Below, piece by piece: positions 1-64,000 of a DNA stretch of 64,000 nt; within the stretch, counting starts at the first letter, position 1; each line of letters starts with the position of its first letter. Where the stretch lies: the NCBI GenBank assembly GCA_017525855.1, contig JAFXSE010000004.1, positions 1 through 64,000 of the forward strand, read 5' to 3'. The notes under the pieces are model-generated. The model ran no database searches and was not told the DNA's origin. It saw only the letters and a program-made list of their open reading frames with translations. The stretch is from Bacilli bacterium (GTDB taxonomy: Bacteria > Bacillota > Bacilli > RF39 > UBA660). Both the position numbers and the translations under genes were made by a program.

Positions 1-310
1 ATTATTAATAGTATTTGGAATAGTTATAAAAGATAAAACACAAAAAGAAAAACCAGTTACAACTCCAACTAATACTCCAACAAATAATAATGAATATACA
101 TATGACGAAGCAAAAAACATTGGGGAAAGCTTATATCAAAGAGAGACTAATCAAACAGAAGTAACAGAAGAGGAAGATGGTTATCACATAATTATAAAAG
201 ATAAAGAAACAGGCAAAAAGATTAATGAAGTTATAATGGATAAAAGTGGTAATATAGTTTCTGAAAAGCCATCTGGTGTTACTAATGGTGGAGAAATTGT
301 AGAAAACTAA
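1..310 (+). CDS. C-terminal part of a membrane-anchored hypothetical protein (5' truncated)
   Basis: An open frame enters at base 2 and runs to a TAA at 308-310, about 102 residues. It opens with a hydrophobic run (LLIVFGIVI, the end of a membrane segment), then a Thr/Pro/Asn-rich linker, then a small soluble domain with charged repeats such as IIIKDKETGKK. This is the layout of a single-pass protein with an extracytoplasmic domain. The start lies outside the window. I do not recognise the family. In Bacillus the slot upstream of noc holds rsmG, and this protein is not RsmG-like. The minus-strand frame over the same bases is a shadow. Confidence 0.7.
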   Translation, partial: LLIVFGIVIKDKTQKEKPVTTPTNTPTNNNEYTYDEAKNIGESLYQRETNQTEVTEEEDGYHIIIKDKETGKKINEVIMDKSGNIVSEKPSGVTNGGEIVEN

Positions 311-440
311 TAAAGAGAATAAAAATGGCAATAAAATGCCGTTTTTATTTTATATATATTTCTTTTCTTGTCATAAAAAAGAATGAGTGATATAATATAA
401 AATAGGAAAGAATCATTAAGAATAGAAAGAAGGGTTTATT

Positions 441-1955
441 ATGCAGTCAGGACAAGAAGTAGTACAACTACATTTAGATGATATTATACCTAATCGTTTC
501 CAACCAAGAGAAGTATTTGATGAGCGCGCATTAAAAGAATTGGCAGCTTCTATTAAAGAACATGGTGTAATACAACCAATCATTGTAAGACAAGTAAATA
601 ATAAATATGAAATTATAGCTGGAGAACGAAGATATAAAGCTTCAGCATTAGCTGGTATGACTAAAATTCCTGCAATAGTAAATAATTTAGATGATAAGGA
701 AGCTGCAAAAGTAGCTCTTCTAGAAAACTTGCAAAGAAAAAACTTAAACCCAATAGAAGAAGCTAGAACTTATCAAAAAATATTAGAATTAGATCAAATG
801 ACTCAAGAACAACTAGCAAAAACGATGGGAAAAAGTCAATCAGCCGTTGCAAACAAGTTAAGGTTACTAGCGTTACCTGACGATATTCAAATAGCTTTAT
901 TAAAAGAAGAAATTTCAGAAAGGCATGCCAGAACTCTTTTAAATTTATCTAATCCAGAAGACCAAAGAAAAATGCTAAATAGAATAATAACAGAAAAAAT
1001 GAGCGTAAGAAATTTGGAAGAAGAAATAAAGAAAATAAATGGCGTATCTACTTCAAATCAAGAAGGTGAAAAAAATATAATGCAAAATGAACTTATAACA
1101 AATAATAACAGTATTAAAAGTAATCAATCAGAGTTTATTCTAAATCCGTCTAACAATTTTACAGTAGTTCCACAACCAGCAACTAAACCAACTTTAATGG
1201 AAATGGCAAAAGAGGATAAAAATGAGGTTATTAATTATGGAAATATAGATGATGATGAATTAGATAATGAAAACAAAAACATTCAGCAATTTAATTCACA
1301 GGAGATATCAGCTAATCAAACATTTGATATTGATAAAATTAAAACTGACACCAAGGATATAAATCAAATTTTTGATAGCCAAAAACAACCTACTGAATCA
1401 GAAGAAAAAACAAAAATATCTAACGATTTAGACAGCTTATTAAATATAAAACCTCAAACAACTGAAAATAATGGCTTTACTGTAGTAATGGATGCTATAA
1501 AAAATGAAGAAGATAACAACAAATTAAACAAAGAAGAATATTTCCAAGGCCCAGAATTAATGTCTGTACAATTACCTGATACTACAACAAATGCAAATGC
1601 CGTAATTAAAAATTATGATAATCCACTTGAAAAATTTCAAAATATGGATAATCAACCAGTAAAACAAAGTCAAGCAGACATATTAAATATGAATAATAAA
1701 AGCTCTTTATTCCAAGATAATAAACCAAAATCAGCACCTCAAAAACAAGAAAAATCTTTAGGAATGGCCCTAATTGAAGATACATTTAACATCAAACCAA
1801 AAGAAAAACAGAAAGATTACAACACTCAACAAATGGTACAAAAAATAAGAGAAACAATTCAATTGTTAGAAAAAAGCGGAGCTAAAATAGATACTGATGA
1901 AATAGATTTTGAGAATCAGTACCAAATAGTTATCAGAATAGATAAAAATAATTAA
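441..1955 (+). CDS. noc: Noc-like ParB-family protein with a long Asn/Gln-rich insertion
   Basis: ParB/Noc-family CTPase clamp. Residues 1-115 form the ParB N-terminal domain with IPNRFQPRE and the CTP-binding motif AGERRYKAS. Residues about 118-200 form the helix-turn-helix DNA-binding domain (GKSQSAVANKLRLL, ISERHARTLL), closer to Noc than to Spo0J. Residues about 205-450 are low-complexity and Asn/Gln/Asp-rich, apparently disordered. The last 45 residues are again folded (VQKIRETIQLLEKSGAKID). Length is 504 aa against roughly 280 for Bacillus Noc. The N-terminus lacks the short amphipathic membrane-targeting helix known in Bacillus Noc. It sits just before parA-parB, as noc does in Bacillus. 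An RBS (GAAGGG) precedes the ATG. Being a second ParB rather than a nucleoid-occlusion factor cannot be excluded. Confidence 0.85.
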   Translation: MQSGQEVVQLHLDDIIPNRFQPREVFDERALKELAASIKEHGVIQPIIVRQVNNKYEIIAGERRYKASALAGMTKIPAIVNNLDDKEAAKVALLENLQRKNLNPIEEARTYQKILELDQMTQEQLAKTMGKSQSAVANKLRLLALPDDIQIALLKEEISERHARTLLNLSNPEDQRKMLNRIITEKMSVRNLEEEIKKINGVSTSNQEGEKNIMQNELITNNNSIKSNQSEFILNPSNNFTVVPQPATKPTLMEMAKEDKNEVINYGNIDDDELDNENKNIQQFNSQEISANQTFDIDKIKTDTKDINQIFDSQKQPTESEEKTKISNDLDSLLNIKPQTTENNGFTVVMDAIKNEEDNNKLNKEEYFQGPELMSVQLPDTTTNANAVIKNYDNPLEKFQNMDNQPVKQSQADILNMNNKSSLFQDNKPKSAPQKQEKSLGMALIEDTFNIKPKEKQKDYNTQQMVQKIRETIQLLEKSGAKIDTDEIDFENQYQIVIRIDKNN

Positions 1956-2052
1956 AAGGTTGAAATATATCAACTTTTTTTGATATTTAGTTTCCAAAGA
2001 ACGTAATTTTTGATACAATAAGAAATGTGAGAAAAATAGAAAGGTGATTAAG

Positions 2053-2838
2053 ATGGGAAAGATTATTTCATTAGTAAATCAAAAAGGTGGAGTAGGAAAA
2101 ACAACAACAAGTATAAATCTTTCTGCATCATTAGCAGTATTAAATAAAAAGGTACTATTAATTGATTTAGACCCACAAGGTAATACGACTACTGGTGTTG
2201 GAATAAATAAGGCTGATATTGATAAAAGTATTTATGATGTCTTAACTGAAAAGTGCCAATTAGAAGAAGCAATTATAAAAACAAAGTATTCTAAATTATA
2301 TGTTATGCCAGCTACTATAAATTTAGCAGGTTTAGATATAGAATTAATAGAAAAAGGGCAAAGCAATCCGGGGTTTACAAAAGGAGCGCAATTAAAAAAG
2401 CATTTAGATAGATTAAAAGATAACTTTGATTATATTATAATAGATTGCCCACCTTCACTAGGATTAATAACAACAAATGCCTTAACAGCATCAGATTCAG
2501 TTATTATACCAGTTCAATGTGAGTTTTTTGCATTAGAAGGAATTATGCAATTATTAAATACTATAATGCTTGCACAAAAAACATTAAACCCTAGCTTGGA
2601 AATTGAAGGCGTACTACTAACAATGCTTGATTCTAGAACAAATCTAGGTATAGAAGTAGTAGATGATATTAGAAAGTTTTTTAAAGAAAAAGTATATAAT
2701 ACAATTATCCCAAGATTAATTAGATTAACGGAAGCACCATCCCATGGGGAACCAATAATAGCTTATGATCCTAAAAGTAGAGGATCTGCAGCTTATTTAA
2801 ATTTAGCTAAGGAAGTGATTGAAAGAAATGGAAAATAG
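2053..2838 (+). CDS. parA: Chromosome-partition ATPase ParA (Soj)
   Basis: Deviant Walker-type ATPase that works with ParB at parS sites in origin segregation. The deviant Walker A motif KGGVGKTTTSINL is at residues 10-22, IDLDPQGN follows near residue 39, and IIDCPPSLG near 115. The frame opens earlier at a GTG (2044), but AAGGTG at 2041-2046 is a good ribosome site for the ATG at 2053, giving 261 aa, the usual Soj length. It overlaps parB by about 10 bases, so the two are translationally coupled. Confidence 0.95.
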   Translation: MGKIISLVNQKGGVGKTTTSINLSASLAVLNKKVLLIDLDPQGNTTTGVGINKADIDKSIYDVLTEKCQLEEAIIKTKYSKLYVMPATINLAGLDIELIEKGQSNPGFTKGAQLKKHLDRLKDNFDYIIIDCPPSLGLITTNALTASDSVIIPVQCEFFALEGIMQLLNTIMLAQKTLNPSLEIEGVLLTMLDSRTNLGIEVVDDIRKFFKEKVYNTIIPRLIRLTEAPSHGEPIIAYDPKSRGSAAYLNLAKEVIERNGK

Positions 2839-3721
2839 TAACATCCCAAGAAAAGCACTTGGAAAAGGATTAGAAGAACTATTCAATAGTGAACCATTGG
2901 ATTTTTCTAAAGTAGAAGAAAAAATTATAAAATCTACCCCAAAAGATGAAATAATCAAAGTAAAACTATCAGAGTTAAGAAGCAATCCATATCAACCGAG
3001 AAAAATATTTGATGAAGATGCACTTCAAGAGTTAGCGTCATCTATTAAAGAACATGGTGTGTTTCAACCAATAATAATTAAACCAAGTATTAAAGGTTAT
3101 GACATAATAGCTGGAGAAAGACGTGTTAAAGCATCACTCTTAGCAGGATTAGAAGAAATACCAGCGATTGTTCGTGATTTTAACGATGAAGAAATGATGG
3201 AAATAGCACTTCTTGAAAATTTACAAAGAGAAGACTTAACTTGTATCGAAGAAGCAAATGCTTATAAAAAAATTGGAGAAACTCTAAATCTAACTCAAGA
3301 AGAATTAGCTAAAAAAGTAGGAAAAAGCAGATCATATATTACTAATACTTTAGGTTTATTAAAATTACCTGCTGAAACACAAAAATTAATAAATGAACAT
3401 AAAATAACAGCAGGACATGCTAAAGTATTAAGTAAATTAGAAGATAACTATAAAATTAAAGAGTTAACAGACAGGATTATAACTGAAGGTATTAGTGTAA
3501 GAGAACTAGAACATATTACTTCATCTCCTGAAGACTATGCCAGAAAGAACAAAATCACAAAAACAAAAGAAAAAAAAGAAAATGTTTATGCATACTTAGA
3601 AGATTCAATCAGTGACAAACTAGGAACAAAAGTAAAAATTAAGAATAATAAACTAGAAATATCTTTTACTAACTCTAATGATTTAAATCGTCTTTTAGAA
3701 ATAATGAATTTAGATAAATAA
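2828..3721 (+). CDS. parB: Chromosome-partition protein ParB (Spo0J)
   Basis: ParB CTPase that loads at parS and spreads. It begins with the typical ParA-stimulating N-terminus (RKALGKGLEELF), then NPYQPRKIFDEDALQEL, the CTP motif AGERRVKAS, a helix-turn-helix (GKSRSYITNTLGLL) and a C-terminal dimerisation segment (KLGTKVKIKNNKLEI). About 297 aa, normal for the family. The frame also allows a TTG at 2819. I prefer the ATG at 2828; the AAGGAAG upstream lies inside parA and serves either start. It overlaps the end of parA. Confidence 0.95.
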   Translation: MENSNIPRKALGKGLEELFNSEPLDFSKVEEKIIKSTPKDEIIKVKLSELRSNPYQPRKIFDEDALQELASSIKEHGVFQPIIIKPSIKGYDIIAGERRVKASLLAGLEEIPAIVRDFNDEEMMEIALLENLQREDLTCIEEANAYKKIGETLNLTQEELAKKVGKSRSYITNTLGLLKLPAETQKLINEHKITAGHAKVLSKLEDNYKIKELTDRIITEGISVRELEHITSSPEDYARKNKITKTKEKKENVYAYLEDSISDKLGTKVKIKNNKLEISFTNSNDLNRLLEIMNLDK

Positions 3722-3740
3722 CCTTAAAAGAGGTGAAAAA

Positions 3741-3935
3741 ATGGAAACAAAAGAATACACCTTAGGTGACAAAATTTTATTAAAGAAGAAACATCCATGT
3801 GGTGGATACGAATGGGAAATAATTAGACTAGGAGCTGACATTAAAATAAAATGTACAACTTGCGGCAGAAGTCTATTTATCCCGAGAATTGACTTAAATA
3901 AAAAGATTAAGAAAATAGTAACGGATGGTGAGTAA
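3741..3935 (+). CDS. DUF951 family small protein (YyzM-like)
   Basis: A 64-residue protein with the DUF951 pattern: an N-terminal GDKILLKKKHPCGGYEWEI block and a CTTCGR knuckle. The Cys/His residues (HPCGG, CTTCG) could bind a metal; that is inference. In Bacillus relatives the same small gene lies between spo0J and ychF, as here. AAAAGAGGTG gives a strong RBS. The function of this family is not known to me. The next gene starts one base after its stop. Confidence 0.85.
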   Translation: METKEYTLGDKILLKKKHPCGGYEWEIIRLGADIKIKCTTCGRSLFIPRIDLNKKIKKIVTDGE

Positions 3936-3936
3936 A

Positions 3937-5544
3937 ATGCCAGAAAAAAGAAAGTTAAAACTAAAAAAATTCTATTTTCATCCAATAACAGTATTCCTAT
4001 TTGGAATATTAATTATAATGATACTAAGTCTAATTTTATCATCTTTTGAAATGCAAACAACTTATAGCACAGCAAATTCAACAGGTACTGATTTAGTATC
4101 AAGGCTTGTGGTAGTTGAAAATTTATTTAGTTATGATAACTTAAAGTATTTAATAAGTAATACAGTAAAGAATTTTATGGGATTCAGTCCTTTATGCATG
4201 CTATTAGTATCGCTAATAGGAATAAGTATAGCAAATGCAACTGGTCTAATTGAAGTAGTTGCCACAAAATATATCAGAAAAATGTCTAAAAACCAATTAA
4301 CATTTTTAATACTATTTCTAGGAATTATATCTTCAATAGTTAATGAAGTTGGATATGCAATACTAATACCTTTGGCAGCTATACTATATGAAAAAGAAGG
4401 AAGAAATCCTCTTTTAGGAATAGTAACAGCTTTCTGTGGCGTTGCCTTTGGTTATGGAGTAACAGTTTTTGTAGGTTCACAAGAAGTAGCTTTGATTCCA
4501 TATACAACAACAGCAGCACGCCTAATAGATTCAACAGCACATATTAGTTTAACCTCTAATTTGTTCTTTATAATAGCAATAACTATAATTTTGCCATTCA
4601 TTGGTACACCAATTATTGAAAAATTAGTATCCCCTCGCCTTCCTAAATATCGTAGATATGATAAAGTTACAGGTAAAACACTACAGACAAGTGAACTACT
4701 ACTTAGTGATATTGAAGAAGAAGAGCAAAAGAAAATAGCATATGAAAAAAACAGTAAGAGAGGTTTGAAATATGCTACAGTAACAGCAATATTAGTAATA
4801 TTATTATTTGCATATATGATAATACCAGATTTACCTGGTTCAGGATTATTACTAGATATGGATGAAAAAATATATTTAACTCAACTATTTGGAGATAACT
4901 CATATTTTCAAGATGGGTTTTCATTTATGGTTGCTATTTTGTTTATATTAACAGGTCTTGCATATGGAATAGGAGCAAGAAGTATTAAAAATGATAAAGA
5001 GTTAATAGAAAAAACAAGAGATACTTTTCATGACATAAGTATGGTAATATTATTAATCTTCATTTTTTCTCAATTTTTGGCTTTCTGGAAGCAATCAAAT
5101 ATTAGTATAGTAATACTTGGATGGATTGCTAATTTATTAAGTAATTTACAATTGGATGGAATAATATTAATAGTTATAACTACCCTATTAGTTGGATTAG
5201 CAGGTTTATTTAATACAAGTATGACAACAAAATGGATGATATTATCTCCAGTTATTGTACCTACATTCATGCAGAATAATATCTCCGCCCCATATGCCCA
5301 AATAGTAATGCGTGTAGGACACTCAATGACATGTGGAATAACACCACTTATGGCCTTCTTTGCTATATATTTAGGATACTTAAATATATATAATCAAAAT
5401 AAGGAAAGGCCTATTACAATAAGACAATCTTTAAAATTTCTAATGCCCTACTTTTCAATAATGCTAGTAGTATGGATTTTAATCATTGGATTATGGTATA
5501 TTACTGGATTTGGCATAGGACCACATGTTAGACCAACGATATAA
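3937..5544 (+). CDS. AbgT-family membrane transporter
   Basis: A polytopic protein of about 535 aa with some 12-13 hydrophobic segments. Its sequence resembles the AbgT family (p-aminobenzoyl-glutamate uptake; some members export sulfonamides): an early large loop, re-entrant-type segments such as NEVGYAILIPLAA and VFVGSQEVALIPY, and a conserved C-terminal GHSMTCGITPLMAFF. The frame opens at an ATG (3925), but GGTGAG at 3927-3932 positions the ATG at 3937, immediately after the DUF951 stop. A clear terminator follows. Substrate is not predictable from sequence alone. Confidence 0.85.
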   Translation: MPEKRKLKLKKFYFHPITVFLFGILIIMILSLILSSFEMQTTYSTANSTGTDLVSRLVVVENLFSYDNLKYLISNTVKNFMGFSPLCMLLVSLIGISIANATGLIEVVATKYIRKMSKNQLTFLILFLGIISSIVNEVGYAILIPLAAILYEKEGRNPLLGIVTAFCGVAFGYGVTVFVGSQEVALIPYTTTAARLIDSTAHISLTSNLFFIIAITIILPFIGTPIIEKLVSPRLPKYRRYDKVTGKTLQTSELLLSDIEEEEQKKIAYEKNSKRGLKYATVTAILVILLFAYMIIPDLPGSGLLLDMDEKIYLTQLFGDNSYFQDGFSFMVAILFILTGLAYGIGARSIKNDKELIEKTRDTFHDISMVILLIFIFSQFLAFWKQSNISIVILGWIANLLSNLQLDGIILIVITTLLVGLAGLFNTSMTTKWMILSPVIVPTFMQNNISAPYAQIVMRVGHSMTCGITPLMAFFAIYLGYLNIYNQNKERPITIRQSLKFLMPYFSIMLVVWILIIGLWYITGFGIGPHVRPTI

Positions 5545-5567
5545 CACCTATTTGGGTGTTTTTTCTT
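5543..5567 (+). terminator. Intrinsic terminator after the AbgT-family gene
   Basis: AACACC / GGTGTT stem with a 6-base loop, followed by a T-run. It ends the parA-parB-DUF951-transporter unit. Confidence 0.85.
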
Positions 5568-5603
5568 GTATAAAATAATATTGAGATACAGATATTTTAA
5601 TGA

Positions 5604-5609
5604 TATAAT
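5604..5609 (+). promoter_or_regulatory. -10 element of the ychF promoter
   Basis: Perfect TATAAT preceded by TGA (extended -10 character), about 26 bases before the ychF start and just after a terminator. Confidence 0.6.
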
Positions 5610-5634
5610 ACAAAAGAAGAAATGAGGTATATAT

Positions 5635-6732
5635 ATGAGTTTAACAGCAGGTATTGTAGGACTTCCTAACGTGGGAAAGTCAACATTGTTTAATGCTATA
5701 ACAAAAAAGCATATTTTAGCAGAGAATTATCCATTTGCTACAATAGAACCAAATGTAGGCGTAGTTACAGTTCCAGATGAAAGAATAGATAAGCTAAATG
5801 AAATGTATAATCCAACAAGACTAATACCAACAGCATATGAATTTACTGATATAGCAGGATTAGTAAAGGGAGCTTCTCAGGGTGAAGGTCTTGGTAATAA
5901 ATTTTTATCACACATAAGAGAAACTGATGCTATCTGTGAAGTCGTTAGGTGCTTTGATGGAGGAAAAATAATCCATGTAGATGGCAATATTGATCCAATA
6001 AGAGATATTGAAACTATCAATTTAGAACTTGCTATAGCAGATTTAGATATTATTAACAACAGATTAGAACGTGTTAGCAAGAAAGCAAGAACTACTAAAA
6101 ACAAGGAAGATTTAAAAGAAGTAGAACTTTTGGAAAAAGCAAAAGATGCACTAGAAAAAAATATTCCACTTCGATTAGTAGACTATACTGAAGAAGATAA
6201 ACAATTATTAAAAAGCTATAGTTTTTTAACTATAAAGCCAATTATATATTTAGCTAATGTTTCTGAAGATAACCTTACAGACGATAATGACTATGTTAAA
6301 CAAGTGAAAGAATATGCAACAAAAGAAAATGCGCCGGTTGTAACACTATGCGCAAAAGTAGAAGAAGAACTAAGTGAACTAGATGATATAGATAAAAAAG
6401 AAATGCTAGAAGGCCTTGGAATAGAAGCAAGCGGTTTAGATAAATTAATAAAAGCAACTTATGAACTATTAGGTTTAGCAACGTATTTCACAGTTGGAAA
6501 AGATGAAGTTCGTGCATGGACCTTCAAAAAAGGAATGAACGCTAAAAAATGTGCAGGTATCATTCATACAGATTTCGAAAAAGGATTTATTAAAGCTGAA
6601 GTTATGAGTTATGAGGATTTAATTAAATATGGAAGCGAACTAAAAGTAAAAGAAGCAGGAAGAGCACGTCTTGAAGGAAAAGATTATTTAATGCAAGATG
6701 GGGATATTTGTTTATTCAGATTTAACGTATAA
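5635..6732 (+). CDS. ychF: Redox/ribosome-associated GTPase (ATPase) YchF/OLA1
   Basis: Obg-family P-loop protein of 365 aa, the family length. G1 motif GLPNVGKSTLFNA is at residues 8-20, switch region near FATIEPNVG, G3 DIAGLVKGA, and a C-terminal TGS domain (YFTVGKDEVRAWTF, then DGDICLFRFNV). Family members hydrolyse ATP in preference to GTP and bind ribosomes. It lies between parB and rpsF as in Bacillus (yyaF). ATG with GAGG upstream. Confidence 0.96.
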   Translation: MSLTAGIVGLPNVGKSTLFNAITKKHILAENYPFATIEPNVGVVTVPDERIDKLNEMYNPTRLIPTAYEFTDIAGLVKGASQGEGLGNKFLSHIRETDAICEVVRCFDGGKIIHVDGNIDPIRDIETINLELAIADLDIINNRLERVSKKARTTKNKEDLKEVELLEKAKDALEKNIPLRLVDYTEEDKQLLKSYSFLTIKPIIYLANVSEDNLTDDNDYVKQVKEYATKENAPVVTLCAKVEEELSELDDIDKKEMLEGLGIEASGLDKLIKATYELLGLATYFTVGKDEVRAWTFKKGMNAKKCAGIIHTDFEKGFIKAEVMSYEDLIKYGSELKVKEAGRARLEGKDYLMQDGDICLFRFNV

Positions 6733-6767
6733 TTAATAATAAAAAACACGAAAAACACAAAAACTAT

Positions 6768-6795
6768 TTTACAAATATAAAAGTTATGATATAAT
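6768..6795 (+). promoter_or_regulatory. Promoter of the rpsF-ssb-rpsR operon
   Basis: TTTACA (6768-6773) and TATAAT (6790-6795) are separated by 16 bases. Confidence 0.7.
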
Positions 6796-6799
6796 ACAT

Positions 6800-6868
6800 G
6801 CGAGTATTAACAAATACTCCTTGCTTTATCCAAGTGATAAGGCCTTATGTCCAAGAGGAGGTGCAAAT
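6800..6868 (+). promoter_or_regulatory. Structured rpsF mRNA leader, candidate ribosomal-protein autoregulatory site
   Basis: Two hairpins sit between the promoter and the rpsF ribosome site. The first is perfect: GAGTATT (6802-6808), loop AACA, AATACTC (6813-6819). The second pairs GCTTTATC (6823-6830) with GATAAGGC (6836-6843) with one G-U pair. AGAGGAGGTG then precedes the ATG. S6:S18 is known to bind its own mRNA leader in many bacteria. I infer a similar role but cannot confirm the S6:S18 consensus by eye. Confidence 0.5.
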
Positions 6869-7156
6869 ATGAATAAGTATGAAATTATGTTTATCGTAAA
6901 ATCAGACATGGAAGAAGCTGAAATCAAAAAAACAGCAGAAAGCATGAAAAAGGTTTTAACTGATAAAGGATCAAAAATACTAGAAGAAAAAGCTATGGGA
7001 CAAAAAGAATTAGCATATGAAATTAATAAAATGAAAACAGGATATTATTTTCTATATGTAGTTGAATCTGATAGCGAAGCAGTAAAAGAATTTGATCGTG
7101 TATCAGGAATTAATGAAAATTTACTTCGTCATTTAATTGTAAAAGTAGAAGACTAA
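6869..7156 (+). CDS. rpsF: 30S ribosomal protein S6
   Basis: Begins MNKYEIMFIV and contains the S6 hallmarks GQKELAYEINK and the Tyr-rich GYYFLYVVE strand; 95 aa, normal for bS6. The frame is open upstream to 6821, but the strong AGAGGAGGTG places the start at 6869. First gene of the conserved rpsF-ssb-rpsR operon; S6 and S18 bind the 30S platform as a pair. Confidence 0.97.
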   Translation: MNKYEIMFIVKSDMEEAEIKKTAESMKKVLTDKGSKILEEKAMGQKELAYEINKMKTGYYFLYVVESDSEAVKEFDRVSGINENLLRHLIVKVED

Positions 7157-7172
7157 TAGTGAGGTAATGAAT

Positions 7173-7655
7173 ATGAATAAAGTATTTTTAATAGGTCGTC
7201 TAACAAGAAATCCAGAACTAAGATATACAGGAAATAATACAGCTGTTGCCACTTTTTCTCTAGCTGTTAACAGAAACTTTACTAATCAATCAGGAGAAAG
7301 AGAAGCAGATTTTATTAATATTGTTGTATGGCGTAAACAAGCTGAAAATGTTAAGAATTATTTAACACAAGGAAGTCAAGTTGCCATAGATGGTCGTCTT
7401 CAAACAAGAACTTATGATGATCAAAATGGTAATAAAAGATATATTACAGAAGTAGTTGCTGATAATGTAGAATTTTTAGGAACAAAAGGTTCAAGCCAGA
7501 ATTCAACAGATAACCAATCATCAACACAACAAGAACAAGGCCCAACTCCTTATGATTTTGGTGATAGTGAACCTAAAACTACAGCTGTAGACAGTAATCC
7601 TTTCGCAGATTTTGGATCAAGCATTGAAATTAGTGATGATGAATTACCATTTTAA
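7173..7655 (+). CDS. ssb: Single-stranded DNA-binding protein
   Basis: OB-fold SSB of 160 aa. It starts MNKVFLIGRLTRNPELRYT, retains FSLAVNR, the RLQTRTYDDQ strand and the FLG end of the fold (about residue 107), then a Gln/Ser-rich linker and the acidic tip DDELPF that binds partner proteins. An ATG six bases upstream (7167) is in frame, but AGGT at 7162-7165 spaces better to 7173 and the family starts MNKV. Between rpsF and rpsR as in Bacillus. Confidence 0.97.
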   Translation: MNKVFLIGRLTRNPELRYTGNNTAVATFSLAVNRNFTNQSGEREADFINIVVWRKQAENVKNYLTQGSQVAIDGRLQTRTYDDQNGNKRYITEVVADNVEFLGTKGSSQNSTDNQSSTQQEQGPTPYDFGDSEPKTTAVDSNPFADFGSSIEISDDELPF

Positions 7656-7673
7656 AAAGGAGGATTAAACATA

Positions 7674-7889
7674 ATGGCAGAGTTTTATCGTAAAAGAAAA
7701 AAAGTATGTATGCTATGTGCTGGAAAAACAGTTGATTATAAAGACCCAGAAACATTAAAAAGATATATAAATGAAAAAGGTAAAATTGTTTCTAAAAGAA
7801 TTACTGGTACATGTGCTAAACATCAAAGAACAATTGCAAGAGAAATCAAAAGAGCTCGTGCAATCGCTTTGTTACCATATACAAAATAG
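7674..7889 (+). CDS. rpsR: 30S ribosomal protein S18
   Basis: 71-residue bS18 with [12 protein letters not shown] near the N-terminus, [12 protein letters not shown], the [17 protein letters not shown] block and [10 protein letters not shown] at the end. AAAGGAGG precedes the ATG. Cys residues in CMLC and TCAKHQ are of the zinc-capable type; that is inference. Last gene of its operon, with a terminator right behind. The gdpP gene that often follows rpsR in Bacillus is missing here. Confidence 0.97.
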
Positions 7890-7910
7890 GAAAATTCCTA
7901 TTTTTTTTAT
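7885..7910 (+). terminator. Terminator of the rpsF operon
   Basis: AATAGGAA / TTCCTATT hairpin followed by eight T; it overlaps the last codon of rpsR. Confidence 0.85.
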
Positions 7911-8129
7911 TTTTTACTATCTAGTTTTATAAAATATAAAATATATTTAATAACTTTGTTGTTTTTTACCGATGATTAATTATTAAACTTTAAAAATATA
8001 AGAAAATACTGTATAATAGTAATAGCTTTATATGAAGAGGCATAAATTGCCATAATAATTCACAAAATTAGAAATTAAAAGAATGAGAAGTTATAGATAG
8101 AAAATCCTAATTAAAGAGGAGGAATAAAA
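7911..8129 (+). other. Gene-free interval before rplI with a probable promoter
   Basis: About 220 bases of AT-rich DNA. A TATAAT at 8012-8017 (preceded by TG) is the likely rplI-dnaB promoter, leaving about 110 bases of leader. I see no open frame and no clear rho-independent structure in the leader. Confidence 0.5.
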
Positions 8130-8570
8130 ATGCAAGTAATATTTATCAAAGATCTAAAAAAACAAGGTAAAAAAGGTGAAATAAAGACTGTTAAAGATGG
8201 TTATGCAGAAAACTTTTTAATAAAAAATGGTTATGCTATACCAGTAAATGATAGAAATATGAAGAATCTTGAAAGAGAAAAGAAAAATGAAAAAGAAGAA
8301 CATGATAGATTAACTCAAGAAGCACAAGAACTAAAACAAAAATTAGAAAAAGAAACACTTACTTTTAAAGTCAGAACAGGTGAAGGTGATCGCGTGTTTG
8401 GAAGTATAAGTGTAAAACAAATAAAAGAAGAACTTCTTAAAAAAGGCTACAAAATTGATAAAAATAAGATTATAATAGAAAACCAAGTAGCAAGCTTAGG
8501 CTTTCACTATGTTCAAATAGAACTATATCAGAAAATAGTAGCAAAGGTAAAAATTCACGTTGTAAAATAG
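8130..8570 (+). CDS. rplI: 50S ribosomal protein L9
   Basis: 146 aa, the normal bL9 length. N-terminal domain with [19 protein letters not shown] and [13 protein letters not shown], a long charged connecting helix (about residues 45-75), and a C-terminal domain with [21 protein letters not shown] precedes the start. Ten bases ahead of dnaB, so probably co-transcribed as in Bacillus. Confidence 0.97.
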
Positions 8571-8580
8571 AGGTGATAAT

Positions 8581-9927
8581 ATGGCACTTAGAACTATGCC
8601 AAACAATTTAGAAGCTGAAAAATCGGTTTTAGGTGCATGTTTCCTATCTAAATATGCCTTAGAGAAAGCATGTGATACCTTATCAGCAGATAAGTTTTAT
8701 GATGAAAAAAATGGTAAAATATTTTCATCAATTCATAAATTATATGAAAAAAAGATTCCGCTAGATTTAACAACACTAACTAGCGAATTACAAAACCAAA
8801 AACAACTTGCTGAAGTAGGAGGCGTTGAATATTTAACAGATATTTTAAACTTTGTGCCAACAGCTACTAATATAGATTACTATATAAAAGGTGTTGAAGA
8901 AAGCGCACTTCTTAGAAGCTTAATAGAGACCGCTACTTCTATAGCAACGGAAGGCTATGAAGCAAGCGATGATGTTAATGAAACTATAGATAATGCAGAA
9001 AGAAAAATATTAAATATTGTTAAGAATAGAAAATCAACAGAGTTTAAAACCATTCAAGAAGTAATGGCAAGAACCGAGGCTAACCTTGAACAATTAGCAG
9101 AATCTAAGGGAGAAGTAACAGGACTTGCTACTGGATGGTATGATTTAGATAAATTGACAGCAGGACTTCATGAAAATCAATTAATAATAGTAGCAGCACG
9201 ACCTGCCATGGGAAAAACAGCATTTGCCTTAAATTTAGCTACCAATGTAGCTATTAATTCAGGCAAAACAGTTGCCCTATTTAACTTGGAAATGGGAGCA
9301 GAGCAGCTTGCAACACGTATTATTTCCTCCCTTGGTCAAATTGAGGGATATAAACTACAAACAGGTCGCCTTATGAACGAAGATTGGAAAAGAGTAAATG
9401 AGGCAGTTAGCCAATTAGAAGATACTAATATGTTTATGGATGATACACCTGGTATTACAGTAGGAGAAATAAGAGCAAAATGTCGTAGACTAGCCAGTTC
9501 AGAAAAGGGTTTAGGATTAGTAATAATCGACTACTTACAATTAGTTTCAGGCGGAAAAAATTATGGTACTAATAGACAACAAGAAGTTTCCGATGTATCA
9601 AGAGCTTTAAAAACAATGGCTATGGAATTACATGTGCCAGTTATCGCTTTAGCTCAATTATCACGTGCTGTTGAAAGTCGTGAGGATAAAAGACCATTAA
9701 TGAGCGATCTTCGTGAATCTGGATCTATTGAACAGGATGCTGACATAGTTTCATTTTTATATAGAGATGACTACTACAACAAGGAAGCAAGAAAAGAAGA
9801 TAGTACAGGTATTACTGAGCTAATTATTGGAAAACACCGTAATGGACCAACAGCCACTATTGAATTATTATTTAAGAAAAACACTAGTACGTTCTTAAAT
9901 TTAAGAAAAGAAGACAAAGAGGGATAA
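8581..9927 (+). CDS. dnaB: Replicative DNA helicase (DnaB; called DnaC in Bacillus)
   Basis: Hexameric fork helicase of 448 aa. The N-terminal DnaB collar domain begins MPNNLEAEKSVLGACF. The RecA-like core has GLATGWYDLDKLTAGL, Walker A AARPAMGKTAFAL (about residues 208-220), VALFNLEMG, IDYLQLVSGG (Walker B) and RESGSIEQDADIV followed by GKHRNGPTA. Follows rplI as in Bacillus and is followed after two bases by an M23 peptidase gene. Confidence 0.97.
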   Translation: MALRTMPNNLEAEKSVLGACFLSKYALEKACDTLSADKFYDEKNGKIFSSIHKLYEKKIPLDLTTLTSELQNQKQLAEVGGVEYLTDILNFVPTATNIDYYIKGVEESALLRSLIETATSIATEGYEASDDVNETIDNAERKILNIVKNRKSTEFKTIQEVMARTEANLEQLAESKGEVTGLATGWYDLDKLTAGLHENQLIIVAARPAMGKTAFALNLATNVAINSGKTVALFNLEMGAEQLATRIISSLGQIEGYKLQTGRLMNEDWKRVNEAVSQLEDTNMFMDDTPGITVGEIRAKCRRLASSEKGLGLVIIDYLQLVSGGKNYGTNRQQEVSDVSRALKTMAMELHVPVIALAQLSRAVESREDKRPLMSDLRESGSIEQDADIVSFLYRDDYYNKEARKEDSTGITELIIGKHRNGPTATIELLFKKNTSTFLNLRKEDKEG

Positions 9928-9929
9928 TT

Positions 9930-11453
9930 ATGAAAAGTATAAAAAAAATATCAATCATAATATTAATAATAACATTGACTATAATTTCAATGGGAGCAAA
10001 AAGTTTTAATGCAACTCCTCAAACAGTTTATAGAGTATATTTGGGAGGACAACCATTAGGACTAATTAAATCAAAACAATCCTTAGAAAAATATATCGAT
10101 AAAGAACAGGAAACATTAAAGAAAAAATATAATGTTGATAAAATATATGCTCCAGATGATTTGCATATTCAAAAAGAAATAACATACAACGAAAAAATAT
10201 ATTCTACTAGTGAAATATATGAAATGATAAAAGATAAAAGTGATTTTACAATCAAAGGATATGCAATAACTATTAAAGCTATAAAAGATACAAGCTCAAC
10301 TGTTGAAAAAAAGGCTAATGAAACTCAAACTATTTATGTCTTAGATAAAAAAGTATTCACAGATTCTGTGGATAAAACAGTACGCTCCTTTATTAGTAAT
10401 GAAGATTATAATACTTATGAATCTAATAAAACACAAGAAATAGTTGATACAGGAAAAATAATTGAAAAAATATACATTGAAAATGAAATTAAAATTAAAA
10501 AAACAAATGTACCAGCAAGTAAAAAGATATATCTAAGTACAGAAGAATTAACAACATATTTATTATTTGGAACTTCAAATGCTAATGAAAAATATATAGT
10601 AAAATCAGGAGACACTATCTCAACAGTTGCCTATAATAATAAAATGTCTACAGACGAATTTTTATTAATTAATACTAAGTTTAAAAATGAAAATTCTCTA
10701 CTATACGAAGGAGAAGAAGTAAATATAGGTATTTTAAATCCACAGTTTAATATAGTTCAAGAAAATGAAGAAGTGGCATTAGAAGAGAAAAAGTATTCAA
10801 CTGAAACAAGATATGATAATACCAAATTAGTAGGTTATGAACATGTAGAACAAGCAGGTGTAAATGGTATTAATAAAGTTACTCAAAAAATTAGAAAAAT
10901 AAATGGAGAAACTACAAACATTGTAACTGTAAATACTGAAGAAATAAAACCAGTGGTTAATGAAATACTAATCAAAGGTGGTAAACAATCTAATTATGAT
11001 TACACCGGAGGTAAATATGGTAATCTAATAGTAACAGCTGGAGAATGGGGATGGCCAGCATCTTGTTCTTCTGTTTCAAGTGGATTTGGTTACCGTTGGG
11101 GAGCGCTTCACGATGGTATGGATATAGCAGGATGTGGTTATGGCTCAAATATATTTGCCTCACAAGCAGGAACAGTAGTTGCATCTAAAAAGAAACCAGG
11201 TGGTTATGCTGGTGGATATGGAGATAATGGAGAATATATTATTATTGACCACCATAATGGTTATTATACAATCTATGCACACCTTTGTCCTGGATGTAGA
11301 TATGTAACAGAAGGTCAAAATGTAACAAAGGGTCAAGTAATTGGTGGAATGGGACATACAGGAGCAGCAACAGGAACACATTTACATTTTGGTTTTTGGG
11401 CTGGATTCCCTTATTATGGAGGACGTGCTTTAAATCCAGCAGGTATATTCTGA
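9930..11453 (+). CDS. Secreted or anchored LysM-G5-M23 cell-wall endopeptidase
   Basis: 507 aa. A hydrophobic segment at residues 5-23 (signal or anchor) is followed by an unassigned region; LysM at about 212-262 (KYIVKSGDTISTVAYNN); a G5-like domain at about 283-352 (repeated strands, IKGGK end); then a C-terminal M23/LytM domain from about 370 with ligands in HDGMD and HLHFGF and the core SGFGYRWG. All expected zinc ligands are visible, so it should be an active peptidoglycan endopeptidase. Two Cys-rich patches (WPASCSS, CPGCRY) are unusual in this domain. It starts two bases after dnaB and ends one base before walJ, taking the place of walRK-yycHI seen in Bacillus. Confidence 0.85.
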   Translation: MKSIKKISIIILIITLTIISMGAKSFNATPQTVYRVYLGGQPLGLIKSKQSLEKYIDKEQETLKKKYNVDKIYAPDDLHIQKEITYNEKIYSTSEIYEMIKDKSDFTIKGYAITIKAIKDTSSTVEKKANETQTIYVLDKKVFTDSVDKTVRSFISNEDYNTYESNKTQEIVDTGKIIEKIYIENEIKIKKTNVPASKKIYLSTEELTTYLLFGTSNANEKYIVKSGDTISTVAYNNKMSTDEFLLINTKFKNENSLLYEGEEVNIGILNPQFNIVQENEEVALEEKKYSTETRYDNTKLVGYEHVEQAGVNGINKVTQKIRKINGETTNIVTVNTEEIKPVVNEILIKGGKQSNYDYTGGKYGNLIVTAGEWGWPASCSSVSSGFGYRWGALHDGMDIAGCGYGSNIFASQAGTVVASKKKPGGYAGGYGDNGEYIIIDHHNGYYTIYAHLCPGCRYVTEGQNVTKGQVIGGMGHTGAATGTHLHFGFWAGFPYYGGRALNPAGIF

Positions 11454-11454
11454 T

Positions 11455-12210
11455 ATGAAATTTAAAACACTAGCTAGTGGCTCAAAAGGAAATTCCTCAG
11501 TTGTAATGTGTGGTGATATAAAACTACTAATTGATGCAGGAATTTCCTTTCTTTCCCTAAAAGAAAAATTGAAAAAAGATAATATTTCAATTGAAGACAT
11601 AACAGCTATATTAATTACCCATAGTCACCAAGACCACATAAAAGGCTTAGCAAGCCTTATAAAAAACACAAGCTTAAAAGTGCTAATTCCAGAAAAAATG
11701 TATGATGAACTTTCAAATATAGTTCCACCCAATAAAGTTGTATATCTTAAAGAAAAAAATAAGATAAAAAATGTAGAAATAGAGTTAATACATACATCTC
11801 ATGATGTAGCTTGCTCTGTAGGATATATTATTACATATGAAAATAAAAGCCTAGTATACATTACAGATACTGGTTATTTAAACAGAAAAGTATTGAAAAA
11901 AATAACAAATAAAAGTCTTTACTTAATTGAAAGTAATCATGATGAGGAAATGTTAATGAATGGTCCTTATCCTCCATTTTTAAAGCAAAGAGTAATAAGT
12001 GATTATGGTCATCTATCAAATAGAACAACAGCCAGCTACCTGAAAGAAGTAACTGGTGATGCCACCAAGTATGTTATATTAGCACATCTTAGTGAAAAAA
12101 ATAATACTGAAGAATTGGCTTACTCTACAACTTCTGAGGCTTTAAAAAATAAAGAAATAGATATATCAATAGCTAGACAAAGTGAAGAAAGTAAATTAAT
12201 AGAGGTATAG
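11455..12210 (+). CDS. walJ: Metallo-beta-lactamase-fold hydrolase WalJ/YycJ
   Basis: 251 aa. Starts KFKTLASGSKGNSSVV as WalJ/YycJ proteins do, with LLIDAGIS, the metal motif THSHQDH (about residues 58-64), YITDTGY, ESNHD and a late HLS. Family members act as MBL-fold nucleases or hydrolases linked to cell-wall/replication coordination. It is packed between the M23 gene and rlmH, and walJ-rlmH adjacency matches Bacillus. The walRK two-component genes themselves are absent. Confidence 0.9.
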   Translation: MKFKTLASGSKGNSSVVMCGDIKLLIDAGISFLSLKEKLKKDNISIEDITAILITHSHQDHIKGLASLIKNTSLKVLIPEKMYDELSNIVPPNKVVYLKEKNKIKNVEIELIHTSHDVACSVGYIITYENKSLVYITDTGYLNRKVLKKITNKSLYLIESNHDEEMLMNGPYPPFLKQRVISDYGHLSNRTTASYLKEVTGDATKYVILAHLSEKNNTEELAYSTTSEALKNKEIDISIARQSEESKLIEV

Positions 12211-12211
12211 A

Positions 12212-12667
12212 ATGATTAAAATAATTTGTGTAGGAAAAATAAAAGAGAACTATTTTACAGAGGCAATTAATGAATATAAAAAGCGTTTAGAAAAATATAC
12301 TAAATTAGAAATAATTGAACTTATGGATGAAGGAATAGATGATATTACTAAGGCTATAAGACTAGAGGGCGAAAAGATAAAGAAATATTTAAGTCCAAAA
12401 GACTACATTATTACTTTAGAAATAAATGGAAAAGAAATCTCTTCAGAAACTCTTGCTCATCTATTAGAAAATACACTTATATATAATAGTAATATTACCT
12501 TTGTTATCGGCGGGAGTTATGGTCTAAGTGATGAGATAAAAAGTCTTGCCTCTTACCATTTATCATTTTCTAAAATGACTTTTCCTCACCAATTATTTAG
12601 AATAATATTGCTAGAGCAAATTTACCGTTCATTTAAAATTAATAATAACGAAAGTTATCATAAATAG
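12212..12667 (+). CDS. rlmH: 23S rRNA pseudouridine-1915 N3-methyltransferase RlmH
   Basis: SPOUT methyltransferase of 151 aa (family about 155-160). Begins IKIICVGKIKENYF, has YIITLEINGKEISSE, the knot motif FVIGGSYGLSDE and the C-terminal FPHQLFRIILLEQIYRSFKI, followed by a short YHK end. It methylates the pseudouridine in helix 69 of the large subunit. One base after walJ, 11 bases before ung. Confidence 0.96.
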   Translation: MIKIICVGKIKENYFTEAINEYKKRLEKYTKLEIIELMDEGIDDITKAIRLEGEKIKKYLSPKDYIITLEINGKEISSETLAHLLENTLIYNSNITFVIGGSYGLSDEIKSLASYHLSFSKMTFPHQLFRIILLEQIYRSFKINNNESYHK

Positions 12668-12678
12668 AGGTGACTGTT

Positions 12679-13338
12679 ATGATAGGAAACAGCTGGGATC
12701 AATATTTAAAAGAAGAATTTAAAAAAGATTATTTTAAACAAATTATAGAATACATAAAGAAAGAATATAAGGAAAAGATTTGCTTTCCACCACAAAATGA
12801 AATCTTTAATGCTTTTAGATTTACTAAATATGAGGATTTAAAAGTGGTTATTTTAGGTCAAGATCCATACCATGGAGATAATCAAGCTGAGGGATTATCC
12901 TTCTCAGTAAAAAATACAGTAGTAAGACCTCCATCTTTGCAAAATATCTTTAAGGAGTTAGAAACAGATTTAAATATTAAAATTTCTAATAATAATTCTC
13001 TCATTCCATGGGCAAATGAGGGAGTATTACTTTTAAATGCGGTATTGACAGTTGAAAGAAAAAAACCAGCATCTCATCAAAATATAGGTTGGGAGCGATT
13101 TACAGATGAAGTTATTAAAATCATTAATAAAAAAACAACGCCAGTAGTATTCATCTTATGGGGAAATTATGCCAAAAATAAAAAGAAATTAATAACTAAT
13201 CCTATTCATTATATTATAGAGTCCCCTCACCCATCTCCATTTTCGGCATATAATGGATTCTTCGGAAGTAGACCTTTTTCAAAAACAAATGAGTTCTTAA
13301 TTTCACATGGAATAAAGCCAATAAATTGGCAAATATAA
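12679..13338 (+). CDS. ung: Uracil-DNA glycosylase, family 1
   Basis: 219 aa. Catalytic motif GQDPYHGDNQAEGLSFS (Asp activates water), LLLNAVLTV, FILWGNYA, and the minor-groove motif HPSPFSA. Base-excision repair of uracil in DNA. The frame reaches a GTG at 12670, but GAGGTG at 12667-12672 serves the ATG at 12679. Last gene of this rightward unit, facing the minus-strand lemA across a shared terminator. Confidence 0.97.
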   Translation: MIGNSWDQYLKEEFKKDYFKQIIEYIKKEYKEKICFPPQNEIFNAFRFTKYEDLKVVILGQDPYHGDNQAEGLSFSVKNTVVRPPSLQNIFKELETDLNIKISNNNSLIPWANEGVLLLNAVLTVERKKPASHQNIGWERFTDEVIKIINKKTTPVVFILWGNYAKNKKKLITNPIHYIIESPHPSPFSAYNGFFGSRPFSKTNEFLISHGIKPINWQI

Positions 13339-13366
13339 AAGTAGGTTCAAAACCTACTTATTTTAA
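13339..13366. terminator. Bidirectional terminator between ung and the lemA-like gene
   Basis: AAGTAGGTT (13339-13347), 3-base loop, AACCTACTT (13351-13359), with A-rich upstream and T-rich downstream flanks usable from both strands. It overlaps the last codon of the minus-strand gene. Confidence 0.85.
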
Positions 13367-13891
13367 TATATCAAACAACTCCTCTTTTTCATTGTTATAA
13401 AATTCAATTTCACTATTTCCCAATATTTTAGCAAAAAGTTTATGAGGAAAAACATTTATTAATCCATTATAATCAACAACAGTATCATTATAAAACTTAA
13501 TAGATCCTATTAAATCTTCTTCATTAGCTTTTAAATCAGTTAAATATTTTATTATTTCTGAATCTTTGGCTAAAGATTCATTATCAAACAATATTTTAGT
13601 AACTTTAGCATAGTATTTACTTAGTAAAGAATGTAATTGATAATTATCTTTTTGTTTATCAACTTCAGCTATATAATCATCAAATCGACCATCATCTTTT
13701 TTCTTTTGCTGAATTTCTTTAATAATATTATCCAAACCAACTGCTTTTTTTTGTAAAAATAAATTAATATTACTATCGGCTTCATTTATTTTAATATTCA
13801 AAAATGTAAATTTATTTTTAGATGAAATAAACATTAATACTAAAACAGTTATTATAATTATTACAATAAGAGCTATAATTAGATACGTCAT
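13358..13891 (-). CDS. LemA-like membrane protein
   Basis: 177 aa with a hydrophobic N-terminal segment (residues 3-22), then coiled helices. The LemA signature is recognisable: an early NEADSNINLFLQKKAVGLDNIIKE block (the family's two-helix start) and a late FYNDTVVDYNGLINVFPHKLFAKIL (family: AYN..V..YN....FP.NL.A). The function of LemA proteins is unresolved. It is divergent, so I rate it below the housekeeping genes. Minus strand, downstream of the PBP gene. Confidence 0.75.
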   Translation of the reverse strand: MTYLIIALIVIIIITVLVLMFISSKNKFTFLNIKINEADSNINLFLQKKAVGLDNIIKEIQQKKKDDGRFDDYIAEVDKQKDNYQLHSLLSKYYAKVTKILFDNESLAKDSEIIKYLTDLKANEEDLIGSIKFYNDTVVDYNGLINVFPHKLFAKILGNSEIEFYNNEKEELFDILK

Positions 13892-13960
13892 ACTACCACC
13901 TCTATCATAATAAGTATATCAAAATAAGAATAAGTATTCAAGCTCCACTATCCATTTAAA

Positions 13961-15925
13961 TTAACTCTTTTTAACAGATTCTATTTCTTCATCAAAAACT
14001 TCTTGAACAGAATTAGGCTCAGAACCTTTGATAAAATAAACCATTTTCTTTAAAGTAGCATTCTCCCCTACTGCTTTACCAGATATTGGATCAACTAATA
14101 CTGCTGACACATTTTTAGGCTTTTCATACCAACTATCTTCTTTCCCCTCTTCGTATGCTTCCGTTGCCTTAAACCAAATATTTTGTCCATACTTATATTC
14201 TGTTGTTTTTAAAGTTTGATTATTGTCATACCCTATCCAAACAGAAGTAATAATGTCACTATTAAAACCAATATGCCAGTTGTCGCTTTCAGTAGTACCA
14301 CTTTTTAAACCATAAGTGTGTTTTAATTTTGATGCAAGAGATATTGCTGTTGGATAATTATAATCTATATATAAAGGGTCATAAGTAGATGTTAAAAGAT
14401 TATTAAGGATAAAAGTAAAACTCTTATTTAAAACCGGTTCAGTATCATCACTTGCTTCATATAAAACATTTCCATCATTATCTTCTACCCTCTGTATTAG
14501 ATGTGGGTTAACTTTATTGCCAAGGTTAGCAAATGCAGCATAACCCCTAGTCATATCAATAATATTAATTTCTTTAGTTCCAAGTGGTAAGGACGCAACA
14601 TCGGGCATTTCTTCTTTAATACCTACCCTCTTCACTACATTAATCATAGCATCACTGCCTAAAAACAAGTTAGTTTTAACCGCATAAATATTGTCAGAAT
14701 AAGCAATGGCAGTAGCCATAGATATAGGTTTATTTGCATACTTATTATTATAATTCTTTGGGCTATAGTCCTCTTTTTCGGAAAAGGTAAAAGTAGTTTC
14801 TTCGCTTGTAAAGGCACTACTAGCAGTAAAACCATTTTCTAAAGCAGCATAATATAAATATGGTTTCATAGTAGAGCCAACTTGCCTTTTAGCACTTACT
14901 GCCCTATTATATTGAGAAAAATTATAGTCTTTTCCACCAACAAGAGCAATTATACGACCATTTTCAGGCTTCATCATAACACTTGCAACTTGAATAGATG
15001 AATCTGTTGGCAACTCCTCTTTTATAGCCTTCTCCAAATTAGTTTGAGCATTTATATCCAAATTTGTATAAATTTTGATCCCTTTAGTTTTTATGTATGA
15101 ATTTGGTATGTTTTTAATAGTTTTAAGTTCTGAAAGAACCGCATCCTGATAATACATTACAGTACTCAAATTATTTGAATCCTTTTGTCCATAATAACTT
15201 AACTCTTTATTTAATGCTTCATTCATTTCTTTTTTAGTAATTTTTTTGTTATTAACCATAGAAGTTAATATATCTTTTTGCCTTTCTTTTGCTAAATTAG
15301 CATTCACTAATGGAGAATAATTACTAGGTGATTTAGGGATTCCTACTAGCATTGTAGCTTCAGCCAAATCTAAATCTTTTGCACTTTTATTAAAGTAAAA
15401 ATTACTAGCATTTTCAATCCCATACACACCATGCCCATAATTTATAGTATTTAAATAACCTTCTAAAATTTGATCTTTTTTATATGTGGCTTCCAATCTT
15501 ATTGTATATAATGCTTCTTCCCACTTTCTTTTCCATGTTTTATCAAAATCTAAAAACAGGTTTTTAGCATATTGTTGAGTAATAGTAGAAGCCCCCTGCT
15601 TGGTTTTCCGATTTTTAAGATTTATATACCCTGCTTTTATTATTCTGGCAAAGTCAAAGCCTTTGTGTTTATAGAAATTTTTGTCTTCAGTAGATATAGT
15701 AGCATCAATAACATAGGGGGAAATTTCATCTAAACCAACCCACTCTTTTTGATCACGCCCTCTAAAAAATACATTATTATTATTGTCATACAAGACTAAA
15801 TTATTCATTACATTTATTTCAAGTTTTGGCATTAATTTTGCATACAAATATGCAGCACCAACTCCTAATATAATTATAATAAAAATAAAAATAAAAGATC
15901 TAATAACAAATTTTTTAAATTTCAT
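13961..15925 (-). CDS. Class A penicillin-binding protein (glycosyltransferase plus transpeptidase)
   Basis: 654 aa bifunctional peptidoglycan synthase. Membrane anchor at residues 8-30. GT51 domain at about 60-230 with catalytic STEDKNFYKHKGFD (Glu near 81) and QGASTITQQYAKN. Transpeptidase domain at about 310-610 with STMK (Ser352), SDN (411-413) and KSGTT (542-546), where KSG replaces the usual KTG. No long C-terminal extension. Minus-strand gene reading toward lemA; its ATG is about 105 bases from the divergent DUF1934 gene, so their promoters share that gap. Confidence 0.95.
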   Translation of the reverse strand: MKFKKFVIRSFIFIFIIIILGVGAAYLYAKLMPKLEINVMNNLVLYDNNNNVFFRGRDQKEWVGLDEISPYVIDATISTEDKNFYKHKGFDFARIIKAGYINLKNRKTKQGASTITQQYAKNLFLDFDKTWKRKWEEALYTIRLEATYKKDQILEGYLNTINYGHGVYGIENASNFYFNKSAKDLDLAEATMLVGIPKSPSNYSPLVNANLAKERQKDILTSMVNNKKITKKEMNEALNKELSYYGQKDSNNLSTVMYYQDAVLSELKTIKNIPNSYIKTKGIKIYTNLDINAQTNLEKAIKEELPTDSSIQVASVMMKPENGRIIALVGGKDYNFSQYNRAVSAKRQVGSTMKPYLYYAALENGFTASSAFTSEETTFTFSEKEDYSPKNYNNKYANKPISMATAIAYSDNIYAVKTNLFLGSDAMINVVKRVGIKEEMPDVASLPLGTKEINIIDMTRGYAAFANLGNKVNPHLIQRVEDNDGNVLYEASDDTEPVLNKSFTFILNNLLTSTYDPLYIDYNYPTAISLASKLKHTYGLKSGTTESDNWHIGFNSDIITSVWIGYDNNQTLKTTEYKYGQNIWFKATEAYEEGKEDSWYEKPKNVSAVLVDPISGKAVGENATLKKMVYFIKGSEPNSVQEVFDEEIESVKKS

Positions 15926-16032
15926 TATCTCACCAACCTAAAATTAGTATCTTCTAAAAGAAACAAAATATGTATCAAAAATAGATAAGTTATGATATAA
16001 TCACAAATAGGAAAACGACGAGGTGACATATT

Positions 16033-16389
16033 ATGACATATGAAAACTATCTAGTCTCAATTGAAAGTAATGGTAAAAAAGAAGAATATAGAGTAACCAT
16101 TAATCAAGACACTGAAAAAAATTTATATTTTTATAAAGAACCAAATAAAACTAATGTAATATTTGACTATAAGAATAATGTTTTAAAAAGAGATAATGAA
16201 GAAATGAATCTAGAGTTTAAATTTAAACTAAAAGAGAAGACCATTAATAATATATACATAAAAGAATTAAATAATGTTATAAATATAGAAATATATACAG
16301 AAGACATAATACATGATGATAACAGAATAGTTGTAGTATATGAAATGAATAATACTAAATTTATTTATAAAATAGAAAAGGAAGATTAA
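16033..16389 (+). CDS. DUF1934/YwiB-like small protein
   Basis: 118 aa, predicted all-beta with alternating strands such as IVVVYEMNNTKFIYKI at the end. In Bacillus the lipocalin-like YwiB (DUF1934) sits directly before argS, as here, and size and strand pattern agree, though similarity is weak by eye. GACGAGGTGA gives the RBS. The stop is one base before the argS start, so the two are coupled. Function unknown. Confidence 0.65.
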   Translation: MTYENYLVSIESNGKKEEYRVTINQDTEKNLYFYKEPNKTNVIFDYKNNVLKRDNEEMNLEFKFKLKEKTINNIYIKELNNVINIEIYTEDIIHDDNRIVVVYEMNNTKFIYKIEKED

Positions 16390-16390
16390 T

Positions 16391-18139
16391 ATGAGTATAA
16401 TTAAAGAATTAGAACAAAAAGTAAAAAAAATAGTAGCAACATCAGGTTATGATCTAGACTCTGTTATTTTAGAACCATCATCACGACCTGATTTAGGAGA
16501 TTATCAATTAAATGACGCTATGAAACTTTCTAAAATATATCATGAATCCCCAATTTCTATTGCAAATAAGATAGCAGAAGAACTAAAAAAAGACACGTCA
16601 TTTACAAACATTAATATAGCTGGACCTGGATTTATTAATATTAGTTTATCTGATGAGTTTTTAATAAATACTGTTAATTTAATTAATAATGACATAAGAA
16701 CAAATATTGATAAAGAAAACCACAAAAAAATAATTATAGACTATGGAGGAGCAAATGTTGCTAAAAGTCTACATGTAGGGCATTTAAGAAGCGCTAATAT
16801 TGGTGAGGCATTAAAACGTTTAGCAAAACTACTAGGGCAAGACATATTGGGAGATGCTCATTTAGGTGATTATGGAAGACCATTAGGATTGGTTGTTCTA
16901 GAAATAAAAAAAAGGTACCCAGATTTAAAATTCTTTGATGAAAATTTTACAGGAAACTTAGATGAAGTGGAATTACCAATAACAAACAGCGATTTAGAAA
17001 AGATATATCCTTATGCTAGTAGTAAAGCAAAAGAGGATGAGGCTTACCTAGAAGAAGCAAGAGATGTAACTTCTAAAATTCAAAATCATGAAAGAGGATA
17101 CTATGATGTTTGGAAAAAGGTAGTAGAAATTTCAAAAGCTGATATAAAAGAGATATACAAAGAACTTAATGTGGAATTTGAATTATGGGAAGGAGAGAGT
17201 GACGGTGCTGAATACATTCCTGAACTATTAGAAATATTCAAACAAAAAAACTTAATAAAGGAAAGTGAAGGGGCCTTAATAGTTGATGTAAAAGAAGAAG
17301 ATGATAATGCACCTATGCCGCCACTTCTATTATTAAAATCAAATAATACAGCCTCATATCAAACAACAGATTTAGCAACAATTTTAGAAAGAAGAAAGAA
17401 ATTTAATCCTGATGAAATATGGTATTGTGTAGATTTAAGACAAAAACTCCATTTTGACCAAGTATTTAGAGCAGCAAGAAAAGCAGAATTAGTAGATGCT
17501 AAAGTAAAATTAGAATATATGGGATTTGGTACAGTAAATGGACCAGATGGGAAACCATTTAAAACTCGTGATGGTGGTGTAATGTCCTTAAAAAATCTTT
17601 TAGAGCTAGTTAAAGAAGAAACAAGAAAAAGAATCAATTATGATATTGTAAAACCAGATAAAGTTGAAGAAACAATTAACATAATAGCAAGTGCAACACT
17701 AAAATATGCAGATTTTTTACCATTTAGGGCAACAGATTACATTTTTAATCTAGAAAAATTTTCAGATATAGAAGGAAAAACAGCTCCATATCTGTTATAT
17801 TCAACAATAAGAATGCGTTCTTTATTAAATAAAGGAAAAGAAGCAAACGCTAAAACATATTATAAAATAAAAAATGAAACAGATAGAGATATTGTTTTAA
17901 CACTGCTAAGGCTTCCTAAAGTCCTTACTAAATCGTATGAGATTAAATCTCTAAATGAAATAGCTGAGTATTTATATACATTAACTAGTAAATATAATAA
18001 GTTTTATGCTGACAACAAAGTATTGCTAGAAGAAGATTCACAATTAAGAGAATCATGGTTAATTTTAACAAAAACGGTATATAGTGTTAATACATTATTA
18101 CTAGATACATTAGGATTAAGCATTCCAGAAAAAATGTAA
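16391..18139 (+). CDS. argS: Arginyl-tRNA synthetase
   Basis: Class I aaRS of 582 aa. N-terminal additional domain with SRPDLGDYQLNDAM and GPGFINISL, the HIGH-type motif HVGHLRSANIGE (about residue 130), the ArgRS block GDAHLGDYGRPLG, a KMSKS-region equivalent GKPFKTRDGGVMSL, and a C-terminal DALR anticodon-binding domain with APYLLYSTIRMRSLL. Translationally coupled to the upstream DUF1934 gene. Confidence 0.97.
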   Translation: MSIIKELEQKVKKIVATSGYDLDSVILEPSSRPDLGDYQLNDAMKLSKIYHESPISIANKIAEELKKDTSFTNINIAGPGFINISLSDEFLINTVNLINNDIRTNIDKENHKKIIIDYGGANVAKSLHVGHLRSANIGEALKRLAKLLGQDILGDAHLGDYGRPLGLVVLEIKKRYPDLKFFDENFTGNLDEVELPITNSDLEKIYPYASSKAKEDEAYLEEARDVTSKIQNHERGYYDVWKKVVEISKADIKEIYKELNVEFELWEGESDGAEYIPELLEIFKQKNLIKESEGALIVDVKEEDDNAPMPPLLLLKSNNTASYQTTDLATILERRKKFNPDEIWYCVDLRQKLHFDQVFRAARKAELVDAKVKLEYMGFGTVNGPDGKPFKTRDGGVMSLKNLLELVKEETRKRINYDIVKPDKVEETINIIASATLKYADFLPFRATDYIFNLEKFSDIEGKTAPYLLYSTIRMRSLLNKGKEANAKTYYKIKNETDRDIVLTLLRLPKVLTKSYEIKSLNEIAEYLYTLTSKYNKFYADNKVLLEEDSQLRESWLILTKTVYSVNTLLLDTLGLSIPEKM

Positions 18140-18257
18140 AAAATATAATATATATATTGCATATCATTAGAATATATGGTATAAAGTATACTGATATTTG
18201 TAATTAAGGGAAATAAGTATCAAAAACAAACATATAATACCTTAAGCGGAGGACAAT

Positions 18258-18707
18258 ATGACAGTAAAAAAAATGAAAAAAGAAGAATTAGAACTTTTAT
18301 CAAATAAAGATATTACCAATCTTATACTAGAAGAAAGTAAAAAGCCACTCAAAACAGGCGATTTATTTAAGAAAATAATCAAGTTACTAGACCTACCAGA
18401 AGAAACATTTGAAAATAAAATAGGAGACTATTTTACCTCTTTATCAACAGATAAAAGATTCATAATGTTAGAAAACGGATGTTGGGATTTAAGAAGTCGT
18501 TACACATCAGATAAAGTTATAAAAGCAGGTAATAGTGAGGATGACGACGACATAATAGAAATGGAAGAACCTGAAGAAGGTATTATAGATGAAGATGAAA
18601 TAGAAGATGACTATTCTGACAATGACGATGATTATACAGATGATACAGATGACGACTTTAAAGATTTAGTAGTTATGGATGAAGATGAATTGGAACTAGA
18701 ACAATAA
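18258..18707 (+). CDS. rpoE: RNA polymerase delta subunit
   Basis: 149 aa. The N-terminal winged-helix (HARE-HTH) domain spans about residues 1-85 (LILEESKKPLKTGDLFKKI, GCWDLRSRY). The remaining 60 residues are almost pure Asp/Glu, the classical disordered acidic tail. Delta is a Firmicutes RNAP subunit that speeds recycling and promoter selectivity. A GGAGG motif precedes the ATG and a terminator overlaps its stop. pyrG, which often follows in Bacillus, is absent. Confidence 0.93.
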   Translation: MTVKKMKKEELELLSNKDITNLILEESKKPLKTGDLFKKIIKLLDLPEETFENKIGDYFTSLSTDKRFIMLENGCWDLRSRYTSDKVIKAGNSEDDDDIIEMEEPEEGIIDEDEIEDDYSDNDDDYTDDTDDDFKDLVVMDEDELELEQ

Positions 18708-18719
18708 TAGTTCCTTTTA
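18692..18719 (+). terminator. Terminator after rpoE
   Basis: GGAACTA (18692-18698) pairs with TAGTTCC (18708-18714), then TTTT. It spans the stop codon. Confidence 0.7.
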
Positions 18720-18782
18720 ATTATACTTTTAAAAAATAAACTAATATGTTATAATAGGGTAGTTAAAAAGTGAGGAGATTCT

Positions 18783-19841
18783 ATGTTAGAACATTTAAAT
18801 GCAATTGAACAAAAATATAATGATTTATCATTAGAACTAACAAAACCAGAAGTATTAAATGATATTAAGAAAACAACTGCATTATCAAAAGAACTAAGTG
18901 AGATTGAAGAAGTTGTTAATCATTATAGAAAATACAAAAAAGTATTATCTGATATCGTTGATACAAAAGAAATGATAAAAGATCCAGAAATGGAAGAAAT
19001 GGCAAAAGAAGAACTAGAAGCGTTAGAGGAGGAAAAAGAAAGATTAGAAAGTGAATTACAAATACTTTTAATTCCTAAAGACCCTAATGATTCCAAAAAC
19101 GTTATAGTAGAAATTCGTGGAGCAGCAGGAGGAGATGAAGCAAACATTTTTGCTGGAGATCTATTCAGAATGTATACAAGGTATGCAGAAAAACAAGGAT
19201 TTAAATATGAAGTCTATAACTCTGTTGATGGTGAAGCAGGAGGATTTAGTCAAATAGAATTTATGATTAAAGGAGAAGGCGCTTATAGTAAATTTAAATA
19301 TGAAAGCGGATCTCACCGAGTACAAAGAGTCCCTGTCACTGAATCAAACGGAAGATTACAAACATCAACAGCAACTGTTCTTGTTATGCCAGAAGCAGAA
19401 GAAGTAGACATTGAAATTAAACCATCAGATCTAAGAATTGATATTTATAGATCTAGTGGATGTGGTGGTCAAGGGGTAAATACAACAGATTCAGCGGTAA
19501 GAATTACCCATTTACCCACAAATACTGTAGTAACATGTCAAAATGAAAGAAGTCAAATTCAAAACAAGGAACAAGCAATGAAAGTGCTAAAAGCTCGACT
19601 TTATGAACTAGAAGTACGAAAAAAAGAAGAAGAAGATGGTAATATTAGAAAGAGCAAAATAGGAACAGGGGATAGAGCTGAAAAGATACGTACTTATAAC
19701 TATCCACAAAATCGTGTAACCGACCATAGAATAGGATATACTACTAAAAACTTAGATAGAGTTATTAACGGAGAACTTGATGATATTATAGAAGCATTAA
19801 TCACTGAAGACCAGAAAAGAAAATTAGCAGGGGAAGAATAA
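18783..19841 (+). CDS. prfA: Peptide chain release factor 1
   Basis: 352 aa. Reads UAA/UAG through the tripeptide loop [10 protein letters not shown] (PVT class) and hydrolyses peptidyl-tRNA with GGQ in [18 protein letters not shown]. Coiled N-terminal domain 1, RF1-type [16 protein letters not shown] near the C-terminus. TAATG overlap with prmC, whose product methylates the GGQ glutamine. RF2 (prfB) is also in the window, so all three stops are covered and UGA is a genuine stop. Confidence 0.97.
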
Positions 19842-20674
19842 TGACAGTAGATGAGCTATTAGTATATGGTAAATCAAAAATACATAAAGATCATGCCAAA
19901 CTACTACTTGCCAACATTTTAGAAAAAAATCCTCTAGAATTATTGCTGTATTTAAATGAAGAAGTAGACGTAGAAAAAGAAAATTTATATAAAAAAGAAG
20001 TAGAAGCACTAAAAAACAACAAACCTATTCAATATGTATTGGGAAATGTTAACTTTTATGGAAATTTATTCATTGTAAATGAAAATGTACTAATACCACG
20101 TTTTGAAACAGAGGAATTAGTAGAAAAAACAATTCTGAGAATAAAAAAGTTGTTTCCAAATAAAAGAATTAAAATATTAGATATTGGTTGTGGTAGTGGA
20201 GTAATTGGCATTACTTTAAAAAAACACATTCCAGAAAGTGATGTAACTCTCCTTGACATTTCAAAAGAAGCCTTGGAGGTAGCTAAAAAGAATGCTAAAG
20301 CATTAAATGTAGAAGTTAATTTTATAGAAAGTGATGTTTTTGAAAAAGTACAAGATAGATATGATGTAATTATTAGTAATCCTCCATACATAATGGATAA
20401 AGAAGAAATAGAAGATATAGTAAAAGAAAATGAACCACATATTGCTTTGTATGCAGGTGCTGATGGTCTTGACTGTTATAAGAAAATAATGAAAGATATA
20501 AATAAACATTTAAATGAAGAATACTTAATTGCATTTGAAATAGGAAGATTTCAGGCCCCTAGTATTATAAATATGACTAACTATTTTTTAGGACATCAGC
20601 ATATAGAGACAGAAAAAGATCTTCAAGGAAGAGATAGAATGATTTTTATTACAAAAACTGAATATAAAAAATAA
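19841..20674 (+). CDS. prmC: Release factor glutamine N5-methyltransferase PrmC (HemK)
   Basis: 277 aa SAM-dependent methylase. N-terminal helical bundle, NVNFYGNLFIVNENVLIPRFETEELVE, SAM motif ILDIGCGSGVIGI (about residues 110-122) and catalytic NPPYI (about residue 183). Overlaps prfA by one base, the standard arrangement. The hairpin that starts two bases after its stop also carries the spoIIR ribosome site. Confidence 0.97.
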   Translation: MTVDELLVYGKSKIHKDHAKLLLANILEKNPLELLLYLNEEVDVEKENLYKKEVEALKNNKPIQYVLGNVNFYGNLFIVNENVLIPRFETEELVEKTILRIKKLFPNKRIKILDIGCGSGVIGITLKKHIPESDVTLLDISKEALEVAKKNAKALNVEVNFIESDVFEKVQDRYDVIISNPPYIMDKEEIEDIVKENEPHIALYAGADGLDCYKKIMKDINKHLNEEYLIAFEIGRFQAPSIINMTNYFLGHQHIETEKDLQGRDRMIFITKTEYKK

Positions 20675-20675
20675 T

Positions 20676-20711
20676 AATCCACTTAATATATATGAAAGGT
20701 GGATTTTTTAA
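20676..20711 (+). terminator. Terminator-like hairpin whose 3' arm contains the spoIIR ribosome-binding site
   Basis: AATCCACTT (20676-20684) pairs with AAGGTGGATT (20696-20705), followed by T6. The AAGGTGG in the 3' arm is also the only good Shine-Dalgarno for spoIIR at 20711. Read-through RNA from prfA-prmC would therefore hide the spoIIR RBS or terminate. Confidence 0.65.
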
Positions 20712-21253
20712 TGAAAAAAATATTCATAGCATTAATAATAATTACAAGTCTTCAAGTCATTAGAGATATAAACAAAAATAAGGTTATAATACCAACAGAA
20801 TCAATAAGATTTAGAGTAATAGCTAACAGTAATACAAAAGAAGATCAAGAATTAAAACTAAAAGTAAAAAACAATTTAGAAAAAGAAATTAGTAATACTC
20901 TAAAAACATCAACAAATCTTATAGCATCTAGAAACACCCTAAATAATAACTTATTAAAATTTGAAAATAATGTAAAAAACACCTTAACAGCAGAAAAATC
21001 AAATCAAAAATTTAGTATAAACTATGGCATGAATTATTTTCCTCAAAAAGAATATAAAAATGTAATATATAAAGCAGGGAATTATGAATCACTTGTAGTT
21101 ACACTAGGAGATGGATTAGGCGAAAATTTCTGGTGCGTTTTATTCCCACCACTATGCTTATTAGACGGTGAGGAAACAAAAAAAGACAAAGTAGAATACC
21201 ATGTTTTGGTAAAAGATATCATAAAGAAGTATAAAACAAAACATCACAAATAA
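20711..21253 (+). CDS. spoIIR: Stage II sporulation protein R
   Basis: 180 aa with an N-terminal hydrophobic signal segment (MKKIFIALIIITSLQVI). SpoIIR hallmarks are plain: IRFRVIANSNTKEDQELKLKVK near residue 35 and ENFWCVLFPPLC near 140. SpoIIR is the forespore-secreted signal that triggers SpoIIGA processing of pro-sigma E in Bacillus. The frame reaches a GTG at 20699, but the ATG at 20711 fits the AAGGTGG site. In Bacillus spoIIR also lies close downstream of prfA-prmC. Evidence that the organism is, or was, a spore former. Confidence 0.93.
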   Translation: MKKIFIALIIITSLQVIRDINKNKVIIPTESIRFRVIANSNTKEDQELKLKVKNNLEKEISNTLKTSTNLIASRNTLNNNLLKFENNVKNTLTAEKSNQKFSINYGMNYFPQKEYKNVIYKAGNYESLVVTLGDGLGENFWCVLFPPLCLLDGEETKKDKVEYHVLVKDIIKKYKTKHHK

Positions 21254-21331
21254 AATTATGTTTACATTGATATAAATACGTATTATTGACAAAATTGAGT
21301 GTTTATACTACGATAATCTTAGGTGATATAG

Positions 21332-22174
21332 ATGTTAGTTAATTTTATTGATATGCTAAAGAAAGCAAAGAAAAATAACTATGCTGTACCCCATTTTAAT
21401 ATTAATAATCTTGAATGGACTAAATTTATTTTAGAAAAGTGCGAAAATCTTCAAATACCAGTGATTTTAGGTGTAAGCGCCAATGCTGCTTGTTACATGG
21501 GTGGATGGAGTGTGTGTAGATCTTTAGTAGAATCTCTTATAAAGAGTTTAAATATAACTATACCGGTTTGTCTACATGTTGATCATGGTACAAAAGAAGA
21601 TTGTATCAGCGCTATAGATGCAGGATTTACATCTGTAATGATTGATGCATCACAGTTCGATATTTCAAAGAATATCAGAATAACAAAAGAAGTAGTTGAG
21701 TATGCTCACTCAAAAAATGTAAGCGTTGAAGCAGAAGTAGGAAGTTTAAGAAATAACAAAAATATTGAAAATTATGCTAGTTTAGATGAATGTATAAGAT
21801 TATGTAATGAAACAAAAATAGATGCTTTAGCACCAGCCATAGGCAATGCGCATGGTATATATATTGAAAAGCCAAAATTAAATTTTGATTTATTACAAAA
21901 TATTAGTAATAATACCGATATTCCACTTGTTCTCCATGGAGGAAGTGGCATTTGCGAAAAAGATATTAAAAAACTAATTCATTTTGGAATATCTAAAATT
22001 AATATTAATACTGATCTTCAAATAGCGTGGAAAAAAGGCTTAATGAAGTATATCAATGAAAATAAAACAATATATGATCCTAGAAAAATAATGACTAGCA
22101 CGAAAGTATATTTTGATGATAAAATAGAAGAGTTGGTAACACTATTTGAAACAAAAAGAGTGACTGATTTATAA
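21332..22174 (+). CDS. fba: Class II fructose-bisphosphate aldolase
   Basis: 280 aa zinc aldolase of glycolysis. YAVPHFNINNLEW near the start, the zinc motif HVDHGTKEDC (about residue 82), EAEVGSLRN, the zinc His in GNAHGIY, and HGGSGICEKDI with substrate-phosphate contacts. Preceded by its own TTGACA-containing promoter region (21294-21299). Followed 34 bases later by murA, an order also seen in Bacillus (fbaA near murAB). Confidence 0.95.
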   Translation: MLVNFIDMLKKAKKNNYAVPHFNINNLEWTKFILEKCENLQIPVILGVSANAACYMGGWSVCRSLVESLIKSLNITIPVCLHVDHGTKEDCISAIDAGFTSVMIDASQFDISKNIRITKEVVEYAHSKNVSVEAEVGSLRNNKNIENYASLDECIRLCNETKIDALAPAIGNAHGIYIEKPKLNFDLLQNISNNTDIPLVLHGGSGICEKDIKKLIHFGISKININTDLQIAWKKGLMKYINENKTIYDPRKIMTSTKVYFDDKIEELVTLFETKRVTDL

Positions 22175-22208
22175 AAAAATAATAGAATATAGTAAAGATG
22201 GTGAAGTT

Positions 22209-23462
22209 ATGAAAATTTTAGAAATAGTAGGAGGTAATGAACTTACAGGTACTATAAGAATAAGTGGAGCTAAAAACAGTTCTGTTGCTTTAATTCCAGC
22301 AGCAATTCTTAGTGACGAAGAAGTAACAATATGTAATGTACCTGAAATTTCTGATACTGATAATTTATGCGATATTTTGAATTATTTAGATGTAGAAACA
22401 AAAAGAGCAAGTGAAAGCATTGTTATTAATCCAGAACATATGCAAAATATAGAGATTAAAGAATCTTTTTCTAAAAAGTTAAGAGCTTCTTATTACTTTA
22501 TGGGTGCACTTCTTGGAAAATATAAAAAAGCTGTGATGTATTTCCCTGGAGGATGCTCAATAGGTGCAAGGCCAATAGACTTGCATTTAAAAGGGTTTGA
22601 GGCATTAGGAGCAACAGTAAAAAGTGAAGGTAATAAATATACAGTTGAAGCAGAAGAACTACATGGAGCAAATATATATTTAGATATAGCCTCAGTTGGT
22701 GCCACTATCAATATTATGTTAGCTGCAGTCAAAGCAAATGGAAAAACAATTATTGATAATGCTGCAAAAGAACCAGAAATTGTAAATGTAGCTACTTTTC
22801 TAAATAATATGGGGGCTAAAATTACGGGAGCAGGAACATCAACTATAAAAATAGAAGGTGTAAAACATCTTCATAAATGTTTCCATGAAGTTATTCCTGA
22901 TAGAATAGAAGCAGGTACATATATTATTATAGGAGCATTATGTGGAAATAATTTGAAAATAGATAATATAATACCAAAACATATAGAATCTCTTTTATTA
23001 AAACTAAAAGAAATAGGAGTAAATTTAAAAGTAGGATCAGATTATGTAATTGTTTCAAAAAATGAACATTATAGTCCAACTAATATAAAAACGCTTGTTT
23101 ATCCAGGATTTCCTACAGATTTACAACAACCACTTACAGTATTGTTAACACAATGCAATGGTAAATCAAAGGTAATGGAAACTATTTGGGAAAATAGATT
23201 TATGCATATTCCATATTTAGTACAAATGGGAGCAGATATAACTGTTAAAAATCAAACGGCTACAATAATAGGGCCAACAAAACTTACAGGCACTGAAGTA
23301 GTAGCAACTGACTTGAGAGCTGGAGCTGCAATGGTAGCGGCAGCACTTACAGCAACAGGAAAGACAATGATAACTAATGTAGAGCATATTCTAAGAGGTT
23401 ATGAAAATATTGTAGAAAAACTTACTCTAGTAGGTGCTAAAATAAAGAGTCGAGAAATATAA
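22209..23462 (+). CDS. murA: UDP-N-acetylglucosamine 1-carboxyvinyltransferase
   Basis: 417 aa EPSP-synthase-fold enzyme catalysing the first committed step of peptidoglycan synthesis. SGAKNSSVALIPAAILS at the N-terminus, the active-site loop PGGCSIGARPIDLHLKGF with the fosfomycin-target Cys (about residue 117), IPDRIEAGTYI, PGFPTDLQQP and the late ATDLRAGAAMV. Complete and normal length. A terminator overlaps its 3' end. Confidence 0.97.
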   Translation: MKILEIVGGNELTGTIRISGAKNSSVALIPAAILSDEEVTICNVPEISDTDNLCDILNYLDVETKRASESIVINPEHMQNIEIKESFSKKLRASYYFMGALLGKYKKAVMYFPGGCSIGARPIDLHLKGFEALGATVKSEGNKYTVEAEELHGANIYLDIASVGATINIMLAAVKANGKTIIDNAAKEPEIVNVATFLNNMGAKITGAGTSTIKIEGVKHLHKCFHEVIPDRIEAGTYIIIGALCGNNLKIDNIIPKHIESLLLKLKEIGVNLKVGSDYVIVSKNEHYSPTNIKTLVYPGFPTDLQQPLTVLLTQCNGKSKVMETIWENRFMHIPYLVQMGADITVKNQTATIIGPTKLTGTEVVATDLRAGAAMVAAALTATGKTMITNVEHILRGYENIVEKLTLVGAKIKSREI

Positions 23463-23485
23463 ATATATAAAGACTCTTTTTATTT
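23444..23485 (+). terminator. Terminator overlapping the end of murA
   Basis: AAAGAGTC (23444-23451) pairs with GACTCTTT (23472-23479), then a T-rich run. Confidence 0.65.
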
Positions 23486-23496
23486 TGGAGGAAATT

Positions 23497-24207
23497 ATGA
23501 AAAGATATCAAAAAATCATAATTTTAATAATTTTATCGTCTACAATATACTTAGTTTATCTATTTACTGATCATAAAACTATAACATATCTATCACTAGG
23601 AGATGCACTATCCATGGGAGAAAATAGTTTTGGTGGTATTACGTATGGCTATGAAGATTACTTTACAGAGTATTTATCTAAAGATAATGAAACAATACAT
23701 ATAGACTATTACACAAGTAAAAATAAAAACATAGAAATGCTTCATAACGATATTTTACAAGATAAAACAATAATACTTGATAATAATAACTATAATATAA
23801 AAAAAAGTCTGCAAGAATCAGATATAATAACTATTTCTATAGGATTAAATGATCTAGTTTATGAATATAGTATTACAAATAAACTTCACCTAACGGATTA
23901 TGAAGAAACTAGAATAGTAAAATATATATATAATAGGTTTAAAAGCCTTATGAGTGAAATTAGAAAATATACTAAAAGAAAAGTGTACATAATAGGCTAC
24001 CCTGAAAAAAATGTAATTTACAAAAACCTTATAAAAAAACTAAATAATAAATATAATGAATTTACAAAAAAAGATAATAGTATATTTATAAATACTAATA
24101 AACTATTAAACAGAGAACAATATTTTGATAATAATAATAGCTTATATCCTAATACAAAAGGATATGAAATTATTGCTCAATCACTTATAAACATATATAG
24201 AAAGTAA
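23497..24207 (+). CDS. Membrane-anchored SGNH-fold protein lacking the catalytic Ser and His
   Basis: 236 aa. Signal/anchor at residues 6-23, then an SGNH-like domain. Block I reads LGDALSMGENSFGG, with Ala where GDS has its nucleophile. Block III GLNDLV is intact. Block V reads LYPNTKGYEIIAQ, with Tyr where the catalytic His normally stands. So fold signatures remain but two of three catalytic residues are gone: probably a pseudo-esterase or binding protein. GGAGG at 23487-23491 fixes the ATG at 23497. Follows murA, suggesting an envelope role; that is inference. Confidence 0.7.
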   Translation: MKRYQKIIILIILSSTIYLVYLFTDHKTITYLSLGDALSMGENSFGGITYGYEDYFTEYLSKDNETIHIDYYTSKNKNIEMLHNDILQDKTIILDNNNYNIKKSLQESDIITISIGLNDLVYEYSITNKLHLTDYEETRIVKYIYNRFKSLMSEIRKYTKRKVYIIGYPEKNVIYKNLIKKLNNKYNEFTKKDNSIFINTNKLLNREQYFDNNNSLYPNTKGYEIIAQSLINIYRK

Positions 24208-24225
24208 GTAAAAAAAAGAAAAAGT

Positions 24226-24312
24226 ATTGCCATAAATCAAAATTACTGTTATAATAAACTCGCTATTAATTACTATGACTTAAATTAAGTCATGGCGGAA
24301 GGAGAGACAATA
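24226..24312 (+). promoter_or_regulatory. rpmE promoter and palindromic leader
   Basis: TTGCCA (24226-24231) and TATAAT (24250-24255) form a promoter. The leader contains a perfect inverted repeat, ATGACTTAA-A-TTAAGTCAT (24275-24293), just before the GGAAGGAGAG ribosome site. L31 leader RNAs are known in Firmicutes; whether this is that class needs covariance searching. Confidence 0.5.
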
Positions 24313-24531
24313 ATGAAGAAAGATATACATCCAGAGTATAAAGAAGCAACAGTTACATGTGCTTGTGGGGAAACATTTAAAACTAAATCAACAAAAGAAA
24401 ATATAGTTGTTGAAGTGTGTTCAAAATGTCATCCATTTTATACTGGAAAACAAAGTAGAGCTTCTCGTGCAGGACGTGTTGATAAATTCAATAAGAAATA
24501 TGGATTTAATCAAGAAGAAAAAGCAGCATAA
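24313..24531 (+). CDS. rpmE: 50S ribosomal protein L31
   Basis: 72 aa bL31. [22 protein letters not shown], then [15 protein letters not shown] and [10 protein letters not shown]. Four cysteines (CAC and CSKC pairs) mark the zinc-binding form rather than the zinc-free paralogue. The frame extends to an ATG at 24292, but GGAGAG at 24301-24306 supports 24313. Its last codons form part of the left inverted repeat of the insertion described below. Confidence 0.96.
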
Positions 24532-24542
24532 GACTGCTTTCA

Positions 24543-24582
24543 AACTGTTAACAAAGAAAAAAATTGTTAATGGTTTTTTTTA
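24543..24582 (+). terminator. Terminator after rpmE
   Basis: AACTGTTAACAA (24543-24554) pairs with TTGTTAATGGTT (24564-24575), two G-U pairs, followed by T8. Confidence 0.75.
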
Positions 24583-24821
24583 TATGTAATATAATTAATA
24601 TGCGAGTTGACTTTATTTTAATCAATTAAAGGTTATTATAACTCGCTTTCTTATTCTAAAAAATAGCTAAAACATTTGCTGATACAGAATTATTAACCAA
24701 GTAAATCTGGTAAAATATAAAACTACAACAAAATAAAAAATCAAGAAAATAACTTATTAATTTGAGGAATACTTGAGTATTCCAGTTCTTCTTGTTATAA
24801 TAAAAATATAGGAGTAGTCCA

Positions 24822-25052
24822 ATGCCAATATATAAAGACCGTAATATAGAAATATTAGATAACTGAGAACTAAAAGGATAACATCTATTTGAATTTTGAA
24901 TAGATATGGAATCAGATATAAGCATATCTATCCTAATAAAACAAAAGGGCTTGTTTCTTAGGAATTAATACAATAAAGACATAGAAAAAAGTAAAATTCG
25001 ACTCTGACCAGAATATGGTGAATTAGAATTATATACTGATTTAAATAACTAA
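24822..25052 (+). pseudogene. Decayed small gene (five in-frame stops)
   Basis: A TATAAT (24796-24801), a GGAG (24811-24814) and an ATG at 24822 head a frame of 76 codons ending at TAA 25050-25052. It has protein-like content (IEILDN, MESDISISILIKQKGLFLRN, PEYGELELYTDLNN) broken by TGA, TAA, TGA, TAA and TGA. Three of the five are TGA, but prfB shows UGA is a stop here. Family not recognised. The rest of 24583-25087 holds a GCGAGTT/AACTCGC inverted repeat (about 24602-24647) and nothing else I can name. Confidence 0.4.
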
Positions 25053-25087
25053 AAATAACTATCTTTAATTGAAAGAAGTGTGAAAAA

Positions 25088-26548
25088 ATGAACCAAACAA
25101 AAAATAAAGCTATTTATATAATGATTTTTCTATTTTATTTACTTATATGTTTTTTAAATCCAATAGCAGGAGATGATTGGTGGAATTATCCAATAGGAAA
25201 ACACAACTTAATATATATTATTGATAGATCAGTTGATATGTATTTTACTTGGGAAGGAAGAATTGTCAGTAGAATATTAATCAGTATATTAACTTACCAA
25301 AAAGTAATTTGGAATTTTCTGAATGCATCTATTATTACAACTATAATCTATTTAATTAATAAAAATATTAAAAACAAAACGACTTTTACACTTTTTTTAA
25401 GTATATTATTATTAACGGCAATGCATCCATACGTATTTTTTCAAACAGTAACATGGGTTGCAGGAAATATAACGTATATGTTTATAGTTCCAATAATTAT
25501 TTACTATGTATATTTAGTAACTAAAAATAGACTAACCAATTTTGAATATACAATACTTATATTATCAAGTTCATTCGGTACAATGTTTGTTGAAAATGCA
25601 GCACCAATAATAGTATTTTTAAACATAATTTATTTAATAGCAGATTATATAAAAAATAAAAAAATAAATTATAAGATTATTATTTTGTTGGTTTTATCAC
25701 TATTAAGCACAACATTAATGATAATGTCTCCAGGAAGCAGAAGAAGAGCCTTAACTGAAAATGTTGTGTTTAATAATCTAAACATAATAAAAAAAATAAA
25801 ATGGAATTTTCCTCAATTAATTAAGTATACTTATTTTACCAATCTATACATGGTAGTTTTAATGGTATTTGGAAATATTTTAATAATAAAAAATAAAATT
25901 AAAAATAGAATTATTAGAATATTATTTTATCTATTTGAAATATTGCTAACAATATGTCCAATTTTATATTTATTAGATGGAATTAGCAATTTTACTAATA
26001 CAGCTTTTAATGAATATAATCATTTAGTTATTGTAGTTTATACTATAGCAACTATAGTAAATATACTTTTATTATTAATGAATAATAATAAAAAAATATT
26101 TGAAGATAAAGCAATACTTTTTTATATTATTGGAATACTAAGTAATGTAGTAATGCTAGTATCTCCAGTATGGGGACCTAGAACTTCATTAGGAACATAT
26201 ATGTTAGTTAGTATTTGTTATATAATAATTATTTCAAATTACATTACAAAAACTAAATTATTGAATTGTATATTAGTTGTTTTTATTGCAGGTTCAATGA
26301 TGTTCTATGGAATAGTATCAGTAAGTATTTATAGGCAAAATTTAGACAATAAAAAAATAATTGAACGAGGAATTAAAAATAATAGTAAGACTATTCAAAT
26401 TAAAGCTTATCCAGAATATGTTAAGAATAGTATAACTCCACAAGGAAATTTCCATAAGGAAGAATTTAAAAAGTATTATGGTATTAACCCAAAAACAAAA
26501 CTTGAAATTATTCCTAACGATTGGAAATATTCAATATTCTATAAATAA
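25088..26548 (+). CDS. Polytopic membrane protein, GT-C/DUF6056-like
   Basis: 486 aa with about 11-12 membrane segments. An early extracytoplasmic Asp-rich motif (AGDDWWNYP, about residue 30) and WEGRIVSRIL resemble the acidic first loop of GT-C glycosyltransferase-like families such as DUF6056. There is a soluble C-terminal tail of about 70 residues. It probably handles a lipid-linked sugar, but that is inference from topology. The only intact gene in the segment inserted at the rpmE 3' end, with its own terminator. Very AT-rich, Asn/Ile/Lys-heavy composition. Confidence 0.5.
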   Translation: MNQTKNKAIYIMIFLFYLLICFLNPIAGDDWWNYPIGKHNLIYIIDRSVDMYFTWEGRIVSRILISILTYQKVIWNFLNASIITTIIYLINKNIKNKTTFTLFLSILLLTAMHPYVFFQTVTWVAGNITYMFIVPIIIYYVYLVTKNRLTNFEYTILILSSSFGTMFVENAAPIIVFLNIIYLIADYIKNKKINYKIIILLVLSLLSTTLMIMSPGSRRRALTENVVFNNLNIIKKIKWNFPQLIKYTYFTNLYMVVLMVFGNILIIKNKIKNRIIRILFYLFEILLTICPILYLLDGISNFTNTAFNEYNHLVIVVYTIATIVNILLLLMNNNKKIFEDKAILFYIIGILSNVVMLVSPVWGPRTSLGTYMLVSICYIIIISNYITKTKLLNCILVVFIAGSMMFYGIVSVSIYRQNLDNKKIIERGIKNNSKTIQIKAYPEYVKNSITPQGNFHKEEFKKYYGINPKTKLEIIPNDWKYSIFYK

Positions 26549-26687
26549 ACAACTATTAAAAAATATGATATCCATGTGTGACAAAAAAACATGAGTATAA
26601 GTATTTTACCTTATAAATTGTTAATTACTTATGTCATCACAAGTTATTTGTTAATCATTTTAGATATATCATTTTGTCAACAGTCTG

Positions 26688-26714
26688 AAAGCAGCCTAAG
26701 ACTGCTTTTTTATT
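26688..26714 (+). terminator. Terminator after the GT-C-like gene (also right arm of the inverted repeat)
   Basis: AAAGCAG (26688-26694) pairs with CTGCTTT (26702-26708), followed by T-run. Nearly the same hairpin overlaps the end of rpmE. Confidence 0.7.
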
Positions 26715-27223
26715 TGACTTTGTTATTATCCTTAGTATCGTCCAAAATTTCCATAAATAAATCATGATGTAGTTTTGAAGGATCTTTATAAATATCAGTA
26801 CAATCACCAGCAACTATAAAACTTTTAACATCATTTCAGGTTAATAATTTAATAGGTATTTTTTTACTAAAAATATCCCTATTTTCAGCATCATACGTAA
26901 TAATATAATCATTATCTTTATATAGAATAATAGTATTCATTTTTACTATTTGTCCTTGCCTTAAAACTTCTAAACTACATTTTCTACCAATATATGATGC
27001 TTTTTTTAAATAATCGGCTAAGGGAAAAAATCTTCTATTATATTTTCAAAACTTATATCAATGAATTCGCCATTTCACCATTTTCTTTTCTAATTCTTAT
27101 TTTAGGACCATTATCAGTAACAGTAGCTTGATAAATATAATTATTCTGATTATTTAATAAAGCATCTATATAATTATTAGGCACATAATACTTTTTTAAA
27201 AATAATTCACCTTTAATTAACAT
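26710..27223 (-). pseudogene. Broken hypothetical gene (frameshift and in-frame stop)
   Basis: On the minus strand an AGGTGATATATAC ribosome site precedes an ATG (27221-27223). About 50 codons read MLIKGELFLKKYYVPNNYI to RKENGEMANSLI-stop. A shift of frame restores a long protein-like stretch (EFIDISFENIIEDFF; RKCSLEVLRQGQIVKMNTI; YKDNDYIITYDAENRDIF; VAGDCTDIYKDPSKLHHD) to a stop at 26710, interrupted near 26840 by a TGA. Expected intact length about 170 aa. Family not recognised. It fills most of the 26549-27363 gap. Confidence 0.55.
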
Positions 27224-27363
27224 ATGTATATATCACCTCAACTATAACTATAAAATAATATAAAGAAAAACACACAATTATTGTGGATAAAGTGTAAAGT
27301 AAAATAAAATATCCACATATTTTGTGGATATTTGTTATACTAAATATAGAAAGAAGGAATATT

Positions 27364-27807
27364 ATGAAAGTAGGAATAGCTTGTGATCATAGAGGATATG
27401 AATTAAAAGAGTATTTAAAACAAAATTTAAAAAACTATGAAATAATAGATTATGGGACAACAACTACAGAAAGTGTTGATTATCCAGATTATGGAATATT
27501 GCTTGGAGAAAAAGTATCCACAAAAACTGTGGATTTAGGAATTGCCATATGTGGTTCTGGAATAGGAATTTCTATAGCTTGTAATAAAGTAAAAGGAGTA
27601 AGATGTGCAAAAGTATCAAACAAAAAAGAAGCAGAATATACAAGAAATGATAATGATGCAAATATAATAGCACTATCATCAGAAACTAACAAACAAGAAG
27701 CATTAGAAATGGTTAAAATATTTCTAACTACACCATTTTCAAAAGAAGAAAGACATCAAAGAAGAATAGATAAAATAACAAATTACGAGGTAGAACATGA
27801 ATGCTAA
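27364..27807 (+). CDS. rpiB: Ribose-5-phosphate isomerase B
   Basis: 147 aa RpiB/LacA-LacB family enzyme of the pentose phosphate pathway. IACDHRGYELKEYLK at the N-terminus (active-site Asp-His), YPDYGI, the CGSGIGISIACNKVKGVRCA anion-hole loop with the catalytic Cys, and RNDNDANIIALSSE. The frame extends upstream to 27322, but AGAAGGAA supports the ATG at 27364. It overlaps the next gene by 11 bases. Confidence 0.95.
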   Translation: MKVGIACDHRGYELKEYLKQNLKNYEIIDYGTTTTESVDYPDYGILLGEKVSTKTVDLGIAICGSGIGISIACNKVKGVRCAKVSNKKEAEYTRNDNDANIIALSSETNKQEALEMVKIFLTTPFSKEERHQRRIDKITNYEVEHEC

Positions 27808-27991
27808 AGCAATTCTTTATATTATAGTAACAATAGCTGTTATTTGGTCATTAGAATCAATTAATATTAATCAAATATTTAAAAAAAATAGAGTAATACA
27901 AGCTAGAGTGTTTTATTTTCTTTTAGCACTTGCTATTATTTATCCTGTAACAAATTTCCTATGGGATTTCTTTTTAGCAACAAAAATATAA
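27797..27991 (+). CDS. DUF1146 (YwzB-like) small membrane protein
   Basis: 64 aa with two membrane helices (residues 4-20 and 39-60) separated by a basic loop that includes INQIFKKN, the DUF1146 pattern. YwzB lies near murAA-spoIID-spoIIQ in Bacillus, and here it directly precedes spoIIQ. Starts inside the end of rpiB, implying coupling. Function unknown. Confidence 0.75.
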   Translation: MNAKAILYIIVTIAVIWSLESININQIFKKNRVIQARVFYFLLALAIIYPVTNFLWDFFLATKI

Positions 27992-28046
27992 AAAAATAAT
28001 GTATAAAAACTTCATTATTGAGAAAAATTAATAATGAGGTGGAAAA

Positions 28047-28763
28047 ATGAAAACAAAAAAATTAAAAGGATGGGTATTACCAAGTTTATATGGATGTTTC
28101 TTTATTGGAATATTTTTAGTGACAATGGGTGTTTCCAATTTATTAATGGAAAAAACAGATACTAAAGAACCTAAAGAAAACATAAATTATGTATCAGATA
28201 CAGTTATTGATGAAGAAATACCAGTAGTACAAGAAGTAAAAAAGATTCTAAAACCTTATATAAATGAAAATGTAAAAGTTGGAAAATACTTTTATGACTT
28301 TAAAGGTGATGAATCAAAACAACAAAATTCAATAACTTATCACAATAATACATATATGCAGAATTCTGGAGTAGATTATACATTAGAAGAAGTATTTGAT
28401 GTATTAAGTATCTTAGATGGAACCGTGACAAACGTAGTAAAAGATGAATTGCTTGGAAATTGCGTTGAGATAAAACATGACAATAATTATACAAGTATAT
28501 ATCAAAGTTTATCTGAAGTTAATGTAAAAAAAGGAGATACTGTATCAGCTGGACAATTAATAGGAAAAAGTGGAGAGAATACATTAGATAAAGATATGGG
28601 TAATCACTTACACTTTGAATTATATATTAATGGTGAAGTCGTTAATCCTTTAGATTACGTAGATAAAGAGTTAAGTACTGAACAAACAATCGCAACAGAA
28701 GAAAATCAAGCAGCACAAACTACTACTGAAGAACAATCTACAAATAAAAATGAAGAAGAGTAA
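28047..28763 (+). CDS. spoIIQ: SpoIIQ-like LytM-domain protein (degenerate M23)
   Basis: 238 aa. Short cytoplasmic N-terminus, membrane helix at about residues 12-33, then a LytM/M23 domain (95-220). The second motif HLHFEL is intact, but the first ligand position reads QNSGVD where active M23 enzymes have HxGxD, so Asn106 replaces His. B. subtilis SpoIIQ is likewise a degenerate LytM protein. In spores SpoIIQ pairs with SpoIIIAH to link forespore and mother cell. The C-terminal tail is Thr/Gln/Glu-rich and low complexity. Position just before mbl also suits spoIIQ. An ordinary M23 protein is the alternative. Confidence 0.75.
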   Translation: MKTKKLKGWVLPSLYGCFFIGIFLVTMGVSNLLMEKTDTKEPKENINYVSDTVIDEEIPVVQEVKKILKPYINENVKVGKYFYDFKGDESKQQNSITYHNNTYMQNSGVDYTLEEVFDVLSILDGTVTNVVKDELLGNCVEIKHDNNYTSIYQSLSEVNVKKGDTVSAGQLIGKSGENTLDKDMGNHLHFELYINGEVVNPLDYVDKELSTEQTIATEENQAAQTTTEEQSTNKNEEE

Positions 28764-28775
28764 TCTTCTTTTTTC
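28753..28775 (+). terminator. Hairpin overlapping the spoIIQ stop codon
   Basis: AAGAAGA (28753-28759), GTAA loop, TCTTCTT (28764-28770), then T4. Confidence 0.55.
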
Positions 28776-28795
28776 ATAAATAAAGGAGTGAAAAA

Positions 28796-29791
28796 GTGTT
28801 AAATAAAGATATAGGAATAGACCTAGGAACGGCAAATGTGCTCATATATATAAAAGGAGAAGGTATAGTCTTAAATGAACCAAACATAGTTGCTATTGAT
28901 ACACAAGAAAACAAAGTACTAGCAGTGGGAACAAAAGCAAGAGAAATGTTAGGAAGAACGCCAAGAAATGTTAAAGCAATTAAACCCATGAAAAACGGAG
29001 TAATAGCCGACTTTGAGGTTACAGAACTATTATTAGATAGTTTCATTAAAAAAGTTAAAGCAAAAAATATATTAAAGAAACCAAGAGTTCTTATATGTTG
29101 TCCTTCAAATATCACTGATGTAGAAAAAAATGCAATAATTGAAGCCACTAGAAATTCAGGAGCAAGCAAAATATATATAGAAGAAGAACCAAAAGTAGCT
29201 GCTCTAGGAGCAGGAATGAAAATAAATAAACCAAGTGGTAATATGGTAGTAGATATAGGCGGAGGAACAACAGATATAGCAGTCTTATCGCTAAATGATA
29301 TAGTAACATCAGCATCTATTAATATTGCGGGGAATAAGTTTGATCAAGATATTATAAAATATATTAAAGAGAAATATCAATTACTAATTGGTGAATTAGC
29401 TGCTGAAACAATAAAAAAAGAATTTGCAAATGTATATAAATATGATGAGAATGAAGAATTAACAGTAAAAGGTAGAAATTTAATTACTGGTTTACCTACT
29501 ACAATAACTTTATCACAAGAAGATACAAAAAAAGCTTTAGATAATAGTATTGAAAAAATAGTTAAAATAATTTCTAATGTATTAGAAGAAACACCTCCTG
29601 AATTATCAGCCGATATAATAGAAAAAGGCATAGTATTAACCGGTGGAGGTGCAATGCTCAATGGATTGCAACAAAGATTAACAGAAGAATTATCTCTTCC
29701 AGTTCTAATAGCTCAATCGCCATTAACTTGTGTTATTGAAGGTACAAAAGTACTATTAGATGATATAAAAACACTGAAAAAAATATCATAA
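28796..29791 (+). CDS. mbl: MreB/Mbl rod-shape actin homologue
   Basis: 331 aa actin-fold ATPase directing elongasome movement. IGIDLGTANVLIYIKGEGIVLNEPN (phosphate 1), KAIKPMKNGVIADFE, ARNSGASKIYIEEEPKVAALGAG-type block, VVDIGGGTTDIAV (phosphate 2) and VLTGGGAMLNGL (adenosine). GTG start, supported by AAAGGAG and family N-terminus. I choose mbl over mreB from its place after spoIIQ, as in Bacillus. Confidence 0.93.
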   Translation: MLNKDIGIDLGTANVLIYIKGEGIVLNEPNIVAIDTQENKVLAVGTKAREMLGRTPRNVKAIKPMKNGVIADFEVTELLLDSFIKKVKAKNILKKPRVLICCPSNITDVEKNAIIEATRNSGASKIYIEEEPKVAALGAGMKINKPSGNMVVDIGGGTTDIAVLSLNDIVTSASINIAGNKFDQDIIKYIKEKYQLLIGELAAETIKKEFANVYKYDENEELTVKGRNLITGLPTTITLSQEDTKKALDNSIEKIVKIISNVLEETPPELSADIIEKGIVLTGGGAMLNGLQQRLTEELSLPVLIAQSPLTCVIEGTKVLLDDIKTLKKIS

Positions 29792-29853
29792 ATATTATTT
29801 CCCTTTTCTAATTAATCATAATTTGCTATAATAAAAACAAAGAGAGGCTTATT

Positions 29854-31002
29854 ATGAATAATGAAGTATTAAACGCATTAAAAATAGTTATAACCACATT
29901 TATTTGTTCGGCTATAATTATGCCATTTATGATTAAGATAGCAAAACATGTAGGTGCAATAGATAGACCAAGAAGTGATGAGGATAATAGGCATATTCAT
30001 ACTACTGCAACCCCATTTTTTGGAGGATTAGGAATATTTTTAAGCTTTCTATTAAGCTATATGCTATTTGGAACTCCAAGTATTAAAATGAATTCAATTT
30101 TAATAGGAAGTTTCATAGTAATATTAACTGGTATTACAGACGATATTAAACCAATAAAATCCTGGCAAAAATTTATTGGTCATTTAATAGCTGCATCCGT
30201 AATCACCTTTTATGGAGACATAACACTAAATAATATAACCGCATTTGGATTTAATTTAGATTTTGGAATTTTTGCTTATCCAATTACTATTCTTTTTATA
30301 GTAGCTTGTACCAATATTATTAATTTAATAGATGGACTAGATGGATTAAGTGGAGGAATATGTTCAATATTCTTCTTAACAATTGGAATTATAGGAATAT
30401 ATCAAGGGCGTGGTGGAAGCCTAGTAATGATTTTAACATTCATTATGTTAGGTGCTACATTAGGTTTCCTACTATATAATTTTCACCCAGCTAAAATATT
30501 TGCAGGAGACTGTTCCACATTTTTAGGCTTTATTATAGCAATTATATCTTTATTAGAGTTTAAAGGACCTGCTTTAACATCATTCTTTGTTCCAATAGCA
30601 ATTCTTGCTATACCAATATTAGATACATTATTTGCAATAATAAGAAGAATGTTAAAAGGAAAACCTATATTTTCTGCAGATAAACAACACCTACATCACC
30701 AATTATTAGGAATGAATTTTTCACAAACCGTGACAGTACTAATAATATATGTTATTGACATATTATTTTCTATAGCTACAGTTTTATTTATGATAAAAGA
30801 TCCAAAAGTAGGGATTGTTATTTATATAATTCTATTTATCTTAATAATATGGTTTGTATTTCATACGAGCATTATATCTGATAAAAATCCAGAAAGACTT
30901 CAAAAATTAGAACAAAAACTTGGAATGAAAAAGAAAAAATTAGAACCAAATAAAAGCAATGAAGATAATAAAAGAAAAAAAACAACTATCAATAAAAAGT
31001 AG
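29854..31002 (+). CDS. tagO: Undecaprenyl-phosphate GlcNAc-1-phosphate transferase (TagO/WecA type)
   Basis: 382 aa MraY-superfamily integral membrane enzyme with about 10-11 helices. DRPRSDEDNRHIHTTATPFFGG near the start, Asp pair in GITDDIKPIKSW, the catalytic NLIDGLDGLSGG, and the cytoplasmic HLHHQLLGM loop. It starts glycopolymer assembly (teichoic acid or capsule linkage unit) on undecaprenyl phosphate. The last 40 residues are Lys/Asn-rich. Monocistronic, with a strong terminator. Confidence 0.87.
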   Translation: MNNEVLNALKIVITTFICSAIIMPFMIKIAKHVGAIDRPRSDEDNRHIHTTATPFFGGLGIFLSFLLSYMLFGTPSIKMNSILIGSFIVILTGITDDIKPIKSWQKFIGHLIAASVITFYGDITLNNITAFGFNLDFGIFAYPITILFIVACTNIINLIDGLDGLSGGICSIFFLTIGIIGIYQGRGGSLVMILTFIMLGATLGFLLYNFHPAKIFAGDCSTFLGFIIAIISLLEFKGPALTSFFVPIAILAIPILDTLFAIIRRMLKGKPIFSADKQHLHHQLLGMNFSQTVTVLIIYVIDILFSIATVLFMIKDPKVGIVIYIILFILIIWFVFHTSIISDKNPERLQKLEQKLGMKKKKLEPNKSNEDNKRKKTTINKK

Positions 31003-31014
31003 TTGTTTTTTTTA
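30979..31014 (+). terminator. Terminator overlapping the end of tagO
   Basis: AACAACTA (30981-30988) pairs with TAGTTGTT (31000-31007), then T-run. Confidence 0.85.
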
Positions 31015-31079
31015 TATTTTTTATACCACAAATGGAAAAATATGGTAAAATTATGAAGTGTGGATTGGAAGTGATAAAA

Positions 31080-31799
31080 TTGCTAAACTTTGTAGTATGC
31101 GATGATAATAAAAGCTTTTCTAAAATAATGAAAACAACAATTGATAATTATATGCTAAATTATGAGCAGGACTATAAAATTTTCCATTTTGAAGGTTATG
31201 ATGAAAAATTCGAAGAATTTGTTAATAAAGATATAGGTTTTAAAATCTATTTTTTAGATATTAAGACAAAACATGGTTCTGGACTTGATGCTGCCAGAGT
31301 AATTAGAGAAAAGTATGACGATTGGGTATCAATCATAATAATAGTAACTTCCCATGAAGAATATAGATATGAAGCATTGAGTAATAGACTATACTTATTA
31401 GACTTTGTTAATAAACTAAATAACTGTGAAGAACACATTAAAGATGATATTAAAAAAGCAATTAATAATTATAATAAAAGATACAAGAGTTTAAGTTATG
31501 AGTATAATCATATCTTTCATAAAATAGAATTTAGACATATCATAAATATAGAAAAAGAACAAGATAGTAAAAGATGTATTATAAGAACTACTTATGGTAA
31601 TACATATATTTCAGAAACTCTAAATGAAGTAAAAGCTAAATTGGATGATAGATTTATAAAAACTCATAGAAGTTTAATAATTAATAAAGATAAAATTTGT
31701 AGTTTCGATCCCAAAACCAATACTTTAGAATTTTCAGATGGTAGTCAAACTAATTTGATTGCAAGAAGTAAAAAGAAGGAGTTGATGAGAGTATGTTAA
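31080..31799 (+). CDS. agrA: AgrA/ComE-type response regulator with LytTR DNA-binding domain
   Basis: About 239 aa. Receiver domain with the acidic pair VVCDDN and phospho-acceptor in YFLDIKT (about residue 58), then a LytTR domain from about residue 140 (HIINIEKEQDSKRCII, FIKTHRSLIINKDKI). Longer frames start at 31032, but those ATGs fall in a promoter-like TATGGTAAAAT. GGAAGTGAT at 31067-31075 favours the TTG at 31080. It overlaps the kinase gene by seven bases. With the kinase and the opposing agrB-agrD it forms a complete agr circuit. Confidence 0.87.
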   Translation: MLNFVVCDDNKSFSKIMKTTIDNYMLNYEQDYKIFHFEGYDEKFEEFVNKDIGFKIYFLDIKTKHGSGLDAARVIREKYDDWVSIIIIVTSHEEYRYEALSNRLYLLDFVNKLNNCEEHIKDDIKKAINNYNKRYKSLSYEYNHIFHKIEFRHIINIEKEQDSKRCIIRTTYGNTYISETLNEVKAKLDDRFIKTHRSLIINKDKICSFDPKTNTLEFSDGSQTNLIARSKKKELMRVC

Positions 31800-33109
31800 T
31801 GCATGCTTCAGTATTACTTTCTTCAATAATGTGTGGAACATTAATAGTCTATGAAACTGCAGTGATACTAAAAGAAGAATATATAAGAAATAAGAAAAAA
31901 CTATTTATAGCAAGCATTTTGATTTCATTAATTACGTATTTTTCATATAGAATAAAGTATAATGCAGAGAGTAGTTTATTCAAAATAGCACTTTATATAT
32001 TAACTTTCAAAATAATGTATAATGAGTCAACATATAAAGTAATCATATCAACATTTATAATTATGGCATTAATGGTAGGGTGTGATTTATTATCTACACT
32101 AATATTTATAGCTTTTATTACAATTGATCAAATGCGTGGTGTTTGGTACTGGGTTTTAATGTGCAATATAGTAGTGTGTTTTCTAACTTATCTAATTTTC
32201 AGGGTTCCTATTATAAAAGAAAAAATTCAAAAGTTTGTCTATAATTTGAATGATAATAGCAAATTTTCTACAGTTTTTTTACTACTCATATCAGTAACCG
32301 TAATACTACGTATGCTATATAATATTAGTTTAAATTATAATTGGGGAGAAAACTATCTAATCAACATAATTATAGGAGTGGCTTTTCTAATAATCGTTAT
32401 TATATTTTTAAAAGATAGAATTAATTATTACAATTTAATGAAAAAATATGATTTGCTTTTCGAATGGCTTAAAGAATTGGAAAACAGCGTCGAAGAAAGT
32501 TACTTAATAAACCATGAATATAAAAACCAATTGGCCGTAATTAAAGGATATATAAATAAAGATAATACTAAAATGGCAAATAAATATATTGATGATATTC
32601 TTAATGAAGTAAACACCGATGAAATCTTTGAAATGGCAGAGTTAAAGTATGTTCCAAAAGGAGGAATAAAAGGTTTATTATATTATAAAATACTATGTGC
32701 AAAAAGTAAAAAGGTAACTATAGCATTAGATATAAGTGATAAAGTAACACCAATATTAAGTAAATTTTCGTGTGATAAAAACAAAATCTTATCAAAGACA
32801 CTAGGAATATATTTAGATAATGCTATAGAAGCAGCCATGGTAACAAGAAAGAAAATTGTAAACATAGAAATGTATTTGATAGAAGATAATATGTGTATAG
32901 TAATATCTAACTCAATAAATAAAAAAGACGTAGATCTTAAGAGTATATCGAATCGTGGTTATACTACTAAGGGAAAAGGGCATGGTCAAGGATTATATTT
33001 GGTGAATAAAACAATAGGTAAATACAATTGGTTAAATGCTGAAACAAAAATAATTAATAATTATTATATACAAAAACTAAAAATGAATACAAAAAAAATC
33101 ACATCATAA
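31793..33109 (+). CDS. agrC: AgrC-like sensor histidine kinase (GHKL, HPK10 type)
   Basis: 438 aa. The N-terminal half has about six membrane helices, the sensor form that binds cyclic peptides in AgrC. Dimerisation/phosphoacceptor segment NHEYKNQLAVIKGYI at about residue 240, N-box YLDNAIEAAMVT near 344, and G-box GHGQGLYLVNKT near 400. No F-box, as usual for HPK10 kinases. Translationally coupled to agrA. Its 3' end shares a bidirectional terminator with agrD. Confidence 0.87.
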   Translation: MLMHASVLLSSIMCGTLIVYETAVILKEEYIRNKKKLFIASILISLITYFSYRIKYNAESSLFKIALYILTFKIMYNESTYKVIISTFIIMALMVGCDLLSTLIFIAFITIDQMRGVWYWVLMCNIVVCFLTYLIFRVPIIKEKIQKFVYNLNDNSKFSTVFLLLISVTVILRMLYNISLNYNWGENYLINIIIGVAFLIIVIIFLKDRINYYNLMKKYDLLFEWLKELENSVEESYLINHEYKNQLAVIKGYINKDNTKMANKYIDDILNEVNTDEIFEMAELKYVPKGGIKGLLYYKILCAKSKKVTIALDISDKVTPILSKFSCDKNKILSKTLGIYLDNAIEAAMVTRKKIVNIEMYLIEDNMCIVISNSINKKDVDLKSISNRGYTTKGKGHGQGLYLVNKTIGKYNWLNAETKIINNYYIQKLKMNTKKITS

Positions 33110-33130
33110 TGAATCGATGTGATTTTCTTA
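33095..33130. terminator. Bidirectional terminator between agrC and agrD
   Basis: AAAATCACATC (33095-33105) and GATGTGATTTT (33116-33126) form a perfect 11-bp stem with A- and T-rich flanks serving both strands. It overlaps the agrC 3' end. Confidence 0.85.
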
Positions 33131-33250
33131 TTAATCAACTAAGTTCTTTGGTGCATTTGGTTCATCAACAAGAAAAACTACGCATCCAACACTAGCGGCA
33201 CCTGTGATAGCCAAAGCTAGAGCTCCTAATATTCCAGCTAATTTTTTCAC
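33131..33250 (-). CDS. agrD: AgrD-like autoinducing-peptide precursor
   Basis: A 39-residue frame on the minus strand: AGGAGG, 8-base spacer, GTG start, stop TAA at 33131-33133. The N-terminus is an amphipathic helix (KKLAGILGALALAI), then GAASVGCVVFLV, then DEPNAPKNLVD. The last segment aligns with the staphylococcal AgrD tail (DEVEVPKEL), including the Asp-Glu and Pro-Lys-x-Leu positions. The Cys four residues before Leu or five before Val predicts a 5- or 6-residue thiolactone ring. Lies directly after agrB. The mature peptide ends are inference. Confidence 0.8.
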   Translation of the reverse strand: MKKLAGILGALALAITGAASVGCVVFLVDEPNAPKNLVD

Positions 33251-33283
33251 TATAAATACCTCCTTTTTACATCTATTACTAAA

Positions 33284-33302
33284 ATATTCTTTCGAATATT
33301 TA
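33284..33302 (-). promoter_or_regulatory. Hairpin between agrB and agrD
   Basis: AATATTC-TTTC-GAATATT inverted repeat spanning the agrB stop, 30 bases from the agrD ribosome site. A possible processing or attenuation signal that sets the agrB:agrD ratio; inference only. Confidence 0.35.
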
Positions 33303-33899
33303 AGCCTTATTATAATTTAAATAATTTCTATATGGCTGTTTAAATAATTTATATATTAAGGGACTTACCATTATAGACTCTAAGATAAGGGAAGTAACGA
33401 GCAAATATGATAAGTCATAATCCTTAACAAACCAAGATAATAATATATATATTAATGCAATAAATATAGTAGATAGCTTTCTAATCTTTCTTTTCTTTTT
33501 ATTAGGTAGAGGTCTTTTAACAGTATCTGCAGGAGCATATATAGAAAGGACTAATAAACATATTAAACCTACTACAACAAGTAAAACTTTATTTAAATGC
33601 AAATAGCTCATTAGAATTGGTAAAAATACAAAAAGCAAAGTAGAGCATATCAAACATTCAAAACTAGTTCTAGCATGAAAACCAAAGCCAGTAAATCTAA
33701 TAATATTAAAAAATATCAATAGAAGAACTAATTCTTTTGTTACGCCTAACATAATAGCAAGTAGACAAATAATAACTAATTTAGTAAAAGTTAAATATAA
33801 CCCTTCTAAACCATATCTTAATTCTTCAATTTCCTCATTACTGTAATTTTTGTACTTAGTTATCCAAGCTATTGTAGTATTTAAATACTTCTCTTTCAT
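33300..33899 (-). CDS. agrB: AgrB-like membrane cysteine endopeptidase
   Basis: 199 aa, five to six membrane helices. The catalytic pair falls where AgrB has it: His75 in FGFHARTSFEC and Cys82. The following basic segment KRPLPNKKKRKIRK is the conserved cytoplasmic loop. AgrB cleaves the AgrD tail and forms the thiolactone. AAGGAGG immediately precedes the ATG. It reads toward agrD and away from the cold-shock gene. Tail-to-tail with agrAC rather than in one operon as in Staphylococcus. Confidence 0.9.
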   Translation of the reverse strand: MKEKYLNTTIAWITKYKNYSNEEIEELRYGLEGLYLTFTKLVIICLLAIMLGVTKELVLLLIFFNIIRFTGFGFHARTSFECLICSTLLFVFLPILMSYLHLNKVLLVVVGLICLLVLSIYAPADTVKRPLPNKKKRKIRKLSTIFIALIYILLSWFVKDYDLSYLLVTSLILESIMVSPLIYKLFKQPYRNYLNYNKA

Positions 33900-34148
33900 A
33901 CAACCTCCTTAACCTAATAAAATCTTAACATGAAGAAAAATTACATAATAATTAGACATTAAAACATTAATATGAGTATTTAAATTAGAAAAAAGGCAGA
34001 AAAATATTAACTAAAATTACCAAAAAATCCCTTAGATTGACGCTTTAGGGAAATGGATATGTAACAATTGTTTTTTTGATAAACTAGATATGCGCACAAA
34101 CAATAAAAAAGTTGGTTAACTGATGTAAAAAGAAGGTGAGGTGGCAGT
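33900..34148. other. Divergent regulatory interval between agrB and the cold-shock gene
   Basis: About 250 bases. The left part must carry the agrB promoter (minus strand). The right part is probably the long leader typical of cold-shock genes: it has a short TCCCT/AGGGA hairpin near 34027-34051 and a strong AGAAGGTGAGGTGG ribosome site. No reading frame here looks real; the minus-strand frame over 34007-34228 overlaps the cold-shock gene and is a shadow. Confidence 0.4.
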
Positions 34149-34367
34149 ATGGTAGGACGCGTAAAATGGTTCAACAATGAAAAAGGATATGGCTTTGTTG
34201 AATACAAAGATAATGAAGACGTATTCATTCATTACAGTACTATTCAAACTGAAGGATACAAAACCCTAGCAGAAGGGCAATATGTAAAATTTGATTTGAT
34301 AAGTACACCAAAAGGATACCAAGCATTAAATGTTTGCCCTGTTAAAGAACCAATAGGAGCAGAATAA
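34149..34367 (+). CDS. Cold-shock-family RNA-binding protein
   Basis: 72 aa single cold-shock domain: GRVKWFNNEKGYGFVEY (RNP1) and VFIHYS (RNP2). YKTLAEGQYVKFDL is typical of CspB/CspA. RNA chaperone. Slightly longer than the usual 66-67 residues, with an extra VKEPIGAE tail. Strong RBS and long leader suggest post-transcriptional control. Confidence 0.95.
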   Translation: MVGRVKWFNNEKGYGFVEYKDNEDVFIHYSTIQTEGYKTLAEGQYVKFDLISTPKGYQALNVCPVKEPIGAE

Positions 34368-34375
34368 CCATTCTT

Positions 34376-34454
34376 TGCTATAACTATTAATCATTCTTAA
34401 TAGTTATAGCAGAGTAAAAGGCCTTTTAGAACTACTATTATTAGTAGTTTTTTT
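34376..34454 (+). terminator. Long perfect hairpin followed by a terminator after the cold-shock gene
   Basis: TGCTATAACTATTAA (34376-34390), loop TCATTC, TTAATAGTTATAGCA (34397-34411): a flawless 15-bp stem with no T-run. A second hairpin, AACTACTA/TAGTAGTT (34430-34449), has the T-run. The first probably protects the mRNA end; the second terminates. Confidence 0.75.
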
Positions 34455-34558
34455 GATTCTAATAATTTAATAATATTATTAAAAACACTATTAATAATAA
34501 AAAACACTATTCTTTTAATAACAAAGTATGGTAAAATATATGTAAGGAGGATGATGTT

Positions 34559-35077
34559 ATGAAATTTATAATCAGAGGAGATAAGATTAAAATTACTGAT
34601 GCAATGAAAGACTACATAGAAGAAAAGTTAGGAAAATTAGATAAATACCTAAAAGATAGCGAATCTATAAGAGCAAATGTAGTAGTAAAAGTAAAGAATA
34701 TTAATCAAATTGTAGAAATAACAATACCTTTAAAAAACATAATTTTACGTTCTGAAGAATCACAAGATGACTTCTATAAGGCTGTTGATAAAACAGTAGA
34801 TAAACTAGAAAGACAAATAAGAAAAAATAAAACAAGATTATCTAAACATTCTAAAGTATCTAAAGAAATTATTATTGAAGATACAGAAGTAGAAGAAGAT
34901 AAGGAAAATATAATAAAACGTAAGAAAATAGAAATAAAACCAATGAATGAAGAAGAAGCTATTCTTCAAATGGAACTATTAGGACATGAATTTTATATGT
35001 ATATGGATAGTGAAAAAGATAAGCACTGCGTAGTCTACAAAAGGAAAGACGGAGGCTATGGAATACTAGAGTCTTAA
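34559..35077 (+). CDS. hpf: Long-form ribosome hibernation promoting factor
   Basis: 172 aa. N-terminal S30AE/YfiA domain (IRGDKIKITDAMKDYIEEKLGKLDKYL, KAVDKTVDKLERQIRKNK), charged linker, and the C-terminal dimerisation domain (IEIKPMNEEEAILQMELLGHEFYMYMD ending GYGILE). The long form makes 100S ribosome dimers in Firmicutes. Directly before secA, the common Firmicutes order. Confidence 0.95.
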   Translation: MKFIIRGDKIKITDAMKDYIEEKLGKLDKYLKDSESIRANVVVKVKNINQIVEITIPLKNIILRSEESQDDFYKAVDKTVDKLERQIRKNKTRLSKHSKVSKEIIIEDTEVEEDKENIIKRKKIEIKPMNEEEAILQMELLGHEFYMYMDSEKDKHCVVYKRKDGGYGILES

Positions 35078-35087
35078 AATAATTAAT

Positions 35088-35118
35088 AAAAAGCCTATGA
35101 AAAAAGGCTTTTTTTTGG
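35088..35118 (+). terminator. Terminator between hpf and secA
   Basis: AAAGCCT / AGGCTTT hairpin with an eight-T run. Confidence 0.85.
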
Positions 35119-35147
35119 TAAAATAATAAATTAAGGGAGATGTTTAG

Positions 35148-37640
35148 ATGAGTATATTTACAAGATTATTCGATCATGAATATAAACAATTAAAAAAATT
35201 TCAAAAGCTTGCTGATGAAATAGAAGCTTTAGATGAAGAAACACAAAAATTAACTGATACTGAATTAAGAGCTAAAACAGAAGAGTTTAAAAAAAGACTT
35301 AGTGAGGGAGAAACTTTAGATGACATATTAGTAGAAGCATTTGCAGTAGCTAGAGAAGCTTGCTTTCGTGTCATTGGAGAAAAGCCTTTTTATGTACAGT
35401 TATTAGGGGCTTGTGCAATACATTTTGGTAATATTGCAGAGATGAAAACAGGTGAAGGTAAAACATTAACTGGAGTTTTACCAGCATATTTAAATGCCCT
35501 AACAGGTAATGGTGTGCATATTATTACCGTTAATGAGTACTTAGCGCAACGTGATACGGACTGGATGGGTGGAATTCATAGATTCTTAGGATTAACAGTA
35601 GGTGTTAACTTAAGAGATATGTCTCCTGCTGAGAAGAAAGAACAATATAACTGTGATATTATGTATTCTACCAATAGTGAATTAGGATTTGACTATTTGA
35701 GAGATAACATGGTAGTAAGAAAAGAAGATAGAGTTCAAAGACCATTAAACTTCGCTATTATTGATGAGGTCGATTCAGTACTTATAGATGAGGCACGTAC
35801 TCCACTTATTATTTCAGGCGGAAAAATGAGTAGCGCTAATCTATATATAGATGCAGATAGATTTGTAAAAAGCTTAAAACAAGAAGATGATTACATCTAT
35901 GATGAAAAAACAAAAAATGTTAGCCTAAGTGATAAAGGCTCAGAAAAAGCAGAAAAAGTTTTTCATGTTAAGAATCTTTATGATGTTGATAATGCAACTT
36001 TAGTTCATTATATTAATCAAGCATTAAGAGCTAATTATGCAATGAGCAAAGATGTAGATTATGTAGTTCAAGATGATGAAATAATTATTGTTGATCAATT
36101 TACAGGACGTTTGATGAAGGGAAGAGCTTATAGTGAAGGACTTCATCAAGCAATAGAGGCTAAAGAAAATGTAACAATTAATCAAGAAACAAAAACTTTA
36201 GCAACAATAACAATTCAAAATTATTTCAGAATGTATCAAAAACTTTCTGGTATGACAGGAACTGCCAAAACGGAAGAAGAAGAGTTTAGAGACATTTATA
36301 ACATGTACGTAATTACTATACCAACTAATAAGCAAGTTATACGTATTGATGCACCAGATTTAGTTTATGCTACAAAAGCAGCAAAATACAAAGCAATTGT
36401 TAAATTCGTAAAAGAAAGATATGATGCAGGACAACCAGTATTAATAGGTACAATTGCCATTGAAACAAGTGAATTAATAAGTGATTTATTAAAGAAAGCA
36501 CATGTACCACATGAAATATTAAACGCAAAGAATCATGCACGTGAAGCTGAAATAATTTCTAAAATAGGTCTCCATAAATCAGTAACAATTGCAACAAATA
36601 TGGCAGGACGTGGTACAGATATCAAATTATCTGATGAAATAAGAGCACTTGGAGGTCTATGCGTTGTAGGTACTGAAAGACATGAATCACGTCGTATTGA
36701 CAATCAGTTAAGAGGACGTTCTGGTCGTCAAGGAGATCCAGGATATACACAATTCTTTGTATCAATGGAAGATGATTTAATGATTCGCTTTGGATCTGAT
36801 AGAATCAAAAACATGATGCAATCTATGGGATTTGGTGATAATGCTATTCAAAGTAAAATTATTACTAGTTCATTAGGAACTGCTCAAGCACGTGTAGAAG
36901 GTAACAATTTTGATATCCGTAAAAATATCTTACAGTATGATGATGTAATGAATAGTCAAAGAGAGATAATATATGAAAAGAGAAATAAGATTTTAGATAG
37001 CGAATCTATTCATGAAGATATATTAAATGTTTTCCGCCATCATGTAGAGGATTTAATTAATTCTCATTTAGTAATAGATGGAGAAATAAATGAAGATGAT
37101 TTAGAAGAAATTGTTGAATTTGCCAATGAAAACTTACTAGTAAAAGATATTAAAAAATCATCTATAAAAAATTTATCAAGTGAAGAGATAATAGATAAAA
37201 TTTATAAACAATTGGAAACAGAGTATTCTGAAAAAATATCAATATTACCAGAAGAAATCACTAATGAATTTGAAAAAGCAATTACTCTTCAAGTAATAGA
37301 CAACTATTGGATGGAACATATTAATACAATGTCACATTTGAGAGAAGGGATTTATTTAAGAGGATATGCCCAAGAAGACCCGCTTCATGCATATACTATG
37401 GAAGGCTTTGATATGTTTGATAGAATGCTACAAAATATTGATAAAGACACTACAGTATTCTTACTTAAAGCAGAAATCAGACAAAATATAGAAAGAAAAG
37501 CTCAAACAAAAAAAATGAGTACAAATAAAGATGATTCAGAAGGAGCAAAAAGGAAACCTAAGAAATCCGAAAAAGTAGGAAGAAATGATCCATGCCCATG
37601 TGGTAGCGGGAAAAAATACAAACAATGTCATGGAAAGTAA
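35148..37640 (+). CDS. secA: Preprotein translocase ATPase SecA
   Basis: 830 aa motor of Sec secretion. Walker A EMKTGEGKTLTGVLPAY (about residues 98-114), DEVDSVLIDEARTPLI (Walker B, DEAD-like), TNMAGRGTDIKL and GRSGRQGDPG helicase motifs, long helical scaffold, then a basic linker and the SEC-C zinc motif (CPCGSGKKYKQCH) at the C-terminus, which contacts SecB/lipid/ribosome. The final codons after CCATGTGG (37596-37603) appear to be the attachment site for the cassette array downstream. Confidence 0.98.
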   Translation: MSIFTRLFDHEYKQLKKFQKLADEIEALDEETQKLTDTELRAKTEEFKKRLSEGETLDDILVEAFAVAREACFRVIGEKPFYVQLLGACAIHFGNIAEMKTGEGKTLTGVLPAYLNALTGNGVHIITVNEYLAQRDTDWMGGIHRFLGLTVGVNLRDMSPAEKKEQYNCDIMYSTNSELGFDYLRDNMVVRKEDRVQRPLNFAIIDEVDSVLIDEARTPLIISGGKMSSANLYIDADRFVKSLKQEDDYIYDEKTKNVSLSDKGSEKAEKVFHVKNLYDVDNATLVHYINQALRANYAMSKDVDYVVQDDEIIIVDQFTGRLMKGRAYSEGLHQAIEAKENVTINQETKTLATITIQNYFRMYQKLSGMTGTAKTEEEEFRDIYNMYVITIPTNKQVIRIDAPDLVYATKAAKYKAIVKFVKERYDAGQPVLIGTIAIETSELISDLLKKAHVPHEILNAKNHAREAEIISKIGLHKSVTIATNMAGRGTDIKLSDEIRALGGLCVVGTERHESRRIDNQLRGRSGRQGDPGYTQFFVSMEDDLMIRFGSDRIKNMMQSMGFGDNAIQSKIITSSLGTAQARVEGNNFDIRKNILQYDDVMNSQREIIYEKRNKILDSESIHEDILNVFRHHVEDLINSHLVIDGEINEDDLEEIVEFANENLLVKDIKKSSIKNLSSEEIIDKIYKQLETEYSEKISILPEEITNEFEKAITLQVIDNYWMEHINTMSHLREGIYLRGYAQEDPLHAYTMEGFDMFDRMLQNIDKDTTVFLLKAEIRQNIERKAQTKKMSTNKDDSEGAKRKPKKSEKVGRNDPCPCGSGKKYKQCHGK
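37596..37603 (+). other. Proposed attachment core in the secA SEC-C codons
   Basis: CCATGTGG is identical at 37596, 40047, 42186 and 43113 (and ACATGTGG at 44179). In the two relics with matched flanks, bases before it are cassette-type and nearly identical, and bases after it diverge. That fits the overlap of a site-specific recombinase. Confidence 0.55.
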
Positions 37641-37641
37641 T

Positions 37642-37668
37642 AAAAGCCCAGTAATTACGGGCTTTTTT
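37642..37668 (+). terminator. Terminator after secA
   Basis: AAAAGCCC (37642-37649), 9-base loop, GGGCTTTTTT (37659-37668). Confidence 0.9.
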
Positions 37669-37694
37669 CATGCTCCGAATACTTTGGAATATAC

Positions 37695-37749
37695 TTTAGA
37701 TACCTTTTTGGATACCTTCCGGTGAGTATCTAAAAGGTATCTAGATACC
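37695..37749. repeat. Cluster of GATACC repeats downstream of secA
   Basis: Direct TTTAGATACC and GGATACC, an inverted copy (GAGTATCTAAA), and the 14-bp palindrome GGTATCTAGATACC within 55 bases. Resembles recombinase arm-binding sites. The remaining bases to 37919 show only AT-rich DNA. Confidence 0.6.
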
Positions 37750-37919
37750 CTTTTAAATATTAAATTCGCAATTTTTTAGCAAGATTTTAAAATGCAATGT
37801 TTCCTTTATTTATAAGGGATTGTAAGCATTTTTGCTTTTATATAATATAAAATTGTGTCCATTGTCAAAGTGACATAGGGTATGTTTTTTTAATTATCTT
37901 ACAATTAATAGCATATCTA

Positions 37920-37958
37920 TTGACAATAACAAAAGAATATCATACAATGTTATTGTAT
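37920..37958 (+). promoter_or_regulatory. GntR-ABC operon promoter with an overlapping operator
   Basis: TTGACA (37920-37925), 17-base spacer, TACAAT (37943-37948). A perfect inverted repeat ATACAAT-GTT-ATTGTAT (37942-37958) covers the -10 element, a likely site for autorepression by the adjacent GntR/YtrA protein. Confidence 0.7.
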
Positions 37959-37986
37959 TAATCAAGTGATACAGTGAGGTGAAAAC

Positions 37987-38346
37987 ATGGAATTTACTTT
38001 TGATAACAATATTCCAATATATATTCAACTTTTAGAATATATGAAAATATATCTTATTTCAGGAGTTTTTAAATGTGGTGAAAAACTACCATCAGTAAGA
38101 GAGTTTGCAAGTACATTTAAGGTTAATCCCAATACAATGCAAAAGGCATTAGCAGAACTTGAAAGTATGAATCTCATATACACTGAAAGAACTAATGGTA
38201 AATATGTTACAAAAGACGAAAAGTTAATAGAAAAATTAAAAGATGAATATGCTATTACTCTTGCAAAAAGTTATTTTCAGGGTATGAAAAGAATTGGCTT
38301 GGGCAAAGCAGATTCTATAAAATATTTAGAAAGGATAGATGAGTAA
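37987..38346 (+). CDS. GntR-family regulator, YtrA subfamily
   Basis: 119 aa. Winged helix-turn-helix of GntR type (NIPIYIQLLEYMKIYLISG, KLPSVREFASTFKVNPNTMQKALAELE), followed by only a short helical tail, which is the YtrA form that controls neighbouring ABC exporters. Overlaps or abuts the ATPase gene, and an operator-like palindrome lies on its promoter. Cargo of cassette 1. Confidence 0.9.
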   Translation: MEFTFDNNIPIYIQLLEYMKIYLISGVFKCGEKLPSVREFASTFKVNPNTMQKALAELESMNLIYTERTNGKYVTKDEKLIEKLKDEYAITLAKSYFQGMKRIGLGKADSIKYLERIDE

Positions 38347-38347
38347 T

Positions 38348-39043
38348 ATGAAGTTATTAGAGATTAAATGCTTAAATAAATCTTTTAACACAAAAGAAAT
38401 ATTAAAAGATGTTAATTTAAGTATTTCTAGTGGAAAGATAGTAGGATTATTAGGAAAGAATGGTGCAGGAAAAACTACATTAATAAAACTTATAAATGAT
38501 TTACTAACACCTACGAGTGGAGAAATATTAATTAAGGGCAAAAAGATAGGTGTTGAAACAAAAAAAGTGATATCTTATTTACCCGAAAGAACATATTTAA
38601 ATAAGCAAATGAAAGTGTCTGAGGTAATTGAATATTTTAAAGATTTTTATAAAGATTTTGATGCTGAAAAGGCCAAGAAGTTATTAAAAGATTTAGATTT
38701 AGATATTGAAGAACATCTCTCTAAAATGAGTAAAGGTATGCAAGAAAAAGTACAGTTAGTACTTGTTATGTCAAGAAAGGCTGACCTATATATTTTAGAT
38801 GAACCGTTGGGTGGAGTTGATCCGGCAACAAGAGATTATATATTAGATACGATATTATCTAATTTTAATGAAAATGCTAGTGTGATTATTTCAACACATT
38901 TAATATCTGATATAGAAAGAATTTTAGATGAAGTAATATTTATTGATAAAGGGAAAATTATATTGCAAAGTGATGCGGATAAACTTAGGAATAAAGAAAA
39001 AGCATCAATTGATGAAATCTTTAGGAGGATGTTTAAATGTTAA
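38348..39043 (+). CDS. ABC transporter ATP-binding protein
   Basis: About 231 aa. Walker A LLGKNGAGKTTLIKL, Q-loop region SYLPERTYL, an altered ABC signature MSKGMQEKVQL (LSGGQ is usual), Walker B DLYILDEPLGGVDP and H-loop IISTHLI. This resembles the YtrB/EcsA-like exporters paired with YtrA regulators. An in-frame ATG at 38339 also exists, but it leaves only three bases after AAGGA. Overlaps the permease gene by seven bases. Confidence 0.9.
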   Translation: MKLLEIKCLNKSFNTKEILKDVNLSISSGKIVGLLGKNGAGKTTLIKLINDLLTPTSGEILIKGKKIGVETKKVISYLPERTYLNKQMKVSEVIEYFKDFYKDFDAEKAKKLLKDLDLDIEEHLSKMSKGMQEKVQLVLVMSRKADLYILDEPLGGVDPATRDYILDTILSNFNENASVIISTHLISDIERILDEVIFIDKGKIILQSDADKLRNKEKASIDEIFRRMFKC

Positions 39044-39831
39044 ATAAATTATTAAAATATGATTTAAAATATATGATTAAGAATATGGCAATATTTTATA
39101 TACTATCTATATTCTTTGCTATAACAACTAGAATATTATTTAATATGGAACAGTCAGTAATCATAAATATAATTGGACAAATAAGTGTTGGATGTATGTT
39201 TGCAATGATAATAAATACTTTAATAAATACTATAATGAGAAGTTGGGTTAGATTTAGAGATTCATTATATAAAGATGAATCATATCTAACACATACATTA
39301 CCTGTTACTAAAAATGATTTATATAATTCAAAGTTTATACAAACATTAATATTTTTCTTTATAAGTTTTATAGTTATTTTAATAAGTTTATTTATCGCAT
39401 ACTATTCAAAAGAAAATTGGTTAGCGATAACTAATTATGTAAAAACTATTACGACTGGCTTAAATATGAGTACTTCATTCTTTATTACAATGGCTATTAT
39501 AATTATTTTTTTAGAAGTATTTAATGCTATTCAATGTGGTTTTCTTGGAATAATTTTAGGCAACAAGATGAATAATGGGAAAATAGGGTATTCAGTACTA
39601 TTTGGATTTATTACTTATTTGGTAGCTCAAAGTTTAATATTAGGCTTAGTATTTGTATATGGATTATTTGATTCTTCTATCATGGAATTATTTAAAACAG
39701 CAACAATTAATATTGATGTAGAAGCATTTAAGGTTTTGGCAATATTATCGTCTTTATTATATATAATGATTATATTTATTATGAGTATATTATGTAAAAA
39801 AGAATTAAATAAAGGAGTTAATGTTGAATAA
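39037..39831 (+). CDS. ABC-2-type permease
   Basis: 264 aa with six membrane helices and no ATP-binding motif. Forms the membrane half of the exporter encoded by the preceding gene. The SWVRFRDSLYKDESYLTHTLPV block between the second and third helices is typical of permeases in YtrA-regulated operons of Firmicutes. Substrate unknown; relatives respond to cell-wall antibiotics, which is family knowledge and not proof here. Confidence 0.8.
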   Translation: MLNKLLKYDLKYMIKNMAIFYILSIFFAITTRILFNMEQSVIINIIGQISVGCMFAMIINTLINTIMRSWVRFRDSLYKDESYLTHTLPVTKNDLYNSKFIQTLIFFFISFIVILISLFIAYYSKENWLAITNYVKTITTGLNMSTSFFITMAIIIIFLEVFNAIQCGFLGIILGNKMNNGKIGYSVLFGFITYLVAQSLILGLVFVYGLFDSSIMELFKTATINIDVEAFKVLAILSSLLYIMIIFIMSILCKKELNKGVNVE

Positions 39832-40037
39832 AAGGCATAGAAATCTTTCGATATTATGTTATAAATTATAAGAAAATAGAGCTTGCTAAAAAATTGTGAA
39901 AAAGCGTCAAAAAAGTATTTTAGATACCTTTTTAGATACTCTGAGAGTAAATTCTCGGGTGCTGTCGGAAGCTACCAAGTGCATTCAATAGCCGAAAAGA
40001 GCCACAAAATGCTCCCAAAAGCTGCCAAAAACCCCAA

Positions 40038-40091
40038 TACAAAAAGCCATGTGGAAGTGGACGCAAGTATAAAGTTTGTTGCGGTAAATAA
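40038..40091 (+). pseudogene. Displaced secA 3' end, relic 1
   Basis: In-frame codons read KKPCGSGRKYKVCCGK-stop from about 40041 to 40091: a complete SEC-C motif with no gene body in front. Arg, Val and Cys differ from SecA here, as in other species' SEC-C tails. Confidence 0.7.
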
Positions 40092-40098
40092 TGCTAAA

Positions 40099-40133
40099 AA
40101 CCCTTGTAAAATAAGGCTTTACGAGGGTTTTTA
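40099..40133 (+). terminator. Terminator behind relic 1
   Basis: AACCCTTGTAAA (40099-40110) pairs with TTTACGAGGGTT (40118-40129), one mismatch, then T-run. The loop contains ATAAGG, shared with relics 3 and 4 (GATAAAATAAGG). Confidence 0.75.
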
Positions 40134-40239
40134 TAATTCAACATTTTGAGTAATTTTTATCAAAAAAAGGCGTTTAGATACGTTTTAGATACGTTTTTTT
40201 GTAAATTCGAAACTTATTTAATCGCAATATAGTAATATT
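40125..40239 (+). repeat. Cassette left-end repeat, copy 1
   Basis: 115 bases matching 42264-42378 with a single difference. Contains TTTAGATACG twice (40173-40182, 40184-40193) about 125-145 bases after the core. Confidence 0.9.
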
Positions 40240-40296
40240 CTGAGCAAAATAATTTTTAAAATTTATGGTATAATGAATATAATAGAGGTGTAAAAC

Positions 40297-41385
40297 ATGA
40301 ATAAAAAACTAAAATTATTTCTTAAAATTTTATTGGGAATTATTATTGTTTTATTATTATCTATTATTGTTATATTTGTAGTTCATAAAATAAAAAGTAA
40401 TAATGAGTATAATGAATTAAAAGATTTAGGATATATTAATAAATATTCAGCAGGAGATTATGATTTAAATATTTATAGAATTGGTAATAAAAATAGTAAA
40501 CATAAATTAATTGGTATTTCTGGATTAGGTGTTCATAATTATAGTATTGAAATGACTTTTGTAAATGAACAATTAAAAGATGATTATGAAATAATTTATA
40601 TTGATAGAGCTGGTTATGGATATAGTGATGATACTTCTAAAACACAAACAGTAGAACAAATAGTGTCTGATTATAGAACTGCTCTTAAAAGTGTTGGAAT
40701 AGAAGGACCATATATTCTTATGCCACATTCAATTGGTGGAGTGTATGCAACATATTGGGAAAGTACATATCCTGATGAAATAGAAGGAGTTATATTTATA
40801 GATGGGACTCCACTTGGAATGAATATTTATGAGAACGAAGATTATAGTGTAAGTTTTTCTGATTATTTTGATGTGTTATTATGTAAATTAGGAATGCAAA
40901 GATTTAGTATTCGTGATGTTAGTGATTCTCTTCCTAGTGAGTATACTAAAGAACAACAAAAACTAACTGATTATTTAAATATAAAATCAAGTATGAATAA
41001 AGCTCCACTTTCTGAAATAAAAGAAAAGAACAATAATGTTAATAAAGCTTATCAAAGTATTAAGAGTAATGATATACAAAAAATATATATCGAGTCATCG
41101 CGTGGTGCTAGAACTATTGAAGAAGTAAAAGAAGATTTAAAATGGGTAAAGAAAAGAAAGCAAGAATTAGGATTAAAAACAATTACAACTATGCCATCAG
41201 ATGATAAGATAACACAATTGATAGAACAAAATATAGAAATTGAGAAAAAACAAATTATTCCTTATATTGATTTATTAGGTAACACTGAAATTAAATTATT
41301 ATCAGGAGATCATTATATTTTTGAACAAAAGCCTGATGAATTAACAAGAATAATAAAAGAATATATTAATGATTTAGATAAATAG
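40297..41385 (+). CDS. Membrane-anchored alpha/beta-hydrolase
   Basis: 362 aa. N-terminal membrane helix (residues 5-29), then an alpha/beta-hydrolase fold: oxyanion-type GISGLGVHNYS, DRAGYGYSD, and the nucleophile elbow MPHSIGGVYA, where Pro stands before His-Ser instead of the usual Gly. FIDGTPLG follows, and a late His lies in GDHYIFEQKP. Looks catalytically complete, with the triad Asp not certain. Substrate unknown; orientation suggests an extracytoplasmic domain. Own extended -10 promoter (TGGTATAAT) at the cassette left end. Confidence 0.8.
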   Translation: MNKKLKLFLKILLGIIIVLLLSIIVIFVVHKIKSNNEYNELKDLGYINKYSAGDYDLNIYRIGNKNSKHKLIGISGLGVHNYSIEMTFVNEQLKDDYEIIYIDRAGYGYSDDTSKTQTVEQIVSDYRTALKSVGIEGPYILMPHSIGGVYATYWESTYPDEIEGVIFIDGTPLGMNIYENEDYSVSFSDYFDVLLCKLGMQRFSIRDVSDSLPSEYTKEQQKLTDYLNIKSSMNKAPLSEIKEKNNNVNKAYQSIKSNDIQKIYIESSRGARTIEEVKEDLKWVKKRKQELGLKTITTMPSDDKITQLIEQNIEIEKKQIIPYIDLLGNTEIKLLSGDHYIFEQKPDELTRIIKEYINDLDK

Positions 41386-41407
41386 CTCGGAAGATTAAGA
41401 TTTATCG

Positions 41408-41432
41408 AACGGATGAGAATCCGTTTTTTTAT
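41408..41432 (+). terminator. Terminator after the alpha/beta-hydrolase gene
   Basis: AACGGAT (41408-41414) pairs with ATCCGTT (41419-41425), then T-run. Confidence 0.85.
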
Positions 41433-41524
41433 GGTAAAATAGTTATGTAGTAATTAACTCTCAGGTTCTGTCCTGTTATATAATTAATAATAATCATATA
41501 ATTATTTGTGAAAGGAAGGATAAT

Positions 41525-41995
41525 ATGGATCAAATTAAAATAGGAAAATTTATTTTAAATTGTAGAAAAGAAAAAGGTTTAACTCAAGAAAAATTAGCAG
41601 AAAAATTAGGTGTTACAAGTAAATCGATTAGTAGATGGGAAAATGGAAATACTATGCCAGATTATTCTTTACTAAAAGATCTATGTAATGAGTTAGATAT
41701 TAATGTTAATGAGTTATTATCCGGTGAAAAAATTAAGGGGAATGATTATATGAATAAATCAGAAGAAAATTTAATTAAATTAAGAAAACAAATTGATAAA
41801 AGAAAAAAGGTATTAACGATTATTTCTTATGCGTTTATGGGAATCATTATTGTTGCGTTTATTTTGAACATGGTACTAAATCGTATATTTCCTGATGATA
41901 GACATTGGAATATTATTAGATATACATTTTTATATAGTGGTATTGCTCTATTTATAGTTTCAATTGTTCTTGAATTATTTAAATTTGATAAATAA
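41525..41995 (+). CDS. XRE-family regulator with C-terminal membrane helices
   Basis: 156 aa. Helix-turn-helix at residues 1-65 (IGKFILNCRKEKGLTQEKLAEKL, SKSISRWENGNTMPD, DINVNELLSGE), then two hydrophobic helices (about 97-118 and 133-150). One of four similar proteins in this window. A promoter -10 TATAAT (41479-41484) and AAAGGAAGG precede it. Function likely local transcription control sensed at the membrane; inference. Confidence 0.85.
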   Translation: MDQIKIGKFILNCRKEKGLTQEKLAEKLGVTSKSISRWENGNTMPDYSLLKDLCNELDINVNELLSGEKIKGNDYMNKSEENLIKLRKQIDKRKKVLTIISYAFMGIIIVAFILNMVLNRIFPDDRHWNIIRYTFLYSGIALFIVSIVLELFKFDK

Positions 41996-42000
41996 AAGGC

Positions 42001-42230
42001 TCGGAAGATTAAGATATTACGATACATTAAATTAATAAGTTTAGATACGTTTTTAGATACGCTTAAACTGCAATGTTAGAAAAATAGACATAACTTTATT
42101 ACAATTTATGAGTAAACTATTAAACTTTTTGAGTAAGAAAGCCAACTTTAAAAGGAAAAAATTACACGGTAGGTTTAAATGGTCGCCATGTGGCAGTGGT
42201 AAAAAATATAAACAATGTCATGGTAAATAA
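42001..42230 (+). repeat. Cassette right end plus SEC-C tail, copy 1
   Basis: 230 bases aligned without gaps to 42928-43157. Eight differences in the first 185 bases, none in the CCATGTGG core, then 11 differences in the last 37, all synonymous. TTTAGATACG repeats at 42040-42049 and 42052-42061. Confidence 0.9.
42186..42230 (+). pseudogene. Displaced secA 3' end, relic 2
   Basis: Codons read PCGSGKKYKQCHGK-stop, identical in protein to the SecA terminus but with different codons. Upstream in-frame residues (FKWS) are not SecA-like, so no gene body is attached. Confidence 0.75.
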
Positions 42231-42236
42231 TGACTT

Positions 42237-42274
42237 AAACCCTTGTAGAATACGGTTTTACAAGGGTTTTTATA
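42237..42274 (+). terminator. Terminator behind relic 2
   Basis: AAACCCTTGTA (42237-42247) pairs with TACAAGGGTTT (42258-42268), then T-run. Confidence 0.8.
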
Positions 42275-42378
42275 ATTCAACATTTTGAGTAATTTTTATC
42301 AAAAAAAGGCGTTTAGATACGTTTTAGATACGTTTTTTTGTAAATTTGAAACTTATTTAATCGCAATATAGTAATATT
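42264..42378 (+). repeat. Cassette left-end repeat, copy 2
   Basis: 115 bases matching 40125-40239 with one difference, including both TTTAGATACG copies. Confidence 0.9.
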
Positions 42379-42436
42379 GTGATGTAATTAAATAACAAAA
42401 ATATATGGTATAATTGTTATTAGAGGAGTTGATAGT

Positions 42437-42925
42437 ATGGCAAAATGGATAAAAATTTTTAGTAATCAATATTTAGGTTTTTGGTTATTAGGGTTAGTTT
42501 TATTTGCAATTCAGGAAATACCGTATATGGTAATGCCGTTATTTAAATTAAAAACTAATCCTATTATGAATATGACTGAGACATCTCCATGTTTAGATAT
42601 TTTAGAAAAATTATTAGGATCCTTATGTATAGCATTAATGGTATTAATTGTAAATAAAGATCCATCGTTTTTTGAAATAGGAACTGGAATTCAAAAAATA
42701 GCATTTATTTCTATGATAATGGTTTTATTACTAAACTTTATTGGTTGGGGATTATATTTTAAAGGATATCAATCAATTGGTATTATGATGTTCTTTATAG
42801 TTTTCTTACCACCACTATATTACATATTGATAGGAGTTTGGAGACAAAATTGGATATTAGTATATACTGGAATAGCATTTTTATTTGTCCATACCATTCA
42901 TGTATATAAAAATCTTACATTATAA
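42437..42925 (+). CDS. Small polytopic membrane protein of unknown function
   Basis: 162 aa with about five membrane helices and short loops; the first loop carries FKLKTNPIMNMTETSPCLDILEK. I recognise no family. Promoter TGGTATAAT about 25 bases upstream and AGAGGAG ribosome site. Sole cargo of cassette 3, so whatever benefit that unit carries rests on this protein. Confidence 0.75.
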   Translation: MAKWIKIFSNQYLGFWLLGLVLFAIQEIPYMVMPLFKLKTNPIMNMTETSPCLDILEKLLGSLCIALMVLIVNKDPSFFEIGTGIQKIAFISMIMVLLLNFIGWGLYFKGYQSIGIMMFFIVFLPPLYYILIGVWRQNWILVYTGIAFLFVHTIHVYKNLTL

Positions 42926-42927
42926 GT

Positions 42928-43157
42928 TCGGAAGATTAAGATACTACGATACATTAAATTAATAAGTTTAGATACGTTTTTAGATACGCTTAAACTGCAA
43001 TGTTAGAAAAATGGACATAGCTTTATTACAATTTATGAGTAAACTATTCAACTTTTTGAGTAATAAAGCCCACTTTAAAAGGAAAAAATTACACGGTAGT
43101 TTTAAATGGGCGCCATGTGGCTCAGGAAAGAAATATAAGCAGTGCCACGGAAAGTAA
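42928..43157 (+). repeat. Cassette right end plus SEC-C tail, copy 2
   Basis: Second copy of the 230-base unit at 42001-42230. TTTAGATACG repeats at 42967-42976 and 42979-42988. Confidence 0.9.
43113..43157 (+). pseudogene. Displaced secA 3' end, relic 3
   Basis: PCGSGKKYKQCHGK-stop, the same protein as relic 2 but with TCA for AGT serine and G/C-ending codons (AAG, CAG, TGC, CAC), as if drawn from a different secA. Confidence 0.75.
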
Positions 43158-44186
43158 GATAAAATAAGGGGAAAATCAATATTTTACAAATGACAAATTT
43201 GTTGTTTGTCAACAAATCAAATAAAGTGTGGACAAAATCCATTGAAAATAAAGGGTGTTAACAAAAATAAATTTGTTTGCGATAATTGTTAATTATTTTA
43301 ATAAATGGTATAATTAATAAAGGAGTTGAGGTAAATGTCTGAGTACAAAAAAATGAGAGAATACACACACGAAGAATTTGTAAATTTAATTAAAAATTTA
43401 AGCGAAGAAGAATTACTAAAATTAAGTGCAATGTATGGTGGATATCCTGTATTGTTTAGAATGGCGCTAGATGAAAGAATTAGTCATATACCATTTATTC
43501 AAACTGGTGCTGCAATTATTATAAGAAATGAAAATGGCGAGATACTATTACAAGAAAGAACTGACAGGAATAAATGGGGATTACCTGGTGGTTGTCAAGA
43601 ATTAGGTGAAGATTTAAGGGTAACTGCTATAAGGGAAGCCTATGAAGAAACAGGAATAAAACTTGATTATAATGATCTTGAATTAATTGATACTTTATCT
43701 GGAGAAACTAGAAAGAATAGTTATCCAAATGGTGATATTGTATATAACAATACATCATTATATTTAGCAGATGTTTTAATGCAAAATATTAGTGATATGA
43801 AAGGCGATTCTGAAACTAAACGATTACAGTTTTTCAAACCAGAAGAAGTTCCTGAAAATCTAATGGATGAAGATTTAATTAAATCATATTTAACATATTC
43901 AAATAAACATAAAACTCGCTAATTATAATTAAAGATTTCCCTGACCTATGTACAGACTCAAAAATTGCAGTATTGTAAGTAACATAAGGGAATGATATAA
44001 TTAGGGTGGTAAATGAAATGTTGACAGAGTCATCCTTTTGTCATCCGATAATAGATTACAGTTGTATAGATTAGTACTATAAATACTATTTGTACTAATT
44101 CTGTTATGATCAACGAAATCAATAAATACCATAAATAATATAAATATAATAAATAGCGTAAATATATTACCTGCCTGTACATGTGG
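43121..44186 (+). mobile_element. secA-tail cassette 4 (Nudix cargo), divergent ends
   Basis: About 1.07 kb between relic cores 3 and 4. It lacks TTTAGATAC repeats. Its left end has GACAAATTTGTTGTTTGTC-type inverted sequence (about 43191-43209) and its right end TTAGTAC...GTACTAA (44071-44098). Probably a related element with another arm-site type. Confidence 0.4.
43335..43922 (+). CDS. Nudix hydrolase
   Basis: 195 aa. N-terminal helical extension of about 55 residues, then a Nudix fold (AAIIIRNENGEILLQERTD, KWGLPGG) with a complete Nudix box at about residues 93-115 (GCQELGED ... REAYEETGI). The glutamates that bind Mg are present. It hydrolyses a nucleoside-diphosphate-linked substrate not predictable here. 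The NGDIVYNNTSLYLADVL block is seen in MutT-like proteins of Firmicutes. Own TGGTATAAT promoter; sole cargo of cassette 4. Confidence 0.9.
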   Translation: MSEYKKMREYTHEEFVNLIKNLSEEELLKLSAMYGGYPVLFRMALDERISHIPFIQTGAAIIIRNENGEILLQERTDRNKWGLPGGCQELGEDLRVTAIREAYEETGIKLDYNDLELIDTLSGETRKNSYPNGDIVYNNTSLYLADVLMQNISDMKGDSETKRLQFFKPEEVPENLMDEDLIKSYLTYSNKHKTR

Positions 44187-44223
44187 AAGTGGCAAGAAAT
44201 ATAAACAATGTTGTGGTAAATAA
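44170..44223 (+). pseudogene. Displaced secA 3' end, relic 4
   Basis: PACTCGSGKKYKQCCGK-stop in frame. Core reads ACATGTGG. The outermost copy, so possibly the oldest displaced terminus. Confidence 0.65.
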
Positions 44224-44266
44224 CTCGCAAGCTCCGATAAAATAAGGAAAAACGCGAGTTTTTCTT
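44222..44266 (+). terminator. Terminator behind relic 4
   Basis: AACTCGC (44222-44228) pairs with GCGAGTT (44254-44260), loop contains GATAAAATAAGG, then T-run. Confidence 0.75.
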
Positions 44267-44595
44267 TTTATCAAAAAATAGCTCCAACAGGGTGTGAAAA
44301 CCATTTCTCATACTAAGTATAATTGCTTATATCATATTTTTTTATAACTAAATTTAGAAGAAAAGCAATATTATAGAAGGAACATTAGGGTAATTTAGGT
44401 GCTAGCTCATATTGCGGCAGATTAGACTGACGAAAGTATTTTAACTGAACGAATAGAAGATAAAACTTTTTATTTTCTATGTTAAAATAAAGGTGAAATC
44501 AAATTTCTTGTTTTCCAATCTTATTAACCCTAGAATCATTTCCTGTTAAATTAATTGCAATAGTTATAAGATTTTAGTATGAAGGGAGAAAAAAT

Positions 44596-45744
44596 ATGAA
44601 TCAAGAAAAAATTGGAAAATTTATTGCTAAGTGTCGTAAAGATAAAAAAATGACACAATCTGATTTAGCTGAAAAATTAGGAGTTACTGATAAGTCAATT
44701 GGTAATTGGGAAAATGGCAGAAATATGCCTGATTTATCCTTGTTTAAACCATTATGTGAAGAATTGGATATTACTATCAATGAGTTGTTAAGTGGTGAAA
44801 AATTAAAGAAAGAAGAATACCAAGAGAAACTTGAAGAAAATATTATTAATACTATTGATTATTCTACTAAAAAGATTAATATAATTAGAAATAATTTGGG
44901 AATTGTATTATTGATTTTAGGGATTCTTATTTCATTTACTGCAATGACTATGTTTGCATCAGAAAGTTCATGGGGAAGTATATACTCCGTTTTAGGAGCA
45001 GTAATATCTTTAATAGGTGTTAGTAAATTAACAAAGAATTATAAGTATTCAAAAAGAATATTAATTTGTACTGCATATTTTATTTTCTTTTTGATATCAT
45101 TATTTGCTATTGATTATATAAGTGTTATTTCATTAAAACAACTGCCTAGATTTTGTACTGTAAAAACCAGTAATGAATATGTCTATGAATGTGACAATCC
45201 ACTATATACAGTGTATAGAGTAAATAGTAATACACCAAATGAATATATTATTGTAGATACTAATAAAAAATATACAATTGATACTATCCCAGTTGTACCA
45301 TTTAATAGAAATAAATCAGGAATTGATAATATTATTAAATACAAAAATAAATATATTGGTAATAATAGTAATGATGGGAATTTAATAGGATCATTACCAT
45401 TGTCTGAATATGGTTATGTATTTGAAATAGATTCAGATAATTTAGGACTAACAATTGATTATCATATAACAGATTGGTATATTAATGAAAATTATTATTT
45501 AGAAAAAAGTATAGTTTATAATTCTGTTTCTATATTTTCATTAATAGATAATGTGAAATATATCAAATATAACTTTAGTGGCAAAACATATGAGGTTAAA
45601 AGAGAAAATGTTGAAAATAATTTTCCAAACTATAAAGATATTGTTAAAGAAAAAGTTAATAAAGATGCATTTAATAAATATCTTGAACAAAAAATATCAA
45701 ATGTTGAGTTTATAGACTTGTGCTTTAATAAATTTATATCTTAA
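44596..45744 (+). CDS. XRE-family regulator with membrane segments and extracytoplasmic domain
   Basis: 382 aa. Helix-turn-helix at residues 1-65 (IGKFIAKCRKDKKMTQSDLAEKL, SIGNWENGRNMPD, INELLSGEKLK), then hydrophobic helices (about 98-116, 127-143, 154-175), then about 200 residues predicted outside the membrane, Asn/Tyr-rich with two Cys (FCTVKTSNEYVYECD) that could form a disulfide. A one-protein membrane sensor-regulator is plausible. Paralogue of the genes at 41525, 51219 and 60375. Confidence 0.8.
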   Translation: MNQEKIGKFIAKCRKDKKMTQSDLAEKLGVTDKSIGNWENGRNMPDLSLFKPLCEELDITINELLSGEKLKKEEYQEKLEENIINTIDYSTKKINIIRNNLGIVLLILGILISFTAMTMFASESSWGSIYSVLGAVISLIGVSKLTKNYKYSKRILICTAYFIFFLISLFAIDYISVISLKQLPRFCTVKTSNEYVYECDNPLYTVYRVNSNTPNEYIIVDTNKKYTIDTIPVVPFNRNKSGIDNIIKYKNKYIGNNSNDGNLIGSLPLSEYGYVFEIDSDNLGLTIDYHITDWYINENYYLEKSIVYNSVSIFSLIDNVKYIKYNFSGKTYEVKRENVENNFPNYKDIVKEKVNKDAFNKYLEQKISNVEFIDLCFNKFIS

Positions 45745-45832
45745 AATATCATGCGATTAAAACCTTGTAATTTATTAAATAAGTTTCTTAAATTTAATTA
45801 ATTAAACAATATTTTTTTACCAATAAAAATGA

Positions 45833-45838
45833 TATAAT
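45833..45838 (+). promoter_or_regulatory. -10 element of the acyl-transfer gene cluster
   Basis: TATAAT preceded by TGA, about 31 bases before the Lnt-like gene. Confidence 0.5.
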
Positions 45839-45868
45839 TATTGATATATTAATTTAGTGGAGAAATTT

Positions 45869-47335
45869 ATGATAAAAAAAGAAAATGTTAAATGGATATT
45901 TTTAATAATAGGGTGCATTGCCTATATATTTTTAAATGGTCAATTAAATATTGGAATTTCAGCATGGGTTTGGACTTTTTCTATTCTATATTTTTATAGA
46001 AGAAGTGAGAAAAGATGGATGAGGATATTAACATTTGTTCTTATGATAATCATTACTGCCATAAAATGGTATGGCATGGTAGACGGAGCATTTTTGATAA
46101 AGTTTATATGTGGAATACTGTTAGGAGCATGTTTCTTTATACCTTATTTTATAGATTATCATTTTTATAAAAAAGTTAATGGTTTTAAGGCTACTCTTCT
46201 TTTCCCTTTTTCTTTTGCAGTCATAGAATTCTTTATGTCTACTATGCCGATGGGTGAATTAGAAAGCTTAGCAGCAACACAAACTGATTATACTTCATTA
46301 ATCCAATTAGCTGCATTTGTTGGAACATATGGAATATCAGTAATTGTTGCTTGGCTAGCTTCCACTGTTCTTTATATTGTTGACTATGTAAAAGAAAATA
46401 AAAAAATGCCATATAAGGCATCAACAATATATTTAACTACTTTAATAATAGTTCTTTTTATTGGAGGATTAAGAGTTGCAACTCCCCTTAGCAATGTTAA
46501 GAATACTAAAATTGCAGTATCCACTGGTATTAAAAACGGAACAGCCTTATCAGCTTATAAAGATTTTTTAGTAGAGGAACACATCGAATCAATGAAAAAA
46601 TCAATTATAACAGCAGCTACATCTAAAGCTGATATGATAGTCTTTAATGAAGAAGCTTTTACAGTAGTAAATACTGATTTAGATTTATTATTAAAAGGAG
46701 CCAAGAAATATGCACAAGAAAATAATATATTTATTATTTTACCAGTTGAAATTGAATATGAAAAAGGAAACCAACTATCTGAGAATTGTTTATATATAAT
46801 TGATAATAATGGCAAAGAATTGTATAAGTATATTAAAACAAAACTAGTACCTTTTTTTGAAAATCAAGAATATGCAGTAGGTGATGGTAATGTTCCAAAT
46901 ATAAATGTAACATTACCAAGTGGGAATAAAATTAAACTTGCAACTGTAATTTGTATGGATTCTAATTTTACTTGGTTTATTAGAAGTAAAGTTCATAATG
47001 ACACGGAATTATTAATTGTACCATCTTGGGATTGGAAACCTATTGATAAGTTTCATAACAATTGGACAATATTTAGAAGTATAGAAAATGGTTTAACAGT
47101 AGTAAGATCAACTTATGATGGATATTCTGCTGCTTTTGACCCATATGGACAAGTATATGGTTTGAGTCACACTGATTACTCAGGTTTTGAAAATGTTATT
47201 ATTTATGAAACCCCAGTAAAAAGTCGTTTTACAATTTACAAATATATTGGACCAGTCATTGATTGGATGTATCCTACTGTTTTACTTTTACTATTATTAT
47301 CTTCAAAATTTAAAAAAAAGAAGGAAAAGAAATAG
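45869..47335 (+). CDS. Apolipoprotein N-acyltransferase-like protein (CN-hydrolase domain)
   Basis: 488 aa. The N-terminal half has about six to seven membrane helices. The C-terminal half is a carbon-nitrogen hydrolase (nitrilase) domain with the expected Glu-Lys-Cys triad: FNEEAF (about 260), YIKTKLVPFFE (about 322), VICMDSNF (about 361). A final helix and basic tail close the protein. This is the Lnt layout, unusual for a Firmicute, where canonical Lnt is normally missing. GGAG supports the ATG at 45869 over an upstream GTG. First gene of an apparent acyl-activation and transfer cluster. Confidence 0.8.
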   Translation: MIKKENVKWIFLIIGCIAYIFLNGQLNIGISAWVWTFSILYFYRRSEKRWMRILTFVLMIIITAIKWYGMVDGAFLIKFICGILLGACFFIPYFIDYHFYKKVNGFKATLLFPFSFAVIEFFMSTMPMGELESLAATQTDYTSLIQLAAFVGTYGISVIVAWLASTVLYIVDYVKENKKMPYKASTIYLTTLIIVLFIGGLRVATPLSNVKNTKIAVSTGIKNGTALSAYKDFLVEEHIESMKKSIITAATSKADMIVFNEEAFTVVNTDLDLLLKGAKKYAQENNIFIILPVEIEYEKGNQLSENCLYIIDNNGKELYKYIKTKLVPFFENQEYAVGDGNVPNINVTLPSGNKIKLATVICMDSNFTWFIRSKVHNDTELLIVPSWDWKPIDKFHNNWTIFRSIENGLTVVRSTYDGYSAAFDPYGQVYGLSHTDYSGFENVIIYETPVKSRFTIYKYIGPVIDWMYPTVLLLLLLSSKFKKKKEKK

Positions 47336-47493
47336 TAGTTATATAACTACTGTTTTATATTGCATAACTCAATCAGGCGCATATTGACACTTATCAAAAA
47401 GAGAGATAAAATAAGCTTAGCTAATTGTGGTAAATTTGTGGATTTTTTTTTACAATTTTATCAATTCTTATCTGTGAGAGGAAAAGGATAATT

Positions 47494-48648
47494 ATGAGAA
47501 AAAATGATGTGGCTAAAGAACCACTAATAAGATTTGGAGAATTTGAATTACTAAAGGCAATTGCTATTATTGGATTACCAGCAATCCACCTTATGGAAGA
47601 AGCAATGGAAGGTGGATTTGCAAGTCCTGAATTAATGAGATTTGGTTCATTAATTATAGGGTTATGTGTATTTGGTCCTTCTGTTTTTATGATATGCATG
47701 GGATTTGGTATTGGTGGTGGAAAAACAACTGCTGCTGGAATTAGAAGAAATGGTATTCAGTTCCTTTTAATTGGTGCTATTCTGAATATTTTTAGATGGT
47801 TTATACCAGGGATTATTCAATCGTTTACCTTACATACGAGACTTATTGAAGATATAGAATTTTGCTTGCAATCAGATATTTATTATTTTGTAGGCTTGTT
47901 CTTTATATTATATTCATTCCTTAAGAAAAAAGATATTTCTGCAGAGGGTATGTTATTTATAAGTATTTTGATGATTACAGCTAATATGCTTTTAACCCCA
48001 TTAACCGGTAAATACATTACAAACCCAATTATTGCATCACTTGTTGGTAATATTGTATATGTTAATGAGACAAGCTGTTTCCCATTACTATCATGGGCAA
48101 TATTCCCAAGTGTTGGAATTCTTTTAGGGGATTTATTAAAGAAATCTGATGAGACTAAAAGAGAATTTATAATGAAACGTATATTTGACTTTTCTTTTGT
48201 CTTATTTGCATCCTTCATGGTATTTCTATATCAATATGATATTGATATTATGAAAGTACTTGTATCCCCAAACAATGATTATATTACCGATATTCCAAAT
48301 GTAATTCTTCTTGTAAGTTGCGCTTTATTCTTAATAAGTCTTACATATTATTTATGTAAAAGAATTGGTAATTCTTCTTTTATGAAATTTATGTTAAGAG
48401 TATCAGTATTTATAATTCCTTTCTATTTATTACAATGGGTTATAATTGCTTGGATATTCTATATTCTACCAATTCTTCGTATGCCTCCAGGATGTTTTGG
48501 AGTAGGATGGTACTTGTTCTCTGTTATTGTTGTTACAGCAATTTGTATTTTTGTATCAACCAGATATGGAATGAAAATTATGAAAATACTGTTTAAAATT
48601 ACAACAATTAAGAAAAAGAGAAAAAAGAAATTAAGAGTATCAGAATAA
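47494..48648 (+). CDS. Polytopic membrane protein, acyltransferase-like (DUF1624/TraX-like)
   Basis: 384 aa with about ten helices. Opens FELLKAIAIIGLPAIHLMEE, a pattern (charged residue, helix, His) seen at the start of heparan-N-acetyltransferase-like, OpgC/acyltransferase-3 and TraX families, where the His is catalytic. FMICMGFGIGGGK and RRNGIQFLLIGAIL agree with that superfamily. Very basic C-terminus. I infer a membrane acyl transfer role from fold-like pattern and from the adjacent ligase and carrier protein; exact family uncertain. Confidence 0.55.
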   Translation: MRKNDVAKEPLIRFGEFELLKAIAIIGLPAIHLMEEAMEGGFASPELMRFGSLIIGLCVFGPSVFMICMGFGIGGGKTTAAGIRRNGIQFLLIGAILNIFRWFIPGIIQSFTLHTRLIEDIEFCLQSDIYYFVGLFFILYSFLKKKDISAEGMLFISILMITANMLLTPLTGKYITNPIIASLVGNIVYVNETSCFPLLSWAIFPSVGILLGDLLKKSDETKREFIMKRIFDFSFVLFASFMVFLYQYDIDIMKVLVSPNNDYITDIPNVILLVSCALFLISLTYYLCKRIGNSSFMKFMLRVSVFIIPFYLLQWVIIAWIFYILPILRMPPGCFGVGWYLFSVIVVTAICIFVSTRYGMKIMKILFKITTIKKKRKKKLRVSE

Positions 48649-48669
48649 TTATAAAAAGGAGAGAAATAT

Positions 48670-50262
48670 ATGAGAAACAAAGAGTATCCTTTATATGAAT
48701 ATGCACCTAAAATTGACAGTATTTCTGAAATGTTAGAAAATAAAGCTTCTACGATGCCTAATGATATAGCCTTTAAGTTTAGACAAGGAAAAGATGAAAT
48801 TAAAAGTAAAACTTATAGAGAAGTATATCAAGAAGTAAGAAAAGCATCTTCTTATGTGTCAAATAATTATGGTAGTGGAAAACATATTGCAATAATTGGT
48901 GAAAACTCCTATGAATGGATGATTGCCTTTTTTGCGATAGTAACATCTGGTAATATTGCAGTTCCTATTGATAAAGAATTACCAGCAGATGAAGTTAAAT
49001 GGTTAATTAATAAAGCTGATTGTGAAGTTGCTTTTATTTCTAAAACTTATTCAGAACTTTTAGATGGAATTAAAAATTTAAAATTTATGACTTTAAAGAA
49101 GTTATATGAGGTTTCAAATGAGATTGAAGTAGATGATTCATATAAACTATATAATCCAAAAAAAGAAGATCTTTGTATGATCATATTTACTTCTGGAACA
49201 TCTGGCAAGAGTAAGGGCGTAATGCTTAGCCATGGTAATGTTACATCAGAAATATCTGAAACATCGAAAATGTTTGATCCTCAAGGAAAATCAACACTCG
49301 TTGTTCTTCCACTTCATCATTCATTTGGTTTAAATGTAGCCGTATTAATGGCTTATGATTATGGTGTTACTATATTCATAAATAAGAGCTTAAAAAAAAT
49401 AAAAGAGGATATGCTTTTAGCAAAACCTGATGTTGTTATGTTAGTTCCAATGTTCGTAGAAGTCTTCTATAAACAAATAATGAGTAACATTAATAAAAGT
49501 GGTAAAATGAATCGATTTAAGAAAGGTGTTAGAATCTCAAAATTCTTTTTGAAATTTGGAATAGATTTAAGGCATAAAATATTTAAGGAAATACATGATG
49601 TATTTGGTGGTAATCTTAAATATATTATTTGCGGTGGTGCACATCTTGATCCTTTCTATGTTAAAGAATTTAGAAATTTAGGAATCGAAATATTAAATGG
49701 TTATGGTACAACTGAATGTTCTCCTTGTGTTGCGATTAATCGTAATTACTACTATAGAGATGGTAGTGTTGGACAGATAATTCCTAAGACAGAAGGAAGA
49801 ATATCTTCAGATGGAGAAGTTCAATTTAGAGGACCAGTTAACATGATGGGTTATTACAAAGATGCAAAAGCAACTAAGGAAGTTTTAAAAGATGGTTGGT
49901 ATTCAACAGGAGATTTGGGTTATATTGATAAAGATGGGTTCCTATTCTTGACTGGAAGAAAGAAGAACTTAATTATTTTAAGTAATGGGGAAAACATCTC
50001 CCCTGAAGAACTAGAAAATGATTTTCATATGGATCCAGCTGTTGAAGAAGTTCTTGTATATGAACAAGACCATGCTATTGTTGCTGAGATATTCCCGACT
50101 GAAGAGTATATGGGAAATGAAGAATATTTTAATAAATTAATGGCAAGAGTTAACGAGGGTCGACCCGCATATAAACAAATTGCTAAAGTTAAACTTCGCG
50201 ATACTGAATTTATTAAAAACACAAGTAAAAAGATTGTAAGGTATAAGAATATACCACAATAA
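48670..50262 (+). CDS. AMP-dependent acyl ligase (long-chain acyl-CoA/ACP synthetase type)
   Basis: 530 aa ANL-superfamily enzyme. P-loop IIFTSGTSGKSKGVML (about residue 170), LPLHHSFG, GYGTTECSP (A5), WYSTGDLGYID (A7), GRKKNLIILSNGENISPEEL (A8) and the C-terminal catalytic Lys in NTSKKIVR (A10). The substrate pocket is not diagnostic, but similarity is to fatty-acid ligases more than to DltA. It lies directly before a carrier protein, which suggests acyl-AMP is loaded on that carrier rather than on CoA. Confidence 0.88.
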   Translation: MRNKEYPLYEYAPKIDSISEMLENKASTMPNDIAFKFRQGKDEIKSKTYREVYQEVRKASSYVSNNYGSGKHIAIIGENSYEWMIAFFAIVTSGNIAVPIDKELPADEVKWLINKADCEVAFISKTYSELLDGIKNLKFMTLKKLYEVSNEIEVDDSYKLYNPKKEDLCMIIFTSGTSGKSKGVMLSHGNVTSEISETSKMFDPQGKSTLVVLPLHHSFGLNVAVLMAYDYGVTIFINKSLKKIKEDMLLAKPDVVMLVPMFVEVFYKQIMSNINKSGKMNRFKKGVRISKFFLKFGIDLRHKIFKEIHDVFGGNLKYIICGGAHLDPFYVKEFRNLGIEILNGYGTTECSPCVAINRNYYYRDGSVGQIIPKTEGRISSDGEVQFRGPVNMMGYYKDAKATKEVLKDGWYSTGDLGYIDKDGFLFLTGRKKNLIILSNGENISPEELENDFHMDPAVEEVLVYEQDHAIVAEIFPTEEYMGNEEYFNKLMARVNEGRPAYKQIAKVKLRDTEFIKNTSKKIVRYKNIPQ

Positions 50263-50282
50263 TAGATAGAGGAGGATTTAAT

Positions 50283-50510
50283 ATGTTTGAAAGAACAGTA
50301 AAAATTATTGAAGAATATGTAGATGAGGATTGTGAAATAACTATGGAAAGTGCACTTGTAGATGACTTAGGTCTAAGCTCACTTGAAGTTATCAATATAG
50401 TTGCTGCATTTGAAGATGAATTTGATATTGAAGTGCCTGACAAGGTTATTCCTACACTACGTACAATTGGTGATATTGTAAAATACTTAGAAAAAAATGT
50501 AGAAGAATAG
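50283..50510 (+). CDS. Dedicated acyl carrier protein
   Basis: 75 aa, acidic four-helix carrier. Phosphopantetheine site DDLGLSSLEV with Ser33. Differs from housekeeping AcpP (DSLD) by SSLE, so it is a specialised carrier. A GGAGG precedes the ATG. Between the ligase and the Sfp-type transferase that would activate it. A terminator follows. Confidence 0.9.
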   Translation: MFERTVKIIEEYVDEDCEITMESALVDDLGLSSLEVINIVAAFEDEFDIEVPDKVIPTLRTIGDIVKYLEKNVEE

Positions 50511-50529
50511 AAATATAATTTTTAAGAAT

Positions 50530-50558
50530 ATATGTGGATGAGATTCACATATTTTTCT
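50530..50558 (+). terminator. Terminator after the acyl carrier protein gene
   Basis: ATATGTG (50530-50536), 9-base loop, CACATAT (50546-50552), T-run. Confidence 0.8.
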
Positions 50559-50603
50559 TTAAAAGAAAGAGAGGTATAGGAGAATAAAACTCTACTAATT
50601 AAT

Positions 50604-51140
50604 ATGATAGAAAATAATGTGATATATTACTCGATTGTTCATAAGAAAAAAATAAAAATTAATGAAACAAGTAATAAATTAGAGACAAATCAATCACGAT
50701 ATCTTTTAAAAAAAATGTTAGAATACTTTGATTTGGATATGCCAGAAATATCTTTATCAAAAAATGGGAAACCTTTTTTTAAAAATTCAAAAATCTTCTT
50801 TAATTATTCTCATTCTAAAAACTATGTATCATGTGCTATTTCATTATCAGAAGTTGGAATTGATATTGAAGAAATTAATAGTAATATAAGTGATAAAGTT
50901 GCAAAAAAATACTTAGATGATGAAAAGAATCCTTCAAAAAGATTAGAAATGTGGGTAAAAAAAGAGTCTTATAGTAAGTTAAAGGGATTGGGATTTCAAA
51001 TTGATTTTAAAAATATAGATTTAAATAACATAAAAGAAAAAAACTGTTTTATAAAAAGTAATGATTATATATGCTCAATTTTTTCTAATAACAAAGATTG
51101 TATTTTTAAAGAATTAAATATTAATGATAAATTATGGTAA
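50604..51140 (+). CDS. Sfp-type 4'-phosphopantetheinyl transferase
   Basis: 178 aa (typical Sfp about 220, so compact). FNYSHSKNYVSCAIS (substrate-binding His), VGIDIEEI (Mg-binding Asp/Glu) and WVKKESYSKLKG (the WxxKEA motif) are all present. It would convert the adjacent apo-carrier to holo form. No good Shine-Dalgarno lies near the ATG, so low expression or an alternative start is possible. Separated from the ACP gene by a terminator. Confidence 0.88.
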   Translation: MIENNVIYYSIVHKKKIKINETSNKLETNQSRYLLKKMLEYFDLDMPEISLSKNGKPFFKNSKIFFNYSHSKNYVSCAISLSEVGIDIEEINSNISDKVAKKYLDDEKNPSKRLEMWVKKESYSKLKGLGFQIDFKNIDLNNIKEKNCFIKSNDYICSIFSNNKDCIFKELNINDKLW

Positions 51141-51218
51141 AATAACAACTCAACCATTGGTATGTGTAAATTTTTAATGGCTTATTTTATAATTAAGTCA
51201 TGAAAGGAGAAAAAGCTC

Positions 51219-51830
51219 ATGGATTTAATTAAAATTGGAAAATTTATTGCTAATTGTAGAAAAGAAAAAAAGATTACTCAGGAACAATTAGCAGAAAAAC
51301 TATGTATTACAGATCGTGCTGTATCGAAATGGGAAAGAGGGCTATCTCTACCAGATGCAGATAAAATGTTAGATTTATGTAATACATTAGATATTAATGT
51401 CAATGAACTTTTAAATGGTGAGAAAATTGATATGAAAGATTATAAAAAGAAAAATGAAGAATTATTATTAGAACTTGCTAAACAAGATGAATTAAAAAAC
51501 AAAAGATTAATTAAAGATATGTGGGCAATAACAATACCAACATTTATATTTTATATAGCTCTTGTAATTATATCTTCTACTTTGTTAAAAGAAGGTCCAA
51601 TACTTGCGACAATTATTTGTGTTTCAACAGTTGTATTACTAATTGTATGTTTTTATGGATTTAAAAATGAAGTAGAAGCAGGATATTATGAATGCAGACA
51701 TTGTCATCATATATTCGAAGAGAAAAATTACTTCAAGTTATTAATGGCTCCACATATGGGTACTTCAAGATATCAAAAATGTCCAAAATGCGGAAAAAAA
51801 TCAATGGCTAAAAAAGTAATGTCCAAATAA
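51219..51830 (+). CDS. XRE-family regulator with two membrane helices and a C-terminal zinc ribbon
   Basis: 203 aa. Helix-turn-helix (IGKFIANCRKEKKITQEQLAEKL, RAVSKWERGLSLPDADKML), two helices (about 106-124, 127-145), then a Cys4 ribbon: ECRHCHHIF ... CPKCGKKS. The zinc ribbon tail is not present in the three paralogues. AAAGGAGAAAAAGCTC ribosome region. Role unknown; the N-terminal domain binds DNA. Confidence 0.85.
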   Translation: MDLIKIGKFIANCRKEKKITQEQLAEKLCITDRAVSKWERGLSLPDADKMLDLCNTLDINVNELLNGEKIDMKDYKKKNEELLLELAKQDELKNKRLIKDMWAITIPTFIFYIALVIISSTLLKEGPILATIICVSTVVLLIVCFYGFKNEVEAGYYECRHCHHIFEEKNYFKLLMAPHMGTSRYQKCPKCGKKSMAKKVMSK

Positions 51831-51873
51831 AAACCAATTATATGATATAATAAAAATATAATTGGAGGAAAAA

Positions 51874-52386
51874 ATGAAAGATAAAAAAAGCTTAATAATT
51901 TATTTTAGTAGAGCAGATGAAAACTATTTTGGAGGTGAAATGAAATATATAAATAAAGGAAATACTGAAGTTGTTGCTGAATATATTAAAGACATAATAA
52001 AAGCAGATATATTCAAAGTAGAACCTCTAAATTCTTACGCTTCTAATTATATGAAATGTATTGAAGAAGCAAAAATAAGAACAAGAGACCACAATGCACC
52101 AATCAAAGAAAACATTCCTGATATTTCTCAGTATGAAGTTATTTATATAGGTTCTCCAATATATTGGGGTGGAATGCCAGAAGAGTTGTTTACTGCACTA
52201 AAAGGCCATGATTACAATGGAAAAATTATTAGACCATTTACTACTCATGAAGGATCAGGACTTTCTGGAGTTCCTAGCCAATTAAAAGAAATATGTGTAG
52301 GAGCAGAAGTGCTTGAAGGACTTGCAATTTTAGGATCACAAGTAACTACTTCTAAAGCAAAAGTAGAAGAGTGGATTAATCAGTAG
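51874..52386 (+). CDS. Flavodoxin-like protein
   Basis: 170 aa. FMN-phosphate-type start SLIIYFSRADENYF, NTEVVAEYI, IGSPIYWGGMP (isoalloxazine loop) and FTTHEGSGLSGV. It matches the flavodoxin_4 group found in Firmicutes, likely an NAD(P)H-dependent flavin reductase or electron carrier. GGAGGA at 51864-51869 places the ATG at 51874 rather than the upstream TTG. Own TATAAT promoter; terminator follows. Confidence 0.88.
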   Translation: MKDKKSLIIYFSRADENYFGGEMKYINKGNTEVVAEYIKDIIKADIFKVEPLNSYASNYMKCIEEAKIRTRDHNAPIKENIPDISQYEVIYIGSPIYWGGMPEELFTALKGHDYNGKIIRPFTTHEGSGLSGVPSQLKEICVGAEVLEGLAILGSQVTTSKAKVEEWINQ

Positions 52387-52387
52387 A

Positions 52388-52419
52388 AAAACTACATTTT
52401 AGTATAAATGTAGTTTTTT
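52388..52419 (+). terminator. Terminator after the flavodoxin gene
   Basis: AAACTACATTT (52388-52398) pairs with AAATGTAGTTT (52406-52416), T-run. Confidence 0.85.
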
Positions 52420-52514
52420 ATTTGCGTTAATAATTCAAAAATTGTAGTTTTAAATTATAAAAACTTTAAATAAATAACTACATATAGTATAATCTACTTT
52501 AGATGGAGGAAAGT

Positions 52515-53282
52515 ATGATTGAGATAAAAAATGTTTCAAAGGAATTTGAAAAAAATAAAGATAAAAATCACAAAATTAAATTTTTTGCTGATAAAGATAT
52601 TTCTTTTGAAGTTAAAGACGGTGAAATATTAGGCTTATTAGGACCAAATGGAGCAGGAAAAACTACATTACTTCGAATAATTGCCGGTATTATGAGGCCT
52701 ACCTCAGGCAAAGTTATTATTGACAATAAAGATATGAAAAAACATGATATTGAAATCAAAAAGACAATAGCGTTTTTATCAGGTAATACAAAACTATATA
52801 AAGATATATCATGTGTAGAGTTATTAAAAATGTGTTCAGAGTATTACGATATGGATAAAAATACTAGTGGAAAAAGAATAAATGAAGTAGTAAAAAGATT
52901 TGATATGGAACAGTTTAAAAATCAAAGAATAGGTAGTTTATCTACAGGACAGACTCAAAGAGTTGGTGTAGCTAGATGTGTGTTACATGACCCACATAAC
53001 TATATTTTAGATGAAGCAACATCTGGTCTTGATATAATATCAAGCCAAGTAATTCTAGATTTTATAAAAGAAGAAAGAAATAAAGGAAAGTGCATAATAT
53101 ATTCAACTCATTATATGGAAGAAGCAGAAAACATTTGTGATAGAGTTGTATTAATAAACAAAGGAGAAATAATAGCTATTGGAACTCCAAAAGAAATAGA
53201 AAAAAGCACTAAAACAACCAATATCAGAGATGCATTCTTTAAATTAATTGGAGGTAATTACAATGAAATGGAAGAACATTAA
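52515..53282 (+). CDS. ABC exporter ATPase, NatA-like
   Basis: About 255 aa. LLGPNGAGKTTLLRI (Walker A), LSTGQTQRVGVARC (signature), YILDEATSGLDI (Walker B), STHYMEEAE (H-loop). Matches NatA of the NatAB sodium exporter group. GGAGG at 52505-52509 favours the ATG at 52515. Overlaps natB-like by 20 bases. Confidence 0.88.
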   Translation: MIEIKNVSKEFEKNKDKNHKIKFFADKDISFEVKDGEILGLLGPNGAGKTTLLRIIAGIMRPTSGKVIIDNKDMKKHDIEIKKTIAFLSGNTKLYKDISCVELLKMCSEYYDMDKNTSGKRINEVVKRFDMEQFKNQRIGSLSTGQTQRVGVARCVLHDPHNYILDEATSGLDIISSQVILDFIKEERNKGKCIIYSTHYMEEAENICDRVVLINKGEIIAIGTPKEIEKSTKTTNIRDAFFKLIGGNYNEMEEH

Positions 53283-54408
53283 AACAACTATATTTAAAGA
53301 ACTAAGAGGAATTGTAAGAGATAAAAAATCTATTCAAAAACTAGTATTTTACCCTTTACTAATACCACTAGTAATTATATTATTTGGTTTTCTATTTGAC
53401 TCTGTTAATGAAACAAAATATGTTGTAGGTACAAATTATAAATTAACAAATGAAGAAATTAGTATTATTAAAGACTTAGATAGTATATCTATAAAGGAAT
53501 ATGATACTGTTGAGAAATTAAAAAAGGCATATAAGAATAATAAAATTGAGGGATATATCATCCAAAATAATAATACTTATACTATTTATACAGATATATC
53601 ACAAAATAGTGGAGAAATTATTTCTTCTATAGCTAACTCATATTTAGAATCATATAATCAAGTATTAGGAAATAAGTATTTAACTGAGAATGGTATTGAT
53701 TCTAATAAAGTGTTTAATAATATTATAATTGAATCTGAATCACTAACCAAAAATGATTCTAATATAATGACTAATTTAATATTTAGTTTAGTCATTACAT
53801 ATATAATCATGATTGTAGTTATGGTTTGTATAGTAGTAGTAACTGATGCTACTTCTGGAGAAAAAGAAAGAGGAACGTTGGAAACTATACTTACTTTTCC
53901 TATAAAAAGTTCAGAATTAGTTATGGGAAAATATTTAGCAACAACATCTTTAGGATTTATAATTGGTTTAGTATCATACTTACTTTCTATTCCTACTTTT
54001 TATATAGGAAAATCAATGTTTAAATCATATGAAGAGATTGTATTCGTTACAAATTTTAAATCAATTGCTTTAGTAATCCTTGTTATATTTTTAACATCTC
54101 TTCTTTCAGCAGGAATTTGTATGGCACTTGCAGGAAAGGCCAAAACATATAAAGAAGCTCAATCATCTCTTCAATTTATGTCAATTTTACCGATGATACC
54201 ATATTTCTTAAAAGTTATGGAAATAAATAATGGTTTATTTAATTTAATTCCAATTGCCAACTGTGGTTCTGCATTAAATGACATAGTAATGAATACTATC
54301 AATTATAAAACCTTACTTATCATTATTGGCACTACCATTATTTATACTGTCATGATTCTAATGTATATATCTAAACAATATAAAAAAGAAGAAACATTAT
54401 TTTCGTAA
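53263..54408 (+). CDS. ABC-2 permease, NatB-like
   Basis: 381 aa. One N-terminal helix, a 150-residue extracytoplasmic domain, then five helices, which is the NatB/ABC2_membrane_3 layout. Conserved cytoplasmic segment SGEKERGTLETILTFPIKSSELVMGKY is clear. GGAGG at 53250-53254 sets the ATG at 53263. Forms an exporter with the preceding ATPase; sodium or a peptide are both possible cargoes. Confidence 0.87.
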   Translation: MKWKNIKTTIFKELRGIVRDKKSIQKLVFYPLLIPLVIILFGFLFDSVNETKYVVGTNYKLTNEEISIIKDLDSISIKEYDTVEKLKKAYKNNKIEGYIIQNNNTYTIYTDISQNSGEIISSIANSYLESYNQVLGNKYLTENGIDSNKVFNNIIIESESLTKNDSNIMTNLIFSLVITYIIMIVVMVCIVVVTDATSGEKERGTLETILTFPIKSSELVMGKYLATTSLGFIIGLVSYLLSIPTFYIGKSMFKSYEEIVFVTNFKSIALVILVIFLTSLLSAGICMALAGKAKTYKEAQSSLQFMSILPMIPYFLKVMEINNGLFNLIPIANCGSALNDIVMNTINYKTLLIIIGTTIIYTVMILMYISKQYKKEETLFS

Positions 54409-54425
54409 TAAACAATACTAATTAT

Positions 54426-54456
54426 AAAAATGTGAACAAAGTATTCACATTTTTCT
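54426..54456 (+). terminator. Terminator after the NatB-like gene
   Basis: AAATGTGAA (54428-54436) pairs with TTCACATTT (54444-54452), T-run. Confidence 0.85.
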
Positions 54457-54461
54457 TTAAT

Positions 54462-54530
54462 AAAAAAGAGCACAAATTGTGCTCATCTATATACAGAGGA
54501 TCTTCACACATAATAGTGAACCTTCCTCAC
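54462..54530 (-). ncRNA. Candidate small RNA with its own terminator (minus strand)
   Basis: Read on the minus strand: a nested hairpin (GAGGA/TCCTC enclosing TTCAC/GTGAA, 54496-54528), a short linker, then GAGCAC-loop-GTGCTC (54468-54484) followed by T6, a textbook intrinsic terminator. No minus-strand gene lies upstream that this could terminate. A TATATT/TATTAT stretch near 54532-54541 could be its -10. Family not recognised; transcription not shown. Confidence 0.4.
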
Positions 54531-54573
54531 TAATATAATATGTAAATCAAAAATAAATATACATAAAATTAAC

Positions 54574-54602
54574 TGTTTATTAAAAAAAATATTGTGTATA
54601 AT
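54574..54602 (+). promoter_or_regulatory. prfB promoter
   Basis: TATAAT at 54597-54602 with a weak TGTTTA 17 bases upstream, directly before AAGGAAGAGG and the prfB ATG. Confidence 0.5.
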
Positions 54603-54623
54603 AATAAAAGGAAGAGGAATGCT

Positions 54624-55713
54624 ATGGAAAAAAATGAAATTAAAAGAGAATTAAATAAATTAAATGAAAAAGTACTAGATTTATGGAGGTCACTTTGACA
54701 TAGAAGAAAAGTCTCTTGAAATAACAAGATTAACTAAGGAAACTAACATACCTAACTTTTGGGATGACCCTAAAAAAGCTGAGGCTATTTTAAAAGAAAT
54801 AAATAGTTTAAAAAGTATAGTCGAACCAGTACAAAAACTTAAAAATAATATTGAAACATCAAAAGAATTGATTGAAATAATTGAAAGTGAAGAGGAATTA
54901 GAAGAAATAGAACAAGAACTTTTAAATGGTCAAAAAAAGCTAGATGAATTAAGTTTACTTCTATTATTAAATGAACCTTATGATAAAAATGATTGTATTT
55001 TAGAAATACATAGTGGTGCAGGTGGAACAGAAGCGTGTGATTGGGCCAATATGTTGTTAAGAATGTATACAAGGTATGCAGAAAAACACGGATATAAAAT
55101 AAACGTACTTGATATACAAGATGGAGAAGAAGCCGGAATAAAGAGTTGTTCACTAGAAATAAAAGGTGAAAATGCCTATGGATACCTAAAAAATGAAAAA
55201 GGGGTACATCGTCTAGTTAGATTATCTCCTTTTGACTCTAATAACAGAAGACACACTTCATTTGCATCAGTTGAAGTTACCCCTAAAATAGATAATAGTA
55301 TTAATGTAGAAATAAATGAAAAAGATTTAAAAATAGATGTATATCGTTCTAGCGGAAAAGGTGGACAAGGAGTAAATACAACAGACTCAGCTGTAAGAAT
55401 TACTCACTTACCTACCAAAATAGTAGTTACTTGTCAAAATGAAAGAAGTCAAATACAAAATAAAGAAACTGCAATGAATGTATTAAAAAGTAAATTAATA
55501 GTTTTAGAAGAAGAAAAAAGAAAAAGTGAATTAAATAATATAAAAGGAGAAACTTCAAATATAGAATTTGGTTCACAAATACGAAGTTATGTTCTTCACC
55601 CATATTCAATGATAAAAGATCATAGAACAAATACTGAAACTAGTAATGTTAATAAAGTGTTAGATGGAGATATTGATATATTTATAGAAGATAATTTAAA
55701 AAGGGGAAAATAA
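54624..55713 (+). CDS. prfB: Peptide chain release factor 2, with programmed +1 frameshift
   Basis: The ATG at 54624 opens 24 codons ending CTT-TGA (TGA 54696-54698). A GGAGG (54685-54689) lies three bases before the CTT. Slipping one base (CTT-T-GAC) enters the long frame, giving 362 aa. This is the classic RF2 autoregulatory frameshift: RF2 shortage stalls at UGA and favours shifting. The body has SPF (LSPFDSNNRR), the UGA anticodon-mimic, and GGQ in [14 protein letters not shown]. The frame starting at 54868 is only the tail. Confidence 0.96.
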
Positions 55714-55714
55714 T

Positions 55715-56587
55715 ATGAAACTATCTTTTAGTAATGATGTATTAGAAAGGATTTATAAAAAAGATAAACTTAAAAGACTTATTGAATTATTTATAGGGTT
55801 AACATTGTCATCACTATCATTTAATCTTTTTCTTCACCCCAATAATTTAGTATCAGGGGGCGTAAGTGGCTTATCAATAATTTTTGAAGATTTGCTTAAT
55901 ATAAAGCCTTCAATTTTTATGCTAACAGTAAATATAATACTTCTTATATTAAGCTATTTACTACTCGGTAAAGAAAAAACCCTTCATTCCATAGTAGGAG
56001 CACTATTATTTCCTATATTTGTTGAGCTTACATCGGGAGTAACTAAATATATACATGTAGAGCAAAATCAATTGCTATTAGCGACTCTTTTCGCGGGAGT
56101 TGTAACAGGAACAGGTTCTGGATTAATATATAAAGCTGGTTATACTTCTGGAGGTACAGATATCATTAATCAAATACTTTCTAAATATTTTAAGGTTAGC
56201 CTAGGAAATGCCATGTATTTTAGCGATGGTCTGATAATACTTTTAAGCGGATTTATATTTGGTATAAATAAGATTATGTATGGACTATTACTACTTTATT
56301 TAATAAGCTATATGACAGACAAAGTAATAATAGGTATATCTCAATCAAAAGCATTTTATATCATAACAGACGAACCAGAAAAAATTAAACATTACATTAT
56401 TGAAAAACTACATCACAGTGTTACTAATTTTTCTGCTAAAGGTGGTTTTAAAGGAGAAAAAAGTACTGTTTTAATGACTGCTTTGCCAACAAAAGAATAC
56501 TATAAGTTAAAAAATGGCATACTACAAATAGATAAAAATGCATTCTTTTTAGTGACTGATGCATATGAAGTAGTAGGAGGAGAATAA
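55715..56587 (+). CDS. YitT-family membrane protein (first of two)
   Basis: 290 aa. Six membrane helices in the first 200 residues (LFLHPNNLVSGGVSGLSII, GLIYKAGYTSGGTDIINQI), then a C-terminal DUF2179 domain (AFYIITDEPEKIKHYIIEKL, FLVTDAYEVVGG). YitT proteins are common in Firmicutes; transport role unproven. One base after prfB and overlapping the second copy by one base. Confidence 0.92.
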   Translation: MKLSFSNDVLERIYKKDKLKRLIELFIGLTLSSLSFNLFLHPNNLVSGGVSGLSIIFEDLLNIKPSIFMLTVNIILLILSYLLLGKEKTLHSIVGALLFPIFVELTSGVTKYIHVEQNQLLLATLFAGVVTGTGSGLIYKAGYTSGGTDIINQILSKYFKVSLGNAMYFSDGLIILLSGFIFGINKIMYGLLLLYLISYMTDKVIIGISQSKAFYIITDEPEKIKHYIIEKLHHSVTNFSAKGGFKGEKSTVLMTALPTKEYYKLKNGILQIDKNAFFLVTDAYEVVGGE

Positions 56588-57459
56588 TGAAAGAAAAAGA
56601 AATAACAGAAAAAATACTAATGAAATCAAAAACATCAAACATATATCGTTATATTCAACTAGTTTTTTCTCTTTTTATTTTAGCTCTTTTATATAATTTT
56701 TTTATCCAACCTGCATATTTAACTACTGGCGGTGTTAATGGAATTGCTATTTTATTAAAATACTTATTTAGAATAAAGCCAGTTATTACTATTTCAATTA
56801 TTTCCTTTTTTCTCTTAATACTTAATTATTTGTTTCTAGGTAAAGAAAGAACAAAAGGAACTTTACTAGCTACAATACTTTATCCTCTTTTTATACATCT
56901 AACTAGTTATTTAAAGCCTTTAATAGACATAAATATGAATGATATGTTGATTATATCAATCTTTATTGGAGTAATAGGAGGAATATGTAATGGCTTAATA
57001 TATAAAACGGGATTTAATAATGGCGGATTACCAGTAATAAGTCAAATTTTATTTCATAAATTTAAAATTCCTATGGGTAAAACTAATTTAGCTATTAATT
57101 CAATTATTGTTTTAATAGGTGGCTATTATTTTGGTTTTACTATGATAATGTATGCTATTATAATTAACTATATAAATAGTGTTGTTGTTGATAAAATATT
57201 ATTAGGTATTTCAAGAAATAAATCAATATACATAGTAACTGAAAAAACTCAAGAAATAAAAGATTTTATTACTAATGAAATGAAGCATACAGTAACAGTT
57301 TTTAAAGCAGAAGGAGCGTATAGTGGTAAGAAAAAAGATATAATCTTATCAATAATTCCAACTAGAGAGTATTTTCAAATAACTGAAAGTATTAAACTTT
57401 TAGATCCTGAAATTTTTTATGTAGTAAGTGATGCATATGAAGTAAAAGGTGCAAAATAG
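56587..57459 (+). CDS. YitT-family membrane protein (second of two)
   Basis: 290 aa, same architecture as its upstream neighbour: YLTTGGVNGIAILLKYLF, LIYKTGFNNGGLPVISQIL, DUF2179 tail ending FYVVSDAYEVKG. The two copies differ strongly (only motif-level identity), so the duplication is old. In the second copy Asn-Gly-Gly-Leu replaces Ser-Gly-Gly-Thr-Asp, so a polar Asp is lost from a core helix. May act as a heterodimer with the first. Confidence 0.92.
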   Translation: MKEKEITEKILMKSKTSNIYRYIQLVFSLFILALLYNFFIQPAYLTTGGVNGIAILLKYLFRIKPVITISIISFFLLILNYLFLGKERTKGTLLATILYPLFIHLTSYLKPLIDINMNDMLIISIFIGVIGGICNGLIYKTGFNNGGLPVISQILFHKFKIPMGKTNLAINSIIVLIGGYYFGFTMIMYAIIINYINSVVVDKILLGISRNKSIYIVTEKTQEIKDFITNEMKHTVTVFKAEGAYSGKKKDIILSIIPTREYFQITESIKLLDPEIFYVVSDAYEVKGAK

Positions 57460-57492
57460 ACATTATCTTTCAAATTTAGATAATGTCTTTTA
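57458..57492 (+). terminator. Terminator between the YitT genes and ftsE
   Basis: AGACATTATCT (57458-57468), 9-base loop, AGATAATGTCT (57478-57488): perfect 11-bp stem, then T-run. Confidence 0.88.
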
Positions 57493-57510
57493 TTGTCGAA
57501 AAATTTATGA

Positions 57511-57516
57511 TATAAT
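57511..57516 (+). promoter_or_regulatory. -10 element of the ftsEX-hydrolase operon
   Basis: TATAAT preceded by TGA, 31 bases before the ftsE GTG. Confidence 0.55.
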
Positions 57517-57541
57517 TATAAAAGCTAAGGTGGTAGATATA

Positions 57542-58240
57542 GTGGATATAATAAGATTAAAAAATGTTCAAAAGAAATATAAAAATGGTGTAACTGCAAT
57601 CCATGATTTAAATCTCTCCATAGAAAAAGGATCTTTTGTATTTGTAATAGGTGATTCTGGTTCAGGAAAAAGTACCTTAATGAAGTTACTATATAGGGAA
57701 GAAAAACCAACTAGTGGACAAATTGTAGTTGGAGGAATAAATGTTGCAAAATTAAGAAATAACAAAGTATATAAATTGAGAAGAAAACTAGGAATAGTTT
57801 TTCAAGATTATAGATTATTACCTAAACTTACAGTATATGAAAATGTAGCTTTTGCTATGGAAGTAATAGGCGCAACAAAGCAAGAAACTAGAAAAAAAGT
57901 ACTAAAAGCATTAGAAATGGTTGGATTAAAAAATAAAGTTCATAATTATCCAACACAACTTTCTGGAGGAGAACAGCAAAGGGTTGCTATTGCTCGTGCT
58001 ATTGTTAATAATCCCAAAATGTTACTTTGCGATGAACCTACTGGTAATCTAGATCCTACTATGAGTATGGAGATTATGAAAGTACTTGATGATATTAATA
58101 AAAATTTAGGTACAACAATAATAGTAGTTACACATGATAAAGTAATTGTTAACAAAATGAAAAAACAAGTTATTACATTAAAAGAAGGAAGACTTGTAAA
58201 TAATACAGAGAAAGGAACATACGATAATGAAAGTGCTTAG
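57542..58240 (+). CDS. ftsE: Cell-division ABC ATPase FtsE
   Basis: 232 aa. IIRLKNVQKKYKNGVTAIHDLNL, Walker A VIGDSGSGKSTLMKLLYREEKP, FQDYRLLPKLTVYENVAFAM, signature LSGGEQQRVAIAR, LLCDEPTGNLDP and VTHDK. YREE after Walker A is typical of FtsE. The open frame reaches 57449, but AAGGTGG at 57526-57532 fits the GTG at 57542. Overlaps ftsX by 14 bases. Confidence 0.95.
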   Translation: MDIIRLKNVQKKYKNGVTAIHDLNLSIEKGSFVFVIGDSGSGKSTLMKLLYREEKPTSGQIVVGGINVAKLRNNKVYKLRRKLGIVFQDYRLLPKLTVYENVAFAMEVIGATKQETRKKVLKALEMVGLKNKVHNYPTQLSGGEQQRVAIARAIVNNPKMLLCDEPTGNLDPTMSMEIMKVLDDINKNLGTTIIVVTHDKVIVNKMKKQVITLKEGRLVNNTEKGTYDNESA

Positions 58241-59132
58241 AATGTTAGGAAGAAGTATTCGAGATGCATTTAAAAGTGTATTTCGTAACTTTAGTTTATC
58301 ACTTGCCTCTATTTCATGTATTGCAATTACATTAATTATAGTAGCAGTCTCTATTGTAATTTCATTTAACGTAGAAAACTTTACAGAAGAGATTGAAAAA
58401 GATTTAACAATAGTGGTGTTTGTAGATAATAGTGCAACAGAAAAAGATATTCAAAATATCAAATCGGAATTAGAAAATATAGATGATATTAATAAAAAAG
58501 AAATAATTTACAAAACAAAAAAACAAGTAAAAGAAGATATTTCAAAAGAATCTGACGTATTTAAAATGGTAATGGAAGATTGGGATGATAAAGATAATCC
58601 CTTAAAAGATACATTTCAAGTAAAAGTAAAAGATGCAGAAAAAATAGGATTAACAGCAAAAAAAATAAAGAAAATAGATAAAGTTTCTGTAGTTAGATAT
58701 GGAGAGGGCATGGTTGAAAAAATGGTATCAGCATTTGATACTGTTAAGAAAATTACGTACATTGCTGTTATCGCTTTAGTTGTAGTTACAGTATTTTTAA
58801 TAGTTAATACTATAAAGCTTACTATTTTTTCAAGAAAAAAAGAAATTGGCATTATGCGCTTAGTAGGAGCTAGTAATTTTACTATTAAGACACCATTTAT
58901 CATAGAAGGTATGGTTTTAGGTATGATAGGTTCTCTTCTACCAATTTGTTTAATAATATTTGGCTATCCTGCTTTATATAACAGATTAAATGGATATGTA
59001 TTCTCACCTTTAATTAGTTTAATAGATGCCAAACCGTTTATATACAATACATCTCTTATTATTCTAATAATTGGAATTATAGTAGGTATGATAGGTAGTT
59101 CACACGCTGTAAGAAAGTACTTAAAGGTGTAA
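58227..59132 (+). CDS. ftsX: Cell-division protein FtsX
   Basis: 301 aa. Cytoplasmic N-terminus, helix 1 (about 26-48), extracytoplasmic domain of about 125 residues, then three helices with the FtsX region SRKKEIGIMRLVGASNFTIKTPFIIEG. With FtsE it gates a cell-wall hydrolase; the gene directly downstream encodes such a coiled-coil M23 protein. Confidence 0.95.
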   Translation: MKVLRMLGRSIRDAFKSVFRNFSLSLASISCIAITLIIVAVSIVISFNVENFTEEIEKDLTIVVFVDNSATEKDIQNIKSELENIDDINKKEIIYKTKKQVKEDISKESDVFKMVMEDWDDKDNPLKDTFQVKVKDAEKIGLTAKKIKKIDKVSVVRYGEGMVEKMVSAFDTVKKITYIAVIALVVVTVFLIVNTIKLTIFSRKKEIGIMRLVGASNFTIKTPFIIEGMVLGMIGSLLPICLIIFGYPALYNRLNGYVFSPLISLIDAKPFIYNTSLIILIIGIIVGMIGSSHAVRKYLKV

Positions 59133-59133
59133 T

Positions 59134-60294
59134 ATGAATAGTAAAGTAAAAATATTATTAACACTTTTAATTTTTGGTTTTGTACTTTTACCAGCTAACA
59201 CTCATGCAGTCACATTAAAAGAATATGAAGATGCAGTTGCAAAATACACAAAAGAGTTAAAAGAAAAAGAAGCAAAAATAGCAAAAAGTGAAGAGGAAAT
59301 AGCTCAAGTAAAGAAAAATATAGCAAATGCAGAAAGCAAAATTGCAGCTACGCAAAAAGAAATACAAACTCTACAAGAGGAAATTGAAATTAGTAATCAA
59401 AACATTGCTAAAAAAAGTGCTGAAAGTAAGAAAGTAATGTCATACTATCAAATAGAAAATGGTGAAAATGCCTATTTAGAGTATGCCTTTGGAGCGGAGA
59501 GTATTACTGATATGATTTATCGTATGTCAATTGTTGAACAATTAACAGAATATAACGATAAAGTTATGAAAGAGTTAAGAAAACTAGTAGAAGAAAACAC
59601 TAGAAAGAAAAATGAACTAAGTAAAAAGGAAGAAGAGCTAAAAGCTTTAAAAAAACAACTTGAAAGTGAAAAAGAAAGAATTCAAGCAGAAATAAAAGGA
59701 ATTGAAGGTACAATCCCAGATACTAAAGGACAAATTGCCTTATATCAAAAGCGAGTAGACTATTATAAGAGTAAAGGATGTAAATCAAATGACGTTATTG
59801 GAGTTACCTGTGATGTCCCTAAAAAAGTAACCCCAACAGGAAAAGTATCTCCAGGAGCTTTAATTGGAGCCAATGGTTTTAGATATCCAGTAGATGGTGG
59901 TTGGATTAGTTGGGCTTATGGCAGTGGCGGTCATAAAGGTGTCGATATCGTAAGAGGCTGTGGAACACCTATATATGCAGTAGCGCCAGGAAGAGTATAC
60001 TATACAGGAAATACTCTTGATGTATATCATGCATATATGGTTATTTTAGTTCACAATGTCAATGGAAGACTTGTCTTTTCACAATATGCGCATGTTCAAT
60101 CAAACATACCAGTATCAGTAGGACAAGATGTTGATACAAATACAATCTTAGCCTATATGGGATCAACAGGATATTCAACAGGATGTCACCTACATTTGGA
60201 AATGGCCCATGACTATGGCTGGGGATATAATACTGATTATTATACATACATTAGACATATAATAAATCCATTCATATATGTTCCAAGACCATAA
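59134..60294 (+). CDS. FtsEX-associated coiled-coil M23 murein hydrolase
   Basis: 386 aa. Signal peptide at residues 1-25 (FVLLPANTHAV), long coiled coils at about 27-110 and 140-200, then linker and a C-terminal M23 domain with ligands in GHKGVD and CHLHLEM. Two Cys pairs flank the domain (CKSNDVIGVTC; GCGTP and GCHLH). This is the CwlO/PcsB/EnvC layout whose coiled coil docks on FtsX; unlike EnvC the zinc ligands are intact. Starts two bases after ftsX. A UUCG-loop terminator follows. Confidence 0.92.
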   Translation: MNSKVKILLTLLIFGFVLLPANTHAVTLKEYEDAVAKYTKELKEKEAKIAKSEEEIAQVKKNIANAESKIAATQKEIQTLQEEIEISNQNIAKKSAESKKVMSYYQIENGENAYLEYAFGAESITDMIYRMSIVEQLTEYNDKVMKELRKLVEENTRKKNELSKKEEELKALKKQLESEKERIQAEIKGIEGTIPDTKGQIALYQKRVDYYKSKGCKSNDVIGVTCDVPKKVTPTGKVSPGALIGANGFRYPVDGGWISWAYGSGGHKGVDIVRGCGTPIYAVAPGRVYYTGNTLDVYHAYMVILVHNVNGRLVFSQYAHVQSNIPVSVGQDVDTNTILAYMGSTGYSTGCHLHLEMAHDYGWGYNTDYYTYIRHIINPFIYVPRP

Positions 60295-60318
60295 AGAATC
60301 TTCGGATTCTTTTTTTAA
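60293..60318 (+). terminator. Terminator after the ftsEX operon
   Basis: AAAGAATC-TTCG-GATTCTTT: perfect stem with a UUCG tetraloop and T-run; it overlaps the stop codon. Confidence 0.92.
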
Positions 60319-60374
60319 ACAAAAATTGTGGAAAAAAAGTAAGTGTGTTATACTATAAAATGAAGGAGTAACAT

Positions 60375-61097
60375 ATGGATTCAGATAAAATAGGACATCT
60401 AATACTAGAACTTAGAAAAAAAAATAATTTAACTCAAAAAGATCTAGCTTCAAAATTTGGAGTTACATCTCAAGCTGTATCAAAGTGGGAGCGAGGACTT
60501 GCAATACCAGATATCCTAATTCTGAAACAAATAAGCGAAGAATTCAATCTTGATATAAATGACTTAATAAGTGGAAAAAACACAAATAAGAAAAATAAGA
60601 TTTCAAAATACTTTCCCATATTTATAATAATAATATTAATTATATTAGTCATGATATTAATATTCTTAAACATAAATAATAAATTTAAATTTTCTACCTT
60701 ATCATCTAATAATAAAGACTTTAAAGTAGAAGGCGTAGTAGCATACACCAAAGATAAAAAGTCAATATATATATCAAAAGTAAATTTATTAGATAATGAA
60801 AAAGAAAAGGAAGAATATGTAGTTGCAGAATGCAGTTTATATGAAATAGAGGGCAATAAAGAAACTAAAATATCTCAATGTGGTGATATAAAACATTACA
60901 ATAACTTTAATAAAGATAATGCCCATACATTATCATACTTATTACAAGACATAAGCTTTAATGTAGACAATTATAAATCAATGTGTAAAAACTTATCATC
61001 TAACAACCTTTATTTAAAAATAAATGCGATAGATATTAATAATAAAGTAATAACATATCAAGTACCATTAACTTTGAATGAAGATTGTGAAAAATAG
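60375..61097 (+). CDS. XRE-family regulator with one membrane helix and an extracytoplasmic domain
   Basis: 240 aa. Helix-turn-helix (IGHLILELRKKNNLTQKDLASKF, SQAVSKWERGLAIPD, DINDLISGKN), membrane helix at about 80-102, then about 135 residues outside with three Cys (VVAECSLYEIEG, ISQCGDI, SMCKNL). TATACT-like promoter and GAAGGAG ribosome site. Eight bases before the thioredoxin-like gene, so the two probably form a unit, and the Cys-bearing sensor with a thiol protein hints at redox or protein-folding stress; inference. Confidence 0.82.
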   Translation: MDSDKIGHLILELRKKNNLTQKDLASKFGVTSQAVSKWERGLAIPDILILKQISEEFNLDINDLISGKNTNKKNKISKYFPIFIIIILIILVMILIFLNINNKFKFSTLSSNNKDFKVEGVVAYTKDKKSIYISKVNLLDNEKEKEEYVVAECSLYEIEGNKETKISQCGDIKHYNNFNKDNAHTLSYLLQDISFNVDNYKSMCKNLSSNNLYLKINAIDINNKVITYQVPLTLNEDCEK

Positions 61098-61105
61098 GAG
61101 GAAAA

Positions 61106-61783
61106 ATGAAAAAGAAAATATCAATAATTATAATTTTAATAACACTAGTTACATTAGGAGGAGTTTTTTATATTGTAAGTCAGAAGCCAACCTCAGATGA
61201 AAAAAAATTTAAAGAAGAATATGAAAGCATAAATAATGAAAAGTCTTCCTCAGGAAAAGAATACAGAAAACTAAATATACCAAAAAAGAATTTAATTGAA
61301 TATAAAACAGCGGAAGAAATCGTTGAAAAGATAAAAAACAAAGACACATTTATTGTCTATTTTGGGTTTAATACATGTCCATGGTGTCGTAGTATAATTG
61401 AAACTCTAATAAATACTGCAAAGAGTCACAAAGTAAAAACAATATATTATGTAGATGTAAAAGAAATAAGAGATGCATATTCTTTAAACGGCGATAATAT
61501 ACCAGTAAAAGAAAAAGAAGGAAGTACAGGTTATAATGAATTACTGCCTTTATTAAAAAGTGTTTTATCAGATTATACTTTATCAACAACTTCTGGGGAT
61601 AAAACTTATACAGTTGGAAAAAGAATATATGCTCCAAATGTAGTTAGTATCAAAAAAGGTAAAGCAATAAAAATGGAAACAGGTATAAGCGATAAAGAAA
61701 ACGATCCATATATGAAATTAACTAAAGAAATGTTAGATGATACAAAATCTGCCTTCGAAAAAGTTATAAATAGCATTAAATAG
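61106..61783 (+). CDS. Membrane-anchored thioredoxin-fold protein (CPWC)
   Basis: 225 aa. N-terminal anchor (residues 5-25), charged linker, then a thioredoxin-like domain with active site FNTCPWCRSII at about residue 90 and a cis-Pro-like APNVVSIKKGK near 175. CPWC resembles bacteriocin-accessory/thiol-oxidoreductase proteins of Firmicutes. Likely extracytoplasmic disulfide chemistry. GGAGG start and strong terminator. Confidence 0.85.
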   Translation: MKKKISIIIILITLVTLGGVFYIVSQKPTSDEKKFKEEYESINNEKSSSGKEYRKLNIPKKNLIEYKTAEEIVEKIKNKDTFIVYFGFNTCPWCRSIIETLINTAKSHKVKTIYYVDVKEIRDAYSLNGDNIPVKEKEGSTGYNELLPLLKSVLSDYTLSTTSGDKTYTVGKRIYAPNVVSIKKGKAIKMETGISDKENDPYMKLTKEMLDDTKSAFEKVINSIK

Positions 61784-61806
61784 AAGCCTCGGCTTCTTTT
61801 TTTTGT
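61782..61806 (+). terminator. Terminator after the thioredoxin-like gene
   Basis: GAAGCC-TC-GGCTTC (61783-61796) with an eight-T run. Confidence 0.88.
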
Positions 61807-61949
61807 ATAAATATTTGTATTGTGGGAACTAATAATAAAAAGAATATAAACCAAAATTATTATAGTGGTAATAATAAACCAAACAACTATAATTATTGAC
61901 ATATCATAGAATTTATGTTATAATATCAACAATTTTAGGGGGTTATATG

Positions 61950-62444
61950 ATGAAAAAGACTAAATCTTTAATCATACTATTATTTGTCATAATGATGACA
62001 ACAACAACAGTTTATGCTTATACAAATAAAATCAAAGAAGGAGATAGACTATTACAAATAGAATATACAAACATAAAATCAAATTCTAATAAAGGAACTG
62101 TTACCTATGATAGTGAAACAGGATTAAATTTTAATGCTAAATTAGAAATACCTGGGGACTATTATGAATTTACTGTAGATCTTGTAAATACAGGAAGTAA
62201 AGATGCACAAATAGAAAAAGTTGAAATAACACAATTGACAGATGAACAAAAAAGATATTTGTCATACACAGTAACATATGAGGATAATAGTCAAATAAAT
62301 GTTGGCGATATTATTAAATCAAAAGATAAAAAAACAATAAAAGTAAGACTTGAATATAAATATGACATTACTATTGAAGATTTACCAACAAAAGACGAAA
62401 AATTTAATCCATCATTTAATATAATTATGACAGAAAATAAATAA
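61950..62444 (+). CDS. Secreted TasA/camelysin-like (SipW-type signal) protein
   Basis: About 164 aa. Signal peptide SLIILLFVIMMTTTTVYAYTN, then a beta domain with FNAKLEIPGDYYEFTVDLVNTGSKDAQI, the pattern of TasA/CalY-type proteins (acidic PGD turn followed by V-N-x-G-x-x-A). It ends FNIIMTENK without an anchor. Adjacent ATGATG at 61947 gives two possible starts; spacing from AGGGGG favours the second. Could form surface fibres, but no signal peptidase SipW is in the window. Confidence 0.65.
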   Translation: MKKTKSLIILLFVIMMTTTTVYAYTNKIKEGDRLLQIEYTNIKSNSNKGTVTYDSETGLNFNAKLEIPGDYYEFTVDLVNTGSKDAQIEKVEITQLTDEQKRYLSYTVTYEDNSQINVGDIIKSKDKKTIKVRLEYKYDITIEDLPTKDEKFNPSFNIIMTENK

Positions 62445-62451
62445 AAAAAAA

Positions 62452-62482
62452 GAACTCAAATATTTTGAGTTCCTTTTTTTGA
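62452..62482 (+). terminator. Terminator before uvrB
   Basis: GAACTCAAA-TAT-TTTGAGTTC (62452-62472), then C and seven T. Confidence 0.9.
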
Positions 62483-62548
62483 CAAATAATAAGTTGTTTA
62501 TTTAAGTATTAAGTGATAAAATATACTAGAAATTAAGGAGGAGCCTTT

Positions 62549-64000
62549 ATGTTTAATTTAGTATCAAAGTATAAACCATCTGGAGATCAACCACAAGCAA
62601 TAGATAAACTTGTAGAAGGAATAGAACAAGGTAAGAAATGGCAAGTACTTCTAGGTGCAACAGGAACAGGTAAAACATTTACTATGGCAAACGTTATAGC
62701 TCGTGTTAATAAGCCAACACTAATTCTTGCTCACAATAAAACTCTAGCTGGACAACTTTATGCAGAAATGAAGGAGTTATTTCCGAATGATCATGTAGAA
62801 TACTTTGTATCATATTATGATTATTATCAACCAGAAGCATATGTTCCTTCTACCGATACTTATATTGAAAAAGACTCATCAATAAATGATGAAATAGATG
62901 AATTAAGACATTCAGCAACAGGTTCTCTTATTTCATATAAAAATACAATAGTAGTATCAAGTGTATCATGTATTTATGGTATTGGAGAAAAAGAAGAATA
63001 TGAAAGTAAAATGCTGAATCTACGAGTAGGAGAAGAAATATCAAGAGAAAAAGTAATGATGAGACTTGTAGATATGCTATATGAAAGAAATGAATTAGAT
63101 TTTAAAAGAGGGACATTTAGAGCAAAAGGGGATGTTTTAGAAATAATACCTGCATCCCAAGATAAAACTGGATATAGAATAGAGTTTTTTGGCGATGAAA
63201 TAGATAGAATATCTTCAATTGATGCTTTAACTGGAGTTGCAACAGAAAACAAAAAAAGTCTAACTTTATTTCCAGCAAGTCACTTTGTAGTCGGAGATGA
63301 AAAACTAAAAGCAGCCTTAAAAAGAATTAAAGAAGAAGAAATAGAAAGAATTGCCTATTTTAAAGAACATAATAAACCATTAGAAGCAGAGCGAATTGAA
63401 CAAAGAACAAACTATGACTTAGAAATGTTAGAAGAGACAGGATTTTGTTCAGGAATTGAAAACTATTCCAGACACATGGCTGGAAGAAAAGAGGGAGAAA
63501 CTCCAGAAACATTAATGGACTTCTTTGATAAAGACTACTTACTATTAATAGATGAATCACATGTAACATTACCACAAGTTAGAGGCATGTATAATGGTGA
63601 TAGAGCAAGAAAACAAAACTTAGTAGATTTTGGATTTAGATTACCAAGTGCTCTTGATAATAGACCATTAAAATATGACGAATTTGAATCAAAAATAAAT
63701 CAAGTAATATGTGTTTCTGCAACTCCTGGTGATTATGAATTGGAAAAAGCAGGAAATATATACGCTGAACAAATAATACGTCCTACAGGTCTATTAGATC
63801 CAACGATTGAAATTAGACCTACTATGGGTCAAATAGATGACTTAATAGGTGAAATTAAAACAAGAATTGAAAATAATGAAAGAACAATGATTACAACATT
63901 AACAATTAGAATGGCAGAAGAATTAACTAATTATTTAAAAGAATTAGATATAAAAGTAGCCTATCTTCATTCAGAAGTAAAAACTCTTGAAAGAATGCAG
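62549..64000 (+). CDS. uvrB: Excinuclease ABC subunit B (3' truncated by window end)
   Basis: The ATG at 62549 follows AAGGAGGAG; the frame stays open for 484 codons to the last base, about three quarters of UvrB (usually about 655). [17 protein letters not shown], Walker [16 protein letters not shown], the beta-hairpin [53 protein letters not shown] and the start of the second helicase domain. UvrB loads on damaged DNA for nucleotide-excision repair. All minus-strand frames here are shadows. Confidence 0.97.

What the first reader, a model, noticed from the sequence alone, without database searches (positions are those of the whole stretch)
37596..44223. Stacked array of small secA-tail cassettes, possibly an undescribed integron-like site-specific system
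Five SEC-C ends (secA plus four orphan copies ending 40091, 42230, 43157 and 44223) punctuate four cargo modules of 2.45, 2.14, 0.93 and 1.07 kb. The common CCATGTGG (ACATGTGG in the last) is the only stretch conserved at base level across the copies. In cassettes 2 and 3, shared left (115 bases, one mismatch) and right (185 bases, eight mismatches) ends surround different cargo. An element entering at a gene 3' end normally carries a substitute end and displaces the old one. Repeated insertion at secA would leave exactly this stack, newest next to secA. No integrase is present, so mobilisation in trans is implied.
Basis: partly seen in the sequence, partly recalled or inferred. Interest (0 to 1): 0.95.

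Follow-up and report, generated by a model that had tools for sequence, protein, structure and literature searches.

The report
Phage-moved gene cassettes stacked behind secA
Behind the secA gene of this uncultured bacterium sit four small gene cassettes, each ending in a spare copy of secA's last codons; cassettes of the same build, some of them letter-for-letter alike, lie at the same place in distantly related bacteria, so they are likely shuttled there by recombinases borrowed from viruses and other mobile elements, much as integrons trade genes.

Summary
Four orphan SEC-C tails follow secA and bound four modules. The same anatomy occurs in 20 of 65 secA loci picked by SecA similarity, with up to 7 cassettes in a row elsewhere, and in one Clostridia MAG. 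Of 78 complete cassettes (median 1.9 kb; 71 have 1-3 ORFs; 152 of 155 ORFs co-oriented with secA) only 5 hold an integrase. Three integrase-less cassettes are 99.8-100% identical between hosts whose secA is only 68-76% identical, each shared exactly from core to core. Crossovers map to about ATGTGG within the SEC-C codons, so each insertion would rewrite secA's last 12-13 codons. Each cassette carries paired arm words that match at its two ends (34 of 40 readable) but differ between cassettes. Prophages with such ends and a phage-type integrase sit at the same site, five arm words beside five integrase lineages; a second, Tn916-like integrase family uses the same core. Best reading: non-autonomous cassettes moved in trans by phage and Tn916-like integrases. 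Tandem islands and CIMEs are known; this single-gene, arm-coded, cross-genus form at secA was not found in print. No movement was observed directly.

The parts
35148..37640 (+). secA; its 3' end (SEC-C codons, core CCATGTGG at 37596) is the attachment site
   Evidence: Pfam SecA domains and SEC-C
37641..40091 (+). Cassette 1: left end with terminator-like hairpin and GATACC arm words (37699), GntR regulator, ABC ATPase, membrane protein, right arm GATACC (39923), orphan SEC-C tail
37987..38346 (+). GntR-family regulator (cargo 1)
   Evidence: PF00392 E 3.1e-12
38339..39043 (+). ABC transporter ATPase (cargo 1)
   Evidence: PF00005 E 3.2e-29
39037..39831 (+). 264-aa protein, no Pfam match, by position probably the ABC permease (cargo 1)
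   Evidence: role inferred
40047..40091 (+). Orphan SEC-C tail 1; by the crossover map its 3' part belongs with cassette 2
40092..42230 (+). Cassette 2: left arm GATACG (40177), alpha/beta hydrolase 40297-41385, HTH protein 41525-41995, right arm GATACG (42044), orphan tail 2
42186..42230 (+). Orphan SEC-C tail 2
42231..43157 (+). Cassette 3: left arm GATACG (42316), 162-aa protein 42437-42925 without Pfam match, right arm GATACG (42971), orphan tail 3
43113..43157 (+). Orphan SEC-C tail 3
43158..44223 (+). Cassette 4: left end like integrase-bearing R2 elements L122/L149 (81% and 79% over 121 bp), NUDIX protein 43335-43922, right end like L190 cassette 2 (75% over 158 bp), orphan tail 4
44029..44046 (+). 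Right arm words of cassette 4 (TCATCC, twice)
   Evidence: read; same motif aligned
44179..44223 (+). Orphan SEC-C tail 4 (core ACATGTGG)
44596..45744 (+). HTH-DUF4825 gene after the last recognisable tail; possible cargo of an older cassette
   Evidence: 78% DNA match over 578 bp in L198/L209 (G071), beyond two orphan tails there
54868..55713 (+). prfB-like gene, the ancestral downstream neighbour of secA, marking the far side of the hotspot
   Evidence: PCRF and RF-1 domains; secA-prfB spacing table

Best explanation
The four modules are site-specific mobile gene cassettes that lie stacked at the 3' end of secA and that likely move without an integrase of their own, using tyrosine recombinases supplied in trans by temperate phages (cassettes 1-3) and by small Tn916-like elements (cassette 4). 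SHOWN by sequence: each cassette runs from core to core (about ATGTGG in CCATGTGG); the bases 3' of the core travel with the following cassette's left end; integrase-less cassettes are shared whole, with exact core boundaries, by distant hosts; arm words match at the two ends of a cassette; prophages and integrase-bearing elements with related ends sit at the same site. INFERRED: a cassette excises as a circle whose junction holds the core; a cognate integrase, chosen by the arm words, recombines it with the SEC-C codons of secA; the incoming cassette gives secA a new functional tail and usually a new terminator, and the old tail stays as the orphan at the far end, so the newest cassette lies next to secA. 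Transfer between cells could be by co-excision with a neighbouring prophage or by transduction of circles (untested).
For: Same anatomy in 20 of 65 SecA-picked loci with at least 1.5 kb downstream (78 fetched; 11 too short, 2 without a recognised tail dropped; one of the 20, G049, had already shown an orphan hit). 78 complete cassettes in 43 loci, 36 of them from loci picked by an arm word; 5 with an integrase motif. Cassettes 99.84, 100 and 99.96% identical over 1231, 917 and 2258 bp in hosts whose secA 3' part is 72.4, 68.2 and 75.7% identical, diverging at the core on the sides that differ. Filled/unfilled pair L010/L009. Arm co-variation: alignment score own pair 13.86 vs permuted 10.78, sd 0.29, max 12.11 in 20,000; control 330 bp inward 8.55 vs 8.71 (74 cassettes); arm class concordant in 34 of 40, permuted mean 13.3, max 24 in 100,000. 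Arm pattern: 53 hits in 29 of 386 genomes, reversed-pattern control 0; 49 of 53 in a stretch that also holds a SEC-C tail. IMG/VR contig 3300028833_003330: secA tail, arm, integrase, phage-like genes, arm, orphan tail. Five arm words beside related integrases 49-92% identical to L293's. Second integrase family in R2 cassettes.
Against: No circle, excision or transfer was observed. No cognate phage-type integrase (49% identity or more to L293's) was found in any of the 29 arm-bearing genomes (only up to 5 candidates per genome were scored), so the helper is inferred from other records. The L010/L009 pair is not perfectly clean: the displaced tail in L010 differs from L009's secA tail at 10 of 45 bases. 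6 of 40 cassettes have discordant arm classes and 34 of 74 were not readable at both ends; arm classes were named after seeing the data. Cassette 4 has left and right ends of different subtypes. 4 of 53 arm hits lie away from any tail. All genomes are draft, largely MAGs, and the window has no held genome.
Confidence: 0.83

Rival explanations
1. The modules are immobile remnants (decayed CIMEs) of formerly autonomous phages and IMEs that integrated at secA and lost their integrases; the stack is an accretion record, not an active cassette system.
For: Decay of tandem islands into CIMEs is the standard account for such stacks (PMC5704250, passages; PMC3146451, passages). Some R2 integrase copies are damaged (L149 in-frame stop, L009). 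Some tails are degenerate (L170, L183 third).
Against: Three integrase-less cassettes moved whole between hosts with 68-76% secA identity with almost no changes, boundaries exactly at the core. Independent decay would not leave one-to-three co-oriented genes per cassette (71 of 78; 152 of 155 ORFs) with matching ends around different cargo.
Confidence: 0.1
2. A sedentary integron-like platform: one chromosomal integrase of each host shuffles the cassettes.
For: Array of small single-gene cassettes at one site, newest probably proximal, cargo classes (GNAT 9, NUDIX 4 of 110 proteins) reminiscent (from memory) of chromosomal integrons.
Against: No integrase in most arrays; in ten array-bearing genomes the tyrosine recombinases listed (28 with loci checked) had no SEC-C tail on their loci apart from none recognised; the 96-nt core region is not more folded than shuffles on average (mean z -0.32, although 11 of 78 have z below -2); arm words differ between cassettes of one array, arguing for several recombinases.
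Confidence: 0.04
3. Metagenome assembly artefact: conserved 45-base tails let assemblers join unrelated fragments behind secA.
For: 12 of 37 secA loci lie within 310 bp of a contig end on their 3' side (coordinates), so the site is hard to assemble.
Against: Arm words match across whole cassettes; one case lies on an 894-kb contig (G328, L254); the tail is much shorter than the shared 0.9-2.3 kb cassettes; the same boundaries recur in records of three collections.
Confidence: 0.03

Closest known systems
Tandem ssrA genomic islands of Dehalococcoides (PMC3146451, passages seen)
   Same: Repeated site-specific insertion at one gene 3' end leaves many direct repeats (28 reported); 15 islands lack an integration module and were suggested to be CIMEs.
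   Different: There the integration module is a larger gene cluster next to Ccr-type recombinases and the site is the tmRNA gene; here the site is a protein-coding end whose codons are replaced, the units are mostly 1-2.5 kb, the recombinases are phage-type and Tn916-like, and arm words tag each cassette.
CIMEs and tandem accretion in streptococci (definition from PMC5704250, passages seen)
   Same: Units with attL and attR but no integration or transfer genes, stacked beside related elements at a gene end.
   Different: Mostly single-gene, in arrays of up to seven, exchanged between genera one unit at a time, with two unrelated helper integrase types on one core.
Integron gene cassettes (from memory)
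   Same: Small gene cassettes in co-oriented arrays at one site, mobile without own recombinase.
   Different: No IntI or attI/attC; core is coding sequence; arm-type sites; 65 of 78 first ORFs have a TATAAT-like word upstream (no control run), so cargo probably has its own promoter.
Phage satellites such as PICIs (from memory)
   Same: Depend on a helper phage's functions and share its biology at the attachment site.
   Different: No own integrase, no regulatory, replication or packaging genes recognised in the single-gene cassettes.

Membership tests
CIME (cis-mobilizable element) | Retains attL and attR | tested here: met
   Core plus arm words at both ends; exact core boundaries
CIME (cis-mobilizable element) | Lacks integration and transfer genes | tested here: met
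   Window cassettes 1-4 carry none by Pfam; 73 of 78 cassettes have no integrase motif
CIME (cis-mobilizable element) | Mobilised in cis by accretion with an integrative element | not testable with these tools
   secA-cassette-prophage order exists in L292, but single-cassette sharing suggests units also move alone
Integron | IntI integrase next to attI | tested here: not met
   No integrase in the window ORFs scanned; recombinases at this site elsewhere are phage-type or Tn916-like; the IntI-specific patch itself was not searched
Integron | attC sites folding as single strands | tested here: inconclusive
   Mean z -0.32 over 78 cores, but 11 of 78 below -2
ICE/IME | Own integrase | tested here: not met
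   Absent from window cassettes; met for R2 elements such as L162 and L256
Temperate prophage at secA (helper) | Integrase, arm words, phage genes between secA tail and orphan tail | tested here: met
   IMG/VR 3300028833_003330, tail at contig 2624 and orphan at 39859; phage gene names read from sequence, not searched
Phage satellite (PICI-like) | Own integrase and helper-interference genes | tested here: not met
   No integrase in window cassettes; interference genes not searched

The most novel reading that the evidence does not exclude
An integron without an integron: a community-wide pool of single-gene cassettes in gut Firmicutes-like bacteria that carries no recombinase and rides on passing phage and Tn916-like integrases, with short arm words acting as an address that decides which helper moves which cassette, while every insertion hands the essential secA gene a fresh functional tail so that the cell never pays for the gamble. 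Two unrelated integrase lineages have converged on the same six bases.
Probability: 0.5. Interest if true: 0.95.

Novelty: new variant of a known kind. Interest (0 to 1): 0.87.

Why it matters
It would show that gene-cassette trading of the integron kind can be run entirely by borrowed phage integrases, with arm sites as a tag, in bacteria abundant in animal guts where integrons are not known to me. It gives a direct test of how non-autonomous elements choose a helper, explains why assemblies of these genomes break behind secA, and offers a natural set of arm-word and integrase pairs for recombinase engineering.

Tried and rejected
Integron membership (no attC-like fold on average). Orphan tails as 3' ends of local genes (short open frames). 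Segmental duplication of secA (cassettes have their own ends and cargo). A recombinase in trans inside the same genomes: PF00589 matches in ten array-bearing genomes; none of the 30 loci L259-L288 held a SEC-C tail (30 of 38 listed matches had loci). Plasmid origin: 19 plasmid records matched only small pieces of the array. Known phages: 1874 of 50,697 records match the L293 integrase, all below 60% identity, best listed about 29%. Defence cargo as the main theme: PADLOC matches are scattered and mostly generic families. Order-level arm search: 20 of 385 genomes, mostly the same ones as before, control 0. Print: searches found no paper on secA or SEC-C as such a site in the held library (listings only); one found nothing on frameshifted tyrosine integrases in its listing; two gave listings only. 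Papers: passages of PMC3146451 and PMC5704250 were seen; nothing else was opened.
Full report
WHAT IS THERE. The window holds secA (35148-37640) followed by four orphan SEC-C tails at 40047, 42186, 43113 and 44179 that bound modules of 2451, 2139, 927 and 1066 bp. The cargo is a GntR/ABC/membrane set, an alpha/beta hydrolase with an HTH protein, a 162-aa protein without Pfam match, and a NUDIX protein. The ancestral neighbour prfB lies at 54868, 17.2 kb away; 45 of 47 outgroup loci have secA and the prfB match 262-763 bp apart with no orphan. Four relatives have 349-1000 bp and no orphan (G104, G036, G092, G154).

HOW COMMON. The window's genome is not held. From the GTDB family of its SecA relatives I fetched 78 secA regions in rough order of SecA similarity; 65 have a recognised secA tail and at least 1.5 kb downstream, and 20 of these have one or more orphan tails, 6 two or more. 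One of the 20 (G049) had already shown an orphan hit. Further loci were picked by an arm word. The longest runs are 7 (G066, L239), 6 (G163, L240), and 5 (G049, L190). A Clostridiales MAG (L071) has two cassettes between secA and prfB; its second cargo pair resembles one in L253 by eye.

CASSETTES. Between two tails lie 78 complete units in 43 loci: median 1910 bp, quartiles 1272 and 2530, range 878-9698; 36 units have one ORF of 100 aa or more, 21 two, 14 three, 7 more; 152 of 155 such ORFs run with secA. Five units have an integrase motif. After the left tail a terminator-like hairpin with T-run stands in 53 of 78, against 1.2 expected from internal windows; a TATAAT-like word lies upstream of the first ORF in 65 of 78, without a control. 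Cargo (110 proteins): GNAT 9, HTH_3 7, NUDIX 4, radical SAM 3, class II tRNA synthetase core 3 among 154 families, 25 listed.

MOBILITY. Three integrase-less cassettes are 99.84% (1231 bp, L133/L180), 100% (917 bp, L183/L187) and 99.96% (2258 bp, L229/L230) identical, in hosts whose secA 3' parts are 72.4, 68.2 and 75.7% identical. Their outer sequences differ right at the core. In L229 the cassette follows secA, in L230 another cassette. Window cassette 1 shares its cargo with L173 (83% over 2202 bp; secA 70.9%), and its left end with L229 (90% over 230 bp), whose cargo is different; cassettes 2 and 3 share both ends with a cassette of G247 (91-92%) around different cargo. L010 has a 1.5-kb cassette that L009 lacks, with flanks 85% and 96.5% identical; the displaced tail however differs from L009's at 10 of 45 bases, so tails have also turned over there.

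SITE. In L229/L230 the left side is host-like through core position 5 and the right side element-like through 7; in L133/L180 the element begins by position 3 and the host resumes by 5 (position 0 is the first C of CCATGTGG). A staggered exchange over about ATGTGG explains both. The tail 3' of the core is the same in L229's secA and L230's orphan, so it travels with the cassette: insertion rewrites secA's end.

ARMS AND HELPERS. Right ends fall into two superfamilies. R1 ends carry GATAC-like word pairs; none of the R1 cassettes in that comparison has an integrase. R2 ends carry GTCC-, TCATCC-, TTCCTC-like pairs; five of those cassettes have one. Within a cassette the left and right words match far beyond chance, though related cassettes are not independent and the classes were chosen by me. 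Viral contigs gave the likely R1 helper: in IMG/VR 3300028833_003330 a secA tail at 2624, GATACC arm, a 376-aa integrase on the opposite strand, phage-like genes, GATACC arm and an orphan tail at 39859. Related integrases stand beside GATACC (L293, L294, L300, L334), GATAAG (L335, L292), GATACG (L295), GAGCCA (L137, L339) and GATCCA (L336) words, and keep the invariant catalytic-type residues (residue roles from memory). For L137 and L339 no tail stands next to the integrase, and L336 begins at a contig end, so their link to secA is less direct. In L292 a cassette lies between secA and the prophage; in L294 the same phage type follows an orphan while in L300 it follows secA. In 386 genomes the three best full-length matches (62, 55, 52%) lie just behind secA. 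The R2 integrases have Arm-DNA-bind_4, Phage_int_SAM_3 and Phage_integrase domains, hence my label Tn916-like; L256 holds an intact one.

LIMITS. No circle or transfer was seen. None of the 29 arm-bearing genomes showed an integrase 49% or more identical to L293's (up to 5 candidates scored per genome). The genomes are drafts; 12 of 37 secA loci end within 310 bp on the 3' side, as expected of a variable, repeat-bounded site.

COMPARISON. Stacked islands with direct repeats and integrase-less members are known at Dehalococcoides ssrA and in streptococci as CIMEs (passages). What I did not find in the held library is such a system at secA, at single-gene scale, with arm-coded dependence on two integrase families.

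Noticed in passing
L122, L140, L162, L010, L230 (integrase genes of R2 elements); window has none: The Tn916-like integrase is split into an arm- and core-binding part and a catalytic part, out of frame by -1 at a run of eight A; five of seven copies have A8, the two with A7 (L009, L149) are otherwise damaged. Likely a programmed frameshift or slippage.
   Followed up: partly
L071:10700-14900: A Clostridiales MAG outside the family has the same secA cassettes before prfB.
   Followed up: partly
window 44224-54867: Ten kb of further genes between the last tail and prfB, including an HTH-DUF4825 gene found beyond orphan tails in G071; probably older cassettes with lost tails.
   Followed up: no
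L293, L334, L335, L295, L137, L336 integrase N-termini: The residue pattern around columns 36-46 of alignment A2 (A/C..F/Y..S/Q/N/V) differs between arm-word classes and is alike in the two GATACC lineages; a possible specificity determinant.
   Followed up: no
cargo of 110 proteins (alignment A1): tRNA synthetase domains occur repeatedly as cassette cargo (class II core 3, class I lysine type 2).
   Followed up: no
L190, L196, L183 arrays: Some cassettes carry left and right ends of different arm classes (for example L146 second, L196 second), suggesting hybrid cassettes made by loss of an internal tail.
   Followed up: no
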